A stretch of DNA of 64,000 nucleotides from Stappia stellulata DSM 5886 (GTDB lineage: Bacteria; Pseudomonadota; Alphaproteobacteria; Rhizobiales; Stappiaceae), in contig NZ_KE384083.1 in assembly GCF_000423705.1 (NCBI RefSeq), positions 124,001 to 188,000 on the forward strand, in the 5' to 3' direction. The notes beneath the pieces were generated by a model that worked only from the letters and a program-made list of their open reading frames with translations, ran no database searches and had not been told where the DNA came from. The first letter of the stretch is position 1. The number at the start of each line of letters is the position of its first letter. Shown piece by piece: positions 1 through 64,000 of this stretch. The position numbers and the translations under genes are program-made.

Positions 1-618
1 CGTGTCATAGCGCTGCCACCGCTCGATCACCTGAAAGCGCAGGACATAAAGGGCAACCGCCTCGAAATCGAAGCGGTGATGCGCCGACATGCGGTCGAGC
101 TGTCGATAGATCTCCGTCAACACCGCACGCTCCAGCCCGATATGGTCCCCACGTGCCGTCAAGGCCTGGGCATCGCGAAGCCAGGGACGGGCCCGCCCCA
201 GCCCGAAGGTCGGCTCACTCCAGTTGGCACGAATGGCGCGGGCGACGCTGCCGCGTCCCCATGTCGCGACAGGTGCGGGATCTCCGCCGCCGTCCCGTCG
301 CAAACGAAGCGCGGCAACGAGCATCCGCGATTCCAGCCGTTCCCGCAGAAGCTCCATGAGCGCCGGATAGGGCTGAACGGCATCGCACGCCTCTTCGAAA
401 AGCGCGAACACCTCGGCGTCCGCGCTGCACCCGGCGACCCCTGGCCACGACACCACATGCGTGAGCCGCTCGAGACGCTGCCGATCCGCCGCCTCCAGCA
501 TCGAAAGCCTTTGCTCCAGCCGGTAGCGCGACATGGGAAGATGTGCGCTCGAAAAAAGCGGCCCCAGATACGGAAGACTGGCAACGAGGGTGATGTAGCG
601 GAAGGAGGCGTCAGACAT
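1..618 (-). CDS. DUF2764-like V/A-ATPase operon protein (3' end outside window)
   Basis: This reading frame opens with ATG at 618, 3 bp after the subunit E stop, and runs without a stop for 206 codons to the window edge. The N-terminus reads SDASFRYITLVASLPYLGPL, which resembles the start of the DUF2764 family. That family is a small soluble protein of unknown function that recurs inside bacterial V/A-type ATPase operons, for example in chlamydiae and Bacteroidetes. The visible part is mostly charged helix with no membrane segment and no recognisable catalytic motif. Its place directly after atpE suggests a role in assembly or as an accessory stalk factor, but that is inference from position only. 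In the chlamydial-type order this gene precedes the catalytic subunit gene atpA, so atpA is expected just to the left of the window. Confidence 0.65.
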   Translation of the reverse strand, partial: MSDASFRYITLVASLPYLGPLFSSAHLPMSRYRLEQRLSMLEAADRQRLERLTHVVSWPGVAGCSADAEVFALFEEACDAVQPYPALMELLRERLESRMLVAALRLRRDGGGDPAPVATWGRGSVARAIRANWSEPTFGLGRARPWLRDAQALTARGDHIGLERAVLTEIYRQLDRMSAHHRFDFEAVALYVLRFQVIERWQRYDT

Positions 619-621
619 CGC

Positions 622-1374
622 TTAGCGCACCACCCCTTCCATGACCGCCCGGAAACGCGGCTGCAGATGCTTCATCAGCAAGGGCGCGATTGCCTCTTCG
701 GTCACATCCACCTCAAGATCCCGGTCGCGCAACCGGATGCGGATGCCCTCGAACCCCGCCCCGGCCGAAAACGTCACACCGTCGCGCAGCACATTGGCGG
801 CAAGCGAGACCACCAGATGGGTCAGGGTGCCTTCGGTCACCGTCTCCGGGTCGGCCTTCAGTTCCTCGAAGGTGACGACCTTCTCCGGCAGGACGATCTC
901 CAGCTCGGCCGTTTCATCGAGACCCGCGTCGGCGCGCACCTTGCCGGCGAGCGCAAGCACCAGGCGCTTGAGAAAGCTCTCGTCGGCAAAGGCCTCCCGC
1001 AGCAACCGGGACGTCTCCTTGTCGATGCGCGCGGCAATCTCGTTGCGCAACGACAGGACGACGTCGCGGGCGGCGATCTTCAGCGCGTCTTGCGTCGCCC
1101 CGCGTTCCGCGTGTGCGTCGCGTCGCGCGCTGTCGCGGATGTCCGCGGCGCTTGCCTCGGCTTCGGCAATCAGGGCGTCGGCCTTTTCACGGGCGGCGGC
1201 CAAAAGCGCATTTGCCTCGCGCTCGCCCCGATCGACCCCCTCCTGCCTCAGGCGGTCGATCAGGGCCTGAACCCCCGCCCCGGCAGAGTGGACATCGGCG
1301 CCTTCCCCCGGTGGCGACCCGGCGCCCGTTTCGGATGTCGAACCCATATCAGATCTCCCGCTTGAAGCCGTCAT
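622..1374 (-). CDS. atpE: V/A-type ATPase subunit E (peripheral stalk)
   Basis: 250-residue soluble protein. A low-complexity N-terminus of about 35 residues is followed by a long alanine- and glutamate-rich helix (ANALLAAAREKADALIAEAE at about 54-73), then a globular C-terminal half. This is the layout of subunit E, which with subunit G/H forms the peripheral stalks tying V1 to the membrane sector. Usual family length is about 190-230, so the N-terminal tail is somewhat long. The ATG at 1374 overlaps the atpK stop by 4 bp (ATGA), so the two are translationally coupled. No separate subunit G/H, C or F gene is seen in the part of the operon in the window. Identification rests on helix pattern and operon position more than on a sharp motif. 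Confidence 0.8.
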   Translation of the reverse strand: MTASSGRSDMGSTSETGAGSPPGEGADVHSAGAGVQALIDRLRQEGVDRGEREANALLAAAREKADALIAEAEASAADIRDSARRDAHAERGATQDALKIAARDVVLSLRNEIAARIDKETSRLLREAFADESFLKRLVLALAGKVRADAGLDETAELEIVLPEKVVTFEELKADPETVTEGTLTHLVVSLAANVLRDGVTFSAGAGFEGIRIRLRDRDLEVDVTEEAIAPLLMKHLQPRFRAVMEGVVR

Positions 1375-1820
1375 CCCGGAATGGTGCCGCTGAGAACGAG
1401 GGCGAAGACCAGCGCGAACACCGCGAACCCTTCGAGCACGGCGGCCGGCGCGAGCGAAATTCCGAAGATCTCCGGCTTTGCCTTGGCCGCCACGATGGCG
1501 GAGGCAAGCACTTCGCCCTGGCGAATGCCGACATAAAGCAGCGCGACGCCCGCAAGCAGGCCGACACCGAAAACACCGGCGGCCGCTTCCGCGGTCATCG
1601 GATCGCGTTGCAGGGAAAACATGATGACGATGCCGTAGATCACCTGCGACGAGGGCATCAGCGACGCGCCGATGAACCGTCCGTAGCCGGTTTCGGTGTC
1701 GAGCATGGCACCGATGGCAGCAGAGCCGGCGCGCGCGCAGCCGATGCTGCTGCCGATGGCGCCGAATGCGACGGGTGCGAAGAGGCCGAACCAGCCAAGT
1801 ACAAGAACCAGGTCAGTCAC
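1371..1820 (-). CDS. atpK: V/A-type ATPase proteolipid subunit K (c-ring)
   Basis: 149-residue, four-helix, two-hairpin proteolipid that forms the rotor ring in the membrane. The start is GTG at 1820, which overlaps the atpI stop (GTGA) and has GGAGGAG upstream; longer in-frame extensions run through atpI and are not real. The two halves are related: helix 2 carries LMPSSQVIYG (55-63) and helix 4 carries VLEGFAVFAL (129-138). Compared with the Enterococcus hirae NtpK sodium site (Thr64, Gln65, Tyr68, Gln110, Glu139), the matching residues here are Ser58, Gln59, Tyr62, Gln101 and Glu130. One ion-binding carboxylate per two hairpins is the V-type pattern. The retained glutamines suggest sodium rather than proton coupling, by inference from family knowledge. 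Confidence 0.9.
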   Translation of the reverse strand: MTDLVLVLGWFGLFAPVAFGAIGSSIGCARAGSAAIGAMLDTETGYGRFIGASLMPSSQVIYGIVIMFSLQRDPMTAEAAAGVFGVGLLAGVALLYVGIRQGEVLASAIVAAKAKPEIFGISLAPAAVLEGFAVFALVFALVLSGTIPG

Positions 1821-3607
1821 AAGCGTGTCTCCTCCTTGCGGAACGGTCTGAAGGGGCGCCCCTCGCCTTTGAGGCCCCAATTGAAGAATTCGATGACGTT
1901 GAGCCGCAGACCGTGAACGGTGCCCGCGACAATCCCCAGCCCCATGTTGACGGCATGGCCGATCAAAAGCACGGCGATGGCGACCAACACCCCGACGCCG
2001 GGCACGGCATGGCGCACCTGTTCCGCCAGCATGTTGATCGTTCCGGCGAGCGAGGCCGCCGCCAGCCCCAACGCGAAGAGCCGCATGTAGCTGAGGACGT
2101 CGGAAAAGAGGTTCACCACCCTGGCGCCGCTGAGCAGGCCGCCGCCGAGCCGCCGCGCGAATGTCGACAGCGAGGTGACGCGCACCTCCCCGCCAAAGGC
2201 CACCACAAGCGCCACACCGACACCCGCAAGCGCGATGCCGGCGCCGGCCTGCGCGCCGTCGGTGAGGTAGACGACAAGACCGCCGAGAGCCGCACAACAC
2301 CAGCCGACGGGAACAAGCCGTCCGGCGCGGCTTTCCGCGTTCCAGGCATTCAGCACATTGGCCGCGACGACATGAGCGACACCAATGGTCACTGTGAGGC
2401 GCATCATCGCGTCAATGTCGGAGAGGTCGATAAAGGCCGCGCGGGCGACAACACCACCACCTTGCGGCTGCCAGCCGAAGTAACTGCCGGTGGCGACGCC
2501 GAACGCCATGGTCGAGACCGCAAGCCAGTACCCCAGGCGCACCATGCGCCGCCCGAGCGCGGAGACCTGAAACCGGCCGCGCATCAGGAACAGCACCCCC
2601 ATCAGGAGCAGGCCGTAGCCGGCATCCGTCATGATCATGCCGAAGAACACGATGAAGGACACATAGACGACCGGCGACGGATCCCAGCCGCGATAGCCGG
2701 GTGTCTGGTAGAACTGGACGAGATCCTCGCCCGCCGCCAGGCCCGGCGCGTTTTCCAGAAGCGTCGGCGGTTCGTCTTCCGGGGCGGGTTCCTCGACGAG
2801 GGCCGCGATGCCGAGCCGGTCGGCGAGTTGTGCAACCTGCGCGACCCTGTCGGCTCGCGCCCAGCCGCGCATCACGAAAACCCGTTCGGCGTCGATTGTT
2901 TCCAGAGCCGCGCGATTTCGGGCCGCCTGGTCGCGGGCTCGCGCGAGGTTTTCGGCCAGCAGCAGACGCCATTTCGTCAGATCCCGCCGCTCCAGCCAGA
3001 GATCGTCCAGCCGAATTTCAACGGCCTCAAGCTGAGCCTGGAGGGTCGAAAGCGCATGGGCGCCAATGTGAACGCGCGGGACCGGCATGCTGTCGACCGG
3101 CGGTTCTTCGGGCGACAAGACGACCATATAGGCGATGCCGCGCTCCCGATGCACGGTCTCGACGATCGCGCCCGACCCTGCAACGGCCTTCTCGCGTCCC
3201 GCCGGGACCTCGTAGAACCAGAAGCGATACCCGCCGATCCTCGAGAGATCGGGAAAGGAGAACTCGCCCCAGCGCGCCACGTCGCGGATCCGGTTTTCCA
3301 GAGCGGCCTTGCGGTCCTCGGTCTCCCGCAATTCACGCCGGTTCCGGTTGGCGGCCTCGACGATGCCGGCAAGATCGAAAGCGGGATCGGAGGTCACCAC
3401 CCTGCGCGGCGATGGACAGTCGACCAGCCAGCGCAAGGCCTCCGTCGCCTCCCGGCCGGTGCCGCTCGGCACCGCCTCCAGTTCCTTTTGCGCGGCCCGC
3501 AAGGGAACGAGATGCAAGCCGCCAAAGGCCTGCACGGCCTCCAGAACGGCGGCCTTGTCTTCCATCACCCCGATCAGACTGACCTTATTCAGCGCGACAA
3601 TGGTCAT
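1817..3607 (-). CDS. atpI: V/A-type ATPase subunit I (a-type stator)
   Basis: 596 residues. The first half, to about residue 330, is a soluble coiled-coil arm; the second half is membrane-embedded with about seven helices. Family marks are the loop PGYRGWDPSPVVYVSF just before the first helix, GMIMTDAGYGLLL, and SYMRLFALGLAAASLAG, whose arginine lines the ion half-channel next to the c-ring glutamate. Length is slightly short of the usual 600-660. ATG at 3607 overlaps the atpD stop by 4 bp (ATGA), and the end overlaps the atpK GTG start, so D, I and K are made as a coupled set. The protein links the peripheral stalks to the ring and carries ions across the membrane. Confidence 0.93.
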   Translation of the reverse strand: MTIVALNKVSLIGVMEDKAAVLEAVQAFGGLHLVPLRAAQKELEAVPSGTGREATEALRWLVDCPSPRRVVTSDPAFDLAGIVEAANRNRRELRETEDRKAALENRIRDVARWGEFSFPDLSRIGGYRFWFYEVPAGREKAVAGSGAIVETVHRERGIAYMVVLSPEEPPVDSMPVPRVHIGAHALSTLQAQLEAVEIRLDDLWLERRDLTKWRLLLAENLARARDQAARNRAALETIDAERVFVMRGWARADRVAQVAQLADRLGIAALVEEPAPEDEPPTLLENAPGLAAGEDLVQFYQTPGYRGWDPSPVVYVSFIVFFGMIMTDAGYGLLLMGVLFLMRGRFQVSALGRRMVRLGYWLAVSTMAFGVATGSYFGWQPQGGGVVARAAFIDLSDIDAMMRLTVTIGVAHVVAANVLNAWNAESRAGRLVPVGWCCAALGGLVVYLTDGAQAGAGIALAGVGVALVVAFGGEVRVTSLSTFARRLGGGLLSGARVVNLFSDVLSYMRLFALGLAAASLAGTINMLAEQVRHAVPGVGVLVAIAVLLIGHAVNMGLGIVAGTVHGLRLNVIEFFNWGLKGEGRPFRPFRKEETRL

Positions 3608-4227
3608 AGCCCGGAAAGCCTGGGCTCCGCCGCCCGGGCGGCTGTCTTGCGTTTGGACAGTTTGGCGCGGATCACCGCTTCGCGTTCCGCATCTGCCAGC
3701 GCCATACGAATCCGGCGGATGGTTTCCTGCGCACGGGGGATCAGGACCTTCTCGAACAGGTTGACCCGCCGGGCGATTACCGCCTCGGCCTGTTCAAGCT
3801 CGCGCATTCTCCGCTCGGCGACATCGCGGGCAATCCGCATCCCGACCGCCTCCCGCAAGGCGGCAACCGCCGCATCGACCCAATGCGGTCGCGTCAGCCG
3901 GGCATAGGCAACCTCGGCGAAGCGTACCTCCTTCAAGACCGGGAGACGCGTGCCGGAGAGGTTCTGCGTGGACAGGTCCACGGCCTCCAGCACGACCAGT
4001 TCGTCGAGCGCGACCTCGTCGTTGGCCAGCATCGGAAGATCCCGGGCAGTTTCGGCCAACCGGTTTTCCAGAAGCGTGCGGCATTCGGCAAGATGGGCAC
4101 GCGCCTTCAGCCGTTCCGCGACGACCTGCCGACGCTTCAATTCCAGCGACGGAAGAAACCGGCGGTATTCTGCAAGCTTCTCGCTTTCACGCGACAACAC
4201 CGACTTGTTGAGCGACACCCGGGTCAC
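3604..4227 (-). CDS. atpD: V/A-type ATPase subunit D (central rotor shaft)
   Basis: 207 residues from a GTG start at 4227 that overlaps the atpB stop (GTGA) with GGAGG 7 nt upstream. The N-terminus VTRVSLNKSVLSRESEKL matches the usual MxxxNPTKxxLxxL-type start of subunit D, and the length is typical (about 205). An ATG-led extension into atpB is possible in the same frame but is not supported. The chain is almost wholly helical: two long helices, N- and C-terminal, would pair as the coiled-coil shaft inside the A3B3 head (for example RRMRELEQAEAVIARRVNLF near 150-170). It transmits rotation between head and c-ring. No separate subunit F was found in the window. Confidence 0.88.
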   Translation of the reverse strand: MTRVSLNKSVLSRESEKLAEYRRFLPSLELKRRQVVAERLKARAHLAECRTLLENRLAETARDLPMLANDEVALDELVVLEAVDLSTQNLSGTRLPVLKEVRFAEVAYARLTRPHWVDAAVAALREAVGMRIARDVAERRMRELEQAEAVIARRVNLFEKVLIPRAQETIRRIRMALADAEREAVIRAKLSKRKTAARAAEPRLSGL

Positions 4228-5600
4228 GCGACGGCCTCCGACTGCGGTGACGAAGCCGGGGGTTCCTCGCAAGCGGTCGGAAAATAACGGTCGACCAGAT
4301 CCTGCTTCATCAACAGCTGTTCGGCGCGAAAACACTCCGCGAGCGTTTGCCAGCACAGGTCGAGAGCATCTTCCAGCGGCATGGCGATGCCGATGTCCAT
4401 GAAGCGGGTTCGAAACAGCGCGCCGAAGCGCAGGAGTTGCCGGTCGTAGTCCGACAGGTCGAAAGCCATCGACTGTTTCTGCTCAGCGTCGCGCGCCTCG
4501 GAATAGAAGCGGATCATCGCATTCATCACCTGACCGTGGTCTTCGCGGGTCTCCTTGCCGATGACGTGCTGCTTCAACCGGGAAAGCGATCCGAAGGGGT
4601 CGATGGCGCCGCCGTGCAGGTAAAACTGCCCCTCGGTGATGTAGCCGGTGTTGTCGGGAACCGGATGGGTCAGGTCGTTGCCCGGCATGGTGGTCACGGA
4701 AAGGATCGTGACCGACCCGGCGCCGCGAAAATCGCAGGCCTTCTCGTAGCGGCGGGCGAGCTGGGAATAGAGGTCCCCCGGATAGCCGCGATTGGCCGGC
4801 ACCCGCTCCATGGCGATGGAGACTTCCTTCAAGGCATCGGCGAAGGCGGTCATGTCGGTGAGCAGGACGAGCACCCGCTTGCCCTCCTCCACGGCGAATT
4901 TTTCTGCGACCGCCAGCGCCATGTCCGGCACCAGGAGCCGTTCCACCACCGGGTCGGAGGCCTGGTTGACGAACATCACCGTGCGCGGAAAGACGCCGGC
5001 ATCCTCGAACTGCTGACGGAAGAAGGCGTAGTCGTCGAAAATCAGCCCGAGGCCGCCGAAGATCACCACATCCGCGTCCGCCTGGATGCCGATGCGCGCA
5101 AGGAAGGAATTGTAAGGCTCGCCGGAAACGGAAAAGACCGGGATCTTCTGGCTTTCGACCAGACAGTTGAAGACGTCGATCATCGGGACGTCGGTGCGGA
5201 TCATCCGGGAGGCAAGGAGGCGCTTCATCGGGTTCACGGTGGGGCCGCCGATGGGCACGGTCGGATCCGTGCCGAGATCGGGGCCGGCATCGACCGGGCG
5301 CCCGCCACCGTCGAAGACACGCCCGAGAATGCTCGCCGAATAGGTGACCTGCATGGCGCTGCCCATGAACCGCACCGCCGCATTGTTGGGAAGGCCCTTG
5401 GTTCCGGCATTGACCTGAAGCGTCACCAGTTCGCCATCGATCATGATCACCTGCGCAAGCGAATCGAAGCCGTCGCCGCCGGTCACCCGAGCAAGATCGC
5501 CGAGACACGGTCCGCCCGCCCCGGCCCGACCGGAGGCGGCGACACGAATGCGGATGATGTCTCCGACGATGTCGACGATTCGCGTGTGAACCATCAGCAT
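4224..5600 (-). CDS. atpB: V/A-type ATPase non-catalytic subunit B
   Basis: 458 residues starting at ATG 5600 (MLMVHTRIVDIVGD), which has GGAAGGGA upstream; an in-frame extension to 5732 adds unrelated sequence. The order is N-terminal beta-barrel, nucleotide-binding fold and C-terminal helical domain. At the P-loop position it reads SVSGEPYNSFLARIG, lacking the GxxGxGKT of the catalytic subunit; this and the strong B-type motifs (MERVPANRGYPGDLYSQLA, SVTTMPGNDLTHPVPDNTGY) mark it as the regulatory B subunit of the hexameric head. It is the first gene of this minus-strand operon. The catalytic subunit A is not upstream of it, which is unusual. The 5' region faces the cobalamin riboswitch, so the two units diverge from 5601-5745. 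Confidence 0.93.
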   Translation of the reverse strand: MLMVHTRIVDIVGDIIRIRVAASGRAGAGGPCLGDLARVTGGDGFDSLAQVIMIDGELVTLQVNAGTKGLPNNAAVRFMGSAMQVTYSASILGRVFDGGGRPVDAGPDLGTDPTVPIGGPTVNPMKRLLASRMIRTDVPMIDVFNCLVESQKIPVFSVSGEPYNSFLARIGIQADADVVIFGGLGLIFDDYAFFRQQFEDAGVFPRTVMFVNQASDPVVERLLVPDMALAVAEKFAVEEGKRVLVLLTDMTAFADALKEVSIAMERVPANRGYPGDLYSQLARRYEKACDFRGAGSVTILSVTTMPGNDLTHPVPDNTGYITEGQFYLHGGAIDPFGSLSRLKQHVIGKETREDHGQVMNAMIRFYSEARDAEQKQSMAFDLSDYDRQLLRFGALFRTRFMDIGIAMPLEDALDLCWQTLAECFRAEQLLMKQDLVDRYFPTACEEPPASSPQSEAVA

Positions 5601-5745
5601 GGCATTCCCTTCCGTCCCGATCCCGTCCGTCGGCATTTTAGCCGCGGACAGGCGACAAAGCTTCGCCCTTGCCGATGCTGCATCGCACCATACTGACGCC
5701 AAAGCGCCAAGAGCGGAAATGATCAGGATCAATCGAAAATTGAAC

Positions 5746-5775
5746 TTGTCACAACAAACGCCCGCAGCCTAGCAT
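5746..5775 (+). promoter_or_regulatory. Predicted sigma70-type promoter of the cobalamin-riboswitch operon
   Basis: TTGTCA (5746-5751) and TAGCAT (5770-5775) lie 18 bp apart. Initiation about 7 nt after the -10 box would fall near 5782, exactly where the first strand of the riboswitch P1 helix begins. The match in spacing and the fit with the RNA structure support it; the boxes are only moderately close to consensus. Confidence 0.5.
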
Positions 5776-5781
5776 CGTCGG

Positions 5782-5968
5782 CGATGGTTCCGTGCGACAA
5801 AGCCAAGGCACGGATAAAAAGGGAACACGGTGCGGCCTCTCCATCAGGGACCAAGACCGTGGCTGCCCCCGCAACTGTAAGCGGAGAGCGGCGTCCACAA
5901 GCCACTGGCCATATCGGGCTGGGAAGGCGGGCGCAGCAAGGATCCGCGAGCCAGGAGACCTGCCATCG
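5782..5968 (+). promoter_or_regulatory. Cobalamin (adenosylcobalamin) riboswitch
   Basis: The stretch carries the ordered landmarks of the B12 aptamer: a gggaacacggtgc-type segment at 5821-5833, the core ggctgcccccgcaactgtaa at 5861-5880, gcggagagc after it, the box gccactgg at 5901-5908, gggaaggcgg at 5921-5930, and gcgagccaggagacctgcc at 5946-5964. A closing helix P1 can form between cgatgg (5782-5787) and ccatcg (5963-5968). It is followed after about 60 nt by the CbiM-like gene. In this class, B12 binding usually shuts off expression by masking the ribosome site or forming a terminator; I see no strong T-run, so translational control is more likely. Confidence 0.95.
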
Positions 5969-6031
5969 ATTCCGGCGAATTCTTCGCCTTCCTCGAACCG
6001 GCGCACGGCGGGTGCGCGTGAGAGACATGAC

Positions 6032-6715
6032 ATGCACATAGAACCAGGCGTCGTCGACGGCGCCAAGATCCTTCTCAGCATCGGCACGGCTGCGGCATCT
6101 ATCGGCCTTGGCGCCCGGATGGCGTGGACATCCGTGCGCGACGACGGTGGCCTTGCAGCCTTTGGTCTGCGCTCCGTCGCGGCGACCATTGCCGTCTTCG
6201 GCTTTTTCGAGATCCTGCCCCACTATCCGGTTGGCGTCTCGGAGGTGCACCTGATCCTCGGATCGACCCTGTTCCTCTTGCTGGGCGCCGGCCCGGCCGC
6301 CGTGGGCCTTGCACTCGGCCTGCTGGCTCAGGGGCTGTTCTTCGCGCCCTTCGACCTGCCGCAATACGGAATGAACGTCACGACGCTTCTGGTGCCGCTT
6401 TACGCCATGAGCCTGATCGCGGCCCGGGTCATTCCCGCGCACACCCCCTACAAGGATGTCTCCTATGCGCAGGCGCTGGCGCTTTCCACCAGCTATCAGG
6501 CGGGTATCGTCGCCTGGGTCGGCTTCTGGGCGCTCTACGGCGCCGGCTTCAGCGCAGAGACGCTGGCATCCATTTCGAGCTTCGGCGCCGCCTACATGCT
6601 GGTGATCCTGATCGAACCGCTGGTCGATCTTGCCATCCTCGCCGGCGTAAAGACGTTTCACGGCACGAAATCAAGTGCCATCTTCCACAGACGGCTGCAC
6701 CGCGCCGCCGCCTGA
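6032..6715 (+). CDS. CbiM-like cobalt transport membrane protein
   Basis: 227-residue inner-membrane protein with about six hydrophobic helices. It starts MHIEPGVVDGAK; in the CbiM/NikM family of energy-coupling-factor transporters the N-terminal Met-His pair binds the metal after processing, and starting here (ATG 6032) preserves it. Other family marks are HYPVGVSEVHLILGSTLF and QGLFFAPFDLPQYGMN. The gene lies about 60 nt after a cobalamin riboswitch, so the likely cargo is cobalt for B12 synthesis. Neither CbiN nor the ECF module CbiQ/CbiO is nearby; the next gene is a HupE-type transporter. Whether it works alone, with HupE, or with distant ATPase genes cannot be told from the window. Confidence 0.85.
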   Translation: MHIEPGVVDGAKILLSIGTAAASIGLGARMAWTSVRDDGGLAAFGLRSVAATIAVFGFFEILPHYPVGVSEVHLILGSTLFLLLGAGPAAVGLALGLLAQGLFFAPFDLPQYGMNVTTLLVPLYAMSLIAARVIPAHTPYKDVSYAQALALSTSYQAGIVAWVGFWALYGAGFSAETLASISSFGAAYMLVILIEPLVDLAILAGVKTFHGTKSSAIFHRRLHRAAA

Positions 6716-6844
6716 CACCATACTTGACGGCCGTTCGACACAAGGCTCCCTTCGTGTCGAACAGCCATCTTGCGATTGCCACGTCTCCCACAAGGCACGA
6801 CCCATTCCGGGGTGCCAGATCGACTCGAAAGAAGGATCGACACT

Positions 6845-7441
6845 ATGACGAACCGTTCCCTGCCCCTGCTTGCCGTCGCGCTCGCGGCATCAACCGTGTT
6901 TACGGGGGCAACGCCGGCACTTGCGCATCTGAGCCCCGGCGAACACGGCTCCTTCGCCGCCGGCTTCACCCATCCGCTGTTCGGCGCCGATCACATCCTG
7001 GCGATGGTCGCGGTCGGCCTCTGGGCCTGGCAGATCGGCGGAAAGGCGGTCTTTGTGGTTCCCGCCGCCTTCGTCGTGACGATGATTGCCGGCTTCGCGC
7101 TGGCGCTGACCGGCGTGTCGCTTCCCTTCGTCGAACCGGCGATCCTCGCCTCCGTCGTGGCACTCGGACTGCTTGTCGCCCTTGCGGTGCGCCTTCCGCT
7201 CGGGCCAAGCGCTGCCATCGTCGCCGTCTTCGCGCTCTTTCACGGTTATGCCCATGGCGGCGAGATCGGCACGGCGACGCAAGCGGCCTACGGTCTGGGC
7301 TTTGCGCTGTCCACGGCAGTCCTCCACGTTTGCGGAATTGCAATCGGCTGGGCAGCCGGCCGGCTTGGCTCGAGCCTGACGCTCAGCCGCGTGCTCGGCG
7401 GGATTACCGCCCTTGCCGGTCTGGCGTTGATCTCGGGCTGA
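6845..7441 (+). CDS. hupE: HupE/UreJ family cobalt or nickel transporter
   Basis: 198 residues: signal peptide (cleavage likely after ATPALA, about residue 25), then six hydrophobic helices. The family signature HPLFGADHILAMVAVGLWAW (about 39-58) contains the HPxxGxDH metal-binding pattern, and a second His-rich motif FHGYAHGGEIG sits near 131-141. Start ATG 6845 has AAGGA upstream. It follows the CbiM-like gene by about 130 bp with no terminator between, so it most likely belongs to the same B12-repressed transcript, which argues for cobalt as substrate rather than nickel. HupE proteins otherwise accompany hydrogenase or urease genes; neither is present here. Confidence 0.88.
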   Translation: MTNRSLPLLAVALAASTVFTGATPALAHLSPGEHGSFAAGFTHPLFGADHILAMVAVGLWAWQIGGKAVFVVPAAFVVTMIAGFALALTGVSLPFVEPAILASVVALGLLVALAVRLPLGPSAAIVAVFALFHGYAHGGEIGTATQAAYGLGFALSTAVLHVCGIAIGWAAGRLGSSLTLSRVLGGITALAGLALISG

Positions 7442-7473
7442 TCGCGCAATCGGCCGTTTTCGGACCGAAACGA

Positions 7474-7529
7474 CCGCCGCGGCGGATGTCCTCATCCTCC
7501 GCGGCGGGCTTGACGTTCGTTGACGTCAA
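7474..7529. terminator. Two hairpins between convergent hupE and adenylate cyclase genes
   Basis: A perfect 9-bp stem (7474-7482 with 7499-7507) is followed by a perfect 7-bp stem TTGACGT/ACGTCAA (7510-7516 with 7523-7529) that overlaps the cyclase stop codon. They sit between convergent genes and can act in both directions, although no long T-run follows either. Confidence 0.5.
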
Positions 7530-9409
7530 ACGGCATCCGGTGCAACAGCGAGAAGCTCGAACACCGGCACGGGATTGCCGTAGCCCTTGATTTCGGTGTC
7601 GCCCGCACTCCTGAAGGCAAACCGGCCACCGACACGCTCCACCACGTCGGCGCTGACCAGGATCGAAGTCCCGAGATCACGGTTGAGGCCCTCCAGCCGG
7701 GAGGCCAGGTTCACCGTACTGCCAAGGGCGGTGTAGTTCATCCGGTCGGAGCTTCCCACATTGCCGATGATCGCCTGCCCGCTGTGGATGCCGATCCTGG
7801 TGCGCACGGCCGGGGCGCCCGTTCCGGTCCAGGCGGACGTCATGGCCGAGGTTTCCGCGATGACCGCAAGAGCCGCCGCACAGGCTTTGGCGGGATGATC
7901 CTTCGATGTCATCGGCGCGTTCCAGAATGCCATAACCGCATCGCCGATGTATTTGTCGATCGTCGCTCCGTGCGCATGCAGGATTTCTGTCACCCGCTCG
8001 AAATACTGCGACATGCGCAACATCACCTCTTCCGGCTCGAGATGGGATGACATCGCCGTGAAATTCTCCAGATCCATGAAGAACACGGTCACGTCCCGCC
8101 GCTCCCCCCCAAGCGCGGGAGGGGTGTCGCTTGCGACCAGCTGGCGTACCAGCGCCTTTGGCGCATAAAGGGAAAACATCGACAGGCTGTGGCGCATGCG
8201 TTCCATCGCCCGCTGCAACACATCGATTTCCCGAATAATCGAACCGGCGGCGATCTCGCGCTCGAGCTCGAACCGGCCGATACGCTCGGCCGCCTCGCCC
8301 AGCTCCTGGACCGGCCGGGAGATCCGACGCGCCACCAGCCAGATCAGGGGTATACTCAGCAGGACGATCAGCAGCGACACCACCAGCGTCCGGCGCGACG
8401 CCGCCTCGATCGGGCCGACGACGGCGCTGCGCGGCATCGCCACCACGAGGTTTTCCGCCGCACCGCCACCCAGATCGACGGGATTGCGCCGCACGAGCCA
8501 GGTCTGGCCGGACACATTCACGCTGGTCGCGCGCAACAAGGGATCGCCGGCCAGGCGCTTCACCAGAAGCTCCAGTTTTTCGCGCCGCTGCTCTTGGGTC
8601 ATGGCATTCTTTGCGCCGTTCCGCTGTTCGACGCCCGAGTGTGCCAGAATGGTGCCGTCGTCATGAAACAGCGCGACGATGCCGTCCTCCGCCTGCGGAA
8701 CGGCATTGAGGAACGCGGTCAGCTCCGCCAGCGTGACATCCATGCCGACAACACCGCCGGGAAAGCCTTGCGCCAGCGTCAGCCCGAGTTTCTCGGTGCC
8801 GGAAAAGCGGTAGGTATCCGTGCGCACCAGCCCGCCACCCTCGCGGGCCAGACGATACCAGGGACGTCCGCGAGGATCGTAGGGCTCGCCGGGTTCGACC
8901 CGGGTGGCCAGCAACACTCCGTTCGCGTCGAGAAATCGCGCGTAGCTGATCGGGAAATCCCGCCCGTTGCGCAAGATCACGCTTTCCTGAAAGACCGTTT
9001 CAGCCGGCGCGCCCTTGTCCGCGAGAAAGCCCGGGGGCCGATGTGCGGCAGCCGCGATCTGATAATGGTCGCCCCCCTCGAAACCGACGAACACGGCCGA
9101 CGCCTGAGGCAAATCCTTCAACAGGGACAGCATTCGCGCGCGCAGCGGATGGCCGGAAACCGACGGCAACGTGGAAAGCGCGCTCCAGAACGTGGCCTGG
9201 CGCAAGGACCGCTCGATCGGCTCGACATGCGCCGAAATCCGCAGATCGATTGTCTCCAGCGCCCGGTCCATCAGCGCATTGGCGGCGACCTCCGCATTGT
9301 CGGAACCTTGCCGATGCGAATAGGAAATGATCGCGCCGGCAAGACCGAGAGCGATCACCAGAGTGATTGAGAAGATACTGGGCGTGATGGCAATGCGCGC
9401 GCGGGTCAT
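7526..9409 (-). CDS. Membrane-bound class III adenylate/guanylate cyclase
   Basis: 627 residues. Helix 1 at about 10-30, a periplasmic sensor of about 300 residues that looks like a Cache domain, helix 2 at about 336-356 (LVVSLLIVLLSIPLIWLVAR), a HAMP linker beginning ISRPVQELGEAAERIG, then a C-terminal class III cyclase domain. The two metal aspartates are in VFFMDLENFT (near 445) and DKYIGDAVMAFW (near 489; its Lys would read the base), and the Asn/Arg pair is in GSTVNLASRLEGL. At the second base-reading position the protein has Thr (NYTALG), as in CyaC-type adenylate cyclases, so cAMP is the likely product. The usual Asp of GDTVN is Ser here. Ligand unknown. The gene stands alone between hupE and the iol operon. 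Confidence 0.88.
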   Translation of the reverse strand: MTRARIAITPSIFSITLVIALGLAGAIISYSHRQGSDNAEVAANALMDRALETIDLRISAHVEPIERSLRQATFWSALSTLPSVSGHPLRARMLSLLKDLPQASAVFVGFEGGDHYQIAAAAHRPPGFLADKGAPAETVFQESVILRNGRDFPISYARFLDANGVLLATRVEPGEPYDPRGRPWYRLAREGGGLVRTDTYRFSGTEKLGLTLAQGFPGGVVGMDVTLAELTAFLNAVPQAEDGIVALFHDDGTILAHSGVEQRNGAKNAMTQEQRREKLELLVKRLAGDPLLRATSVNVSGQTWLVRRNPVDLGGGAAENLVVAMPRSAVVGPIEAASRRTLVVSLLIVLLSIPLIWLVARRISRPVQELGEAAERIGRFELEREIAAGSIIREIDVLQRAMERMRHSLSMFSLYAPKALVRQLVASDTPPALGGERRDVTVFFMDLENFTAMSSHLEPEEVMLRMSQYFERVTEILHAHGATIDKYIGDAVMAFWNAPMTSKDHPAKACAAALAVIAETSAMTSAWTGTGAPAVRTRIGIHSGQAIIGNVGSSDRMNYTALGSTVNLASRLEGLNRDLGTSILVSADVVERVGGRFAFRSAGDTEIKGYGNPVPVFELLAVAPDAV

Positions 9410-9487
9410 GACGATGGAAGTGCCAGACCCGGATCAAACGCGCAACAAGGCAATGCGCGCGCCCTCACCGCCTGCCACCGTCGCAAG

Positions 9488-10294
9488 TCAGGCCTCCGCG
9501 TCGCGACGCGCGATCCAGTCATGATCGGGATGGTTCTTGAAGCGCCATTTGCGCAGCGGCCCGGCCATGACGTTCAGATAGTACATCTCGTAGCCATGGG
9601 GCGCGCCGCAGGGGTGATGCCCCCTGGGAACGAGGACGACGTCGCCGTCGGAGACGGCCATCGTCTCGTCGAGGCTCCCGTCCTCGGTGAAGACCCGCTG
9701 GAAGCCGAAGCCGCTCGCCGGATCGAGACGGTGATAATAGGTTTCCTCCAGATAGGTCATCTCCGGAAAGGCGTCCTCGTCATGCCGGTGCGGAGGATAG
9801 GACGACCAGTTTCCGGCGGGCGTGAACACCTCCGTCACCAGCAGGCTGTCGGCGATGTCCTTGTCCTCCATCGCGATCGGATGGATGTAACGGGTGTTCG
9901 CCCCCTTGCCGCGCTCCTCGAAGCCGATGTTCTCTATGCGCCGCGCCGGGTGACCGCCCTGCCCGGGCGCGGTACAGACCGCGAGCGTGCAGGGCGTGGT
10001 CGCCCTTGCCCGCCAGCTGCTGTCGTTCGGGACATAGACGCAATGCGGTTTCGTTTTCTCGAACACGCTCATCCGCTCGCCCATCTCGCCGAACTGCGTT
10101 CCGTCGGCCTCGATGTCCGCCTTGCCCTCGACAAGCACCAGGATCGCCTCGCGGCCGCCCGTGGCCTCCTCGGCCGTTTCTCCAGGCTGGAGCCGGTAGA
10201 GCGAAAAGCCGACGTAGCCCCAACCGGCGCTTTCGGGAGTGATATCATGCAGCTTGCCCTGCGTTCCGTTCGGCTTCACCAGCAGCTTCGACAT
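9488..10294 (-). CDS. iolB: 5-deoxy-glucuronate isomerase IolB
   Basis: 268 residues. IolB converts 5-deoxy-D-glucuronate to 5-dehydro-2-deoxy-D-gluconate in myo-inositol breakdown. It is a bicupin; the metal-binding histidines are visible in SSYPPHRHDEDAFPEM and in VPRGHHPCGAPHGYEMYYLN. ATG 10294 (MSKLLVKPNG) is preceded by GGGGGAG at good spacing, which decides against the longer frame to 10327. It is the last gene of the iolC-iolD-iolE-iolB operon, and its ribosome site overlaps the end of iolE, so it is probably coupled. No terminator is obvious after the stop. Confidence 0.96.
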   Translation of the reverse strand: MSKLLVKPNGTQGKLHDITPESAGWGYVGFSLYRLQPGETAEEATGGREAILVLVEGKADIEADGTQFGEMGERMSVFEKTKPHCVYVPNDSSWRARATTPCTLAVCTAPGQGGHPARRIENIGFEERGKGANTRYIHPIAMEDKDIADSLLVTEVFTPAGNWSSYPPHRHDEDAFPEMTYLEETYYHRLDPASGFGFQRVFTEDGSLDETMAVSDGDVVLVPRGHHPCGAPHGYEMYYLNVMAGPLRKWRFKNHPDHDWIARRDAEA

Positions 10295-10298
10295 CCGT

Positions 10299-11222
10299 TC
10301 ACTCCCCCTGGTCTTGCAATTGCGCACCGGCGTCGAGCCCGGTGGCGCGCGCCATCTCGCGCAGCGCCGTAAGCCCCATCGACTGATAGAAGACCGGATC
10401 GCGCACGTCCGGGTCCTGTTCCGCCTCGATCACCAGCCAGCCTGAATAGCCATGCTCCGCAGCAACCTTCAGCACCGGCTCGAAGGCAACGGCCCCGTCC
10501 GGATCGCCCGGCACGGTGAAGACGCCGCGGCGGACACCCTCAAGGAAACTCAAGCCTTCGTTGCGCACCTCGGCCATGATCTCGGGCCGGACGTTCTTGG
10601 CATGAAGGTGCGACACGCGCCCCATGTGGCGGCGGGCGAGCGCCTCCGGATCGCCGCCGCCGAAAAACGCATGGCCCGTGTCCAGCAGGAGCCGTGTCGC
10701 CGGTCCGGTCAGCTCCATCAGCCGGTCGATCTCCGCCTCGCTCTCCACCACCGTTCCCATGTGGTGATGATAGACCAGCGGCACGCCCTCGGCCGCGCAA
10801 TGCGCCGACACCTTCTCAAGATCCGCGCAGAAGGAAGCGAAGCGCTCCGGCTCCAGGCGCGGGCGGTCGTTGACCGGCACACCGTCGTTGCCGTGCACCG
10901 CGTTGGATGTCTCGCAGGCGATCAGCACCGGACAGCCCATCGCCTTCAGCCGCGCCAGATGCGGACCGATGGCGCGGATTTCCTCCTCCGCCGAGCGCGT
11001 CAGCAGGTTGAGCGAATACCAGGCGGACACGAACCGCAATCCGTACGGCTGCAGCACGGCTTCAAGCTCTCCCGGATCGGTTGGAAACTTGTGCCCGTTC
11101 TCGATGCCGTCGAAGCCGATCCGCGATGCATCGCCCAGACAGGTCTCAAGTGGAATATGCGCGCCCAGCGTCTGGTCGTCGTCATTCGACCAGGCAATCG
11201 GGTTGGTGCCGTAAAGGATCAT
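10299..11222 (-). CDS. iolE: Inosose dehydratase IolE
   Basis: 307 residues, a TIM-barrel protein of the xylose-isomerase-like (AP-endonuclease 2) superfamily. It removes water from 2-keto-myo-inositol to give 3D-(3,5/4)-trihydroxycyclohexane-1,2-dione, the substrate of IolD. The chain starts [16 protein letters not shown], typical for IolE, and contains the metal-site segments [36 protein letters not shown] and [10 protein letters not shown]. The length equals the family norm of about 300. The start lies 25 bp after the iolD stop, within the iol operon. Confidence 0.95.
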
Positions 11223-11247
11223 GACAATCGCCCTGCTCCGTCGCCCG

Positions 11248-13077
11248 TCAGTTCGACGAACGGCGCTGTTTCAAAATGGTTTCATAGTGCTGACGGGCGT
11301 CGCGCACCCTTGCCTGTCCGGAGACCTCCGGCACCGCGACATCCCACCAGTGACCGCCGGCCTCGGTGGAGGCGAGCGGATCGGTGTCGATCACGATCAC
11401 ATGGCTGCGCGGCGAGGACCGCGCGCGGGAAAGCGCCTCTTCCAACCCCGCGACACCGTCGACCTTTTCCGAGATCGCCCCCATCGATGCGGCATGGGCG
11501 GCAAAGTCGATGTCGCTCGGCGTGGCGTGGCGCGCCGTGTCGAGCAGATTGTTGAAGCTCTCGCTGCCGGTCGCGACCTGCAGGCGGTTGATGCAGCCGA
11601 AACCGCGGTTGTCGAGCAGGACGACGACGATCTTGAGGCCGAGCATCACCGAGGTGGCAAGCTCGGAGTTCATCATCATGTAGGAGCCGTCGCCGACCAT
11701 CACGACCACCTCGCGGTCGGGGCACGCCATCTTGGCGCCAAGCCCGCCGGCGATCTCGTAGCCCATGCAGGAGTAGCCGTATTCCATGTGGTATCCGCCC
11801 GGCCGGGCCGCCTTCCAGAGCTTGTGCAGCTCCCCGGGCAACCCCCCAGCCGCTCCAAGCACGACCGCAGTGTCCTCCAGGCCGCGCTGCACCGCCCCGA
11901 TCACCTGGGCGTCGCTTGGCAGGGCATTGCCCTCCGGCGCATCGGTGACAGCCGCAACGGCGGCCATCCATGCGTCCTTGAGAGCAGGGTCGGGTGCCGA
12001 TGCCGCGTGCTTTCCAAGTGCTGCGCTCAGGTCTTCCAGTCCCCCACGCGCATCCGCGACCAGCGGCAAGGCATCGTGTTTCGCGGCGTCATAGGCGGCC
12101 ACGTTAAGACATAAAAGACGACAGGCCGGGTTCTTGAAAAGCGCCCACGACCCGGTGGTGAAATCCTGCAGACGCGTGCCGACGGCAATGACCAGATCCG
12201 CCCGCTCGGCGACATCGTTCGCACTGGCGGCTCCGGTGACGCCAATGGCACCGAGATTGAGCGGATGATCGACGGCAAGTGCCGACTTGCCGGCCTGGGT
12301 TTCCGCAACCGGGATGCAATGGCGCTCGGCGAAGGCACGCAGCGCGTCGCAAGCGCCCGAATAATGCACCCCGCCGCCAGCGACGATCAGCGGCGTCTTC
12401 GCCGCCTTGATCGCCTGCGTCGCCGCCAGAAGCTCCGCGACATCCGCGCGCGGCCGGCGCATCCGCCACACGCGTTCGGCAAAGAAGCTCTCCGGCCAGT
12501 CGAAGGCCTCGGCCTGCACGTCCTGGCAAAATGCCAGCGTCACCGGGCCGCAGTCCGCCGGGTCGGTGAAGACGCGCATGGCGCGCGGCAACGCCGTCAA
12601 CAGCTGCTCGGGTCTCTGGATGCGGTCGAAATAGCGGCTCACGGGGCGAAAACAGTCGTTGGCGGAAACCGTCCCGTCCTCGAAGTTCTCGACTTGCTGC
12701 AACACCGGATCGGGTGCGCGGTTGGAAAAGACATCGCCCGGCACGAACAGCACCGGCAGCCGGTTGACATGCGCCAGTGCTGCCGCCGTGACCATATTGG
12801 TCGCGCCCGGGCCGATGGAGGTCGTGACGGCCATGGCCTGCCGGCGGTTCCTAGCCTTGGCGAAGGCAATCGCCGCATGGGCCATCCCCTGCTCGTTGTG
12901 CCCGCGCCAGGTCGGGAAAGCATCGCCCGCCTGCTGAAGCGCTTCCCCCAGTCCGGCGACATTGCCGTGACCGAAGATCGCCCAGCATCCGGGAACCAGG
13001 CGCTCGCCATCGCCGTTCTTCTGGGCCGCGAGGTAGCGCACCATGGCCTGTGCCGCAGTCAGCCGGATCGTCGTCAT
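11248..13077 (-). CDS. iolD: 3D-(3,5/4)-trihydroxycyclohexane-1,2-dione hydrolase IolD
   Basis: 609-residue thiamine-diphosphate enzyme that opens the inositol-derived ring dione to 5-deoxy-glucuronate. ATG 13077 ([16 protein letters not shown]) overlaps the iolC stop by 4 bp, so a longer in-frame extension into iolC is rejected. Three-domain layout of the acetolactate synthase family: N-terminal Pyr domain with the activating Glu region near [13 protein letters not shown], a central domain, and a C-terminal PP domain with [17 protein letters not shown] and [14 protein letters not shown], the GDG...N site that holds Mg-ThDP. Length matches the family (about 610-640). Confidence 0.96.
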
Positions 13078-15017
13078 ATTGCCATTCCCTGCTTGGCGAA
13101 TTGCGGAGCGGATGCGGCGCGTGCCGCATCCCAGATCGCGCACAGGCGCGCGAAGGTGTCCGCCATCTCCGCGATGGCGGCCGCATCGTCGATTTCGCCC
13201 GTGAACCAACGGCGTGCCGGACCGGCGAAGATCGTCCGCCCGACGGCAAAGCCTTTCACAAGATCGAAGCCTGCGGCAATCGCGAGGCTCGCCTCAAGCT
13301 CCGCCATCGGCGCGTCGAGCCCGAGCACGACAATGCCGCGCACATGCGGATCGTTGCATGCGACCGTCGCGCATGTCCGCTCCCAGGCCCGCGCACTGGC
13401 GGAGGGTTCGAGCTTCCACCAGTCGGGATAGACGCCGAGATCGTAGAAGCGCTGAATGATCGTCGCCGTGATGGTCTCATCGACCGGCCCGACCTTGGAC
13501 GGGATCACCTCAAGCAGGAATTCAAGGCCGTTTGCCCGCACGGCCCGGGCAAGGCGGACGACGGTCTCTTCCTGCTGCCTCTTCAGATCCGGCGCATCGT
13601 CGGGATGGTAGAAGCACAGCACCTTGACCACCTGCCCGGCCGGCCATTCCGCCAGATCCGAGCCGAAATCCGGCCCGATCTCAAGCGCCAGCGGGCGCGA
13701 CCCCGGCTCTTCCACCGGTCGTCCGACCCAAAGGCCCGTGCCGGCGGCCGCATGCAAGGCGGTCTCGCCAAGCCGTCCGTCGCATAGGATGCCATAGCCG
13801 GATCGCCCGTCCTGCACCCGGCGCGCGGCCTCGAGGCACAGCTCCTTAAACGCAGGAATGCGGGAGGCTTCCGCACCGGCTTCCCGGGCAAGCTCCTCAA
13901 GCTGCTTGCGATGATCGAAGGCAAAGACGCGCATCGTCGACCAGTCGCCCTTGCGGTTGGTCGACCAGTGGATCTGCTCCAACTCCGCGTCGTGGCGAAG
14001 CGCAGGCGTGCGCACGCCGCGCTCCAGGAAAAACCGCAGTTCCTCCCAACTCGGATAGGCCGGCGCACAGCCATGCCGCGACACGGCCAGCGCACCACAG
14101 GCATTGGCGTAGGTCAGCGCGGTTTCCCACGGCTCACCCTTCAGCCAGCCGCGCAGCAGGCCCGACATGAACCCGTCCCCCGCGCCAAGCACGTTGAACA
14201 CCTCGATCGGGAACCCCGGACCGGAAATACCGTCTTCGAGCGTGTCGGGAATGCCCCCGGTGAAGGCAACGGCGCCCATCGGCCCGCGCTTGCACACGAG
14301 CGTTGCATCTGAGACAGCGCGCACGGCGCGCAGCGCGGCAAGCGTGTCGGTCGTTCCGCCCGCGATGTGGAACTCCTCCTCCGTCCCGACGATGAGATCG
14401 AAGAGATGCAGCGTGGACTGAAGCCGGGCCGTCACCATGTCGGAGGCGATGAAGCGGCTTTCGCCGGCGTCATGCCCGGCAAGTCCCCAGAGGTTTGGCC
14501 GGTAATCAATGTCGAGCGCCGTGCGGGCACCGGTGTCGCGCGCGATCCCCAGCGCCTTGAGCACGGCAGCTTCAGTGCGCGGATGCGACAGGTGAGTGCC
14601 GGTCGCCGTCACGCAGCGCGCCGAGGCGATGAACCCTGCATCGATATCGTCCTCGCACAAAGCCATGTCCGCGCAATTCTCTCGGTAGAAGATCAGCGGA
14701 AACTGCTCGTGATCGCGAATCCCGAGCAGCACAAGCGCCGTCAGCCGCTCCGGATCCGTGACCACGCCGCGCGTATCGACACCTTCCGATTCAAGCTGTT
14801 CGCGAATGAACCGCCCCATGTGCTCGTCGCCGACCCGCGTAATCAGTGCCGACTTCAGTCCCAAACGCGCGGTTCCCGCCGCCATGTTCGTTGGCGACCC
14901 GCCGATATACTTGGAAAAGGCGCGCATATCCTCGAGCCGACCGCCCACCTGCGCCCCGTAGAGGTCGACGGAGGACCGTCCAATCGTGATGACGTCGAGA
15001 TACCTGCCGTCTTCCAT
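13074..15017 (-). CDS. iolC: Bifunctional 5-dehydro-2-deoxygluconokinase / DUF2090 aldolase-like IolC
   Basis: 647 residues, two domains. Residues 1 to about 330 are a PfkB-family sugar kinase (early SSVDLYGAQVGG, YIGGSPTNMAAGTARLG, and the catalytic NVLGAGDGFMSGLL near 275-288), which phosphorylates 5-dehydro-2-deoxygluconate. Residues from about 345 on are a DUF2090 barrel that in many proteobacteria is fused to IolC and is predicted to split the phosphorylated product to malonate semialdehyde and dihydroxyacetone phosphate, replacing separate IolJ. ATG 15017 is the first start after an in-frame stop. It is the first gene of the operon and follows an IolR-type operator and promoter. No iolG, iolA or iolR is in the window. 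Confidence 0.94.
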   Translation of the reverse strand: MEDGRYLDVITIGRSSVDLYGAQVGGRLEDMRAFSKYIGGSPTNMAAGTARLGLKSALITRVGDEHMGRFIREQLESEGVDTRGVVTDPERLTALVLLGIRDHEQFPLIFYRENCADMALCEDDIDAGFIASARCVTATGTHLSHPRTEAAVLKALGIARDTGARTALDIDYRPNLWGLAGHDAGESRFIASDMVTARLQSTLHLFDLIVGTEEEFHIAGGTTDTLAALRAVRAVSDATLVCKRGPMGAVAFTGGIPDTLEDGISGPGFPIEVFNVLGAGDGFMSGLLRGWLKGEPWETALTYANACGALAVSRHGCAPAYPSWEELRFFLERGVRTPALRHDAELEQIHWSTNRKGDWSTMRVFAFDHRKQLEELAREAGAEASRIPAFKELCLEAARRVQDGRSGYGILCDGRLGETALHAAAGTGLWVGRPVEEPGSRPLALEIGPDFGSDLAEWPAGQVVKVLCFYHPDDAPDLKRQQEETVVRLARAVRANGLEFLLEVIPSKVGPVDETITATIIQRFYDLGVYPDWWKLEPSASARAWERTCATVACNDPHVRGIVVLGLDAPMAELEASLAIAAGFDLVKGFAVGRTIFAGPARRWFTGEIDDAAAIAEMADTFARLCAIWDAARAASAPQFAKQGMAI

Positions 15018-15106
15018 TGCTACAACGCACCCGTTTCCATGAAATTTAATGGACGACCACGGCTGGAACCGAATAGCGGCCCAGCCGCAAGATCACCCTC
15101 AAAAAC

Positions 15107-15137
15107 GGAACATAAATTCCATTTTTTACAGCCGCAA
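15107..15137 (-). promoter_or_regulatory. iolC promoter with overlapping IolR-type operator
   Basis: On the minus strand, TTGCGG (15137-15132) and TATGTT (15114-15109) are 17 bp apart and point toward iolC, whose start is about 90 bp downstream. The palindrome GGAACATAAATTCC (15107-15120) lies across the -10 box. It fits GGAA-N6-TTCC, the site recognised by the RpiR-family repressor IolR upstream of iol genes in rhizobia. Binding there would block RNA polymerase in the absence of inositol intermediates. Confidence 0.65.
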
Positions 15138-15555
15138 CCCAATTCTTTCACCGCCCGACCGCCCAAGCACCCCGGCACAATCACTTTCCTCGAGAGCCGA
15201 TACGCGAACGATTGCAACCGCAGATTCGCGAAACCGGCTGGGCCCGACATCCAAATTCGGCATCAAGGCACTTGGATCACAATGGGAAAGGCGCCGAACC
15301 GATGCAAGGTGGCCTGCCCTTCATATCGCCCTCCATCTCGCGCGTTCTCCCATGACTTTCGGACCGCGGCCCAGCCGTCCGTCCGGGCAATCCGGTAATT
15401 TTCCGGACGCGCACGCGCAAAATTGGAATTTTTATTCTAAAAATACCGCTTCTCGATGCCGCGTGCGGTGGCCGCATCGCCGCCCCGTCCGAGCGACCGT
15501 GTCACGATCCCGAGTTTGGCGGCCTGCAGAAACGAAGCTGAAGGGTGAGACGTGC

Positions 15556-15587
15556 TTGCCTGCGCCCCGAAACCGAGGCGCAGGCAA
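15556..15587 (+). repeat. Perfect 11-bp inverted repeat (leader hairpin candidate)
   Basis: TTGCCTGCGCC at 15556-15566 is fully complementary to 15577-15587 across a 10-nt loop. No T-run follows on either strand, so it is not a typical intrinsic terminator. It may be a structured part of the helicase mRNA leader. Confidence 0.45.
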
Positions 15588-15836
15588 AATGATTTTCATT
15601 GCGCTGCAACATCTTCTGTGGTCTACAGGCACCATCCTGGCGCTGCGTAGAGAAACGTCACACGTTCACGGCGCTTCAGGGCAAAGCAACTTTCCTCCCG
15701 ATCGTTGCCCGAGCTGCTCGCACAGCGAGCGCACTCCCAAGGCAGCTGATCTGCGCAAGCTCCCTTTTCGATGACACACGACCGCGACCCTCGCAGGCGA
15801 TGACGCCGCGTTTGGGCGCAGCTCTAAGGATTCCGC

Positions 15837-17192
15837 TTGACCACTTTCAAAGACCTCGGCCTCGCCGACCCGATCCTCAAGGCCGTCGAGGGCGAAGGCT
15901 ACACGACGCCGACGCCGATCCAGGCCCAGGGTATTCCCGCAATTCTCTCCGGTGGCGACGTTCTTGGCCTGGCCCAGACCGGCACCGGCAAGACCGCGTC
16001 CTTCGTCCTTCCCCTGCTCCACCGTATCGCCGAGCAGGGCGGACGCCCGAACCCCAAGACCTGCGGTGCGCTCATTCTCGCACCGACGCGCGAACTCGCT
16101 TCGCAGATCGCCGAGAGCATTCGTGCCTACGGGCAGAAGGTTCGCCATTCCTCGACCGTCGTCGTCGGCGGCGCCCGTGCAATGCCGCAGATCCGCAGCC
16201 TTGCGCGCGGCATGGACATTGTCGTGGCAACACCCGGCCGCCTGCTCGACCACATGTCGACCGGTGCCCTGCGTCTCGACGAGACCACGACCGTGGTGCT
16301 CGACGAAGCCGACCACATGCTCGACCTCGGCTTCCTGCCTGCGATCCGCAAGATCCTGGCCGCCATGCCGCGCCAGCGACAGACGATCCTCCTGTCGGCG
16401 ACCATGCCGAAGCAGATCCGCGCGCTTGCCGCCGACTTCCTGCACGAGCCGCAGGAAATCGCCGTCGCGCCGACGTCCAAGCCGATCGACCGGATCGAAC
16501 AGACGGTTCTGCTGATCGAGCGCGAACAGAAGCGCCAGGCCCTCGTCGACGTGCTGAAGCGCGAAGACATGGACCGCGCCATCGTCTTCACGCGCACCAA
16601 GCACGGCGCCGACAAGGTGACGCGCCAGCTGGAGCAGGCCGGCCTCAACGCCTCCGCGATCCATGGCAACAAGAGCCAGGGCCAGCGCCAGAAGACGCTG
16701 GAATCCTTCCGCTCGGGCCGGACGCCGATCCTGGTCGCCACCGACATTGCCGCGCGCGGCATCGATGTCGACGGCGTCTCGCATGTGGTGAATTTCGAGC
16801 TCCCCAATGTGCCGGAATCCTACGTGCACCGCATCGGCCGCACGGCACGTGCCGGCAAGAGCGGCTCGGCGATCTCCTTTTGCGACCGCAGCGAGCGTCC
16901 GTTCCTGCGCGACATCGAGAAGCTGATCGGCAAGACGCTGGTCGAGCGCGACGACGACGGCCCGATCGGCCGCCCGTCGAACGGCAAGGGCCGCAAGCCC
17001 GCACGCCGTCCGTTCAAGCCGCGCGGCGATGGCGCCCATGCGTCCGACGGTGGCCCGAACGGCTCGCGCGGTCCGCGCGACGGCAAGCCCGCCGGCGACA
17101 AGCGCCCCTATCGCGGCCCGCGCCCCGGTTCGCAGTCGGATGGCGGACAAGGCGGCCGTTTCCGCGGCCCGCGCTCGGCAAACGCCAGCTGA
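15837..17192 (+). CDS. DEAD-box ATP-dependent RNA helicase (RhlE type)
   Basis: 451 residues. All helicase motifs are present in order: Q motif TPTPIQAQGIP, motif I AQTGTGKT (about 47-54), Ia PTRELASQI, Ib TPGRLLDH, II DEAD (about 158-161), III SAT, then domain 2 with IVFTRTKHGAD, VATDIAARGIDV and HRIGRTARAG. From about 365 the tail is arginine/glycine/proline-rich and disordered, typical for RNA-binding extensions of RhlE. The start is TTG at 15837, preceded by AAGGA (15827-15831); no ATG in frame fits better. It stands alone with its own intrinsic terminator. Likely roles are ribosome assembly and RNA decay in the cold, as for the family. Confidence 0.93.
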   Translation: MTTFKDLGLADPILKAVEGEGYTTPTPIQAQGIPAILSGGDVLGLAQTGTGKTASFVLPLLHRIAEQGGRPNPKTCGALILAPTRELASQIAESIRAYGQKVRHSSTVVVGGARAMPQIRSLARGMDIVVATPGRLLDHMSTGALRLDETTTVVLDEADHMLDLGFLPAIRKILAAMPRQRQTILLSATMPKQIRALAADFLHEPQEIAVAPTSKPIDRIEQTVLLIEREQKRQALVDVLKREDMDRAIVFTRTKHGADKVTRQLEQAGLNASAIHGNKSQGQRQKTLESFRSGRTPILVATDIAARGIDVDGVSHVVNFELPNVPESYVHRIGRTARAGKSGSAISFCDRSERPFLRDIEKLIGKTLVERDDDGPIGRPSNGKGRKPARRPFKPRGDGAHASDGGPNGSRGPRDGKPAGDKRPYRGPRPGSQSDGGQGGRFRGPRSANAS

Positions 17193-17221
17193 TCCAGCCT
17201 CACAAGGCTGAACCGACAAAC

Positions 17222-17258
17222 AAAAAAGCGCCGGGCAGCGATGCTCCGGCGCTTTTTT
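17222..17258 (+). terminator. Intrinsic terminator after the helicase gene
   Basis: A 13-bp stem (17222-17234 with 17246-17258; aaaaaagcgccgg / ccggcgctttttt) with an 11-nt loop and six T at the end. The A-run on the other side makes it bidirectional, so it can also end transcription of the convergent hydrolase gene at 17276. Confidence 0.92.
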
Positions 17259-17275
17259 CCGTCATGCGTTCCGGG

Positions 17276-18124
17276 CTACACGGATCCGCGCACCGTCTGA
17301 CGCTGCATGCCAAGCCCCGCGATACCGAGCTCAAGCTGGTCTCCGGACTTGAGATAGACCGGATCGGGCTTTTGCCCCATGCCCACACCCGGAGGCGTGC
17401 CGGTCGCGATCACATCGCCCGGATGCAGGCTCATGAAGCGCGACAGATAGGCAATGACGAAGGCAACGTCATAGACCATCGTCGCGGTCGTTCCATCCTG
17501 ATAGCGCTTGCCGTTGAGATCGAGATAGAGCGGCAGGCTTTGGGGGTCGGGCACTTCGTCACGCGTGACCAGCCACGGACCGATGGGGCCGAAGGTGTCC
17601 GCGGACTTGCCCTTCACCCATTGCCCCGAATGCCGGATCTGGAAATCGCGCTCCGAGACGTCGTTGACGACACAAAAGCCGGCGACATGATCGAGCGCAT
17701 CGGCTTCGGCAATGTTCTTGGCGTGCTTGCCGATGACGACGCCGAGCTCCACTTCCCAATCGGTCGCCGCCGACCCGCGCGGCAGTTCGATACCGTCGTC
17801 CGGCCCGCAGATCGCCGAGGTGGCCTTCATGAAGACAATCGGTTCCGGCGGAACGTCCATGCCGGCTTCCGCGGCATGATCGGAGTAGTTGAGCCCGATA
17901 CAGATGAATTTCCCGACACCTGCGACGCAAGGTCCGATCCGCGGCGATCCCTCCACCACGGGCAATGTATCGGGATCGAGCGCCTTCAGCCGCGCGAAAC
18001 TGTCGTCCGACAATGCGGCCCCCGCAAGATCGTCGACATGGGCGCTGATGTCGCGGATGCGCCCTGCTGTATCGACCAGACCCGGTTTTTCGGCCCCGAC
18101 GGGTCCGTAACGCATGAGTTTCAT
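17276..18124 (-). CDS. Fumarylacetoacetate hydrolase family protein
   Basis: 282 residues of the FAH superfamily, which hydrolyses, decarboxylates or isomerises acylpyruvates and related 2-oxo acids using Mg2+ or Mn2+. Family motifs are FICIGLNYSDHAAEAG (about 73-88), WEVELGVVIGKHAKN with the metal glutamates, VVNDVSERDFQIRH, KSADTFGPIGPW and ATGTPPGVGMG. ATG 18124 has GGGAGG upstream. The length and motif set match proteins annotated as ureidoglycolate lyase, or as 2,4-didehydro-3-deoxy-L-rhamnonate hydrolase of the sugar non-phosphorylative pathway. With no sugar or purine genes beside it, the substrate cannot be assigned. Confidence 0.88.
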   Translation of the reverse strand: MKLMRYGPVGAEKPGLVDTAGRIRDISAHVDDLAGAALSDDSFARLKALDPDTLPVVEGSPRIGPCVAGVGKFICIGLNYSDHAAEAGMDVPPEPIVFMKATSAICGPDDGIELPRGSAATDWEVELGVVIGKHAKNIAEADALDHVAGFCVVNDVSERDFQIRHSGQWVKGKSADTFGPIGPWLVTRDEVPDPQSLPLYLDLNGKRYQDGTTATMVYDVAFVIAYLSRFMSLHPGDVIATGTPPGVGMGQKPDPVYLKSGDQLELGIAGLGMQRQTVRGSV

Positions 18125-18197
18125 GAAAATTGCCTCCCAGACTGTCTTTCCGCGCGATCATAGGGGTTTGGCCGCGAAGGGCAAACCGGCCCGACGA

Positions 18198-18626
18198 TCA
18201 CTCGATGCCATTGGCCCGCTGGAGGGTCCGCACGTAGGCAACGATGCGCGAAATCTCTTCCGGGGAAACACCGGCAACGGGAGGCATGTCGCCAAAGGTC
18301 CAGTGATGGGCGCGAACGCCGCGGGCAACCGCCAGGTAGAACGCTCCGTCCGCATGGTGGCCGGGTTCGTAGACCCTGTGCACCAGCGGCGGACCGATCC
18401 CGTCGCGTCCGGCAGCGTTGGCGCCGTGGCAGCTCGCACAATTCTCGGCGAACTCCGTTTCGCCCAGACGGGCCTCCCCTGTCATCTCAGGGACGATGAC
18501 TTCAGCGAGCGCGCCGCCGCTGCGACTACTCCCGCCCGGATCGTCCGCGCCGCCCAGATACACCCAGGTCCCGGCAAGCGCGGCGAGAACTCCGCCGGCG
18601 AGCAGGGCAGCGCCCGGCGCCCTCAA
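18198..18626 (-). CDS. Membrane-anchored or secreted c-type cytochrome
   Basis: 142 residues: hydrophobic N-terminal segment at about 5-25 (signal peptide or anchor), a short glycine/serine linker, then one cytochrome c domain with haem motif CASCH at 63-67 and the likely distal ligand methionine in HWTFGDMPPVAG. It acts in the periplasm in electron transfer. The start is TTG at 18626, which overlaps the cueR stop by 4 bp (TTGA), so it is made together with the copper regulator. That link suggests a role in copper handling or in a copper-dependent oxidase, but no oxidase genes are nearby. Confidence 0.82.
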   Translation of the reverse strand: MRAPGAALLAGGVLAALAGTWVYLGGADDPGGSSRSGGALAEVIVPEMTGEARLGETEFAENCASCHGANAAGRDGIGPPLVHRVYEPGHHADGAFYLAVARGVRAHHWTFGDMPPVAGVSPEEISRIVAYVRTLQRANGIE

Positions 18627-19021
18627 GACCCTTTTCCCCGCCCGGCGAGGTCGTCGAGAATCGGGCAGTCCGGCCGCTCATCGCCCTGGCAGCAATCCAC
18701 CAGACGCGACAGGGTCGTCTTCATGGCCTGAAGTTCGGCGATCTTGCGTTCCACCTCGCCGATCTTCTCAAGCGCCACCGCCTTGACGTCCGAGCTTGCC
18801 CGATGCTCGTCATCGTAAAGCGAGAGCAGCGAACGACACTCCTCGATGGAAAATCCGAGGCTTCTCGAACGCTGAAGAAACCGCAGGCGGTGCACATCCG
18901 TCTCCGAATAGTCGCGGTAGCCGTTGGCCGCCCGCGTCGGGCGCACGAGCTCGATATCCTCGTAGTAGCGAATGGTCTTGGGCGGCAGCTTGGTGCGGGC
19001 CGCCGCGGCACCGATATTCAT
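18623..19021 (-). CDS. cueR: Copper-responsive MerR-family regulator CueR/HmrR
   Basis: 132 residues from ATG 19021 (MNIGAAAARTKLPPKTIRYY), with AAAGGGA upstream. N-terminal MerR winged-helix (to about 70; KTIRYYEDIELVRPTR and GYRDYSETDVHRLRFL), a dimerisation helix, and a C-terminal metal loop CQGDERPDC, the Cys-x7-Cys spacing of Cu(I) sensors such as CueR and HmrR. It would activate promoters with an overlong spacer when Cu(I), Ag(I) or Au(I) is bound. The usual target, a CopA-type ATPase, is not adjacent; the coupled gene is a cytochrome c. Confidence 0.92.
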   Translation of the reverse strand: MNIGAAAARTKLPPKTIRYYEDIELVRPTRAANGYRDYSETDVHRLRFLQRSRSLGFSIEECRSLLSLYDDEHRASSDVKAVALEKIGEVERKIAELQAMKTTLSRLVDCCQGDERPDCPILDDLAGRGKGS

Positions 19022-19117
19022 GTTCCAATCCCTTTCGGCACGTCCAGACCCCGGACAATTGCCCATCCAGTAACTGGAAGGTCAAGCGGGACCGGCGGCC
19101 GCCCCCGGAACAACAAA

Positions 19118-19148
19118 AAACGCCGCAGCCCATACGACTGCGGCGTTT
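19118..19148 (-). terminator. Intrinsic terminator of ileS
   Basis: An 11-bp stem (19118-19128 with 19138-19148; aaacgccgcag / ctgcggcgttt). On the minus strand it is followed by TTTGTTGTT, right after the ileS stop. Confidence 0.85.
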
Positions 19149-19182
19149 CGCATTGTTCAGGTCATGCGCGTCGACATGGCAA

Positions 19183-22100
19183 TCAGGCGTCGATGCGCAC
19201 CATCTCGATCACGACGTTCTTGCCGCCGACCTCATGCGTGGCGCCAAAGCCGTCCTTGAGGCTTTCGCCAATCGTGAACTCACGCGCCAGCGTATCGGTC
19301 GCGATCCGCTCGCGATGTTCTTCCACCGCCTGCATCAGCTCCTCAGGCAGCGTCAGGTTGAGACGAATGCGATCGGAGACGTTGAAACCGCCGTCCTTGC
19401 GGGTCTGCTGGATCAGGCGCACGATGTCGCGGGCGTAACCCTCGCGCTCCAGCTCCGGATAGAGCTGGGTGTCCATCAGGACGACGCCGGCACCGGCATC
19501 GAAGAGACCCGTATCGGAGCCTTCCGGCGCCAGCACGCGCATCGTGTAATCTTCCGGCGGCAGCTCGACGCCGGCCAGCTCCACAATCCCGTCCGGGCGA
19601 AGCGTCCAGTCGCCGGACTTGGACGCACTCATCACGTCCTTCATCTTCTTGCCGAGGCGCTTGCCGATCTGCGGCTTGACCGCAAGGCGGTGTTCGCCGA
19701 CCGACAGCGGATCGGCTTCCAGCACCACGTCCTTGATGTTCACCTCTTCGGCGATGAGGTTCGCATAGGGCCGCAGGTCCTCGACTTCCGGGTGGGCGAC
19801 GGTCAGCGTCTTCAGCGGCAGGCGGGCGCGCAGGCGCTTGGCCTCGCGCAGCGACATGACGGAGGCGCAAATGTCGCGGATCAGGTCCATGCGGCGCACG
19901 AGATCGGGATCATTCGGCAGCGCTTCGGCCTCCGGCCAGTCCGCCAGATGCACGGAAAGATCGCCGGTCAGCCCCTTGTAGATGCGCTCCGAGACGAAGG
20001 GCATCATCGGCGCAAGCGTGCGCATCAGGTGCGTCAGCACCGTGTAGAGCGTGTCGAGGGCGTCGCGCTTTTCCTCCGTCATCTCCTCGCCCCAGAAGCG
20101 GGAGCGCGAGCGGCGGATGTACCAGTTGTTCAGCGCGTCGATAAAGCCCGGGACATGCGCATAGGCGCCCGGGATGTCGTAGGCGTCGAGCGAACCCTGA
20201 ACCTTCTCGATCAGTTCCCGCGTCTTGGCGAGGATGTAGCGGTCGAGAAGGCCCTTCTGGTCGAAGCGCACCCGGGCCTTGTAGCTGTCGGCATTGGCGT
20301 AGAGCGTGAAGAAGTAATAGGCGCTCCAGATCGGGATGATCGCCTGACGCAGTGCCTGCGCGATGCCGCGCCCGTCCTTGGCGACCGCCAGATCGCCGCC
20401 GACCAGCAGCGGCGAGGACAGCATGTACCAGCGCAGCGCATCGGCGCCGTAAGTGTCGAAGACGCCGACCGGGTCGGGGTAATTCTGCAGGCGCTTGGAA
20501 AGCTTCTGCTTGTTTTCGTCGAGCACGACGCCGTGGCACACGGCGTTGCGGAACGGCGCGCGGTCGAAGATCGCGGTCGACAGAACCATCAGCGTGTAGA
20601 ACCAGCCGCGCGTCTGCGCGACATATTCCACGATGAAGTCGGCCGGGAAGTTCTGTTCGAAATAATCCTTGTTCTCGAACGGGTAATGTTCCTGCGCGAA
20701 AGGCATGGAGCCGGAATCGAACCAGACGTCGAGCACTTCCGACACGCGGCGCATCATCGACTTTCCGGTCGGATCGTCGGGGTTCGGGCGCACCAGCTCG
20801 TCGATCATCGGGCGGTGAAGGTCGTCGGGCCGCACGCCGAAGTCCGCCTCGATCTCGTCGAGCGAGCCATAGACGTCGGTGCGAGGGTAATTCGGATCGT
20901 CGCTGATCCACACGGGGATCGGACAGCCCCAGAAGCGGTTGCGCGAGATGTTCCAGTCGCGGGCGTTTTCCAGCCATTTGCCGAACTGGCCGTCGCGCAC
21001 ATGCTCGGGCACCCAGTCGATCTCGCGGTTGAGCTCGACCATGCGGTCCTTGAACTGGGACACCGCCACATACCAGGCGTCGATCGCCTTGTAGATCAGC
21101 GGCGTGTCGGTGCGCCAGCAATGCGGATAGTCGTGCAGATAGGTCTCGTGGCGATAGACGACATTGCGCGCCTTGAGGTCGCGGATGATGTCCTTGTTCG
21201 CCTCGATCACGTTCTGGCCGACATAGTCGCTCACCTCGGCGGTGAACTTTCCGGCCTCGTCGACCGGAACCACAAGCGGGATCTCGCGGGCCTTGGCAAG
21301 CTCGAAATCGTCCTCACCAAAACCCGGCGCGATATGCACGCAGCCCGTTCCGTCACCGGCTTCGACAAAGTCTGCGGCGAGCACCTTGAAGGCGTTTTCC
21401 GTGTCCTTGAAATAGGGGAACAGCGGCTCGTAGGACGCATCGGCGAGCGCCGATCCTTTCAGCGTGTCGACGCGCGTCCATTCGCCGAATTCACGCTCGT
21501 AGCGCTCCAGCGCGGCCTCCGCGAGAACCACCCGCTGGCCGTCCTTTTCCAGAACCGCATAGTCGAGATCGGGCGCGACGGCGAGCGCGAGGTTCGACGG
21601 CAGCGTCCAGGGCGTTGTCGTCCAGGCGAGAAGACGCGTCGGGACAGAAGCGTAAGCCGCATCCTTCAGCAGGAAACCGACGGTGAGCGCCGGGTCCTGA
21701 CGTTCGCGATAGGAATTGTCGAGGCGCGTCTCGAAGTTCGACAAAGGCGTCTGCACGGCCCAGGAGTAAGGCACCACCCGGTAGCCGCGATAGACCAGGC
21801 CCTTGTCCCAGAGCTGCTTGAAACCCCAGATCACACTCTCCATGAAAGAGAGATTCATGGTCTTGTAATCGTTCTCGAAATCGACCCAGCGCCCCTGACG
21901 CTCGACATAGTAGCGCCACTCGTTGGTGAAACGCATGACCGAGACCGAACAGTGGGCGTTGAACTTGCCGATGCCGTAATCGAGGATCTCGTTTCGCCCC
22001 GAGATGCCGAGTTCCTTTTCCGCCGTCAGTTCGGCGGGAAGCCCGTGGCAGTCCCAGCCGAAACGGCGCACGACGCAGTCGCCGCGCATGGTGCGGTAAC

Positions 22101-22323
22101 GCGGGATCAGGTCCTTGACGAAGCCGGTCGCGAGATGGCCGTAGTGCGGCAGGCCGTTGGCGAAGGGAGGTCCGTCGTAAAAGACGTATTCGCCCGCACC
22201 GTCCTGGTTGCGCCGCTGCTCCACGGAAGCCTCGAAAATCCGGTTCTCTTCCCAGAACTTGAGGATGTCTTCCTCCAGCTTGGGAAAGCTAGGGTTTGGA
22301 TCGATGGCTTCGTACATCAACAA
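19183..22323 (-). CDS. ileS: Isoleucyl-tRNA synthetase, type 2 (eukaryote-like)
   Basis: 1046 residues; charges tRNA-Ile. Rossmann domain with the HIGH box as HYGH (60-63), editing (CP1) domain, KMSKS box as KLSKR (607-611), anticodon-binding domain and a long C-terminal extension. The length and segments such as YRVVPYSWAVQTPLSNFET and LSKRLQNYPDPVGVFDTYGA place it in the type 2 class shared with eukaryotes, actinobacteria and mupirocin-resistant enzymes, not in the type 1 class of about 930 residues common in proteobacteria. The usual C-terminal zinc ribbon of type 1 is absent. It is a single gene with its own terminator. Whether a second, type 1 ileS exists elsewhere cannot be seen here. 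Confidence 0.95.
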   Translation of the reverse strand: MLMYEAIDPNPSFPKLEEDILKFWEENRIFEASVEQRRNQDGAGEYVFYDGPPFANGLPHYGHLATGFVKDLIPRYRTMRGDCVVRRFGWDCHGLPAELTAEKELGISGRNEILDYGIGKFNAHCSVSVMRFTNEWRYYVERQGRWVDFENDYKTMNLSFMESVIWGFKQLWDKGLVYRGYRVVPYSWAVQTPLSNFETRLDNSYRERQDPALTVGFLLKDAAYASVPTRLLAWTTTPWTLPSNLALAVAPDLDYAVLEKDGQRVVLAEAALERYEREFGEWTRVDTLKGSALADASYEPLFPYFKDTENAFKVLAADFVEAGDGTGCVHIAPGFGEDDFELAKAREIPLVVPVDEAGKFTAEVSDYVGQNVIEANKDIIRDLKARNVVYRHETYLHDYPHCWRTDTPLIYKAIDAWYVAVSQFKDRMVELNREIDWVPEHVRDGQFGKWLENARDWNISRNRFWGCPIPVWISDDPNYPRTDVYGSLDEIEADFGVRPDDLHRPMIDELVRPNPDDPTGKSMMRRVSEVLDVWFDSGSMPFAQEHYPFENKDYFEQNFPADFIVEYVAQTRGWFYTLMVLSTAIFDRAPFRNAVCHGVVLDENKQKLSKRLQNYPDPVGVFDTYGADALRWYMLSSPLLVGGDLAVAKDGRGIAQALRQAIIPIWSAYYFFTLYANADSYKARVRFDQKGLLDRYILAKTRELIEKVQGSLDAYDIPGAYAHVPGFIDALNNWYIRRSRSRFWGEEMTEEKRDALDTLYTVLTHLMRTLAPMMPFVSERIYKGLTGDLSVHLADWPEAEALPNDPDLVRRMDLIRDICASVMSLREAKRLRARLPLKTLTVAHPEVEDLRPYANLIAEEVNIKDVVLEADPLSVGEHRLAVKPQIGKRLGKKMKDVMSASKSGDWTLRPDGIVELAGVELPPEDYTMRVLAPEGSDTGLFDAGAGVVLMDTQLYPELEREGYARDIVRLIQQTRKDGGFNVSDRIRLNLTLPEELMQAVEEHRERIATDTLAREFTIGESLKDGFGATHEVGGKNVVIEMVRIDA

Positions 22324-22436
22324 CGTCCCGCTTGTTGTGGCAAGCGCGCGGGTCCATGGCGTTTTCGGCCAAGACAGCCGCGCGTCGACTGGTCCTCAAG
22401 GGTGGGTTATCCGACCGGGGCGAAAAACACAATCGG

Positions 22437-23762
22437 TCAGGCGCGCGTCACCTTGGCAAGACTGGCCGGAAAGCGGCCGCGCGTATCGACGATCAGCTTC
22501 GCCTCGCGCCCGATCATCTCGTAATCGAAGGCGTCATGGTCGGTGGCGATCACCACCGCGTCCATGGAGGCGACCGTTCCGGCATCCGCAACGCAGCTCG
22601 CGTGGCGCGATCCGTCGGCAAGCGTCAGCACCGGCACATGCGGGTCGGCATAAACCACCTCGCCGCCCTTCGCGGCGATGCCCTCGATCACCATGACGCT
22701 CGGGGATTCGCGCATGTCGTCGATATTCTTCTTGAAGGCGACGCCAAGCACCAGCACGCGCGCACCGTTCAGCGCCTTGCGCTCGCCGTTGAGCGCATCC
22801 ATCAGCTTTTCCACGATGAACTCGGGCATGTAGCGGTTGATCTCGCCGGCAAGCTCGATGAACCGCGTGTGCACGCCGTATTCGCGCGCTTTCCATGTCA
22901 GATAGAACGGATCGACCGGAATGCAGTGACCGCCGACCCCCGGCCCCGGATAGAAGGCGGTAAAGCCGAAGGGCTTGGTCGCGGCGGCGCGGATCACGTC
23001 GAAGATGTCGATGCCCATGCGGTCGGCAAGTGTCTTCATCTCGTTCACGAGACCGATGTTGACCGCGCGGTGGATGTTTTCCAGAAGCTTGGTCATCTCC
23101 GCGACCCGTGTCGAGGCAACGGGCACCAGCGTGTCCACCGCCCCGCCATAAAGCGCCTCGGCCGCGCGCAGGCAGTTTTCGGTCACACCGCTCACCACCT
23201 TGGGAATCTGGCGAATGCTGAAGGAGGCGTTTCCCGGATCCTCGCGCTCGGGCGAATAGACGACGAAGATATCCTCGCCCACCGTGAGGTCGTCCCGCGC
23301 CAAAACGGGAAGCATGTCGTCCTCGGTGGTTCCGGGATAGGTGGTCGATTCCAGAGCAATTACCTGTCCGGAGCGCAAATGCGGACGCACGCTGCGCGCG
23401 GCATCCAGGATATAGCCGATATCGGGATCATGGTATTTGCCAAGCGGCGTCGGCACACAGATGATCAGCGCGTCGCAATCGGCGGCCTCACTGAAATCCG
23501 TGGTTGCCGTGAAGGGAGCCGAGAAGCGCACGCTCTCGCGCGTCAACCCGACATAGCGGCGAAAGCCGCCATCGGCATTCAGTTCCGCAACCTTGGCCGC
23601 ATCGACATCGAGACCGACGACCGGATACCCGAGCTCGCTGAAGCGCGAGGCCAGCGGCAGACCGACATAGCCGAGCCCGATGATACCGATCACCGCGGAG
23701 CGGTCGGTCATGCGCGCGGCAAAGCGCGCAAGAGGGTTCGTTGACGTCATGTCCGCTGCCAT
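22437..23762 (-). CDS. wbpA: UDP-N-acetylglucosamine 6-dehydrogenase (WbpA/TviB type)
   Basis: 441 residues. Nucleotide-sugar dehydrogenase with an N-terminal NAD fold (IGIIGLGYVGLPLASRFSEL, about 25-44), a helical dimer domain, and a C-terminal UDP-binding domain. The catalytic cysteine is in PGVGGHCIPVDPFYLTW. This form of the Cys loop, together with TKPFGFTAFYPGPG, is typical of the WbpA/TviB/CapL branch that oxidises UDP-GlcNAc or UDP-GalNAc to the uronic acid. It differs from the Ugd branch seen at 33777, so the two make different precursors. It heads toward surface-sugar synthesis; neighbours upstream are phosphomannomutase and GDP-mannose pyrophosphorylase on the same strand. Confidence 0.88.
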   Translation of the reverse strand: MAADMTSTNPLARFAARMTDRSAVIGIIGLGYVGLPLASRFSELGYPVVGLDVDAAKVAELNADGGFRRYVGLTRESVRFSAPFTATTDFSEAADCDALIICVPTPLGKYHDPDIGYILDAARSVRPHLRSGQVIALESTTYPGTTEDDMLPVLARDDLTVGEDIFVVYSPEREDPGNASFSIRQIPKVVSGVTENCLRAAEALYGGAVDTLVPVASTRVAEMTKLLENIHRAVNIGLVNEMKTLADRMGIDIFDVIRAAATKPFGFTAFYPGPGVGGHCIPVDPFYLTWKAREYGVHTRFIELAGEINRYMPEFIVEKLMDALNGERKALNGARVLVLGVAFKKNIDDMRESPSVMVIEGIAAKGGEVVYADPHVPVLTLADGSRHASCVADAGTVASMDAVVIATDHDAFDYEMIGREAKLIVDTRGRFPASLAKVTRA

Positions 23763-23921
23763 CGGATCGATCCTGACCAGTCACTGTGCCGTAAAATCAC
23801 CGTGCCGCATTGTCTGCGGCGCAAGCCGACCGTTTTGCACAGCGCGCGGCACTCGGCAAGGCCCGAGCGCCCGCGCCGGCGTTGACGGCGCGATTGATAC
23901 CCAGACCCTGCCCGGCCGGGG

Positions 23922-25421
23922 CTAGATGGTCTGGTTGTAGGCGCCGACTTCCGGGTTTTCGCGCAAGACGTCGTCGACCGCCTTGAACATTTCCCTGAGC
24001 CGGGCGTCGGAGACCGGGCTTTCGATCACCACCACGAGTTCGGGCTTGTTGGAAGACGCGCGCACGAGCCCCCAGGTGCCGTCCTCGGCAACCACCCGCA
24101 CGCCGTTGACGGTGACGAGGTCGACGATCTCGTGTCCCGCGATCTTTTCCCCCTTCTCCTGCATCTCGGCAAAGCGGGCGACCACCCGGTCGACCACCTC
24201 GTATTTGATCTCGTCCGCGCAATGCGGCGACATCGTCGGCGAGCCCCAGGTTTTCGGCAGCGCGGCGCGCAGGTCGGCCATCGACTTGCCCGGATTGCGG
24301 TCGAGCATGTCCAGAATGGCGATCGCCGAAACGAGGCCGTCGTCGTAGCCGCGCCCGATCGGCGTGTTGAAGAAGTAATGTCCGGACTTCTCGAAACCGA
24401 CGAGTGCGTTCAGCTCGTTCACGCGGCGCTTGATGTAGGAATGACCGGTCTTCCAGTAGTCGGTCTTGGCACCGTTGGCAAGAAGCACGGGATCGGTTGC
24501 AAAGAGACCGGTCGACTTCACGTCGACGACGAACTGGCTGCCGGGATGAAGCTCGGACAGATCGCGCGCCAGCATCACGCCGACCGTATCGGCGAAGATC
24601 TCCGCGCCCGTATTGTCCACCACGCCGCAGCGATCTCCGTCGCCGTCGAAGCCGAGACCGACCTCGGCGCCGGTTTCCAGCACCTTGTCGCGAAGCGCGT
24701 GCAGCATCTTCATGTCTTCGGGATTGGGGTTGTAGCGCGGGAACGTGTGGTCCAACTCGCAGTCGAGCGGGATCACCTCCGCGCCCAGCGCTTCCAGCAC
24801 CTGCGGGGCAAAGGCACCGGCCGTGCCATTGCCGCAGGCCGCAACGACCTTGATCGGCCGCGACAGCTTCGCCCGGTCGGTAAGGTCCTTGATATAGGTC
24901 TCGGCAAAGCCTTCGACAAAGCGATAGCCGCCGCCGGAGCCTTCGCGGAACGTGCCGGTGAGAACAATTTCCTTCAATCGCCCCATCTCGTCCGGCCCGA
25001 AGGTCAACGGCCGGTCGATTCCCATCTTCACCCCGGTCCAGCCGTTGTCGTTGTGCGAGGCCGTGACCATCGCGACCGCCGGTACGTCGAGCGCGAACTG
25101 CGCGAAATAGGCCATTGGCGAGAGTGCAAGCCCGATGTCGTGAACACGCACGCCGCCGGCCATCAGTCCGGAAATCAGTGCCATCTTGATGGCGGCGGAA
25201 TAGCTGCGGAAATCATGCCCGACGACAATATCGGGCCGTGTGCCGCGTTCACGCATCAAGGTGGCTATGCCCATGCCAAGCGCCTGAATGCCCATCAGGT
25301 TGATTTCTTTTTCGAAAAGCCAGCGGGCATCGTATTCGCGAAACCCGGTCGGCTTCACCATCGGGCGCGATTCAAAATCGTAGGTGTTCGGCGTCAGTTC
25401 GGCGACGGGAACGCTCAGCAT
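23922..25421 (-). CDS. manB: Phosphomannomutase/phosphoglucomutase
   Basis: 499 residues from ATG 25421 (MLSVPVAELTPNTYDF), with GAGGA 8 nt upstream. Alpha-D-phosphohexomutase of four domains. The phosphoserine loop is in MVTASHNDNGWTGVKMG (near 133), the Mg2+ loop is GFDGDGDRCGVV, the sugar-reading loop is VGFEKSGHYFF, and the C-terminal phosphate loop is VRASSNKPELVVVIE. It converts mannose-6-phosphate to mannose-1-phosphate (and likely the glucose forms). It follows manC by 71 bp on the same strand, giving the two steps from Man-6-P to GDP-mannose. Confidence 0.92.
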   Translation of the reverse strand: MLSVPVAELTPNTYDFESRPMVKPTGFREYDARWLFEKEINLMGIQALGMGIATLMRERGTRPDIVVGHDFRSYSAAIKMALISGLMAGGVRVHDIGLALSPMAYFAQFALDVPAVAMVTASHNDNGWTGVKMGIDRPLTFGPDEMGRLKEIVLTGTFREGSGGGYRFVEGFAETYIKDLTDRAKLSRPIKVVAACGNGTAGAFAPQVLEALGAEVIPLDCELDHTFPRYNPNPEDMKMLHALRDKVLETGAEVGLGFDGDGDRCGVVDNTGAEIFADTVGVMLARDLSELHPGSQFVVDVKSTGLFATDPVLLANGAKTDYWKTGHSYIKRRVNELNALVGFEKSGHYFFNTPIGRGYDDGLVSAIAILDMLDRNPGKSMADLRAALPKTWGSPTMSPHCADEIKYEVVDRVVARFAEMQEKGEKIAGHEIVDLVTVNGVRVVAEDGTWGLVRASSNKPELVVVIESPVSDARLREMFKAVDDVLRENPEVGAYNQTI

Positions 25422-25492
25422 GCGTTTATCCTCAAGTCTGTGTGCCGGCGAGCGCCGGCTTTTCCAATATTTGTTCGCCCGAATGCCGGGAC

Positions 25493-26899
25493 TCAAGTCG
25501 CGTCCGGCACCTCGTCGGAATATCGAACGATGTCGTCGTCTCCGATATAGGTGCCCGACTGTATTTCGATGACACGCGCCGGAACGCGACCGGGATTTGC
25601 AAGCCGGTGGCGGGCCCCGACCGGAACATAGGCGGACTGGTTCTCGGTCATCAGCCGGGTCTCGCCATTAATGGTGATCGCCAGCGTTCCGGAAACGACC
25701 ACCCAGTGTTCCGCCCGGTTGACGTGGCTTTGAAGCGACATGCTCTCCCCCGGCTTGATCTCGATTTCCTGCACCTGGAAGCGATTGCCCCGGGCAATTT
25801 CCTCACGTGTCCCCCAGGGTCTGTAACGCTTGCGATGCTCCCGGGTTTCCGGCCGATTTTCTCGCTGGAGCTCTTCGACGACGCTCTTCACATCCTGGGC
25901 ATGGTTCTTGTCGGCCACCAGAACCGCGTCCTTGGTGGCCACCACCATCACCTGATCGAGGCCGACGACCGAGACAAGCGCCCCGTCGCTCACGACAAGA
26001 CTGTCGCGCGACTTCACGAACATCGCCTCGCCAAGCGTGCTGTTGCCGTCCTCCGACTTGTCGAGCACCTCCCACACGGCCGACCATGATCCAAGGTCGC
26101 TCCAGCCCGGATCCGTCGGCACACAGGAGATGCGGTCGGACTTTTCCATGATCGCATAATCGATGGAAATGTTCGGGACGGCGGCAAAGCTCTCCGCGTC
26201 GAGCCGCAGAAAATCGAGATCGGGGGACGCGGCCGCCAGTGCGGCGCGAACCCGCATCAACACCTCGGGACAGTGGCGCTCGAACTCCGCGATCATCGTG
26301 GACGCGGAAAACAGGAAAATGCCGGCATTCCATACGTGGTCCCCGGAAGCGAGAAAGGCCTTCGCCCGCTCCAGGTCCGGCTTCTCGACGAATGCGGCCA
26401 CCGGACGCACGGGCCCCTCGCCCGCCGAAAGACGGATATAGCCGTAGCCCGTGTTGGGTTCGCTCGGACGAATGCCGAATGTCACGATCCGTCCGTCCCT
26501 GGCCGCCGGCACTGCTTCGGCAACCGCCCGCGCAAACACATCCGCGTCACGCACCAGGTGATCGGACGGGGCGAGCAGGACCAACGCCTCGGGATCGGTC
26601 GCTGCAGCGGTCAGCGCGGCGACAGCGGCCGGAGCGGCCGTGTTGCGTGCGATGGGCTCCAGCACAATCGTGCCCTGGCCATTTTCTGCACTCGCCATCT
26701 GCTCCCCCACGAGGAAGCGGTGCTCGGCATTCGCAATCACAATCGGCGGCGCATAATGGGGCGCGGGAAAACGGCTCAGGGTCTTTTGAAACAGGCTCTC
26801 GCCATCGAACAACGGGAGGAATTGCTTGGGGCGCAAGGAACGCGACAGCGGCCAAAGTCGCGATCCGGATCCGCCGGACAATATGCAAGGTATGATCAC
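25493..26899 (-). CDS. manC: Mannose-1-phosphate guanylyltransferase / mannose-6-phosphate isomerase
   Basis: 468 residues counting from GTG 26899 (VIIPCILSGGSGSRLWPL), the usual N-terminus of the family and preceded by AAAGGCG; a longer frame from 26938 also exists. The N-terminal nucleotidyltransferase domain carries LSGGSGSRLWPLSR with the GTP-binding loop, NTGYGYI and FVEKPD. The C-terminal cupin (from about 345) carries RPWGTREEI and QSHVNRAEHWVVVSGT, the type II phosphomannose isomerase site. The enzyme can make mannose-6-phosphate from fructose-6-phosphate and GDP-mannose from mannose-1-phosphate. It starts a manC-manB unit that probably feeds capsule or lipopolysaccharide. Confidence 0.94.
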   Translation of the reverse strand: MIIPCILSGGSGSRLWPLSRSLRPKQFLPLFDGESLFQKTLSRFPAPHYAPPIVIANAEHRFLVGEQMASAENGQGTIVLEPIARNTAAPAAVAALTAAATDPEALVLLAPSDHLVRDADVFARAVAEAVPAARDGRIVTFGIRPSEPNTGYGYIRLSAGEGPVRPVAAFVEKPDLERAKAFLASGDHVWNAGIFLFSASTMIAEFERHCPEVLMRVRAALAAASPDLDFLRLDAESFAAVPNISIDYAIMEKSDRISCVPTDPGWSDLGSWSAVWEVLDKSEDGNSTLGEAMFVKSRDSLVVSDGALVSVVGLDQVMVVATKDAVLVADKNHAQDVKSVVEELQRENRPETREHRKRYRPWGTREEIARGNRFQVQEIEIKPGESMSLQSHVNRAEHWVVVSGTLAITINGETRLMTENQSAYVPVGARHRLANPGRVPARVIEIQSGTYIGDDDIVRYSDEVPDAT

Positions 26900-26994
26900 G
26901 CTTCGCCTTTCGCGGTTTTCGTCATCGGAGCGCGGCACGGCACGCCTGTCGCCCTTGATGCCCGACCGCGTCCTGAAAAGACGTTAACCGCGAA

Positions 26995-27018
26995 CGCGCC
27001 CCGTTGAAACGGGGCGCG
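26995..27018 (-). terminator. Strong hairpin downstream of the ABC transporter operon
   Basis: A 10-bp GC-rich stem (26995-27004 with 27009-27018; cgcgccccgt / acggggcgcg) with a 4-nt loop, 25 bp after the permease stop. The trailing T-run is weak, so this is a probable rather than a canonical terminator. Confidence 0.6.
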
Positions 27019-27042
27019 AACGAAATCGGATCGTGAACCGCC

Positions 27043-27804
27043 TCAGCCGTGCGAGGAGCGATGCGCCCAACCGGTCATGCGCATCTCCAGCCAGGCCATC
27101 ATCGCATACATGACGATGCCGAGCACCGCGAGCGCCATCAGCCCCGCCCAGACAAGCGGCACGTTGAACTGCGACTGAGCCGCCAGCATCATGTGACCGA
27201 TGCCGGAATTGGCCGCCACGGTCTCCGAGATCACCGAACCGACGAAGGCAAGCGTGATCGCGATCTTCAGCGAGCCGAAGAAATAGGGCATGGAGCGCGG
27301 AATGCCGACCTTCAGCATGATGTCGAGCTTCTTCGCGCCAAGCGCACGCAGCACGTCTTCCATTTCCGGCTCGATGGTGGCAAGGCCGGTCGCTACGTTC
27401 ACGACAATGGGAAAGAAGGCGATCAGAAAGGCGGTCAGCACCGCGGGCACCGTTCCAATGCCGAACCAGATGACGAGGATCGGTACCACGGCAACCTTGG
27501 GCACGGAGTTGAAGCCGATCATCAGCGGGTAAAGCCCGGCGTAGATCGACCTGCTCCAGCCTATCGCAAGACCGAGCGCCAGTCCGCCGACCACCGCCAG
27601 CAAAAAGCCGAGCGTCGTGGTAAAGAGCGTTTGCAGCGAATTCGTCCAGATTACCGGCCAGTATTTGACTGTGGCGACCCAGATATCGGAGGGCGCCGGC
27701 AGGATGAAGAACGCGATGTCGAAGGCGCGCACGACGCCTTCCCACACAACGAACAACCCGATGGTCCAGATCCAGGGAGCGGCCTTGATCCATTTCTCGT
27801 TCAT
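27043..27804 (-). CDS. ABC transporter permease (SsuC/TauC/ThiX type)
   Basis: 253 residues with about six membrane helices and the BPD-transp-1 coupling loop (EDVLRALGAKKLDIMLKVGI, near 152-171), which docks onto the ATPase. The family includes sulfonate, taurine, nitrate, cyanate and pyrimidine-precursor importers. ATG 27804 overlaps the ATPase stop by 4 bp. It is the last gene of a three-gene operon binding protein-ATPase-permease. Substrate not determined. Confidence 0.92.
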   Translation of the reverse strand: MNEKWIKAAPWIWTIGLFVVWEGVVRAFDIAFFILPAPSDIWVATVKYWPVIWTNSLQTLFTTTLGFLLAVVGGLALGLAIGWSRSIYAGLYPLMIGFNSVPKVAVVPILVIWFGIGTVPAVLTAFLIAFFPIVVNVATGLATIEPEMEDVLRALGAKKLDIMLKVGIPRSMPYFFGSLKIAITLAFVGSVISETVAANSGIGHMMLAAQSQFNVPLVWAGLMALAVLGIVMYAMMAWLEMRMTGWAHRSSHG

Positions 27805-28592
27805 GCCGCAGCCCTCGCATCGGCGATATGTGCACGAAGCTCATGCACGATGTCGTTGAACTTTGCTTCATAGGTGAGATCGATCGGTCGCGGACGCGGG
27901 AAGGAAATCTCGCGCTCGACGATGATGCGCCCCGGCCGCGCGCTCATGACGAACACCCGGTCGGCGAGAAACACCGCCTCGCGCAGGTCATGCGTCACCA
28001 GGATGGTGGTGAAGCCCTTTTCCGCGTGGAGATCGCGCATCACCTGCCACAGTTCCTCGCGGGTGAAGGCGTCGAGCGCGCCGAACGGCTCGTCGAGCAT
28101 CAGGAGCTCGGGATCGTGGACAAGCGCCCGACACAGGTTCGCGCGCTGCTGCATCCCCCCCGACAATTGCCAGGGGAACTTGTCGCCGAATCCCTTGAGG
28201 CCGACGACGGAAAGCAGGTCTTCCGCAAGCGCTTCGTAGGCGGCCCGCTCTCGCGACAGCCTGCGGCGATGCGGCTGAACGATTTCCAGCGGCAGCATGA
28301 CGTTCTTCAAGGTCGTGCGCCATGGCAGCATGGACGGGTTTTGAAAGGCCATGCCGGCCATCGAAACCGGTCCGTCGACCTCCTTGCTTGCCACCTCGAC
28401 CGTGCCGACCTGCGGACGGATAAGGCCCGTGGCAAGCTTCATCAAGGTGGACTTGCCGCAACCCGACGGGCCGACAACGGCTGCGAACTCGCCTTTCTTC
28501 ACCGTCATCGACAAGCCGTCGAGGGCCAGCGTGCTGTCACCGCCCGGCCCGTAGGCAAGGCGAATGTCATTCAATTCAACAAAACCGGTCAC
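27801..28592 (-). CDS. ABC transporter ATP-binding protein (SsuB/TauB type)
   Basis: About 263 residues from GTG 28592 (VTGFVELNDIRLAYGP), which has AAAGAG before it; a GTG 24 bp upstream is also possible. The motifs are complete: Walker A GPSGCGKST, Q-loop FQNPSMLPW, signature LSGGMQQR, Walker B LLMLDEPFGALD and the H-loop THDLREA. The Q-loop and D-loop forms are those of the nitrate/sulfonate/taurine ATPase family. It powers the adjacent permease. Confidence 0.93.
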   Translation of the reverse strand: MTGFVELNDIRLAYGPGGDSTLALDGLSMTVKKGEFAAVVGPSGCGKSTLMKLATGLIRPQVGTVEVASKEVDGPVSMAGMAFQNPSMLPWRTTLKNVMLPLEIVQPHRRRLSRERAAYEALAEDLLSVVGLKGFGDKFPWQLSGGMQQRANLCRALVHDPELLMLDEPFGALDAFTREELWQVMRDLHAEKGFTTILVTHDLREAVFLADRVFVMSARPGRIIVEREISFPRPRPIDLTYEAKFNDIVHELRAHIADARAAA

Positions 28593-28673
28593 GGATGCTC
28601 TTTCGGCTGGTCCCACTACGCCGGGCCCCTCGGCAAGACAACCGTGGGGCCCGCGGTCATGATCATTGAGGTG

Positions 28674-29684
28674 TCAGCGAACCATCCGCTCTTCGACCGG
28701 CGGAAGGTAGGACGGGTCGAAGACCCGCTCGGGTGCCGGCGGCGTGTCGCTCACGCCCATGGAGGTCTTCAGATACTCCATCGACTGGGCAAGCTTCTCC
28801 ATGTCCACGCCACCGAAGCCGTTTTCCCTCACAGCCGGAGTGGCAATGGAACCGTCGATCGCCATTTCGATCCGGTCGATCTCGGTCGCCTCGTCGAGCA
28901 CGCCGTTGCGCTTAAGGACATAAGGCACGGATGCAGCAGGGTCTTCGATCGTGTCGAGAAACCCTTTCACGAGTGCCTTGAGGAAGCCCTTGACCGCCTC
29001 CGGGTTCTCCTCGGCAAACTGGGTGTTGACCATGACCACGTTGCCGTAGAGGTCGAGACCGTTCTCCGCCATCAGGATCAGCGCGATGTCATCGTCCGAA
29101 ATACCCTGTGCCTTGAGGTTGATGACGGAGGAGAAGGAAAAGCCGAAGATCGCATCCACCTGCCCTTGCGCCAGCATCGGCTCGCGAACCGGAAACCCAA
29201 CGTTCTCGATGGTGATGGTGGAGGTGTCGATGCCGGCGACGTCGACGAAGGCCGGCCACTGGCCGAAGGCTGCATCGGGTGGCGGCGCGCCCAGCGTCTT
29301 GCCTTCAAGCGACTTGGGGTCCTCGGTGATGCCCTGGCTCTTGCGGCCGATCACCGCGAACGGCGGGCGCTCATAGGCCATCATAACGGCCTTGACGTTG
29401 AGGTCCGGCTGCTCGTCCATCAGCTTGATCAATGCGTTGATGTCGCCGAAGCCCATGTCGTAGGTGCCGGTCGCAACGCGCGGAATCGATTCCCGCGACC
29501 CGGCCCCGCTGTCGATTGTCACCGACAGGCCCTCGTCCGCGAAATACCCCTTGTCCTGGGCAATGAAGAAGGGCGCGGCCGGCGCCTCGAACTTCCAATC
29601 GAGCGTGAACTTGATCTCCGTCTCGGCCATGGCCGACGGCGCGGTCAAGGTCAGGGCGAGCGCAATTCCAAACAGTCGACGCAT
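28674..29684 (-). CDS. ABC transporter substrate-binding protein (NMT1/THI5-like)
   Basis: 336 residues from ATG 29684, with GGGGA upstream and a signal peptide MRRLFGIALALTLTAPSAMA. The mature protein is an NMT1/THI5-like periplasmic binding fold: LDWKFEAPAAPFFIAQDKGY, VATGTYDMGFGDINALIK and VGFPVREPMLAQGQVDA. This subgroup is widespread in alpha- and betaproteobacteria, with no settled ligand. Relatives bind pyrimidine thiamine precursors, sulfonates or riboflavin. There are no thiamine or sulfonate-oxidation genes beside it; the sulfate-activation genes upstream make a sulfur compound one option, but only by position. Confidence 0.87.
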   Translation of the reverse strand: MRRLFGIALALTLTAPSAMAETEIKFTLDWKFEAPAAPFFIAQDKGYFADEGLSVTIDSGAGSRESIPRVATGTYDMGFGDINALIKLMDEQPDLNVKAVMMAYERPPFAVIGRKSQGITEDPKSLEGKTLGAPPPDAAFGQWPAFVDVAGIDTSTITIENVGFPVREPMLAQGQVDAIFGFSFSSVINLKAQGISDDDIALILMAENGLDLYGNVVMVNTQFAEENPEAVKGFLKALVKGFLDTIEDPAASVPYVLKRNGVLDEATEIDRIEMAIDGSIATPAVRENGFGGVDMEKLAQSMEYLKTSMGVSDTPPAPERVFDPSYLPPVEERMVR

Positions 29685-29843
29685 GTCAGTCCCCACTGGC
29701 TTTGTTTTCGCCGCAGAGAGTGCCAAGCGGGTGCCTATCGATCAAGCAGATTTTGGGTCAGCCCAACTTTTCATCACAGGCAGCACTTGCCGGGGCACCC
29801 CGCCGCTTGCCCGCGAGGGCTGGCGGCACTGCCCCGAAGATCG

Positions 29844-31727
29844 CTAGAGATCGAGGTAGCGAATCACCTCATCGGCGAGCGCGACCGGATCGGCTCCGTC
29901 GGTGTTCAGGACGATTTCCGCGGCCTCCGGCGCTTCGTAGGGGCTGTCGATACCGGTGAAATCGCGGATTTCGCCGGCGCGGGCCTTCCTGTACAGCCCC
30001 TTCGGGTCCCGCGCTTCGGCGACCTCGAGCGGTGCATGGACATGAATCTCGACAAATTCTCCGGGCTTGAACAGGTCACGGGCCATCTGCCGGTCGGAGC
30101 GGAACGGCGAGATGAAGGACACCAGCGTGATCAACCCGGCCTCGGTGAAGAGTTTCGCCACCTCGCCGACCCGGCGGATGTTCTCCACCCGGTCGGCCTC
30201 GGAAAACCCGAGATCCTTGTTCAACCCGTGGCGGACGTTGTCGCCATCGAGCAGGAAGGTCAGCCGTCCCATCGCGTGCAGCCGCTGCTCCACGAGATTG
30301 GCCACGGTCGACTTGCCCGCGCCCGACAATCCCGTGAACCAAAGCACCTTCGGCGCCTGGCCGGTGAGCGCCGCGCGCGCGGACCTGTCGATATCGAAGG
30401 CCTGCCGGTGAATGTTGTCGGCCTTGCGCAGCGCCTTCCAGATCATCCCGGCCGCGACCGTATGGTTGGTCAGCGGATCGATCAGCACGAAGGCTCCGAG
30501 ATCGCGGTTGACCTCATAGGGGTCGAAGGCCACCGGCGACGACAGGGAAAGTTCGCAATAGCCGATGCCATTGAGCGCGAGCGTCTCGAGCTCCTCATGC
30601 TTCAGCGTGTTCACGTCAATGCCGTGATCGATGCGGGTGACGCTTGCGGACGCGAGGCGTTTTCCAGCCTTGATCGCGTAAGTGCGCCCGGGAACGAGCG
30701 GCTGGTCGTCCATCCAGATCAGATGCGCGCCGAGCCTGTCGGCCACCTCCGGGCGCTGATCGGGCGCGCAAAGCACATCGCCCCGCGAGATATCGACCTC
30801 CTCCTCCAGGGTCAGCGTTACCGCATCACCGGCACATGCCTCTTCAAGATCGCCATCCATGGTGACGATCCGCTCGACGACCGCAGGTCGGCCCGACGCC
30901 GCAACGGCGATCCTGTCGCCCGGACGAACCCGGCCGCTGACGAGCGTGCCGCAATAGCCGCGAAAATCGAGATTCGGACGGTTCACCCACTGAACCGGCA
31001 TCCGGAACGGACCGTCGGAGGTTTCGCCGGCAACGCCAACGCTCTCCAGATGCGCGAGCAGCGTGGGGCCTTGATACCAGTCCATCGCGCCGGAGCGCGC
31101 TGTGACGTTGTCGCCGGTCAGCGCCGACATCGGGATCATTTGCAGGGTCTCGAAGCCGAAGCTGTCGGCGAAGGCGCGATAGTCGCTTGAAATTTGTGCA
31201 AACACCTCCGCGTCGTTGTCGACCAGATCCATCTTGTTGACCGCAACGACGACATGGCGAATGCCCAGAAGCGAGACGATGAAGGAATGCCTCCGCGTCT
31301 GTTGCAGAACGCCCTTGCGAGCGTCGATCAGGATGACCGCGAGATCGGAGTTGGACGCGCCTGTTGCCATGTTGCGGGTGTATTGCTCGTGGCCGGGCGT
31401 ATCGGCGACGATGAACTTGCGGGCATCGGTGGCAAAGAACCGGTAGGCGACATCAATGGTGATGCCCTGCTCGCGCTCCGCCTCCAGACCGTCGACGAGA
31501 AGCGCGAAATCGATGTCATCGCCCTGGGTGCCGTATTTGCGGGAATCGCTGCGGAGCGCGGCAACCTGATCCTCCAGCACCCGCTTGGTGTCATGCAGCA
31601 ACCGTCCGATCAGCGTCGACTTGCCGTCGTCGACGCTGCCGCAGGTCAAAAACCGCAACAGGCCCTTTTGATCATGGTCGTCGAGCACGCTCGTTACGGG
31701 TCGGGAAATCGACGGAAGGTGGTTCAT
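29844..31727 (-). CDS. cysNC: Bifunctional sulfate adenylyltransferase subunit 1 / APS kinase
   Basis: 627 residues from ATG 31727 ([10 protein letters not shown]), 10 bp after the cysD stop with GAGGGAC upstream. Residues 1 to about 430 are an EF-Tu-like GTPase: G1 GSVDDGKST at 30-38, [12 protein letters not shown]. It drives APS formation by CysD. From about 455 it is an APS kinase: P-loop GLSGAGKST near 466-474, [26 protein letters not shown] and [12 protein letters not shown]. The fusion makes PAPS directly, as NodQ and CysNC do. PAPS serves either cysteine synthesis or sulfotransfer to glycans; the surface-polysaccharide genes on both sides make the second attractive. No sulfotransferase is in the window. 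Confidence 0.95.
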
Positions 31728-31737
31728 GACATGTCCC

Positions 31738-32643
31738 TCAGAAGTAGCCTTCGCGTTTTTTCTTTTCCATCGACGCGGATTCATCGTGATCGATCAGCCG
31801 CCCGGAGCGTTCCGACGTTCTGGCGATCAGCATCTCGGTGACGATCCCGTCGAGCGTATCGGCCTCCGACTCCATGGCCGCGGTGAGCGGATAGCAGCCA
31901 AGCGTGCGAAACCGCACGCGCCGCATGCGAGGGGTTTCGCCGGGCGAAAGCGGCAGCCGCTCGTCGTCGCGCATGACCAGCATCCCGTCGCGTTCCACGA
32001 CCGGGCGTTCCGCAGCGAAATAAAGCGGAACGATGGGGATGTTTTCGGCGCGGATGTACTGCCAGATGTCGAGTTCGGTCCAGTTCGACAGCGGAAAGAC
32101 ACGAAGGGATTCCCCGCGCCGCACCCGTGTGTTGAAGAGCGACCAGAGCTCCGGACGCTGGTTTTTAGGATCCCACCCGTGCTGGGGCGTGCGAAACGAA
32201 AAGATCCGCTCCTTGGCCCGCGATTTTTCCTCGTCGCGCCGTGCGCCGCCGAATGCCGCATCGAACCCGTGAAGGTCGAGGGCCTGCTTGAGCGCGTCAG
32301 TCTTCATGACCTGGGTGTAATAGGACGCACCGTGGTCGAAAGGGTTCAGGCCGTCGGCGAGACCCTGCGCGTTCGTGTGGGTCAGCAACTCCATCCCCGC
32401 CTCGCGCGCCATCCGGTCCCGAAAGGCGATCATCTCGCGGAATTTCCAGGTGGTGTCGATGTGGAGCAGCGGAAACGGCGGCGGCGCGGGATGAAAGGCC
32501 TTGCGCGCAAGGTGCAGCATTACGCTGGAATCCTTGCCGATCGAATAGAGCATCACCGGACGGGCCATCTCCGCCACGACCTCGCGAATGATCTCGATGG
32601 ATTGCGCTTCAAGACGTCGTAGCTGACTGGCGCGATTGTACAC
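31738..32643 (-). CDS. cysD: Sulfate adenylyltransferase subunit 2
   Basis: 301 residues counting from GTG 32643 ([19 protein letters not shown]), which has GAGAGGA upstream and gives the family length; a longer frame to 32700 (TTG) is less likely. PP-loop ATP pyrophosphatase fold with [16 protein letters not shown] (about 33-48), [24 protein letters not shown] and the CysD signature [15 protein letters not shown]. With the CysN GTPase it makes adenosine phosphosulfate from ATP and sulfate. It is the first gene of the cysD-cysNC unit. Confidence 0.95.
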
Positions 32644-32794
32644 GATCTGATCCTCTCGGCGGGAAGCGCGCGAAGCCCATTCGGCTCCACGCACTCCCAA
32701 ACAAAGCTTTTCCGTCGGGACTGCCGGTCGACAACGAAAATCGCTGCAGCCACTGCGGAAAGCGAGCGTATCTTATGGCTGCATAAACCAAAAA

Positions 32795-32813
32795 CATATC
32801 AACCCGCGATATG
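32795..32813. repeat. Inverted repeat CATATC-N7-GATATG upstream of cysD
   Basis: A perfect 6-bp palindromic pair with a 7-bp spacer, in an AT-richer pocket about 150 bp before the cysD start. It could be a regulator site for the sulfate-activation genes. No known motif assigned. Confidence 0.3.
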
Positions 32814-32906
32814 CTTTGCGCATGCTGGAAGCAACCGATAATGGCGCCGCGCCGAAAGTTCGAGAAACCAGATTGCCGACAATGGCCGGCCTTTAAAAAA
32901 TCTCTG

Positions 32907-33758
32907 TCAAATTGCCCTGGCGGGATTGTTGGTTGCGCAGATCAGGGCCGCAGTGCGTACGATCAGTCTGTCGTCGCCCGCGGCAAGAAAACCGGGATTG
33001 GCAAAATCGTCGTCGGTCGCCTGATTGCGTTTTCCGTAGAGAAACGGGTTTCCATCGAGCCCCGCGACCGTACCGCCGGCCGCGGCGAGAATGGCGTGGC
33101 CAGCGGCTGTATCCCATTCCATCGTTCGATTGAAACGGGGATAGAAGTCGGCCTCGCCGCGCGCGACCAAACAGAATTTGAGCGAGGACCCGACGCTCAC
33201 CGTCTGCGCCACCCCAAGCCGCTCGAGCAGCAAATCCGTGTTGGCGTCGCGATGAGAGCGGCTGGCAACGGCCACCGGCCGGGCGGCCGCTTGTTCCCGG
33301 ACCCTGACAGGCCGCCATGCGCTTTCAGCGCCCGCGCCCTGCACTCTCTCGAAGGCCCCTCCGCCCCGCGCACCCACGAATGCCTCTTTCCGGTGAGGCG
33401 CAAACACCGCGCCGACCACCGGCAAACCATTCTCCACCAGCGCGATGTTGACCGTGAAGTCGCCGCGACCGGAGATGAACTCGCGCGTGCCGTCCAGCGG
33501 ATCCACAAGGAAAAACCGGTCGGAGATATCCGGAACCGCACCGGACGAAGCCGCCTCTTCCGCCACGACCGGAATATCGGGATAAAGGCGGGAAAGGCCC
33601 GACAGAATGACGTCTTCCGCCCTGCGGTCGGCCTCCGTTACCGGGCTGTCGTCGGGCTTGCGATCAACGCTCACATCGTTGCGGAAGAACGACAGGATGA
33701 TATCGCCGGCTTCGTCGCACACCGCGGCCAGCGCCTGAAGCTCTTGCCCGATCAACAT
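32907..33758 (-). CDS. cysQ: 3'(2'),5'-bisphosphate nucleotidase CysQ
   Basis: 283 residues of the inositol monophosphatase superfamily. The metal site is spread over VVAEEAASS, VDPLDGTREFISGRGDFTVN and the C-terminal MEWDTAAGHAILAAAGG. CysQ hydrolyses PAP, the by-product of PAPS use, and so relieves inhibition of sulfate assimilation or sulfotransfer. ATG 33758 has GGGAG at 5-8 nt and lies 18 bp after the ugd stop, so it shares a transcript with ugd. That pairing of a PAP-clearing enzyme with UDP-glucuronate synthesis fits production of a sulfated uronate-containing polymer, by inference. Confidence 0.93.
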   Translation of the reverse strand: MLIGQELQALAAVCDEAGDIILSFFRNDVSVDRKPDDSPVTEADRRAEDVILSGLSRLYPDIPVVAEEAASSGAVPDISDRFFLVDPLDGTREFISGRGDFTVNIALVENGLPVVGAVFAPHRKEAFVGARGGGAFERVQGAGAESAWRPVRVREQAAARPVAVASRSHRDANTDLLLERLGVAQTVSVGSSLKFCLVARGEADFYPRFNRTMEWDTAAGHAILAAAGGTVAGLDGNPFLYGKRNQATDDDFANPGFLAAGDDRLIVRTAALICATNNPARAI

Positions 33759-33776
33759 GCCGCTCTCCCGGTTTAC

Positions 33777-35111
33777 TCAAGTGTCGGTTGCGGCGTCGTG
33801 CGCAGGCGCCGCCTTGCCAATGCCGCGATAGGTCAGTCCGGCGCGGGCGACATCGTCGGCACGCCAGATGTTGCGCATGTCGATGACGGTGTCGCCACGC
33901 ATCCGTCCTGCGATCTCTTCAAGCGAGAGGCCGCGATAGAGGTTCCACTCCGTCACAACGGCAAGCACGTCGACGCGGTCCGCAACGTCATAGGGATTGT
34001 CGCGCCATTCCGCGCCCGGCAACAGCGGTTCGGCCTGGGACCGCGCTTCCGGATCGTGCAAGACAACACGCACGCCATGCGCCTGAAGCGCCGGCACGAT
34101 CACCAGCGAGGGCGCGTCGCGCACGTCGTCGGTATTGGGCTTGAAGGCAATGCCGAAAATTCCGACCGACTTTCCCTCGGGATCCGGACCGAGCGCGGCA
34201 AGAATCCGCTCCGCCATGTCGCGCTTGCGCGCCTCGTTGACCGCAATGGTCGTCTCCACAAGCCGCAAGGGCGTTCCGTGCCTCTGTCCGGTCGCAGCAA
34301 GCGCCGCCGTGTCCTTCGGAAAGCAGGATCCGCCGTAGCCCGGCCCCGCATGCAGGAATTTGCCGCCGATCCGGTTGTCCAGTCCAATTCCGCTTGCCAC
34401 CTTCTGGACATCCGCGCCGACCTTTTCGCACAGGTTGGCGATTTCGTTGATGAAGGTGATCTTCAGTGCCAGGAACGCATTGGCGGCGTATTTGGTGATT
34501 TCCGCGTTCTCGAGCGTCGAGACGAGAATCGGCGTCTCACGCAGATACAGCGGCTGGTAGAGGCGACGCAGCGTATCCTCGGCGCGGGCATCCTCGGCAC
34601 CGACGACAACGCGGTCCGGACGCATGAAGTCCTCGATCGCCGAGCCCTCGCGCAGGAACTCCGGATTGGATGCAACCGAAAACGCGAGCCCCGGACGCTC
34701 CTGTCGCAGGATCTCCGCCACCTTGCGACAGGTGCCGACGACGACCGTAGACTTGATGACCACGACCGTTCCCTCGCGCATCACGCGCGCGATCTGGCGG
34801 GCGGCTTCATGGACGTAGGTGAGGTCCGCCTCGCCGTCGCCGCGTCGCGACGGCGTCCCGACCGCCACAAAGACCACATCCGCGGCCGCGACCGCCGCAT
34901 CGAAATCCGTGGTGAAGGCAAGGCGCCCCGCATCCAGGTTGCGCTCGATCAGCGCATCGAGTCCCGGCTCGTAAATCGGAACTTCCTTCGCATTCAACCT
35001 GGCGATCTTGTCGGCGTCGATATCGACACAGGTCACATCGAAGCCGAACTCGGAAAAACAGACGCCGGACACAAGTCCGACATATCCGGTTCCAATCATC
35101 GCAATACGCAT
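33777..35111 (-). CDS. ugd: UDP-glucose 6-dehydrogenase
   Basis: 444 residues. N-terminal NAD fold MRIAMIGTGYVGLVSGVCFS, then TPSRRGDGEADLTYV, the helical linker TKYAANAFLALKITFINEIA, and the catalytic cysteine in GPGYGGSCFPKDTAALA, the classic Ugd form. It oxidises UDP-glucose twice to UDP-glucuronate. ATG 35111 has AGGAG upstream. It is transcribed divergently from galE and leads the ugd-cysQ unit. Confidence 0.95.
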   Translation of the reverse strand: MRIAMIGTGYVGLVSGVCFSEFGFDVTCVDIDADKIARLNAKEVPIYEPGLDALIERNLDAGRLAFTTDFDAAVAAADVVFVAVGTPSRRGDGEADLTYVHEAARQIARVMREGTVVVIKSTVVVGTCRKVAEILRQERPGLAFSVASNPEFLREGSAIEDFMRPDRVVVGAEDARAEDTLRRLYQPLYLRETPILVSTLENAEITKYAANAFLALKITFINEIANLCEKVGADVQKVASGIGLDNRIGGKFLHAGPGYGGSCFPKDTAALAATGQRHGTPLRLVETTIAVNEARKRDMAERILAALGPDPEGKSVGIFGIAFKPNTDDVRDAPSLVIVPALQAHGVRVVLHDPEARSQAEPLLPGAEWRDNPYDVADRVDVLAVVTEWNLYRGLSLEEIAGRMRGDTVIDMRNIWRADDVARAGLTYRGIGKAAPAHDAATDT

Positions 35112-35435
35112 GGATGCTCCTGAAGTCGATCTCTGGACAGATGCGGTTGCCCCGCGATGGAGGCACCGGACAGTTTGGCCCGGCGGGCCATTCCCGATGG
35201 GCGGTCCCGGACGGCTTGTCCAGGACCCGTCTATAAGACCCCATCTGCGACGGAAATGAGACGTCCCCCGCCGTGCGACACCACCGTTTCACGTCCAGGG
35301 ACCCGAAAAGACGCAGCGTTGGTGTTCGCTTGCCATCGGTTTGTCAAGCCGTTACCTCGTACGACGTTTGGTTTGCGCGACAAACAGAACGATTCGCGGG
35401 CCTGCCCCCACCCCCCAGAAAACCGGAGAGCGGAA
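35112..35435. other. 324-bp divergent intergenic region ugd / galE
   Basis: It must hold the promoters of both genes. A TATAGA element on the minus strand at about 35228-35233 could be the ugd -10 box, with a poor -35. No clear pair is visible for galE. A frame running through it into galE has no coding character before the galE ATG. Confidence 0.3.
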
Positions 35436-36470
35436 ATGGCGACACTTGTTACCGGCGGCGCCGGGTACATCGGGAGCCACATGATATTGCGCCTGCTCGA
35501 TGCCGGCGAAACCGTGGTTGTCATCGACGATCTCAGCACCGGACATGACTGGGCGATCCCCGGCCGAGCGCATTTCGTCAAGGGCGAAGTCAGTGATCCG
35601 AAAGCGCTGGAGGCGGCCTGCAAGCTGGCCGACATCGATGCCGTGATCCATTTCGCCGGTTCCGTTGTCGTTCCCGAGTCCATTGCCGACCCGTTGAAAT
35701 ACTATCGCAACAACACCTGTGCCTCCCGCGCCCTTATCGAGAACTGCCTTGCGCATCGCATCGGAAGCATCCTGTTTTCCTCTACCGCCGCCGTTTATGG
35801 CGACCCGGAAAGCTGCCCGGTTGCGGAAGAGTCCCGCACCTTGCCACTTTCCCCCTATGGCGCATCCAAGCTGATGGTCGAAACGATGTTGCACGACATC
35901 GCCGCTGCAAGCGACCTGCGCTATGGCGCCCTGCGTTACTTCAATGTTGCCGGCGCGGACCCGCAGGGACGCGCGGGCCATTCGACCGTCGGCGCAACAC
36001 ACCTCTTGAAGGTGGCCTGCGAGGCCGCTCTCGGGGTCCGCGACGGGCTCACGGTCCACGGCACCGACTATGCCACGCGCGACGGAACGGCGGAGCGCGA
36101 CTTCATCCACGTCAGCGACCTCGTGGACGCGCATTATCTCGCGCTTTCGCATCTGCGGGAGGGCGGAGCCAGCTTCACGGCGAACTGCGGCTATGGCCAA
36201 GCCTATTCGGTGCTGGAGGTTATCGAGGCGGTCAAGACGGCCTCCGGCGTCGACTTCCCCGTCCACCTCGGCCCGCGACGTCCCGGCGATTCCATGCGCG
36301 TGATCGCTGACAACCGCAAGATCATGTCTCTTTTCGATTGGCAGCCGGCCTATCGCGACCTGACAACGATCGCCCGCCATGCGCTGGCTTGGGAACACAA
36401 GCTCGGCACGCGCAACGCACCGGACAAAAAGGCCGATGGGTCTGTGGATGTCCCTCCGGATCAGACGTGA
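35436..36470 (+). CDS. galE: UDP-glucose 4-epimerase
   Basis: 344 residues from ATG 35436 (MATLVTGGAGYIGSHMILRL), with GGAGAG upstream. Extended SDR: NAD loop GGAGYIGSH at 7-15, catalytic Ser/Thr in LFSSTAAVYGDP and YxxxK in SPYGASKLMVETM, and the C-terminal substrate segments RYFNVAGADPQGRAG and LGPRRPGDSMRV. It interconverts UDP-glucose and UDP-galactose, or the GlcNAc forms. It sits 266 bp before the polyketide synthase on the same strand and may be an independent unit. Confidence 0.93.
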   Translation: MATLVTGGAGYIGSHMILRLLDAGETVVVIDDLSTGHDWAIPGRAHFVKGEVSDPKALEAACKLADIDAVIHFAGSVVVPESIADPLKYYRNNTCASRALIENCLAHRIGSILFSSTAAVYGDPESCPVAEESRTLPLSPYGASKLMVETMLHDIAAASDLRYGALRYFNVAGADPQGRAGHSTVGATHLLKVACEAALGVRDGLTVHGTDYATRDGTAERDFIHVSDLVDAHYLALSHLREGGASFTANCGYGQAYSVLEVIEAVKTASGVDFPVHLGPRRPGDSMRVIADNRKIMSLFDWQPAYRDLTTIARHALAWEHKLGTRNAPDKKADGSVDVPPDQT

Positions 36471-36736
36471 TCCGGAGAGAAAATACTGCCGTTTCTTGTC
36501 AGATGCCACAATATCGACGCTTCAGGCATTATCTGGTTTGTATGGGACAGGTGGACAGGTGATCCATCCATGGTCCGAAGACCCTGTGCGTTGCTGGCAT
36601 GCACAAGAACCAAGACTGATAGAAACCCGTGACGGACGCGTTCCGCGTGCGGCTCGACAAAGCGCTCACGGTTGACGCAGTCAGTTGCGAGACGGAACGA
36701 GACACCATGCACGGCGTCGAAATGAGAGACACATAA

Positions 36737-39700
36737 ATGTCCCTTCGGGCTCGCAATACCATCATTTGCGGTTACGCCGCCCGCCTTCCCGGCGCGAACA
36801 GCGTGCAAGACTTCTGGAACCTCCTGGACGACGGACGTTGCACGATCTCGCGGATCGGCGATGACCGGTTCGACACGCGTCGCTATCACCATCCGGAGCC
36901 CAACACGCCGGGTCGCAGCATGACCTTCTCGGCCGGACAAATCGAGGATGTCTGGGGCTTCGACGCCGGGTTTTTCGGAATTTCTCCCCGTGAAGCCGTG
37001 CAGATGGATCCGCAGCAACGGCTATTGCTGCAAGTCGTTTGGGAAGCGATCGAGGACGCCGGCATCCGCTCCTCGGATCTTGCGGGCACGAACACCGGCG
37101 TCTATGTCGGTGCCTCCGCGCTGGACTATCATCAAAGTCTCCTGTTCGACCTTCCCGCGGTCGATATCCAGACGATGACGGGCAACACCCTGTCGATCAT
37201 CGCAAACCGCATTTCCTATATTTTCGATCTGCAGGGTCCGAGTTTCACGCTCGACACGGCGTGCTCATCCTCTTTGGTGGCCCTGCATCAGGCCGTCGCT
37301 GCCATCGAAAGCGGCCAGATCGACACCGCCATCGTCGCCGGCGTCAACCTGCTGCTCAGCCCGTTTTCCTTCATCGGATTTTCCCGTGCCTCCATGCTGT
37401 CGTCGCAGGGGCTGTGTCGGGCCTTCGATGCTTCGGGGGACGGCTACGTCCGCTCGGAAGGCGCGGTGGCGATCGTGCTGCGCCGGGACGGTCCGGGGAT
37501 CGCCGCGCGGGCCCGTATTCTTGCGACCGGAATCAATGCAGACGGGCGAACGGCGGGATTGTCGCTGCCGTCTTCGCCCGCACAGACAGCCCTGTTGCGT
37601 TCCATTTACGGCGATCTCGGGATTGCACCGGAGGATCTCTCGTTCATCGAGGCGCATGGCACCGGAACGCAGGTCGGCGATCCGGCCGAAGCGAACGCAC
37701 TGGGCCAGGTGATCGGTCGCGCGCGCAGCAGCGTGCTGCCCATCGGGTCCGCCAAAACCAATGTCGGGCATCTGGAACCGGTCTCCGGCCTCGTCGGAAT
37801 CCTCAAGTCTGTTCTGGCGCTTCAGCACGGCGTCCTGCCGCGCTCCCTCCATTTCGACACACCGAACCCCAACATCGACTTTGACGGTCTGAACCTTGCC
37901 GTGGCGAGCGAACCGGTTCCCTTGAGCGGCGACGTCAGCCGTCTAATCGCCGGGATCAATTCCTTCGGCTTCGGAGGCACGAACGCGCACACCGTGATCG
38001 GCGAAGTTGCGCCGCAAGGCGGCGCGAAAAGCACGGTCGCCGACGATGCGCCGCTGGTCGTCTCCGCCCGCAGCGAGCCGGCGCTTCGCGAACTGGCCGC
38101 TCGCTACAGCACGCTGCTCGCCCGGCCCGGCATCTCCTCCGGTGCCGTTGCGGATGCGGCAATTCGCACCCGCGACCTGCACGATCACCGACTGGTGGTG
38201 CTGGGCGACGGCGAGACAAAACGCGCCGCCCTTGCCGCCTTCGCAAGCGGCAAGACAGAACCGTCGACCGTAACCGGGCGAGGTCCGGGCACGCGCGGCG
38301 GCCTCGTCTTCGCGTTTTCGGGCAATGGCGCGCAATGGGCCGGAATGGGCCAGCAAGCCTACCGGAGCGACACGGTGTTTCGCGAAGTCTTCGAGACCGT
38401 CGACAGGCACTTCATGGCGGTCTCCGGCTGGTCACTGGTCACGATGCTGTTTTCCGCCGATCTGGATCAGGAGATCGGCCGAACAGAGATCGCCCAACCC
38501 CTGCTGTACGCGCTCCAGGTCGCGATGGTCACGGCGCTCGAAAGTCGCGGCATCGTGCCCGACATGGTGGTCGGCCACAGCGTCGGCGAAGTTGCCGCGG
38601 CCTGGTGCGCCGGCATGCTGGACCTTGCGAGCGCAACCCGCATCATTCATGCCAGATCCACACAGCAGGAAGTGGTTCGCCATCTGGGCACAATGGCTGC
38701 CCTCCTGCTGCCGGAAACCGAGGCGCGCGCCGCTCTCGCTTCCCTGGCGCTTCCCGGGCTAGAACTTTCCGCCATAAATTCCCCGCGCAGCGTGACGGTG
38801 TCGGGTCCGGCGGAGAGCATCGACGCCTTCGCCCGTCACGCAAGGGCGAAGCGTTGGGCACTGCGCAAGCTCGAGATCGCCTATCCGTTCCACAGCGCGC
38901 TGGTCGACCCGATCGAGGCGCCGCTGCGCGATGCACTGGGCGAGATCCGGTCGGCACCGCCGCGCGTGCCCTTCTTCTCTTCGGTGCATCCCGATGCGGA
39001 AACCATCACCCCGGATGCCACCTACTGGTGGGAAAACGTGCGGCGGCCGGTGCAATTTTCGCAGGCCGTCGCCCGCATTGCCGAAGCCGGTGCAGGCGTC
39101 GTCGTGGAAATCGGGCCGCGGCCGCTTCTGGCGACGTACCTGCGCGACACGCTGGCAGGTGCGGGCACGCAGGCCAATGTCGTGACTTCCTTCGACAAGA
39201 CAGGCGACAAGACACCGGATGGCGAGGCCCTGGGGCCCGTCGTGGCGCGGATCGTCGCCGCCGGCGCGTCACCCGATGCCGACCTCTTTGTCGGCCCGCA
39301 GGGCTCAAGCCTCCCCTTGCTGCCGCATTACCCCTGGCAGACCGTTCCCTTCGTCATTTCGCAAACCGACGAACGCGTTCAGGGGCCGCGCAGCTGGCCG
39401 CTGGCCGGCGCACGGACAAAGCCCGACGGCTGCGAATGGTTCAACGTCATCGACACGCATCTGCAGCCGTTTCTCGCCGACCACAAGGTCGAGGACGCGG
39501 TGGTGTTTCCGGCCGCGGGCTACCTGGAAATGGCCCTGCGCGCCGCGCTCGACTGGACCGGGCAGGATGCAGCGGAACTGGACAATGTCGAGATCCTTCG
39601 CCCTCTCCTGCTCGATGGCGGAAAAGCACAGGAGACCCGCGTTCGCCTGTCAGCGGACGATCGCGTGATCGAGATCTGCGCCCGTCCGCGCCTTGCCGGC

Positions 39701-42700
39701 GCCGACTGGTCGCTGCACGCAAGGGCCGGGTTCCGGTCTCCCTCGGCCGACGCGAGAGGGCATGCCGGCCCGGCGCAAGGTCCGGCACAGCCGGGTTCGA
39801 CGCAGGTATCGCATGACACCATCTACGAGATGACACGCGCGCACGGTCTTCAGTATGGCGCCGCATTCCAACTGGCCGACGGCGCGACCGTCCTTGACGC
39901 ACGCACGGCAACCGTCTCGCTCCGCCCCCCGGCCCAGGGAGATGGAGACCCGGTGTACTCACTGCATCCGGCACTTGCGGACGCGGCCTTTCACGGCCTG
40001 TTCGCCCTCTTGTCCAGCAACGGAATGACCCGGGCGGACAGCGGTTTCCTGCCGGTCCGCGCGGGTACGGTCCAATTGATCGATGCGTCGGCCACGCCGA
40101 CTGCCGCGCGGATCACGATCGAAAGGGCCAGCCCGCGCTCGATCCTTGCAGGCTTTGAATATCTGGATGCGCATGGACAGGTGATGGCCCGCCTCGACGG
40201 CGTTCGCTTCAAGGCGGTTCACTTCCATCTGGATCAGAGCGGCCCCGTCTGCGCCTATCACCTTGACGCCCGCCTCCTGAGGGGAGCCGATACCGCCATT
40301 TCGCTGTCTCCGGATGCCATCGCCGCGCTTGCCCGCGAGGCCCACCTCCTTGCAGAGCCGGGCACGGGCTTCGCACCCGACGACGACCGCCTCCTGCTCG
40401 ACGCGCTTGCCCGAAGCGTCCTGCATGCAGGATTTCACGAAACCTTTGGCGAACAACCGTTTTCGGTCGAGGACGTTGCCGGAAACGGCATCATCGATGA
40501 GACCGCGATACCGTTCGTCGAGCATTTCCTGCCCGAGCTGTCGCGCCACGACCTGACGCAGTTCGCCGACGGCCTCTGGACAGTTGTCCGGCCGGACCCG
40601 GCCCTTTCCCCCGATGCGTTGCTGCGTGTCCTCTTCGAGGCGGCGAACGAACATGGCATCGAGGCCGCCTTGCTGGCGCGACTGGCCCGTGATTTGCCGA
40701 CACTCCTGCGAAAGGGGCTGCCGGAGACGGCAGCGGCTTTCGCGGCGCCGGGCCTTCTGGAGACCTGCCGCAACGACAGCCCGGCAAGCGCCGCGCTTGG
40801 CGCAAGCCTGCGCAGCCTGTTTGCCGGCCTGATCGAGACGCTCCCCTGCGATCGCCCGATATCCGTGCTCTTCGTCGGATCCGGTCACCCCAAGCTTGCA
40901 GCCGATTTCAGCAGAATGCTTGACCCGCGCACGGCGCAAATGACCGTCGCCGACAACACGCAAGCATCGGTCGAGCGGCTCCGCCGCCGGTGGCGCGGTC
41001 GCCCGGGCACCCGCTTCCTGGCCCTCGATGCGGCGGAAGCCGCGGCCGGCAGCGCCTTCGACATCGTTGTTGCCTGCGATGCGCTCGGTTCTCCGGACGC
41101 GGTGCCTGTTGGCGCCCTTCATCGTCTGATGACCCCGGGTGGGCAACTCATCGCCGTGGAGCGCAACGCGAACAGCGCGTTCGACCTGATTTTCGGATGC
41201 GGTCTGGACATGTGGCACAATGCCGACACCGGCGACGGCGCGACGCTGTCCCGGCTGGATGCCGAGGGCTGGACACGGGCACTTGAACACGCCGGCTATG
41301 TCTCGGTCGAAGCCCATGGCCTAGCCGACAGCGCCGTCGACGCGACGCTTCTGCTCGCCTGCGCCGCGCCGCGATCGCCAGCAACGGAGACGGACGCGCC
41401 AACCTCTGTCGAGCGGGAAGCCCCGCGTCGCATGGTGATCCTCAGCGATGCCGAAGAAAAGGGCCACGCGGTCGCCCTGGCGTTGCAGGAGACCCTCGCG
41501 CCCATGGGCATCCTTGCCAGCCTCGCCATCCCGGATACGGAAACGCGACGTACGAGCGAACGCGACTGGAGGATCGACCTCGACGATCCGCATGTGTGGA
41601 CCGGCGACCTTGCCGATGCCGCTGGCGATGGCGTGATCGACCTCCATGCGGCGTTCGCACCGTCATCCGACCCACTGCACCTAAGCACGACCCGCCTGTG
41701 GGCTCTCACCCGCCTTCTGAACGGGCGCGCCGGCAGTGCCGGGCCAATCCTGATCGTCGCGCCGGATGGCGCGCGGGGCACCACCTGCAACCAGGCGCCC
41801 GACCCCGCGCAGGCCGGTGTCTGGGCTTACGGGCGCGTTGCGATCAACGAGTTTCCCGACACCGACATCCGCCTTCTCGACATCCGCAAGAACCTGGACG
41901 CAAGTGCCGCGGCCTTGCGGATTGCAGCGGAAATCGATCATCCGGATGCGGAACGCGAAATCGTGCTCGACGACGACCGCCGGCTGGGCCTTCGCATCGT
42001 ACGCAGCGATCCTCCGGCCCTGGCGCCATCAGTCGGTCGGCGACACGACGCGATGCGGCTCGACATTGGCCAGCAAGGCGCACTCGACCGGCTGTCCTGG
42101 TCCGCGGCGATGCGCGAAAGCCCCGCCGGCGACGCTGTCGAAATCGCCGTCGAGGCCGCCGGCCTCAACTTCCGGGATGTGATGTGGGCGCTCGGCCTGC
42201 TGCCGGAAGAAGCACTTGAAGACGGTTTCGCCGGTCCGACACTGGGCATGGAATGCTGCGGCCGGGTCGTCGGCGTCGGGCCAGATGTGCGCGGGCTCGC
42301 GCCGGGCGACCGCGTTATCGCGTTCGCGCCCGCGTGTTTTTCAAGTCACGTTCTCGTCTCGCAGACAGGGTGCGTTCCGGCCCCGGACGGCATGGACAGC
42401 GAAGCGGCCGCAACCATCCCCGTCGCCTTTCTCACCAGTTACTACGCGCTGACGCATCTGGCGGCACTGACCGGCGGTGAAAGCGTGCTTATCCACGGTG
42501 GCGCAGGCGGCGTCGGCCTTGCCGCGATCCAGATCGCGCAACATGCCGGGGCCACGGTGTTCGCGACAGCGGGAAGCGCGGAGAAACGCGCGCTTCTGGA
42601 AGGACTTGGCGTCGACCATGTGCTGGATTCCCGCTCGCTTTCCTTCGCCGACGAGGTGATGTCGCGAACCAGCGGGGCGGGCGTAGACGTGGTGCTGAAC

Positions 42701-44320
42701 TCGCTCTTCGGCGAAGCGATGGAGCGCAGTCTTTCCGTTCTGAAGCCCTTCGGCCGGTTCCTGGAACTTGGAAAACGCGACTTCTACGAGAACACGCATC
42801 TCGGACTGCGGCCGTTCCGTCAGAACCTGAGCTATTTCGGCATCGACGCGGACCAGTTGCTCGTGCATCAGCCGGCCCTGGCGCAACGTCTTCTGCGCGA
42901 GGTCATGCAGCTTTTCGCCGATGGCACGCTTCGTACCCTTCCCTATCGGGCGTTCGAAGCGGACGACGCGGTCGCCGCCTTCCGCCTGATGCAGCAGGCA
43001 GGCCATATCGGAAAGATCGTGATCCGGCCGCCGGAGGTCGTGACCGACGCCGCATGCCAAGCGCAGCCGCCCGTCTCCCTAGACCCGGCGCGCGCGCATG
43101 TGGTCATCGGCGGATTTGGCGGTTTCGGTGCGGAACTCATCCGGCGGCTTGCCGACATCGGCGCGCGCAAGATCGCCGTCCTGTCGCGGCGCGGCGAAAA
43201 GACGGAGGGTGCTGCCGAGCTGATCACGGAACTGGCGGCGCGCGATGTGACGGTCACGGGACACGCCTGCGATGCGTCCGACGCCGCCGCCATGACGGGT
43301 GCGCTTGAGCGCATTCGCGCTGCCTTTGGCGGAATCTCGGGCGTCTATCACACGGCCATGGTGCTGGATGACAGGCTGATCGCCAATATGAACGAAGCGG
43401 CCTTGCGCAAGGTTCTCGCGGCCAAGGTCAGCGGCGCGGATCTTCTCGACCGTCTGACGCGAGACGACGACCTGCAGCAGTTCGTGCTCTTTTCCTCGGC
43501 GACCACGCTCGTCGGAAACCCCGGTCAGGCCAACTACGTTGCGGCCAACGGCTATCTGGAAGGACTCGCGGCGAAGCGCCGCGCGGAAGGGCGGCCGGCC
43601 CTTGCCGTTGCCTGGGGCGCAATCTCCGACGCCGGATATCTTGCCCGGAACGCCGATGTCGGCGACAAGCTGGCGCGCAAGCTGGGACGCCATGCCCTCA
43701 GCGCGCGCGAAGCGCTTGACGGCCTGTGCGCGCTGATGAGCGAACCGCAAACCGACATCCGCCTGGCGGCAACCGGCTATGCCCGCATCGACTGGGCGGC
43801 GGCACGTCGCGATCTTGCCCTGCTCGCCACGCCTTACGCGGAGCGCCTCGATATCGACAGCGCGGAGGCGAGCGGCACCGATGCGGCGGCCGTCGACCTT
43901 GCTGTCCTGCTCGAGGGCCTTGACCGCCCGGGCGCGATTGCCCGGGTTTGCCAGCTTCTCTCGGTCGAGATCGGCCGGATCCTGCGCATTGGCGAAGAGG
44001 AAATCGATCCGGCGCGGCCGCTGGCGGACGTGGGAATGGATTCGCTCATGGCGCTTGAACTGAGAATGGCAGCCGAGCGGCAATTCGGCATCGACATCCC
44101 GTTGATGTCGCTCGCAAATGGCGCAACACTCGCCGACATGGCGGCCCGCATCACCGATCAGGTGCAAACAGGCGCGAAGGATGCCGCGGAGCTTTCCGAT
44201 GCGGCTCGGGCGAATGCGATGCACCACCTGAAGGAGGACACTTTCTCCGACAGCGCCGAAATGGAGGACGTCGCCGCTCGCATCGAGGAGAAGATGAAAG
44301 ACATGAGGAGCCTGCTTTGA
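36737..44320 (+). CDS. rkpA: Type I polyketide synthase, RkpA-like (KS-AT-DH-MT*-ER-KR-ACP)
   Basis: 2527-residue single-module, fully reducing synthase. KS about 5-425 with Cys176 (DTACSSSLVALH), His307 (EAHGTGT) and His345 (NVGHLEP). AT about 520-830 with Ser615 in GHSVGEVAAAW. DH with His916 (DHKVEDAVVFP; Asp replaces the usual Gly) and Asp1082 (ADAAFHG). A methyltransferase-like segment about 1365-1530 whose SAM loop reads VLFVGSGHPKLA and looks degenerate. ER about 1780-2100 with HGGAGGVGLAAIQIAQ. KR from about 2120 with LDD (B-type) and Tyr2267. ACP with Ser2436 in GMDSLMALEL. No thioesterase, so the chain must leave through the coupled oxoamine synthase. Architecture and partner match RkpA of rhizobial K-antigen loci. 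The product is inferred to be a saturated long acyl chain. No clear promoter was found in 36471-36736. Confidence 0.93.
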   Translation: MSLRARNTIICGYAARLPGANSVQDFWNLLDDGRCTISRIGDDRFDTRRYHHPEPNTPGRSMTFSAGQIEDVWGFDAGFFGISPREAVQMDPQQRLLLQVVWEAIEDAGIRSSDLAGTNTGVYVGASALDYHQSLLFDLPAVDIQTMTGNTLSIIANRISYIFDLQGPSFTLDTACSSSLVALHQAVAAIESGQIDTAIVAGVNLLLSPFSFIGFSRASMLSSQGLCRAFDASGDGYVRSEGAVAIVLRRDGPGIAARARILATGINADGRTAGLSLPSSPAQTALLRSIYGDLGIAPEDLSFIEAHGTGTQVGDPAEANALGQVIGRARSSVLPIGSAKTNVGHLEPVSGLVGILKSVLALQHGVLPRSLHFDTPNPNIDFDGLNLAVASEPVPLSGDVSRLIAGINSFGFGGTNAHTVIGEVAPQGGAKSTVADDAPLVVSARSEPALRELAARYSTLLARPGISSGAVADAAIRTRDLHDHRLVVLGDGETKRAALAAFASGKTEPSTVTGRGPGTRGGLVFAFSGNGAQWAGMGQQAYRSDTVFREVFETVDRHFMAVSGWSLVTMLFSADLDQEIGRTEIAQPLLYALQVAMVTALESRGIVPDMVVGHSVGEVAAAWCAGMLDLASATRIIHARSTQQEVVRHLGTMAALLLPETEARAALASLALPGLELSAINSPRSVTVSGPAESIDAFARHARAKRWALRKLEIAYPFHSALVDPIEAPLRDALGEIRSAPPRVPFFSSVHPDAETITPDATYWWENVRRPVQFSQAVARIAEAGAGVVVEIGPRPLLATYLRDTLAGAGTQANVVTSFDKTGDKTPDGEALGPVVARIVAAGASPDADLFVGPQGSSLPLLPHYPWQTVPFVISQTDERVQGPRSWPLAGARTKPDGCEWFNVIDTHLQPFLADHKVEDAVVFPAAGYLEMALRAALDWTGQDAAELDNVEILRPLLLDGGKAQETRVRLSADDRVIEICARPRLAGADWSLHARAGFRSPSADARGHAGPAQGPAQPGSTQVSHDTIYEMTRAHGLQYGAAFQLADGATVLDARTATVSLRPPAQGDGDPVYSLHPALADAAFHGLFALLSSNGMTRADSGFLPVRAGTVQLIDASATPTAARITIERASPRSILAGFEYLDAHGQVMARLDGVRFKAVHFHLDQSGPVCAYHLDARLLRGADTAISLSPDAIAALAREAHLLAEPGTGFAPDDDRLLLDALARSVLHAGFHETFGEQPFSVEDVAGNGIIDETAIPFVEHFLPELSRHDLTQFADGLWTVVRPDPALSPDALLRVLFEAANEHGIEAALLARLARDLPTLLRKGLPETAAAFAAPGLLETCRNDSPASAALGASLRSLFAGLIETLPCDRPISVLFVGSGHPKLAADFSRMLDPRTAQMTVADNTQASVERLRRRWRGRPGTRFLALDAAEAAAGSAFDIVVACDALGSPDAVPVGALHRLMTPGGQLIAVERNANSAFDLIFGCGLDMWHNADTGDGATLSRLDAEGWTRALEHAGYVSVEAHGLADSAVDATLLLACAAPRSPATETDAPTSVEREAPRRMVILSDAEEKGHAVALALQETLAPMGILASLAIPDTETRRTSERDWRIDLDDPHVWTGDLADAAGDGVIDLHAAFAPSSDPLHLSTTRLWALTRLLNGRAGSAGPILIVAPDGARGTTCNQAPDPAQAGVWAYGRVAINEFPDTDIRLLDIRKNLDASAAALRIAAEIDHPDAEREIVLDDDRRLGLRIVRSDPPALAPSVGRRHDAMRLDIGQQGALDRLSWSAAMRESPAGDAVEIAVEAAGLNFRDVMWALGLLPEEALEDGFAGPTLGMECCGRVVGVGPDVRGLAPGDRVIAFAPACFSSHVLVSQTGCVPAPDGMDSEAAATIPVAFLTSYYALTHLAALTGGESVLIHGGAGGVGLAAIQIAQHAGATVFATAGSAEKRALLEGLGVDHVLDSRSLSFADEVMSRTSGAGVDVVLNSLFGEAMERSLSVLKPFGRFLELGKRDFYENTHLGLRPFRQNLSYFGIDADQLLVHQPALAQRLLREVMQLFADGTLRTLPYRAFEADDAVAAFRLMQQAGHIGKIVIRPPEVVTDAACQAQPPVSLDPARAHVVIGGFGGFGAELIRRLADIGARKIAVLSRRGEKTEGAAELITELAARDVTVTGHACDASDAAAMTGALERIRAAFGGISGVYHTAMVLDDRLIANMNEAALRKVLAAKVSGADLLDRLTRDDDLQQFVLFSSATTLVGNPGQANYVAANGYLEGLAAKRRAEGRPALAVAWGAISDAGYLARNADVGDKLARKLGRHALSAREALDGLCALMSEPQTDIRLAATGYARIDWAAARRDLALLATPYAERLDIDSAEASGTDAAAVDLAVLLEGLDRPGAIARVCQLLSVEIGRILRIGEEEIDPARPLADVGMDSLMALELRMAAERQFGIDIPLMSLANGATLADMAARITDQVQTGAKDAAELSDAARANAMHHLKEDTFSDSAEMEDVAARIEEKMKDMRSLL

Positions 44321-45708
44321 GCCGCGACGGCGACAACGCCTCCGGGACCGGACGACGGCGGGATCTGATGGCAAGTCTCAGAGCCGGGCACGAAGCCGCA
44401 CGCCAGCGCAAGCCCGCGCCCCCTCCAGGCGCGCCGGTCAAAGCCGCCCCCACTGTCACGTCCTTTGATTTTTCAAAGCTTCCCGCCTTCCGGCAGCTGA
44501 CCATGCATCGCGCGGCAGCCGACATGATCGGGTTGGACAATCCCTTCTTCCAGCCGCACGACGGTGTTGCGGGCGCCACGACGGTGATCGACGGCGTGCG
44601 CCACGACAATTTCGCCTCCTACAACTACCTGGGCCTCAACGGCCACCCCGAGGTCAATGCCGCGGCCCTTGAAGCGGTCCGGACCTACGGGACAAGCGCC
44701 TCCGCCAGCCGCGTGGTCGCCGGCGAACGCCCCATTCACCGCATGCTCGAGACACGACTGGCCGAATTGCATGGCGTTGAGGATGCGGTGGTGATGGTGA
44801 GCGGCCATGCCACCAATGTCACCACCATCGGCCATCTGCTGTCGCCAAACGACCTCATCGTTACCGATGCACTCGTTCACAATTCGATCAGCGAGGGCGC
44901 CCGCCTGTCGCATGCCGCGCGGATGAACTTTCCCCATGGCGATCTCGATGCGCTGGAGCGCTTGCTGGGCGAGCAGCGTCACAAGTTTGACCGTGTGCTG
45001 ATCGCCGCGGAAGGCATCTACAGCATGGACGGGGATTTTCCCGACCTGCCCCGCCTCATGCGCATCAAGCAAATGTACGATGCGTGGCTTCTGATCGACG
45101 AGGCCCACTCCATCGGCGTGATGGGCGCAACCGGACGCGGCATCGCGGAACACTTCGGCACCGACCCCACGGGTGTGGAAATGTGGATGGGCACGCTGTC
45201 GAAGACCTTCTCCTCCTGCGGCGGATACATCGCCGGGTCGAAGGCGCTATGCGACTACCTGCGCGCGACAGCACCCGGCTTCGTCTTTTCCGTCGGACTG
45301 TCCCCTCCGCTTGCCGCCGCAGCCCGTGCCTCCCTGGACGTCATGGCGCGCGAACCGGAACGCCTTCAACGTCTTGCCGAGAACGGACGGCGTTTTCTGG
45401 AGCGCGCAAGCGAGGCCGGTCTCGACACCGGCCCGAGCGCCGGGCTCAGTGTCATTCCGGTCATCGTCGGCGATTCCATCGGCGCGGTATCGCTGTGCAA
45501 CCGGTTGCTCAAACGCGGCATCAATGCATTGCCGATCGTTTTTCCAGCCGTAGCGGAAAAATCCGCGCGCATCCGCTTTTTCATCACCAGCGAGCACACG
45601 AACGCGCAGATCGACCGCGCAGTCGATGCAACGGCGGAGGAACTTGCCGCCATCCGGACGACGAACACCCGGTTTTCCGATCTCGTGCGGAACGGAAAGC
45701 CGGAATAG
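44317..45708 (+). CDS. rkpG: PLP-dependent alpha-oxoamine synthase, RkpG-like
   Basis: 463 residues. The start is TTG at 44317, overlapping the PKS stop (TTGA) with GAGGAG upstream, so the two proteins are made in step. A disordered proline-rich N-terminus of about 70 residues precedes a fold-type I aminotransferase domain of the 8-amino-7-oxononanoate synthase / serine palmitoyltransferase family: FASYNYLGLNGHPEV, YGTSASASRVVAGE, LIDEAHSIGVMGATG, and the Schiff-base Lys296 in GTLSKTFSSCGGYIAG. Such enzymes condense an acyl thioester with an amino acid, losing CO2, to give an alpha-amino ketone. Coupling to an ACP without thioesterase implies that the acyl-ACP is its substrate. Serine or glycine are the likely amino acids; this cannot be read from sequence. 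Confidence 0.92.
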   Translation: MSRDGDNASGTGRRRDLMASLRAGHEAARQRKPAPPPGAPVKAAPTVTSFDFSKLPAFRQLTMHRAAADMIGLDNPFFQPHDGVAGATTVIDGVRHDNFASYNYLGLNGHPEVNAAALEAVRTYGTSASASRVVAGERPIHRMLETRLAELHGVEDAVVMVSGHATNVTTIGHLLSPNDLIVTDALVHNSISEGARLSHAARMNFPHGDLDALERLLGEQRHKFDRVLIAAEGIYSMDGDFPDLPRLMRIKQMYDAWLLIDEAHSIGVMGATGRGIAEHFGTDPTGVEMWMGTLSKTFSSCGGYIAGSKALCDYLRATAPGFVFSVGLSPPLAAAARASLDVMAREPERLQRLAENGRRFLERASEAGLDTGPSAGLSVIPVIVGDSIGAVSLCNRLLKRGINALPIVFPAVAEKSARIRFFITSEHTNAQIDRAVDATAEELAAIRTTNTRFSDLVRNGKPE

Positions 45709-45718
45709 ACGGCGCCCT

Positions 45719-46873
45719 TCACAATCCGATCTTGCGACCGATCCAGGACGCCTGCTGGCGTGCCATGCGAAAGAAGCCGTGAAGGCGGTCGACGCGCTGC
45801 GCCGCCAGCCGTTCAATGAGAAGCTCCGGCGAGCATGGACTCAGTGTCTTCGGATCCAGCGTGACGGGGTAGTCGACGAGCGCGACATGGACGAGGGTTG
45901 CCAGATCGGGACGCCCGGTTCGTCGCGGCATCGGCGTCAGATCCCGGGTAAGCCCCCAGCCGGCATAAAACGGCATGCCATGCACGGTGACGGGCGTTTC
46001 GCGCAACAGGGCCTCGAAGCCGGCAAGCGAGGAAAATGTTTCCACCCGGTCGACCGTCTCGATCAGGTCGACGATATCGCCGCCCACGACAACATGATCG
46101 GCAAGCCCCTTGAGGTCGCCCGCCTCGAGCCGACCTGGGCGCAAGCCCGCCGCAACATCCGGATGCGGCTTGTAGACGATCCAGGCGTCTGGATCCCTTG
46201 AACGCACCCGACGCAGAAGCTCGAGGTTGACGTTGGCGCAGTTCGCGCAGTCGATCGTTGCACTGATCGAGCGGCGTACGCCGGCATCGTCGGCGACCTG
46301 TCCGGGCACAAGCACCGCCTCGCGCCCCTGCGGCGGAACACATCCCGCGCCGCGCCTGCCGACATTATACTTGCTCAGTCCCGCAGCCACGATCAGGCGC
46401 CGGAGGTCTTGCGCCCTGGCGCGTTCGCCGGACGACAGCCGACGGGTGTTCAGCACCCGTTCCATGCGGCTTTCCCGCGTTGCATCAAAATAGATGCCCA
46501 GATCGTCGAAGGCGAGCGCGGCGCCGCGCGCAAGTCCCGCGCCAAGCCCGACCGAGCGCAAAAACCCGTCCTCGATCCGCCAGAGCTCCACCCCCGCGTC
46601 GGCGGCCCTCGCCTCCACATCGGCGGAGACGGCGGCCGCCCAGCCAAGCACGCGCCCGCCGCGCATGCCCGCTGCCGCGATCGCGGATCCGGCGTCGCGG
46701 CAAAAGCTGAGTGGACGGGCGTCGGACCCGAAGGCCGCCGCAATCGCCCTGTGATTCCAGGACTTCGCGCCGAAGCAAAAGGCCGGCCGGTCGACAAGCG
46801 CATCCCGACGCCGCACGGCATCACGCGCTGCTGTTTCGACCGTCGTTTCGGGATCGCCGAGCCGATGTGTCAC
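45719..46873 (-). CDS. kpsC: KpsC-like capsule beta-Kdo transferase, single-domain form
   Basis: 384 residues from GTG 46873 (VTHRLGDPETTVETAA), which has a purine-rich GGGGC/GAGGA leader; a longer GTG frame to 46927 overlaps the preceding gene. Motifs of the KpsC/LipA family: VELWRIEDGFLRSVGLG (about 95-111), IYFDATRESRMERVLN, LSKYNVG, VLVPGQVADDAGVR, WIVYKPHPDVAAGLR and SLAGFEALLRETPVTVHGMP. KpsC of E. coli has two such halves (about 670 residues), which together build the poly-Kdo linker joining capsule to phosphatidylglycerol; here only one half-equivalent is present. Convergent with the oxoamine synthase gene, 10 bp apart. Last gene of the wza-kpsS-kpsS-kpsC operon. Confidence 0.88.
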   Translation of the reverse strand: MTHRLGDPETTVETAARDAVRRRDALVDRPAFCFGAKSWNHRAIAAAFGSDARPLSFCRDAGSAIAAAGMRGGRVLGWAAAVSADVEARAADAGVELWRIEDGFLRSVGLGAGLARGAALAFDDLGIYFDATRESRMERVLNTRRLSSGERARAQDLRRLIVAAGLSKYNVGRRGAGCVPPQGREAVLVPGQVADDAGVRRSISATIDCANCANVNLELLRRVRSRDPDAWIVYKPHPDVAAGLRPGRLEAGDLKGLADHVVVGGDIVDLIETVDRVETFSSLAGFEALLRETPVTVHGMPFYAGWGLTRDLTPMPRRTGRPDLATLVHVALVDYPVTLDPKTLSPCSPELLIERLAAQRVDRLHGFFRMARQQASWIGRKIGL

Positions 46874-46898
46874 GCTAGCCCCATCCTCTGCCCCTTTC

Positions 46899-48209
46899 CT
46901 ACAAGCGGACGCCGAGCGCTCTGGCACGTTCGAGGCGCGGTGGCGGTTCGTTGACCAGGTCCGGCACGCCGTCGAAAGGCGCCAGCAACCGGGCGGAAAT
47001 CCCCTCGACCGCCGCGTTCAGTCCCCGACGATTGTGGATCGATCCGCGCACCTGCGTGAAAGCGGCAAGCGCCCTGACAAACGCCTGGACCCGTAGCGGA
47101 GCGGGCGGTTGCGGCGTGCTCCAGAAAGTGTCCAGATCCCCCTCGTGCGTCAAGCCGGGACCGTCATAGATCGCCGGAACGAGCGACTTGACCGGTACGC
47201 CCGCGCGCATTGCATCCAGTCCCACGGTCGAGTTGACCGTCACGACGCCGCTTGTTCGCGCGAGAAGCGGGCGCAGGTCGCCTCCATCCAGAAAGACCAC
47301 CCGTTCCTCCAGGGCGAATTCGCGCGCCAGATCCGCAAGCGCCGAGCGCCAGTCGATCCAGCCATTGTCAAGCGGATGCGACTTGACCACCAGCCGTGTT
47401 CCCGCGGGCGCATGACCGGCGAAGGAGGCGACGACCTCGCGCAGGGCGTCCCGCATGGAGGCATAGGGCGATTGCGAGACGATCTGGTAGTCGCCCTCCA
47501 TCTGCAACGGCAGCACGAAGAACGGTTCGCTCCAGCCAAGGACGGTTTCTTGCAGGGCCGTCGCGCGTCGGCGGCGAAGCGGGGCGCGCGCAAGCCGCGG
47601 CAGCCAGAGTATGTAATCGAAAACCGGCGGAAGCGGCGTATGACGCCTGTGGTGGGGGAAAAACAGCCAACCAAGGGCGACATTCGGCAAGTGATAGCTG
47701 ACATCCTGCCATGCCTCGAGCGCAAATGAGGCCGGGTAGCACGGTGTGATATCCACCTCGCCTGCATTCTCGCTGAGGCGCGCAAGCGCCCCGGGGGCGA
47801 CGGGAAACCGGCTCAGCACACCGAGCCCCCCGCGTTCCAGCGTCAGGAAGCCCGGACGGACAAGGCCCAGCTCGGTGACATGAACGGCGATCCCGAGGCG
47901 CTCGGCCGCGATCACCGCCTCCCGGTGATAAGGCCGTGTGTCGCCATGGACCACCAGGTCGGTCACGCCTTCTTGCGACAACAAGGTCTCGATCCACATC
48001 GGCCACGTGTCGAGACGGCCGCGATAGGAGGAGGATCCGGCACCGTGCCAGTGCAGCCAGTCGCCGACGCAGAAATTGATCCGCCGGACCGAATGCCCGG
48101 CCGCGCTCAATCTTGCGCCGATCAGCCGGTACAGCGGCGAAAGCGGACCTTGAAGAAACAGGAACCGGCGCGGCGACGAGGCGGCCAGCCGGTCAGTCGC
48201 GCCACGCAC
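46899..48209 (-). CDS. kpsS: KpsS-like capsule polysaccharide protein (paralogue 1)
   Basis: 436 residues from GTG 48209, which has GGGAGG 7 nt upstream; the start lies inside the end of the preceding gene (17-bp overlap). KpsS/LipB family: FLFLQGPLSPLYRLIGARLS, WHGAGSSSYRG, PYHREAVIAAERLGI, FFVLPLQMEGDYQIVSQSPY, VVKSHPLDNGWIDW and VVTVNSTVGLDAMRAGVPVK. KpsS places the first Kdo on lysophosphatidylglycerol at the cytoplasmic face of the inner membrane. It is related to the next gene along its whole length, so the pair is a tandem duplication that has diverged. Confidence 0.86.
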   Translation of the reverse strand: MRGATDRLAASSPRRFLFLQGPLSPLYRLIGARLSAAGHSVRRINFCVGDWLHWHGAGSSSYRGRLDTWPMWIETLLSQEGVTDLVVHGDTRPYHREAVIAAERLGIAVHVTELGLVRPGFLTLERGGLGVLSRFPVAPGALARLSENAGEVDITPCYPASFALEAWQDVSYHLPNVALGWLFFPHHRRHTPLPPVFDYILWLPRLARAPLRRRRATALQETVLGWSEPFFVLPLQMEGDYQIVSQSPYASMRDALREVVASFAGHAPAGTRLVVKSHPLDNGWIDWRSALADLAREFALEERVVFLDGGDLRPLLARTSGVVTVNSTVGLDAMRAGVPVKSLVPAIYDGPGLTHEGDLDTFWSTPQPPAPLRVQAFVRALAAFTQVRGSIHNRRGLNAAVEGISARLLAPFDGVPDLVNEPPPRLERARALGVRL

Positions 48210-49590
48210 GCCACCACCTCCCGGTCTTGCCGCGCGCGGCGATCTCATCCGCAAAGGTCACCGGAATGCCCAGGGCGCGCGCGCGACGGGCACGCGGCGG
48301 CGGCGGCGTGGCGCAGCCCGGCTCGTTGACCGCACCTTGTGCAATCCGTGCGGCAAACTCGCGTGCCGCCGCCGCCTTGCCATCCCGCGTGTAGAAATTG
48401 CCCTGGATCTGAATGGCATGCCCCATCAGCCGCTGGACGGACTGATAGGTGTCGGGATCCGGGGCTTGCGGGGTCCGCCAGAAACGGTCCAGCGGCAACT
48501 GACAGGTAAGCCCCGGCAAATCGTATACGGCGACCCCTAGCACCTTCACGGGACAGCCGATCTTGATCGCGTGCAGTCCGGTGGTGCTGTTGACCATGAC
48601 CGCACCGGCGGCGTGCTTGAGCAGGGTGACGAGATGCCCGCCATCCACAAGATGGACGCGGCGCTTGATGCCATGCCGGCGCGCAAGCTGACGCACGATC
48701 TTGCGCCACGGCTCGATGCCCTGATCCATCGGATGCAGCTTCACGATCAGTTGCGCGGCCGGATGGGCGTGAGCCGAAAAAGAGGCCATGACCTCGTCCA
48801 GCGCATCGGCAATATGGGCGTACTGTGCGTTGTAGCGCAGCTGGTAATCGCTTTGCATCTGCAGCGGAAAGACGAAACACGGACAATTCGATTCAATCAG
48901 GTCGTCGATCAGTATCGTTGCGATGCGGTCGCGACGACGGGCAAGCAGGAGACGCGGGACCGTCGCCAAATACTCGGCGACCGGATGGTAAAACTTGTCG
49001 GCGACAAAGCGCGGAAACGCCAGGACGTCGAACGTATTCACCAGATGGAACAGCACTTCATGCAAGGCTTCAAGCCAGAAGGGGTGCCGAAAGCGCTCCG
49101 TCATGTCTACGGGCGGGAGACCGTCGGCAGCGGCGCGGATCGCCGTCACATCCTCGGGAAAAAGAGAGCGAACCGACATCCCGTCGAGTTCGGCCGTAAT
49201 CCAGTCGGGTCTCAGGTAGCCGTGTTCATAGGAAACCGCCCGCACTCCGTTTTGCCGCGCGATCTCCACGGCCGCCGAGTGATAGGGAAAGCGATCCTGA
49301 TAGAAAACGATGTCGGTGACGGCATTGCGGACCAGGAAGTCCTCCAGAAACGCCGGCCAGTCCGACAGGCTGCCACGGTAGTTCACGCAGCGCGCGTCAT
49401 GCCACACAAACCAGTCGGCCAGGCTGAGGTTGACGCGGAGGGTCTTGTGCCCAAGGGAAGCCAGCTCATCGGCAACGCGGCGCGGAAAGTCGGATGGCGG
49501 CCCCTGGAGGAAGAGCACGACACGCGCGGAACCGTCCGGGCGGCGCACGCCCTCGGCTTCGTCGCGTTCCCTGTGCAGATCCTCGGTCAT
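48193..49590 (-). CDS. kpsS: KpsS-like capsule polysaccharide protein (paralogue 2)
   Basis: 465 residues from ATG 49590, with GGAGAAAG just before. Same family as its neighbour: VLFLQGPPSDFPRRVADELA, VWHDARCVNYRGSLSDWP, DRFPYHSAAVEIARQNGVRA, FVFPLQMQSDYQLRYNAQY, IVKLHPMDQGIEPW and VMVNSTTGLHAIKIGCPVKV. The C-terminal tail is arginine-rich. Two KpsS paralogues next to a half-size KpsC suggest that the Kdo linker steps are divided among three single-domain transferases; this is inference. It follows the export lipoprotein gene by 116 bp. Confidence 0.86.
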   Translation of the reverse strand: MTEDLHRERDEAEGVRRPDGSARVVLFLQGPPSDFPRRVADELASLGHKTLRVNLSLADWFVWHDARCVNYRGSLSDWPAFLEDFLVRNAVTDIVFYQDRFPYHSAAVEIARQNGVRAVSYEHGYLRPDWITAELDGMSVRSLFPEDVTAIRAAADGLPPVDMTERFRHPFWLEALHEVLFHLVNTFDVLAFPRFVADKFYHPVAEYLATVPRLLLARRRDRIATILIDDLIESNCPCFVFPLQMQSDYQLRYNAQYAHIADALDEVMASFSAHAHPAAQLIVKLHPMDQGIEPWRKIVRQLARRHGIKRRVHLVDGGHLVTLLKHAAGAVMVNSTTGLHAIKIGCPVKVLGVAVYDLPGLTCQLPLDRFWRTPQAPDPDTYQSVQRLMGHAIQIQGNFYTRDGKAAAAREFAARIAQGAVNEPGCATPPPPRARRARALGIPVTFADEIAARGKTGRWWRAWRD

Positions 49591-49706
49591 CTTTCTCCGG
49601 TGGCGGCAGGACGGGACGCTTGCCCGTCCATGGCGGCCGTTCGTTTGGCCCCGCCGGCCCCAACCGTTTTTCCAGAACGCCGGGAAGACAAGCCTTCAAC
49701 CGGGTA

Positions 49707-50837
49707 TCAGTTGTTCACCAGACCGTTGGCCGTGTTCACATTGGACAGCAGCGGACCAATGATCTGCAGGAACTTGCCGAATTCGGCGGTCGGATGGTTC
49801 GCGACATAGATAATGTCCTTGTCGCGCATCTCAAACGAGCGGGCGAGGAAGAAGGCTTCCGCCTGCCGCAGGTTCAGCTTGTAGACAACCGGAATGCGGG
49901 CCGCGCGGATCGAGTCCACGGCATTGCCCTTGAGCTGGCGAACCAGCTCCCGATTCTCGAACCGGAAGAGGAAGATGCCCGCGGCGTCCGCGAAGAAGTC
50001 CTTCAGCCCGCCCACTTGCGCAAGACCTTCGGCGAGCGTGACCGTCTCCGTCTTGAACGGCACAAGTTTCGTGTCTTTGACGGCACCGAAGGCGGAGAAG
50101 GTGCGCGGCTTGTGGGTTACAAGCACATTGTCGCCGGCGGTCAGCCAGATGTTGTTTTCCGGGTAGTTGATCAGATCGACCAGGCGCGCCTCTCCGGAAG
50201 CGTTGCCGCGCTTGACCGTCACCACCGTCTCGTATGTCGCCTCGCGCGATCCGCCGGAGCGGGCGACGGCCTCCAGCAGCCGCATGCCGCGAACGGACAT
50301 CGTGTACTGACCTGGGTTCGTCACATCGCCGACGACGACAATGCCGGTGCTTTCGCTGCCCTCGACGGTAACGAGAACCTGCGGCTCGATCGCCTTGCCC
50401 TTCAGCCGCTCCTGGATCGCGACACGCAGCCCCTCGACGCTGAGGCCAGAGGCCCGGATCCGACCGGCATAGGGGATGAAGATATACCCGCTCTCGTCGA
50501 TCACGCTGGGGACAGACACCTGCTTGCCGTCGGACGTGGAGAACAACCCCTCGGGGGCGGCCTCCCAGATCGTGATCACAAGCCGGTCGCCAATGCCGAG
50601 GCGAGCCGAGCGGCCCCGGTTCGGAACGGCGCGAAACTGTTTGGCAAACGGTGCGGGCCGATAGGCGTGAAGCTTCGTCAGCATCTCGTTGTCAAGCGAC
50701 AGCAAGACGTAGTTGGAGCGAATCGCGTCGCCCTCGATGTCCTCCGAGGTAATGGAAATAGCCGTGGGCCCCTGGCCGGGCAAAGCGCCGCAGCCAGACA
50801 GTACCATTCCCAGTACCGCAAGGAGGAAAAACCGCAT
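49707..50837 (-). CDS. Outer-membrane polysaccharide export lipoprotein (Wza/KpsD type)
   Basis: 376 residues from ATG 50837 (MRFFLLAVLGMVLSGCGALP), with a clear lipobox whose Cys16 would be acylated; GAGGC precedes the start. Polysaccharide export domain at about 80-170 (LGIGDRLVITIWEAAPEG, DESGYIFIPYAGRIRASGLS), followed by SLBB-type domains (VVVGDVTNPGQYTMSVRGMR). It would form the outer-membrane and periplasmic channel for capsule. First gene of the wza-kpsS-kpsS-kpsC unit. The inner-membrane ABC exporter (KpsM/KpsT) and KpsE are not in the window. Confidence 0.92.
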   Translation of the reverse strand: MRFFLLAVLGMVLSGCGALPGQGPTAISITSEDIEGDAIRSNYVLLSLDNEMLTKLHAYRPAPFAKQFRAVPNRGRSARLGIGDRLVITIWEAAPEGLFSTSDGKQVSVPSVIDESGYIFIPYAGRIRASGLSVEGLRVAIQERLKGKAIEPQVLVTVEGSESTGIVVVGDVTNPGQYTMSVRGMRLLEAVARSGGSREATYETVVTVKRGNASGEARLVDLINYPENNIWLTAGDNVLVTHKPRTFSAFGAVKDTKLVPFKTETVTLAEGLAQVGGLKDFFADAAGIFLFRFENRELVRQLKGNAVDSIRAARIPVVYKLNLRQAEAFFLARSFEMRDKDIIYVANHPTAEFGKFLQIIGPLLSNVNTANGLVNN

Positions 50838-51208
50838 ACAAGCCTCAACTTCAGGCGGGTTTCGCCCCCGCACCATTCGGCGTCCAGTTAGCATCGCGTT
50901 CAGCCGCGTTACAAGACGGAACCCCTCCGGCGCGCTTGTAACCCAGGCGTGTTGTCAATCGGCAACATCTTCGGCGGGATTGGTAAACGAACAAGAAACC
51001 ATTTGAAACGAATTCCCGAGAAATCCTTCATGCATGAGGCGCGTCATTCGACATGCGTGAATCGTCTTTCACCGGGAAACGTGCCATAACCGGCCAAATG
51101 GCGCTAAACACCCAAGCTTTGGCGCCAGGCAGCACATTCAGCCCCGGTCAACCATTTGCGATCATAGTCGCAAACGGTGGTCGGCAAGGCGATCACACGA
51201 ACCCGGGT
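50838..51208. other. 371-bp divergent intergenic region wza-like / tamA
   Basis: It holds a near-perfect 28-bp inverted repeat at 51151-51178 and a short palindrome CCTTCATGCATGAGG at 51025-51039. The tamA frame is open from 51053, but 51053-51208 has no signal-peptide or coding character. Promoters for both directions must lie here; I cannot place them. Confidence 0.35.
51151..51178. repeat. 28-bp inverted repeat before tamA
   Basis: ACCATTTGCGA (51151-51161) and TCGCAAACGGT (51168-51178) pair at 10 of 11 positions around TCATAG. It lies 30 bp before the chosen tamA ATG. Either a regulator site or an mRNA hairpin close to the ribosome site. Confidence 0.5.
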
Positions 51209-53194
51209 ATGCTCGTGCGTATTTGCGAGACCAGTGACTTGAGACCCTGCGCGTTGCGCCGGCACCCCGAAAGGCTGCCGCTGCGACTGGCGTATCGTGT
51301 CTCGGTCCTGGCGCTTGCAGCGGCTCTTGTCGTCGCGCCAGGTCGTGCAGACGCACTCGATCTCTTCGGCTGGCTCCCGTTCGGATCCAAGTCCTCCGGC
51401 AAGGAAGACGATCAACCTGCCGTGGTCGATCCATTTCCCTATACCGCGCGCCTGGACGTCCCGGGCGGGTCGCCCGGACTGAAGGACGCGCTGACCGCGT
51501 CCTCGGAACTGCTCAGCCAGCGCGACCGCCTTCCCTCCGGCGAGGCCGGCCTGATCGCTCGTGCCATCTCCGATTTCGAGCGACTGATCGGACGTCTTTA
51601 CGTGGAAGGCTTTTACGCAGGGACGGTGACCATCCGCGTCGCCGGCCTCGACCTGCAACAGGCACTTGGCGCCGCCTCCCTGCCCGGCCCCCGCCCCGTG
51701 CCCGTGACGATTTCGGTCGATCCCGGTCCGTTGTTTTCCTTCGGCAACATCGACATCTCCTCGAGCGAAGACATTCCAGGCGTTTCGGGGCGGCTTTCGG
51801 AGGGCGCGAGCTACGGCCTCGTACCCGGGGAAACGGCGAATTCGCAGAAGATCCTGCAGGCGGAAAGGGCCATTGTGTCCGACCTCAAGGCGGCCGGATA
51901 TCCCTTCGCGCGCATTTCGCGTCGAGAGATCGTCGCCGATCATGACACCAACCGCCTGGATGTCCGCCTCGCCGTCGCTGCGGGTCGCGCGGCCCGCTTC
52001 GGCGCTGTTTCGGTCTCGGGAGCGGAGGTGACCGATCCGGACTTCATCGTCACCCAGGCCATGCTGCCGGTGGGCGAGGCCTACAGTCCGGCGAAACTGA
52101 ACAGGGCGACCGAACGGTTGAACGACCTGGGGATTTTCTCCTCGGTGCGCATCGTGCCCGCCGACAGCATCGGCCCCGACGGCCTGTTGCCGGTGACCAT
52201 CGAGGTGTCGGAACGCAAGCGCAACGTCATCGGCGTAGGCGCGAACTGGTCGAGTTCGGAAGGGTTCGGTGCGGAAAGCTACTGGCGGCGCCGCAATCTC
52301 TTCGGACGGGGCGAGCTGCTCAGCATCGAGGGCTCCGTCGGCCGGATCGCCGACAATTCCCTATCCGATCTGGAGTATTCGGCGCGGATCGCCCTGGAAA
52401 AGCCGGGCGCCTTCGGTCCGCAGACGCGGTTCACGACGAGCCTGGGCGCGAAGCAGGAAGTTCCCGACGCCTATCGCAGCCGCAGCATCACCGCCGACGC
52501 CTTCTACGAACGCGACGTCAACGACAGCTTGTCGTTCAAGCTTGGCGGCGAGGTTCAATATGCCGACGAGAACGATGTCTTCGGCAATCAAACCTACCTG
52601 CTGACGGGTGTGATCGGCCAGGTGAACTACGACACGCGCGACGATCCGTTGAACCCGACCAAGGGCATCAACGCGCTGGTCTTCGCCGAACCGGCCTATG
52701 ACGCGCGCGGCGGCAACGCCATGCTGTTCACGCGCGGCCAGATCTCCGCATATCAGGCACTGGACGAGGCCGCCCGCTTCGTGCTGGCCGGCCGTCTGGG
52801 CGCCGGCAGCATCATCGCCCCGTCGGTGCGCGACATCCCTGCCGCCCGGCGTTTTTTCTCCGGCGGCGGCGGCTCCATTCGCGGTTACGCCTATCGCAAT
52901 GTCGGACCGAGGCGAAACGGCGAGGTGACCGGCGGACGCAGCTTCTTTGAAGCCTCGGGCGAGATCCGTGTGAAGGCAACCGACACCATCGGCGTCGTCG
53001 GCTTTGTCGACGCCGGCAACAGTTTCGATGCAATGTACCCCGACTTTTCGCAGGGGCTGAAGGTGGGTGTGGGCGCGGGTCTGCGCTACTTCACGCCGGT
53101 GGGGCCGCTTCGGTTCGATTTCGCGGTGCCGCTCGATCCGGAAAAGGACGATCCCGATTTCGCGATCTATGTGGGTCTGAGCCAGGCGTTCTGA
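51209..53194 (+). CDS. tamA: Outer-membrane assembly protein TamA (Omp85 family)
   Basis: About 661 residues from ATG 51209, chosen because a signal peptide (VSVLALAAALVVAPGRADA) then lies near the N-terminus; the start has no good ribosome site, and an upstream ATG at 51053 is in frame. POTRA-type repeats fill about 100-360 (for example VTISVDPGPLFSFGNIDISS and FGAVSVSGAEVTDPDFIV). A 16-strand barrel follows, with the Omp85 signature SIRGYAYRNVGPR that reaches into the pore. TamA works with TamB in moving phospholipids or inserting outer-membrane proteins. It diverges from the capsule export gene and is followed by tamB. Confidence 0.9.
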   Translation: MLVRICETSDLRPCALRRHPERLPLRLAYRVSVLALAAALVVAPGRADALDLFGWLPFGSKSSGKEDDQPAVVDPFPYTARLDVPGGSPGLKDALTASSELLSQRDRLPSGEAGLIARAISDFERLIGRLYVEGFYAGTVTIRVAGLDLQQALGAASLPGPRPVPVTISVDPGPLFSFGNIDISSSEDIPGVSGRLSEGASYGLVPGETANSQKILQAERAIVSDLKAAGYPFARISRREIVADHDTNRLDVRLAVAAGRAARFGAVSVSGAEVTDPDFIVTQAMLPVGEAYSPAKLNRATERLNDLGIFSSVRIVPADSIGPDGLLPVTIEVSERKRNVIGVGANWSSSEGFGAESYWRRRNLFGRGELLSIEGSVGRIADNSLSDLEYSARIALEKPGAFGPQTRFTTSLGAKQEVPDAYRSRSITADAFYERDVNDSLSFKLGGEVQYADENDVFGNQTYLLTGVIGQVNYDTRDDPLNPTKGINALVFAEPAYDARGGNAMLFTRGQISAYQALDEAARFVLAGRLGAGSIIAPSVRDIPAARRFFSGGGGSIRGYAYRNVGPRRNGEVTGGRSFFEASGEIRVKATDTIGVVGFVDAGNSFDAMYPDFSQGLKVGVGAGLRYFTPVGPLRFDFAVPLDPEKDDPDFAIYVGLSQAF

Positions 53195-53495
53195 TGCCGT
53201 TTCAAGACGTCCGGTTTTCCCTTCACACAGAATCACTTGGCCAGAAAACCTTGAGAACCGATTCATCCTTGCCCATGTGCATGACGGCCTTCGAACACAC
53301 ACAGGGGCGAAAACCGTCTGCCTGTCGACAAAGAATGAGTCCCGTCAGGCCGATGGCGCGTTTTCTTCAAGATCAGATTCCGATTCAATCCGCCGGCGCG
53401 CCGGTGCAAAAGGGTCTCGCTCACGCCACGATCCGGCTTCAAGCTGTCGCGGCAAGTCGCTGTAGCAAGACTCGTTTTTTCACATGAAGGGCCGA

Positions 53496-56400
53496 ATGAC
53501 CGCACCGCTTCCGATCCGGTTTGGAATTGCGCTGATCCGCATCGCACTGCGGGTGACCGCGGGCCTTGCCTTGCTCGTCGTCGTCCTGGCCGTCGGCGTG
53601 CTCGCCGTGTTGCAGACCGACGCCGGACGACGCAATGCCGCCAGCCTGATCGGCTGGGCCGCCTCGAGCGAAGACAGAGGCGTCGCCCTCACCGGTCTCG
53701 CCGTCGACTGGGGTCTCGATCTGCGGCTTGACTCGGTCACCGTGCGCGACGCGACCGGCCCCTATCTGTCTGTTTCCGGGCTGGACCTCGCCTGGCGCCC
53801 TTCGGCGCTTCTTTCCGGCGTCGTCGCCATCGACCAGATTGTTGTCGAGCGCGTCGCACTGGCGCGCCTTCCCGCCTCGCCTGCCTCCACGGAGCCCGGA
53901 CCGCCGGCGGAGCCCGGTTTGCCCTCCCTCCCCGCCATTGTGCTGGATACCGCGCGCATCGAGGCAATCGAGCTGGGGGCGCCGGTCGCAGGCTCCCCGA
54001 TGCGCCTTGCGGCAACCGCGGAGCTGCGCACCGAAGCCGCCCCGCAGGCGCTGTCGGGCAACGTCAGCGTCATCCGCACGGACGGTACGGAAGGGTCCGT
54101 CGATGCGCGGGTGCGCTTCGACCGGCAGGCCGAAGCGCTTTCGGTTTCCGTCAGCGCCCGCGAGCCACGCGGCGGACTGGTGGCACGGCTTCTTCAGATC
54201 GAGGGATTGCCGGCGCTCGATTTCGCAATCGACGGAGACGGCCCGCTGGATGACTGGCAGGCCGACCTCGCGCTCAAGCTCGACGGCGAAACCGACGTGT
54301 CGGGGTCCGCCCGGCTTACCCGGTCCGTTCCGGCCAAGGGGGAAGCCCACCGCACGCTCGAGGCGGAGCTATCGGGCCGTCTGGCGCCGCTCACGCCGCC
54401 GGTCGCCCAGGCCTTCGTGATGGGCGAAACCCGGGTCACCGCGAATGTGCGCATGAGCGACGACTTCACGCCGCAACAGCTGAAAGCGTCGGCGGCAAGC
54501 GATACGCTGTCGAGCGATATCGCCGCGACCTTCGATGCGGAAAACGACACGCTGGAGGCAACAGCCGGTCTTCGCCTGTCCGGCGGCGACGGTGCCCGGA
54601 TCGCATTGGAACTGCCCGAGCGCCGGGTAATTCTTGGCGACACGACCGCAACATTGGCCGCGCGCGGACCGCTCTCCGAACTGACCTGGCAGGTCGATCT
54701 CGCATCGGCATCGCTGGAGACCGCCGAAGCCTCCCTCGAAACTGCGCAGATCGTACTGAAGGGATCGAAACTCGATGCGACCGCTCCATCGGCAGCGATT
54801 GCAGCGACGATCGACGCCAGTATCGCGCGGCTTTCGCCGAAGGCGGACGGGGCCGCCGATTTCGCCGGTCCCTTCCAGGCCAGTGCAAGCCTTTCTCTCG
54901 ATCCCGTGACGCTCGAGACCGAAATCGCTTCCCTTCAGGTGGACTTCGCGCCCGCGACCCTCACTGCAAGCGGAACGGTCAGCCCCGAAACGGTCGCCGC
55001 CGACTTCGACATCGGCGTGTCCGACCTGGCGCGGTTCGACCCGCAAGTGTCGGGTGGACTGACCCTGAGCGGACGGGTCGAAGGTCCGCTCTCGGGCCCC
55101 CTCGTCACGGCCGACGCCAATGCAGACGAGATCCTGCTGGCCGGCAAGCCGGTCCGAAACTTGAGGCTTTCGGCAAGGGCCGACACCAATCCGCAGGCCC
55201 TGTCCGCCGATATCGAGCTGGACGCCGATGTGGACGGCAACGCCCTGAACGCGGCCCTTCGCGCGGAACCGGACGGCAACGGCCTCTCCGTCCCGACCCT
55301 CACCCTGAACGCGGGCGACAACACGTTGTCGGGCGCCCTGAAGATCGCCGATCTTGCCCGTGCGACGCAGACATTGACGGGAGAGATCTCCATCGATGCT
55401 CCGGATCTTTCGGAGTTTTCGACGCTTGCTCTGACCGAGCTTGCGGGCAAGCTGTCCGGCGACATCGCAATTTCCCAGGAAGACGGGTCGGCACGCGCAC
55501 AGGTCGTTTTGTCGGGCGGTGAAATCTCTGCCGCCGGCACGCGCGTCGGGTCCCTCTCTGCCGACTTCACCCTTCGCGACCTTTTCACCGCCCCGGCGGT
55601 TGACGGCAAGGCGCGCGCCAGCGACGTCGTCGCCGGAGGGACGTCCATTGATCGCGTGATCGCCACCGCCAGCGGAACCGGTGAGAACACGGATTTCACG
55701 CTCGAGGCCCGTCTGGCCAAGGGCGCTGCTGCCGACGGCGTGTCGCTTGCCGGCGCGCTTGCGACCGGCGACGGAGAGGTGAACCTGTTGCTGAAGACCC
55801 TCGACGGTCGCTATAGCGGCCTCGAAACGCGTCTGGCCAATCCGGCTCGCATCGTATCCGCGCCGTCCGGGACCCGGATCGAACCGTTCACGCTGCGCCT
55901 TGGCGACGGGACGCTCACGATTGCGGGACGCGTCGCCGACACGCTCGACCTGAAAGCCGACATCGCGCGGGTGCCGCTGTCTCTTGCAAATGCCGTGGCG
56001 CCGGGCTTCGCCATCGCGGGAACGCTCAACGGCACGGTAACCGTCTCGGGAACGTCATCTGCGCCGACAGCCGACTGGTCCTTGAATGCGTCCGCTCTCG
56101 CCGCCGCGCCACTGCGTGACAACGGCCTTCCCGCCCTGTCGCTTGCCTCCAACGGCCGCTACGCGGGAGACAGGCTGACCCAGACCACCCGGATCAGCGG
56201 ACCCGACGGGCTGTCACTCGTCGCGGACGGCTCCGTGCGACCGGCCGGCGCGGGCTCGCTCGATATCGCCGTCAATGGCAGCATTCCCTTGTCCGTCGCA
56301 CGTCAGCGGCTGATCCTGGCCGGATTTTCGGCCACCGGCACCCTGTCGGTCGATGGCCGCATCGGCGGCACTTTCGCTGCACCGACCTATGCCCTGACGC

Positions 56401-57581
56401 TTCGTCCTGCAAACGTCGGTGCGACCCAGCTTGCCAGCGGTCTTTCGCTGCGCAACGTGTCGGGGACAATTGATGTTGCCACCAACGGCATCACCTTGAA
56501 TTCGCTGCGCGCGGACATTGCCGGCGGCGGATCGCTGACGGCGGGGGGGCGTGTCGGCCTGGACAACGGCATGCCGGCCGACCTGCAGGTCCAGGTTCTA
56601 AACGGTCGCTATTCGGACGGACAGATCGTGCAAGCCACGGTCAATGCCGACATCTCGCTTTCCGGACCGCTGGCCAGCACCCAGTCGGCGGCGCGGCTGG
56701 GTGGCACGGTGACCATCGAGCGAGCAGATATCACCATCCCGAGCAGCCTTCCCGGCGCAATCGATCCGGTCTCCGTCACCCACAAGAACGCTCCGGCCAA
56801 CGTGCGCGCGCAGGACCGGGTCCTGCAAAGGGACGAGGGCGGAGGTGGCGGCGGGAGCGCCGGTGGCGGCACGCGACCGATTGCACTCGACGTCACCGTC
56901 AATGCGCCCGGGCGGATCTTCGTGCGCGGGCGCGGTCTCGATGCGGAGATGGGCGGCAGCCTCAGGCTTGTCGGCACCGTGGCGGACCCGCAGGCAATCG
57001 GAACGTTCTCGATGCGACGCGGCCTGCTCAACGTCCTGTCGAGGCGCGTCGAGTTCTCCAAGGGCGATGTCGGCTTCACGGGGTCGCTAACGCCGCGCCT
57101 CGACTTTGCCGCGACCTCGCAAACCAGCGGCGCCGCGATCACCATCACGGTCAGGGGCCAGGCGGACGCGCCGCAGATCGCCTTCTCGTCGGCGCCCCAG
57201 CTTCCGCAGGATGAAATCCTTGCGCGCTTCCTGTTCGACCGCAGCATGAGCGAGCTCAGCCCGGCACAGATTGCCCGGCTCGGCGCCTCCATCCTGACCC
57301 TGACGGGCGGAAGTGGCGAGGGGCCGCTCGGCAGCTTGCGTCAGTCGCTGGGGCTGGATGCGATCGATCTCGAAACCGGCGGTGATGGCGGCCCTTCGCT
57401 GGCCGTCGGCAAATACCTCAATGACAACATCTATCTGGGGGTCAAACAGGGCAGCGGCGCCGATTCCAGCCGTGTGACGGTGGACATCGACATCACCAAG
57501 TCGCTGAAACTGCGCGGCGAGGTCGGCGCCGACGGCGAATCGAAGGCCGGTATCTTCTTCGAGCGCGAATTCGGCAAGTAA
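53496..57581 (+). CDS. tamB: Translocation and assembly module subunit TamB
   Basis: 1361 residues from ATG 53496, which has AAGGG just upstream; an ATG 12 bp earlier lacks one. A single N-terminal membrane helix (about 15-40, rich in Leu/Val/Ala) is followed by more than 1200 residues of repetitive beta structure, the periplasm-spanning groove of AsmA-like lipid-transfer proteins. The conserved DUF490 domain is at the C-terminus (GTFSMRRGLLNVLSRRVEFS, PRLDFAATSQTSGAAITI, ending GIFFEREFGK). The sequence has a low-complexity Gly/Ser/Thr bias throughout, plus one glycine run near 1115. It follows tamA by about 300 bp on the same strand and completes the TamAB pair. Confidence 0.92.
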   Translation: MTAPLPIRFGIALIRIALRVTAGLALLVVVLAVGVLAVLQTDAGRRNAASLIGWAASSEDRGVALTGLAVDWGLDLRLDSVTVRDATGPYLSVSGLDLAWRPSALLSGVVAIDQIVVERVALARLPASPASTEPGPPAEPGLPSLPAIVLDTARIEAIELGAPVAGSPMRLAATAELRTEAAPQALSGNVSVIRTDGTEGSVDARVRFDRQAEALSVSVSAREPRGGLVARLLQIEGLPALDFAIDGDGPLDDWQADLALKLDGETDVSGSARLTRSVPAKGEAHRTLEAELSGRLAPLTPPVAQAFVMGETRVTANVRMSDDFTPQQLKASAASDTLSSDIAATFDAENDTLEATAGLRLSGGDGARIALELPERRVILGDTTATLAARGPLSELTWQVDLASASLETAEASLETAQIVLKGSKLDATAPSAAIAATIDASIARLSPKADGAADFAGPFQASASLSLDPVTLETEIASLQVDFAPATLTASGTVSPETVAADFDIGVSDLARFDPQVSGGLTLSGRVEGPLSGPLVTADANADEILLAGKPVRNLRLSARADTNPQALSADIELDADVDGNALNAALRAEPDGNGLSVPTLTLNAGDNTLSGALKIADLARATQTLTGEISIDAPDLSEFSTLALTELAGKLSGDIAISQEDGSARAQVVLSGGEISAAGTRVGSLSADFTLRDLFTAPAVDGKARASDVVAGGTSIDRVIATASGTGENTDFTLEARLAKGAAADGVSLAGALATGDGEVNLLLKTLDGRYSGLETRLANPARIVSAPSGTRIEPFTLRLGDGTLTIAGRVADTLDLKADIARVPLSLANAVAPGFAIAGTLNGTVTVSGTSSAPTADWSLNASALAAAPLRDNGLPALSLASNGRYAGDRLTQTTRISGPDGLSLVADGSVRPAGAGSLDIAVNGSIPLSVARQRLILAGFSATGTLSVDGRIGGTFAAPTYALTLRPANVGATQLASGLSLRNVSGTIDVATNGITLNSLRADIAGGGSLTAGGRVGLDNGMPADLQVQVLNGRYSDGQIVQATVNADISLSGPLASTQSAARLGGTVTIERADITIPSSLPGAIDPVSVTHKNAPANVRAQDRVLQRDEGGGGGGSAGGGTRPIALDVTVNAPGRIFVRGRGLDAEMGGSLRLVGTVADPQAIGTFSMRRGLLNVLSRRVEFSKGDVGFTGSLTPRLDFAATSQTSGAAITITVRGQADAPQIAFSSAPQLPQDEILARFLFDRSMSELSPAQIARLGASILTLTGGSGEGPLGSLRQSLGLDAIDLETGGDGGPSLAVGKYLNDNIYLGVKQGSGADSSRVTVDIDITKSLKLRGEVGADGESKAGIFFEREFGK

Positions 57582-57596
57582 ACGCTTCCGCGCCCT

Positions 57597-58622
57597 TCAG
57601 GTTTTTGATGTATTGCCCGTCAGGCTCGCGATCTCGCGGTAAAGCGCAGGCCCGATGAACACGCCTTCCCGCGCCGCCCGTTCCCGGCTTTCCAGCCGGC
57701 GCGTCCCGGGAACGCGCGCGCCCGCCTCGGCCACGATTTCCGCGACAAGCGTCTCCATCCGTTCGCCATAAACTCCGCCCGATGCGAGATGCGGATCGAT
57801 GGCGACGATCGTCTGTCCGAGATCGGGCGGGCCTCCTTCCGTATCGAGCAGACTGCTGGCCTCGAAGGCGAGGCAAGCGCCGGCCACGGCCGCGGCCATC
57901 ACCTCCACCATAAGCGCGAGAGCCGCGCCCTTCGCCTCGCCGATCGGGACCATCGTGCCGGCAAGAGCCGCGGCCGGGTCGGTGGTTGGATTGCCGGTCT
58001 TGTCGAGCGCCCAGCCTTCGGGGATTGGCGTGCCGGCCTTTTGTGCGGCCATGATCTTTCCCCGCGCGGCGCGCGAGACCGCAAGATCGATGACGAGCGG
58101 CGGCTGCCCGGCCGAAACCGGCGCGGCGAACGCAATCGGGTTCGTCCCGTAAAGCGCCGCCTTGCCTCCCCAGGGCGCGATGGCCTTCGGGGTATTGCCG
58201 AAGACGAAGGCGACGAGCCCCTTCTCCGCCAGCCGTTCGCAATGCGCGCCGGCCTGGCCAAAGTGGTGGGAGCGGCGGATCGACGCCATCGCGATCCCGG
58301 CCGCTGTGGCCATTGCCGGCAGCGCATCGATTACGGCATCGAAGGCGGGAAAGGCGAAGCCGTGACCGGCGTCGACCCGCAGGAGCGCAGGCGTCGGGCG
58401 CTCAAGAACCGGCCGGGCATGCCCGTCGACCTTGCCGCAGCGCGACTGGAGCGCATAGGAAGGCAGTCGCGACAAGCCATGGCCGCCCTGCCCATCCGCT
58501 TCCGCCGCGACCAGGGCCCGGGCGACGCTCGCCGCGTTGTCGGGCGCGGTGTTGCAGGCAACGAGCACCTTGCGAACCAGAGCGTCGGCCTCCTCGAGCG
58601 AGAGCCTTACCGACTGTGTCAT
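57597..58622 (-). CDS. Ldh-family NAD(P)H oxidoreductase (malate/ureidoglycolate/piperideine type)
   Basis: 341 residues from ATG 58622 (MTQSVRLSLEEADALV), with GGGGAT upstream. This is the malate/L-lactate dehydrogenase 2 fold, unlike common MDH/LDH. Marks: GHGLSRLPSYALQ (about 44-56), SHHFGQAGAHCERLAEKG with the catalytic His, FGNTPKAIAPWGGK and [13 protein letters not shown]. Family members reduce piperideine-2-carboxylate, sulfopyruvate, 2-oxoacids or oxidise ureidoglycolate. The motif form is closest to the piperideine/pyrroline-2-carboxylate reductase and YbiC-like groups, but the neighbours give no decisive hint. Convergent with tamB, 15 bp apart. Confidence 0.85.
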   Translation of the reverse strand: MTQSVRLSLEEADALVRKVLVACNTAPDNAASVARALVAAEADGQGGHGLSRLPSYALQSRCGKVDGHARPVLERPTPALLRVDAGHGFAFPAFDAVIDALPAMATAAGIAMASIRRSHHFGQAGAHCERLAEKGLVAFVFGNTPKAIAPWGGKAALYGTNPIAFAAPVSAGQPPLVIDLAVSRAARGKIMAAQKAGTPIPEGWALDKTGNPTTDPAAALAGTMVPIGEAKGAALALMVEVMAAAVAGACLAFEASSLLDTEGGPPDLGQTIVAIDPHLASGGVYGERMETLVAEIVAEAGARVPGTRRLESRERAAREGVFIGPALYREIASLTGNTSKT

Positions 58623-59444
58623 TGTCGAAATCCCCGTTGAAAAGCCGGATCGTGACCGCCGCCTGGACCATCCCAGCACGCAGCACACCGAGATGACCGG
58701 AGCGCCATCGCCGATGATGCCCCCTGCAGCCTGCCTCATAAACGAGCGTGCCACGGTTTGAGGCGGATTGCATTTCATCAAGGAGCGAAGGAACGGAAAA
58801 TTCCTATATTTTCAATTCCCTCACCACAAAGAAGAGGCGCAAATCACGTCTCCGCCGAGGGACATGGAAACGAACGCGCGTCGCATCGTCGGTGCCGGTA
58901 ACCGGCGGCCCGCCCGCCCGGCCTGCCCTCCTTGCAAGGTTTCGCCGATTTCCCTGCCGTCACAGCCACATTCATGCCCCGGACGCCCGCCCCACCGCGC
59001 ATGCCTCTTCTCCGGCCCGCGCCGCCGGACAAGGATGCGGGCGCGCACCGCTCAACCGCCGGCAAGCCGGAATCACCCCGCCGCTGCGCGTTGCAGATCT
59101 GGGGGTATCCCCGGCAGCACCATTGCTGACAAACCATTGACTGTCCTATGATCCCGCACGAACGGAGGTCGACGGGCGCCGATCCCTGCGAGACACATTT
59201 GATCCCGTCCATGGGGTTACCCTGAGCCGGATTCGTGTCCGGCGCCATCCCGACCCGCCATTCGTCAGCCGGTTGCAAGGACGGCCCGGCCGACGCAAAG
59301 ACACAGGACGTGCCCAAAGCGGTAGCCCCACATACGACTCCTGCCTTGGACGCACCGACCGTCCAGCGGGATCGGTGACAAGAGACCAAAGACACAAAGG
59401 GGCGCGGGGCATTTTCTCATGCGCTCCGATCACGGGAGGACTTC
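58623..59444. other. 822-bp divergent intergenic region
   Basis: No convincing gene on either strand. An AT-rich pocket at about 58795-58830 contains the palindrome GGAAAATTCC (58795-58804). A possible promoter toward gabD is TTGCTG (59123-59128) and TATGAT (59147-59152), 18 bp apart, about 290 bp before the start. Frames across it give arginine/proline-rich translations typical of non-coding high-G+C DNA. Confidence 0.4.
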
Positions 59445-60899
59445 ATGATCACTGAACACCCGCTCTTCAAACAGGCCTGCTTCATTGGCGGGCTCTGGTC
59501 GCATGCCGATAGCGGTGACACCATCGAGGTCACCAATCCGGCAACCGGCGAGTCCCTCGGGACCGTGCCGCGCTGCGGCCGCGCGGAAACCGCGCGCGCC
59601 ATCGAGACCGCCTATCTCGCCTTTCAGGACTGGAAGGCCACCACGGCGGAAGAGCGCGGAACCCTGATGCATGCGCTGTGCGACGCGATCATGGACAATC
59701 AGGACGCGCTCGCCGAGATCCTGACGACAGAGATGGGCAAGCCGCTCGCGGAGGCCAAGGGCGAGATCGCGCTCGGCGTGAAATACGTGCGCTTCTTCGC
59801 CGAACAGGCCAAGCGCATCGACGGCGACATCATCCCCTCGCCCTGGCGCGGCAAGAAGATCCTCGTCACCAAGGAGCCTGTCGGCGTCACCGGCGCGATC
59901 ACGCCGTGGAATTTTCCGCATTCGATGATCTCGCGGAAACTGGGCGCGGCGCTCGCCGCCGGCTGCACCATGGTGATCAAGCCTGCAAGCCAGACGCCCT
60001 TCTCCGCCCTTGCCATCGGCGCGCTTGCCGAACAGGTCGGGTTCCCGCGCGGCGTGGTCAATGTTCTGACCGGCTCGGCAGCCGATATCGCAGACGAGAT
60101 GTGCGAGAATCCGCTCTTGCGCAAGATCACCTTCACCGGCTCCACGGAAGTGGGCAAGCAGCTCGCTTCCAAGGCCTCCGCCCACATGAAGAAGATCTCG
60201 ATGGAGCTTGGCGGCAATGCGCCCTTCATCGTCTTCGACGACGCCGATATCGACGCGGCGGTCGAGGGCGCGATGGTCTCGAAATTCCGCAATTCCGGCC
60301 AGACCTGCGTCTGTGCCAACCGCATCTATGTGCAGGCGGGTGTCTATGACGCTTTCGCCGAAAAGCTCGCCGCTGCAATTGACGCCCTCAAGGTCGGCGA
60401 CGGACTGGCGGAGGGAACCACCCAGGGCCCGCTGATCGATCTCAAGGGCGTGGAGAAGGTCGAGGAGCACATCCAGGACGCGGTTTCCAAGGGCGGACGG
60501 ATCGTCACCGGTGGCAAGCGCCACGCCAATGGCGGCAGCTTCTTCCAGCCGACCCTCGTTGCCGATGTCACCTCGGAGATGAAGGTCGCGCGGGAAGAGA
60601 CCTTCGGCCCGCTCGCACCGTTGTTCCGCTTCGAGGCGGAAGACGAGGCGGTCGCTCTCGCCAATGACACCGAATACGGGCTGGCCTGCTATTTCTACAC
60701 GCAGGACCTCGGCCGGGCATTCCGGGTGATGGAAGCGCTCGAATACGGGCTTGTCGGCGTCAACGAAGGGCTGATCACCACGGAAGTGGCGCCCTTCGGC
60801 GGCGTCAAGGATTCCGGCGTCGGCAACGAAGGCTCCAAATACGGTGTGGAGGACTATCTCAACATCAAATACGCCTGCGTCGGCGGCCTGGGCTTTTAG
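59445..60899 (+). CDS. gabD: Succinate-semialdehyde dehydrogenase
   Basis: 484 residues; ATG 59445 has GGGAGGA close by. Aldehyde dehydrogenase fold: PVGVTGAITPWNFPHSMISR, MVIKPASQTPFSA, FTGSTEVGKQL, the general base in MELGGNAPFIVFDDAD, and the catalytic cysteine in RNSGQTCVCANRIYV. The paired cysteines and the close of the chain (FGGVKDSGVGNEGSKYGVEDYL) fit the GabD branch, which oxidises succinate semialdehyde to succinate, usually with NADP+, in the GABA shunt. No gabT is adjacent. Other small semialdehydes remain possible substrates. Confidence 0.92.
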   Translation: MITEHPLFKQACFIGGLWSHADSGDTIEVTNPATGESLGTVPRCGRAETARAIETAYLAFQDWKATTAEERGTLMHALCDAIMDNQDALAEILTTEMGKPLAEAKGEIALGVKYVRFFAEQAKRIDGDIIPSPWRGKKILVTKEPVGVTGAITPWNFPHSMISRKLGAALAAGCTMVIKPASQTPFSALAIGALAEQVGFPRGVVNVLTGSAADIADEMCENPLLRKITFTGSTEVGKQLASKASAHMKKISMELGGNAPFIVFDDADIDAAVEGAMVSKFRNSGQTCVCANRIYVQAGVYDAFAEKLAAAIDALKVGDGLAEGTTQGPLIDLKGVEKVEEHIQDAVSKGGRIVTGGKRHANGGSFFQPTLVADVTSEMKVAREETFGPLAPLFRFEAEDEAVALANDTEYGLACYFYTQDLGRAFRVMEALEYGLVGVNEGLITTEVAPFGGVKDSGVGNEGSKYGVEDYLNIKYACVGGLGF

Positions 60900-60924
60900 G
60901 CACCGGGATGGCGACTTCGTCCCC

Positions 60925-60950
60925 GCACGCCGGACCGCCTTCCGGCGTGC
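60925..60950 (+). terminator. Hairpin after gabD
   Basis: A perfect 10-bp stem GCACGCCGGA / TCCGGCGTGC (60925-60934 with 60941-60950) with a 6-nt loop, extendable outward by partial pairing to about 60915-60961. Placed 25 bp after the gabD stop. No T-run. Confidence 0.55.
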
Positions 60951-61044
60951 GCGGGCGCGAAGCCCCGGTTATTCACATCACTGAGGCGACAGAGCGCAGT
61001 CACCGCTTGACAGCGCGGGACAACTCCCTGAAAAGACGCAGCAA

Positions 61045-61118
61045 GGCCTCGTGGCGGAGTGGTTACGCAGCGGATTGCAAATCCGTGCACCCCGGTTCGA
61101 TTCCGGGCGAGGCCTCCA
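61045..61118 (+). tRNA. tRNA-Cys (GCA)
   Basis: Cloverleaf: acceptor stem GGCCTCG (61045-61051) with CGAGGCC (61108-61114), discriminator T at 61115 as expected for cysteine, encoded CCA at 61116-61118. Anticodon stem-loop cggat-TGCAA-atccg puts GCA at 61077-61079. T arm cccggTTCGATTccggg. Short variable loop. Transcribed toward the GT39-like gene. Confidence 0.98.
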
Positions 61119-61234
61119 GTCTTTTCTCCGTGCGTTTCATCCTGCTTCAGGCTGCTTGCTCACGATCGCGTCCGGCTCGCGGGTCCGACCGCGCCCTGTC
61201 CGGCCTTGATCGCCGCAGACCGTAGCGGACGTTC

Positions 61235-62701
61235 ATGCCCTCTCATCCCGACACTCTCGCCCTTCGGATCGCAACGGTCCTGACGCTCGTTCTGGGGATC
61301 GTGGCTGCGGGTCAGCTCGCCCTGGATTACTGGCCGGGGCGCACGTTCGATTCCGCCACCAGCGGTGTCTGGATGACGCTGGCCGTCGACTACGCCGACG
61401 GCGTTTTGTATCGCCCCATCCTCGACGAGACGGGCTATGGCGGCACCCGCTACATGCCGCTGTTCTTCATGCTCCACGGCCTGTTGATCCGGGCTTTCGG
61501 GGATCCGACACTGACCGGTGTCGTCTTGATGCAGGCCAGCGTGCTCATGATGATCGCGGCCATGGCCCGGCTGATGGTCCTGCACGGGGTGCCGCATCTG
61601 CTGGCGTGGGGGATCGCAGGCCTCACGCTCGCAACATCGCTCTATCAGCAATATCTCACCAGCCTGAACTGCGATTATCTGGCCGCCGCCCTGAGCCTCT
61701 GGGGGCTGGTCCTTTATCTCGACAGACCATCCTCGCCGCGTGGCGCCGCGCTCGCCGCAGGCCTTGCGATCCTGCTCTTCGTCCTCGCCTTCTATACGAA
61801 ATTCTCCACGGTCTATGCGCCGGCGGCCGTGTTCCTGTCGCTGGTTTTCTCTCGCCGGTGGCGGGCGGCAACAGGCTTTGCGCTTGGCTCGCTTGTCTTG
61901 CTCGCGGCCTTTGCGGCGCTCTTCTTGCACCTGTCCGACGGACGGATGCTCGATTCGCTTGCGGCCACGGCAACCGGCGGCACCGACCTCGCCTTCGCGG
62001 CCGGGATGATCACCCGCTTTGCGAAGGAACTCGCCGTCTACAATCCGGCCGTCGGCATCGTGTTCCTGCTGGCGCTCGCGAAATGGATCGCCGATGCGCC
62101 GAAGCACTGGCGTTCGCCGCTTCACCTTACCTTCGCGATGGTCACCCTGGTCACCGTCGTCATATTCTCCTCACGCGGGATCGCCGGCAATCATGCCATC
62201 CCGCTCGCTGCCGTCAGTCTCATCCTCGCCGCGACAGCCGTTTCCGGCCGCCCGGTCGAACGCCGTGTCCTGACAGGGGGCTTTTCGGTCCTGAGCCTCA
62301 TTCTCCTCGCCTGCTGGATGCCGGGCGTGCCGTCGCCGCTCAAGACCATCCGCGAGGACGCCGTCCCGACCATCGCCGAAATCAGGAGCAAGGTGGATCG
62401 CTGGCTGCCCGAAAACGGACTGCTGGCCTCCGAAAACCCCGCCTTCGCGATCGTCGCGGGCGAGCGGGCGTTCGTGCTCGACGCCTTCAGCCTCGCCACC
62501 TTCATCCGCAACGGGCAACCGGCGGGCCTGGACTTTCTGGAGCGCATCCGGACGCAAGACTTCGACGTGCTGATCGGCTTCAATCCGAACGCGCGCTGGT
62601 CCCCAAAGGGTGGCAACCCGATAGTGCTGTCGACCCACTACATGGCCGTGGACACCCTCGGGCGGCGAACGATCCTGATCCCCCGTCCGCCCGGCCAGTG
62701 A
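61235..62701 (+). CDS. Multi-pass membrane protein, GT39/ArnT-like
   Basis: 488 residues with about ten or eleven hydrophobic helices and a soluble C-terminal part from about 375. The first extracytoplasmic loop follows helix 1 (GRTFDSATSGVWMTLAVDYA), with acidic residues where GT-C glycosyltransferases (PMT/ArnT, GT39) keep the catalytic Asp; YLTSLNCDYLAAALSLWG is a second polar stretch. These enzymes move a sugar from a polyprenyl phosphate to protein or lipid on the periplasmic side. I do not recognise a specific family member, and the match is in topology more than in sequence. It stands alone between tRNA-Cys and the ars genes. Confidence 0.6.
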   Translation: MPSHPDTLALRIATVLTLVLGIVAAGQLALDYWPGRTFDSATSGVWMTLAVDYADGVLYRPILDETGYGGTRYMPLFFMLHGLLIRAFGDPTLTGVVLMQASVLMMIAAMARLMVLHGVPHLLAWGIAGLTLATSLYQQYLTSLNCDYLAAALSLWGLVLYLDRPSSPRGAALAAGLAILLFVLAFYTKFSTVYAPAAVFLSLVFSRRWRAATGFALGSLVLLAAFAALFLHLSDGRMLDSLAATATGGTDLAFAAGMITRFAKELAVYNPAVGIVFLLALAKWIADAPKHWRSPLHLTFAMVTLVTVVIFSSRGIAGNHAIPLAAVSLILAATAVSGRPVERRVLTGGFSVLSLILLACWMPGVPSPLKTIREDAVPTIAEIRSKVDRWLPENGLLASENPAFAIVAGERAFVLDAFSLATFIRNGQPAGLDFLERIRTQDFDVLIGFNPNARWSPKGGNPIVLSTHYMAVDTLGRRTILIPRPPGQ

Positions 62702-62747
62702 CGCCGTTGCCGCAGGCCTGCGGAATGGGGCCTCGGCCGATCCAGCC

Positions 62748-63476
62748 TCAGATCGCGCGCTGGTTGACCCGTTTCGACAAGTCCGCACGCGTCTCGACCC
62801 GTTCGGAATAGCGGTCGACGAGATAATCGGAGCGGCCGCGCAGCATCCAAGTGAATTTCACCAGTTCCTCCACCACATCGACGATGCGGTTGTAGAAGGG
62901 CGACGGCTTCATCCGGTCGTCCTCGCCGAACTCGGTGAAGGCCTTGGGCACCGAGGACTGGTTGGGGATCGTCACCATCCGCATCCAGCGGCCCAGAATG
63001 CGCATCTGGTTGACCGCATTGAAGCTTTGCGACCCGCCGCAGACCTGCATCACCGCCAGCGTTTTTCCCTGCGTCGGGCGCACGCCCCCAAGCGACAGCG
63101 GCAGCCAGTCGATCTGGGCCTTCATGATGCCGGTCATGGCGCCGTGACGTTCCGGCGAGACCCACACCATGCCTTCCGACCACATGGCAAGGTCGCGCAA
63201 TTCCTTGACCTTGGGATGGTCGGGTTCTTCCGCATCGGGAAGCGGGAGACCGCCGGGATCGAACACCCGCGTCTCGCAGCCGTGCCATTTCAGCAGCCGC
63301 TCGGCCTCTTCCGCCACAAGCCGCGAGAACGAGCGCTTTCGCAGCGATCCGTAGAGCAACAGGATGCGCGGGCGATGGCCCGGATCGCCGGGGCTTGCGA
63401 GCGCGGAGACGTCGACGGGAGCGAGATGCCGCGGATCGAGTGCCGGCATGTCGTGCACTGCGTCGGGATCGCTCAT
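62748..63476 (-). CDS. arsH: NADPH-dependent FMN reductase ArsH
   Basis: 242 residues from ATG 63476 ([16 protein letters not shown]), 1 bp after the arsC stop. Flavodoxin-like fold with FMN phosphate loop [19 protein letters not shown] (about 39-57), [30 protein letters not shown] and [20 protein letters not shown], all typical of ArsH. ArsH oxidises trivalent organoarsenicals or acts as an NADPH:FMN oxidoreductase against oxidative stress. Last gene of the ars operon. Confidence 0.94.
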
Positions 63477-63477
63477 C

Positions 63478-63891
63478 TCATGCACCGGGCGTCGCGACCA
63501 GCGGCGCGCCATCTTCCTTGCGGAAATCGCCAAGCCTGGAGGCATCGATCAGCTCCAGCACGGCTTCGGAGGGGCGGCACAGGCGCACGCCCTTCGGGCT
63601 CGCCACGATCGGGCGATTGACCAGCACCGGATGCTCCAGCATCGCGGCCAGGATCGTGTCGTCGCCGACGGTCGGGTCGGTGAGGCCGAGTTCCTCGGCA
63701 AGCGACTTGGAGGTCCGCAATGCGGTGCGCGGGGTCAGGCCGGCGGCCGCGAAGAGCGCAAGCAGTTGCGGGCGGGTCCAGCCCTCCTTGAGGTATTCGA
63801 TCACGACCGGCTCCTCGCCGCTGGCGCGGATCGCCGCCAGCACGTTGCGCGAGGTGCCGCAGTCCGGGTTGTGATGGATCACGATGGTCAT
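63478..63891 (-). CDS. arsC: Arsenate reductase ArsC (glutaredoxin-coupled)
   Basis: 137 residues, thioredoxin fold. The active site is [11 protein letters not shown] near the N-terminus (Cys11), with the arginines that bind arsenate in LLALF...TPRTALRTS and [10 protein letters not shown]. It reduces arsenate to arsenite with glutathione and glutaredoxin. ATG 63891 overlaps the stop of the preceding gene by 4 bp (ATGA). Confidence 0.95.
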
Positions 63892-64000
63892 GTCAGGCTT
63901 TCCTTGGCGTCGATACGTCCGATGTCATCGAGGGTGGTCTTCAGCGACAGACCGTCGATGCTCGCAAGAGGCAGGCTGGCGAAGACGGAGATCCGCGCAT
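63888..64000 (-). CDS. 3' end of an ars-operon gene (5' end outside window)
   Basis: An open frame enters from the right edge and ends at TGA 63890-63888, overlapping the arsC ATG. The 36 visible residues end [13 protein letters not shown] and do not identify a family. Tight coupling to arsC suggests an arsenic-resistance component such as a regulator, efflux pump or aquaglyceroporin. Confidence 0.6.
   Translation of the reverse strand, partial: ARISVFASLPLASIDGLSLKTTLDDIGRIDAKESLT

Follow-up and report, generated by a model that had tools for sequence, protein, structure and literature searches.

An iterative type I polyketide synthase (PKS) and the alpha-oxoamine synthase (AOS) encoded by the gene that overlaps its end probably form, together with the capsule genes beside them, the Stappia version of the capsule-lipid module of the rhizobial rkp-1 and Burkholderia wcb loci, their lipid serving as the acceptor of a capsule. 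The core of this idea is not new: a role of the rkp-1 lipid as carrier or anchor of the capsule is already in print (in passages of PMC3557214 and PMC4881576), so that the original prediction of a capsule lipid restates a known hypothesis, the amino-ketone chemistry being the element that it made explicit beyond this. The lipid has been postulated in print, but no paper defining it was found in the open-licence PMC literature. What sequence comparison adds here is the co-occurrence of the pair with Capsule_synth genes, an apparent KpsS clade that goes with it, and the likeness of RkpI to phosphoglycerol transferases. Positions (Table 1) are those of the window, i.e. the whole stretch of 64,000 nucleotides that was analysed.

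Table 1 Features of the locus and its neighbourhood, in window coordinates.
Feature	Position	Strand	Details
UDP-glucose dehydrogenase family	33777..35111	-	Pfam
UDP-glucose 4-epimerase GalE	35157..36470	+	TIGR01179 394.9 bits, cut-off 262.3
PKS, RkpA/WcbR-type iterative type I	36737..44320	+	ATG start, 2527 aa; ORF, Pfam, mid-region profile
AGGAG, putative AOS ribosome-binding site	44306..44310	+	6 bases before TTG; read from sequence
AOS, RkpG/WcbT-type alpha-oxoamine synthase (PLP)	44317..45708	+	TTG start, 463 aa
CS3, single-module KpsC-type retaining beta-Kdo transferase	45719..46927	-	PF05159
CS2, KpsS-like (RkpJ-type) glycosyltransferase	46899..48254	-	PF05159 E 2.6e-64; 45% to S. meliloti RkpJ
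CS1, KpsS-like (RkpJ-type) glycosyltransferase	48193..49590	-	PF05159 E 1e-72; 46% to S. meliloti RkpJ
KpsD/RkpU-like polysaccharide export protein (Poly_export + SLBB)	49707..50894	-	Pfam

The polyketide synthase and its partner

The domain order of the PKS is KS-AT-DH-(degenerate C-MeT)-ER-KR-ACP, Pfam placing KS at residues 9-374, AT at 524-821, DH at 896-1162, ER at about 1799-2096, KR at 2121-2297 and ACP at 2411-2472; among the 16 Pfam families listed there is no thioesterase or reductase release domain. The seventh domain, a stretch of some 600 residues between DH and ER, is invisible to Pfam. A 16-sequence profile of it matches PKS C-methyltransferases (CurJ, 5thy, E 9e-40) and also ketoreductase structural subdomains, and because the segment at the SAM motif, VLFVGSG in the window, varies across relatives, the domain is read here as a degenerate C-MeT. 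The motifs of KS, AT, DH, ER, KR and ACP are kept among relatives (64 ORFs compared, including a handful of antisense shadow ORFs), and the AT motif YPFHS fits malonyl. In common with RkpA/WcbR enzymes, the PKS consists of one module, has no thioesterase and is directly followed by an AOS gene, as it is in the S. meliloti record too; its translation also contains DPQQR and HGTGT, the KS motifs by which RkpA/WcbR synthases are recognised in the relevant part of PMC3908369. The seven-domain reducing PKS ending in an ACP that had been predicted is thus confirmed by Pfam and the mid-region profile, with the proviso that its methyltransferase appears degenerate.

The predicted overlap of the PKS stop with the AOS start is likewise present, TGA at 44318-44320 and TTG at 44317-44319 overlapping by 4 bases, while a possible alternative AOS start is an ATG 17 codons downstream of the TTG. 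Exactly the same 4-base overlap occurs in 25 of 54 non-fused ORF pairs (some of these loci being near-copies, and two coming from the same genome), PKS and AOS are adjacent in all 28 genomes of the order that have both on one contig, and in Planktothrix they lie within one annotated protein, a natural fusion; these findings support the tight coupling that had been claimed. A second fusion flagged by the comparison (L073) was rejected, the AOS frame there just staying open through the PKS gene.

As regards the AOS itself, the PLP lysine, stacking His and DEAH motif of the alpha-oxoamine synthase superfamily are all present, and yet it falls under the curated cut-off of every one of the 12 NCBIfam families that it matched. 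For serine palmitoyltransferase (SPT) the scores are 295.0 of 640 bits (NF047600), 262.1 of 500 (NF047599) and 181.6 of 670 (NF047603), and for BioF (TIGR00858), glycine C-acetyltransferase (NF005394) and ALAS (TIGR01821) they are 347.2 of 426.45, 298.2 of 460 and 243.2 of 338.55 bits, respectively. Its motifs (SASASR, HNS) are also unlike those of solved SPT and KBL chains. The sphingoid-like product of the original prediction is thus a putative one, as would be its derivation from serine. Paired AOS mostly read SY[ND]YLG, S-x-S-A-S-R, and HNS or HNC; an attempt to tell serine from glycine/alanine specificity by such motifs was dropped, HNS being uninformative as to the amino acid because it is also present in the genome's second AOS and in L130.

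The intact domains suggest that the PKS would assemble malonyl units into an acyl chain bound to its ACP and, since it has no thioesterase, that the chain would pass to the co-translated AOS. Family chemistry, the gene overlap and natural fusions lead us to infer that the AOS would then condense this chain decarboxylatively with an amino acid and so release it as an alpha-amino ketone.

Capsule genes on the opposite strand

The three PF05159 genes at 45719-49590 on the minus strand are the only matches to that family in the genome at E <= 0.001. CS3, the N-terminus of which is some 150 residues shorter than in most relatives, is closer to the C-terminal (40% identity over 324 aa) than to the N-terminal module (29%) of KpsC from E. 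coli BL21, and its family profile finds the KpsC structure 6mgd at E 5e-74; however, it has one beta-Kdo-transferase module where KpsC has two. CS1 (204.3 bits) and CS2 (193.6 bits) do not reach the 600-bit cut-off of the KpsS family NF050054, and are for this reason called KpsS-like. Searches of PDB sequences gave nothing for CS1 (with a profile) or CS2, while Foldseek with an AlphaFold model of CS1 (pLDDT 85) returned a UDP-GlcNAc 2-epimerase first and KpsC (6mgd, TM 0.61 by target length) second.

The KpsD-like protein shares 34% identity with the protein that precedes RkpA in S. meliloti. On the other flank the UDP-glucose dehydrogenase likely supplies capsule precursors; GalE, which has an N-terminal extension of about 93 residues, adjoins the PKS only in Stappia-type loci. 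For KpsM, KpsT and KpsE, the window, 100 kb of fetched flank and the sister stretches compared yielded only weak KpsT matches.

All 24 close relatives have PKS, AOS, CS2, CS1 and KpsD in this order, and 23 of them also have CS3 (a 25th locus returned, on a contig of 6 kb, holds a distant AOS from Longimicrobium and lies outside the 24); the arrangement is therefore more than chance.

Co-occurrence of the pair with capsule genes

If a pair is defined as a KS and an AOS both at E <= 1e-120, it is present in 30 of 150 genomes of the order, and PF05159 is found in 27 of these 30 as against 24 of the 120 others, one of which (G103) was counted as pair-free though its AOS adjoins a PKS cut off by the contig end (odds ratio 36, p 1e-12; here as elsewhere the p-values overstate, since the rows are not independent). 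The three exceptions are G014, which is fragmented, G082, with two pairs and 20 contigs, and G119, a single contig. A phylum sample, with the pair in 16 of 398 genomes, gives a similar picture: matches to PF05159 at E <= 1e-15 are found in 15 of those 16 and in 48 of the other 382; all 11 of the sample's pair genomes that are absent from the order sample have it.

Co-location can be judged against stretches elsewhere on the same contigs: capsule glycosyltransferase genes occur in 11 of 20 pair loci and in 0 of 20 such control stretches, although 12 of 29 pair loci have none in the stretch fetched. In three genomes of family f94, KpsC-KpsS-SDR-RkpI-PKS-AOS forms a same-strand run. The surveys, the same-genome control and the three PF05159 genes bear out the capsule link, and the Kdo-linker genes opposite, of the original prediction.

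A possible separate lineage of KpsS

In a first tree of KpsS sequences the clade of pair genomes had support of just 87/81 and left a Pseudomonas row outside. A second tree omitted 12 of the 47 pair rows and 3 of the 13 pair-free rows of the first, as near relatives, and added KpsS from 10 of 11 new pair genomes (G456 was left out as a weak match) and from 20 of 48 pair-free genomes with PF05159; in both trees the G103 row, L098, is labelled as pair. All 46 pair rows of the second tree fall within a single clade (support 100/91), including 11 of 11 newly fetched ones, as do 5 of the 30 pair-free rows, while E. coli KpsS falls outside, among a clade of 11 pair-free rows. Placement had been predicted beforehand for 18 genomes without the pair and 8 with it, and fetching added 2 of each kind; of the rows named in advance, all 9 with the pair and 15 of the 18 without it fell as predicted (the misses were G449, G435 and G459). 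KpsS type also tracks presence of the pair within families f24, f28 and f42.

Co-occurrence, co-location and the KpsS tree all suggest that RkpJ-type KpsS proteins and the KpsC module would use the lipid as acceptor when they start the Kdo linker of the exported capsule.

Probable further steps in related loci

Of the "two-gene factory" originally proposed, the pair itself stands, but its size is probably too small, as related loci often carry an additional SDR and some also a phosphoglycerol-transferase-like gene. Mere presence of an SDR was dropped as a mark of pair loci, since at E <= 1e-8 the 20 control stretches include 5 that have one, compared with 9 of 20 pair loci (p 0.32). Stricter cut-offs, set once the data were known, do separate the two, with 9 of 20 against 0 of 20 above 110 bits (p 0.0012) and 6 against 0 above 160 bits (p 0.02); in the Stappia genome, L112, a stretch away from the cluster, has an SDR of 122-124 bits. 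RkpI resembles phosphoglycerol transferases and is predicted to be a membrane protein whose catalytic domain belongs to an extracytoplasmic family. All 8 of its strong matches lie in genomes with an AOS; two of these genomes (G095 and G117) contributed sequences to the search model, A1, and without them the count is 6 of 6 (p 3.6e-5). Near the pair, RkpI occurs in 2 of 20 loci and 0 of 20 control stretches, which is not significant alone.

Neither rkpH (the SDR) nor rkpI, both present in rkp-1, is in the Stappia cluster. A relocated SDR was considered and dropped, the best candidate elsewhere in the genome (G000:C3:224958-225695) being just 35-36% identical to the Roseibium SDR, and an LTA-like gene on contig C6 was not counted as RkpI because its match is weak (E 5e-22) and it is without the RTEF motif. 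In most relatives, then, the ketone is probably reduced by the SDR, and in some it may be modified further by the phosphoglycerol-transferase-like enzyme; as both steps are absent from the Stappia cluster, either an unlinked enzyme would carry them out there or a simpler lipid would be used.

The acceptor of the E. coli capsule is the lyso form of phosphatidylglycerol. A tentative and rather doubtful extension would be that RkpA/RkpG bacteria build their capsule on an amino-lipid mimic of it: the PKS chain, condensed by the AOS and reduced by the SDR to an amino alcohol, would receive phosphoglycerol from RkpI, and the resulting single-chain phosphoglycerol lipid would be taken by the separate RkpJ-type KpsS lineage in place of lyso-phosphatidylglycerol, with Stappia as a reduced case whose cluster has neither the SDR nor the RkpI step. 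If KpsS does fall into two lineages, each suited to its own lipid acceptor, ABC-transporter capsules do not all share one lipid anchor, the acceptor could be predicted from sequence, and the likeness of RkpI to phosphoglycerol transferases would make an old question amenable to defined in vitro and mass-spectrometry tests.

Other possible roles for the lipid

It is rather unlikely that the lipid serves the polysaccharide just in passing, as carrier or export signal, and not as its final anchor. Reviews do speak of a "lipid carrier" or of a "carrier or anchor" (passages of PMC4881576 and PMC3557214), and the predicted location and domain family of RkpI would allow a late step outside the cytoplasm, but ABC-transporter capsules start on a lipid acceptor and retain it, according to part of PMC12220298. 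Still less probable is a free amino-lipid or secondary metabolite (a membrane lipid or signal), the capsule neighbourhood reflecting shared regulation or co-inheritance. Pairs without PF05159 genes do exist (G082, G119), and for distant relatives of the PKS-AOS non-capsule settings are seen, in Planktothrix with a fatty acyl-AMP ligase and in Streptomyces with an MMPL transporter; against this stand the co-occurrence and co-location with capsule genes, the KpsS clade, and rkp-1 mutants that are without capsule or fail to secrete it (reviews, as excerpted from PMC4881576). That the AOS takes acyl-CoA or housekeeping acyl-ACP, the PKS product going elsewhere, is very improbable: G086 has AOS-KpsC-(RkpI)-KpsS-SDR, the 20 kb fetched containing no PKS and no KS being matched at E <= 1e-100, but the adjacency in the 28 genomes of the order, the recurrent overlap, the Planktothrix fusion and the want of another release domain in the PKS all speak against it.

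Comparison with known systems

The Swf PKS/FAS of sponge symbionts is also a mono-modular reducing PKS and was formerly compared with WcbR/RkpA, but SwfA is set apart from these by KS tree and motifs in the relevant section of PMC3908369, and on the two KS motifs the window PKS goes with RkpA. With the serine palmitoyltransferases of Rhodobacteria, which use a dedicated acyl-ACP (as described in part of PMC9386255; AcpR/AasR), the pair has in common the AOS fold and, as predicted for Stappia, the acyl-ACP donor; there, however, the ACP is free and loaded by an acyl-ACP synthetase, whereas Stappia has a PKS instead and an AOS below the SPT cut-offs. The group 2 capsule of E. coli is built on phosphatidylglycerol (part of PMC12220298). 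Its kps region in BL21 (L153) shares the KpsC C-terminal module with CS3 and a KpsS-like protein of the same Pfam family, but has no PKS-AOS.

In the Burkholderia-type wcb locus, represented here by Caballeronia (L069), PKS and AOS (the latter 52% identical) again lie in a capsule export locus. The wcb proteins are WcbR, the PKS, WcbT, the AOS, and WcbS. The Caballeronia order differs in that a gene of the LpxC family separates PKS from AOS (SDR-RkpI-PKS-LpxC-like-AOS).

The rkp-1 region of S. meliloti (rkpU, rkpA, rkpG, rkpH, rkpI, rkpJ; L067, in which the names are assigned from gene order and papers, the record itself bearing none) has one RkpJ where Stappia has two RkpJ-type proteins, and Stappia differs further in having no RkpH or RkpI in the cluster, a KpsC module within it, and its capsule genes on the opposite strand. 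Nevertheless KpsD-like (RkpU), PKS, AOS and RkpJ homologues are shared, the predicted RkpA/RkpG likeness amounting in the best blastp segments to 39% over 1325 aa for the PKS and 50% over 460 aa for the AOS (54% by tblastn), and the two loci show the same 4-base overlap between PKS and AOS.

The pair and its gene neighbourhood

The polyketide synthase (PKS) and the alpha-oxoamine synthase (AOS) are genuine genes and overlap as first described. The claim of a seven-domain PKS lacking a thioesterase also holds. Pfam gives six domains (KS, AT, DH, ER, KR and ACP) and none for chain release; a profile search with the stretch in the middle reveals, in addition, a methyltransferase fold, which looks degenerate. 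With 54 solved sequences matched at E <= 0.001, the AOS is a member of the alpha-oxoamine synthase superfamily, yet it reaches the cut-offs of none of the 12 NCBIfam families compared. The nearest named relatives are Stappia species, with 87% AOS identity in S. stellulata.

Among the PF05159 genes opposite, CS3 is one KpsC-type module, most like the C-terminal KpsC module, which for T. dismutans is titled beta-Kdo 2,7 transferase; CS1 and CS2 are KpsS-like, both sharing about 45% identity with S. meliloti RkpJ; beyond these, on the same strand, Pfam identifies a KpsD-like gene. The N-terminal part of CS3 seems to have been lost in the S. stellulata group.

PKS, AOS, CS2, CS1 and KpsD are kept in all 24 close relatives, and CS3 in 23. 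An SDR lies between AOS and CS3 in 14 of them (titled Roseibium, Labrenzia and Stappia sp. BW2), where it resembles the SDRs of Caballeronia and Pseudomonas loci, and is absent from that position in the other 10, Stappia-type loci among them. Genes for cysNC, cysQ and cysH occur near the pair in Stappiaceae (the window and loci L102, L103 and L023), as do cysNC and cysQ in two genomes of family f94 (L184, L186); a sulfated product is possible.

Features located in the window and in fetched loci
Feature	Location	Strand	Remark
cysNC, cysQ, cysH	window 29844-33758	-	
CS3	window 45719-46927	-	402 aa; 404 aa in L009, 390 aa in L010, about 540-650 aa in most other listed relatives
Called ORF	window 61235-62701	+	no Pfam match at E <= 0.001
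Called ORF	window 18114-18731	+	no Pfam match at E <= 0.001
Second AOS of the genome	L105 (G000:C2:786000-805900), 9048-10286	-	43% to the window's AOS
Planktothrix protein	L071 5587-13185		single annotated protein, PKS + AOS
Streptomyces protein	L070 9371-14194		partial PKS fused to AOS; MMPL transporter adjoins

The second AOS is neighboured by genes for inositol-3-phosphate synthase and an SDR, and by CTP_transf_1, DUF4833 and LptF/LptG-like genes; its locus is likely a sphingolipid or inositol-lipid operon.

Association with capsule genes

In the order sample (150 genomes) the pair was called where KS and AOS both matched at E <= 1e-120, as in 30 genomes; in 28 of these the two share a contig, at a spacing of about 7-8 kb, and in two draft assemblies (G120, G014) they sit on separate contigs. 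PF05159 was found in 27 of the 30 pair genomes and 24 of the 120 others (Fisher p 1e-12), and in the phylum sample (398 genomes) in 15/16 and 48/382 respectively, such p-values being too small owing to shared ancestry. Capsule glycosyltransferase genes occur in 11, and KpsD-like genes in 5, of 20 pair loci, and neither in any of 20 control stretches elsewhere on the same contigs.

Genomes that have the pair without PF05159 include G082, with two pairs (L083, L084), the first near a GDP-mannose dehydratase, a Wzz-like gene and an ABC transporter gene, and G119 (L094), which is a single contig. The AOS of G119 is followed by a gene that carries a 4HBT thioesterase domain. Conversely, AOS, KpsC, RkpI (opposite strand), KpsS and SDR adjoin in G086 (L128, G086:C102), no PKS being seen with this block; its KpsS domain sits within a 1190-aa ORF.

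KpsS lineages

If the pair alters the lipid acceptor, the KpsS of pair genomes would be expected to be distinct from that of pair-free ones. Of the 47 pair rows in a first tree (62 rows), 46 fall on one side of a branch (support 87/81), E. coli KpsS grouping with pair-free rows. The predicted placement was set before further rows entered a second tree (78 rows), where a 52-row clade (100/91) contains every one of the 46 pair rows, including 11 new ones, together with AOS-only G086 and 5 of 30 pair-free rows (G071, G087, G449, G435, G459); the remaining 25 and E. coli KpsS fall outside. Families f24, f28 and f42 each mix pair and pair-free genomes, and in every one of them KpsS type tracks the pair. 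The tree fits an acceptor switch, and joint transfer of linked genes could also produce it.

Proposed mechanism and RkpI

Beyond the observed gene content, overlap, conservation and association, family knowledge suggests that a chain would be built on the PKS ACP, released by decarboxylative condensation, and used as the KpsS acceptor; SPT is described as using acyl-AcpR (PMC9386255). SDR and phosphoglycerol steps, which have support in other lineages, are absent from the window's cluster.

S. meliloti RkpI has matches to GacH, a phosphoglycerol transferase of solved structure (E 4e-9), and to LTA primase (E 0.001). Residues resembling a metal site are invariant across six RkpI-type proteins and, by analogy with LtaS, would be catalytic. 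Eight of the 150 order genomes have an RkpI-type match at E <= 1e-100, seven with the pair plus G086 (p 1.5e-6, or 3.6e-5 without the two belonging to the search model), the next match being at 1e-47. Topology is a weak point of the phosphoglycerol step: RkpI-type proteins have predicted membrane helices and LtaS relatives work outside the cytoplasm, whereas KpsS and KpsC act inside.

Comparison with known systems

The rkp-1 genes are described as producing a lipid carrier and modifying it (PMC4881576), elsewhere worded "lipid carrier or anchor" (PMC3557214); capsule clusters with WcbR/RkpA PKS are described (PMC3908369), wcbR-A deletion abolishes CPS I (PMC5507470), rkp regions and RkpU are treated in PMC7902896, and the conserved capsule terminus is phosphatidylglycerol-Kdo, Vi antigen excepted (PMC12220298). 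The S. meliloti record (L067, CP090106.1) is labelled pSymB, yet has 3.7 Mb and secD, and may be the chromosome.

Gene order is KpsD-PKS-AOS-SDR-(RkpI)-KpsS in S. meliloti, SDR-RkpI-PKS-LpxC-like-AOS in Caballeronia and RkpI-KpsS-PKS-AOS-SDR in Shinella, and a Pseudomonas plasmid carries PKS, AOS, KpsC-like, RkpI-like, SDR and KpsS-like genes with Kdo genes. Three f94 genomes have KpsC-KpsS-SDR-RkpI-PKS-AOS on a single strand (KpsC partly or fully within the fetched stretch in L184 and L185-L186). The proposals on KpsS lineages and RkpI are a testable refinement of a known kind of system.
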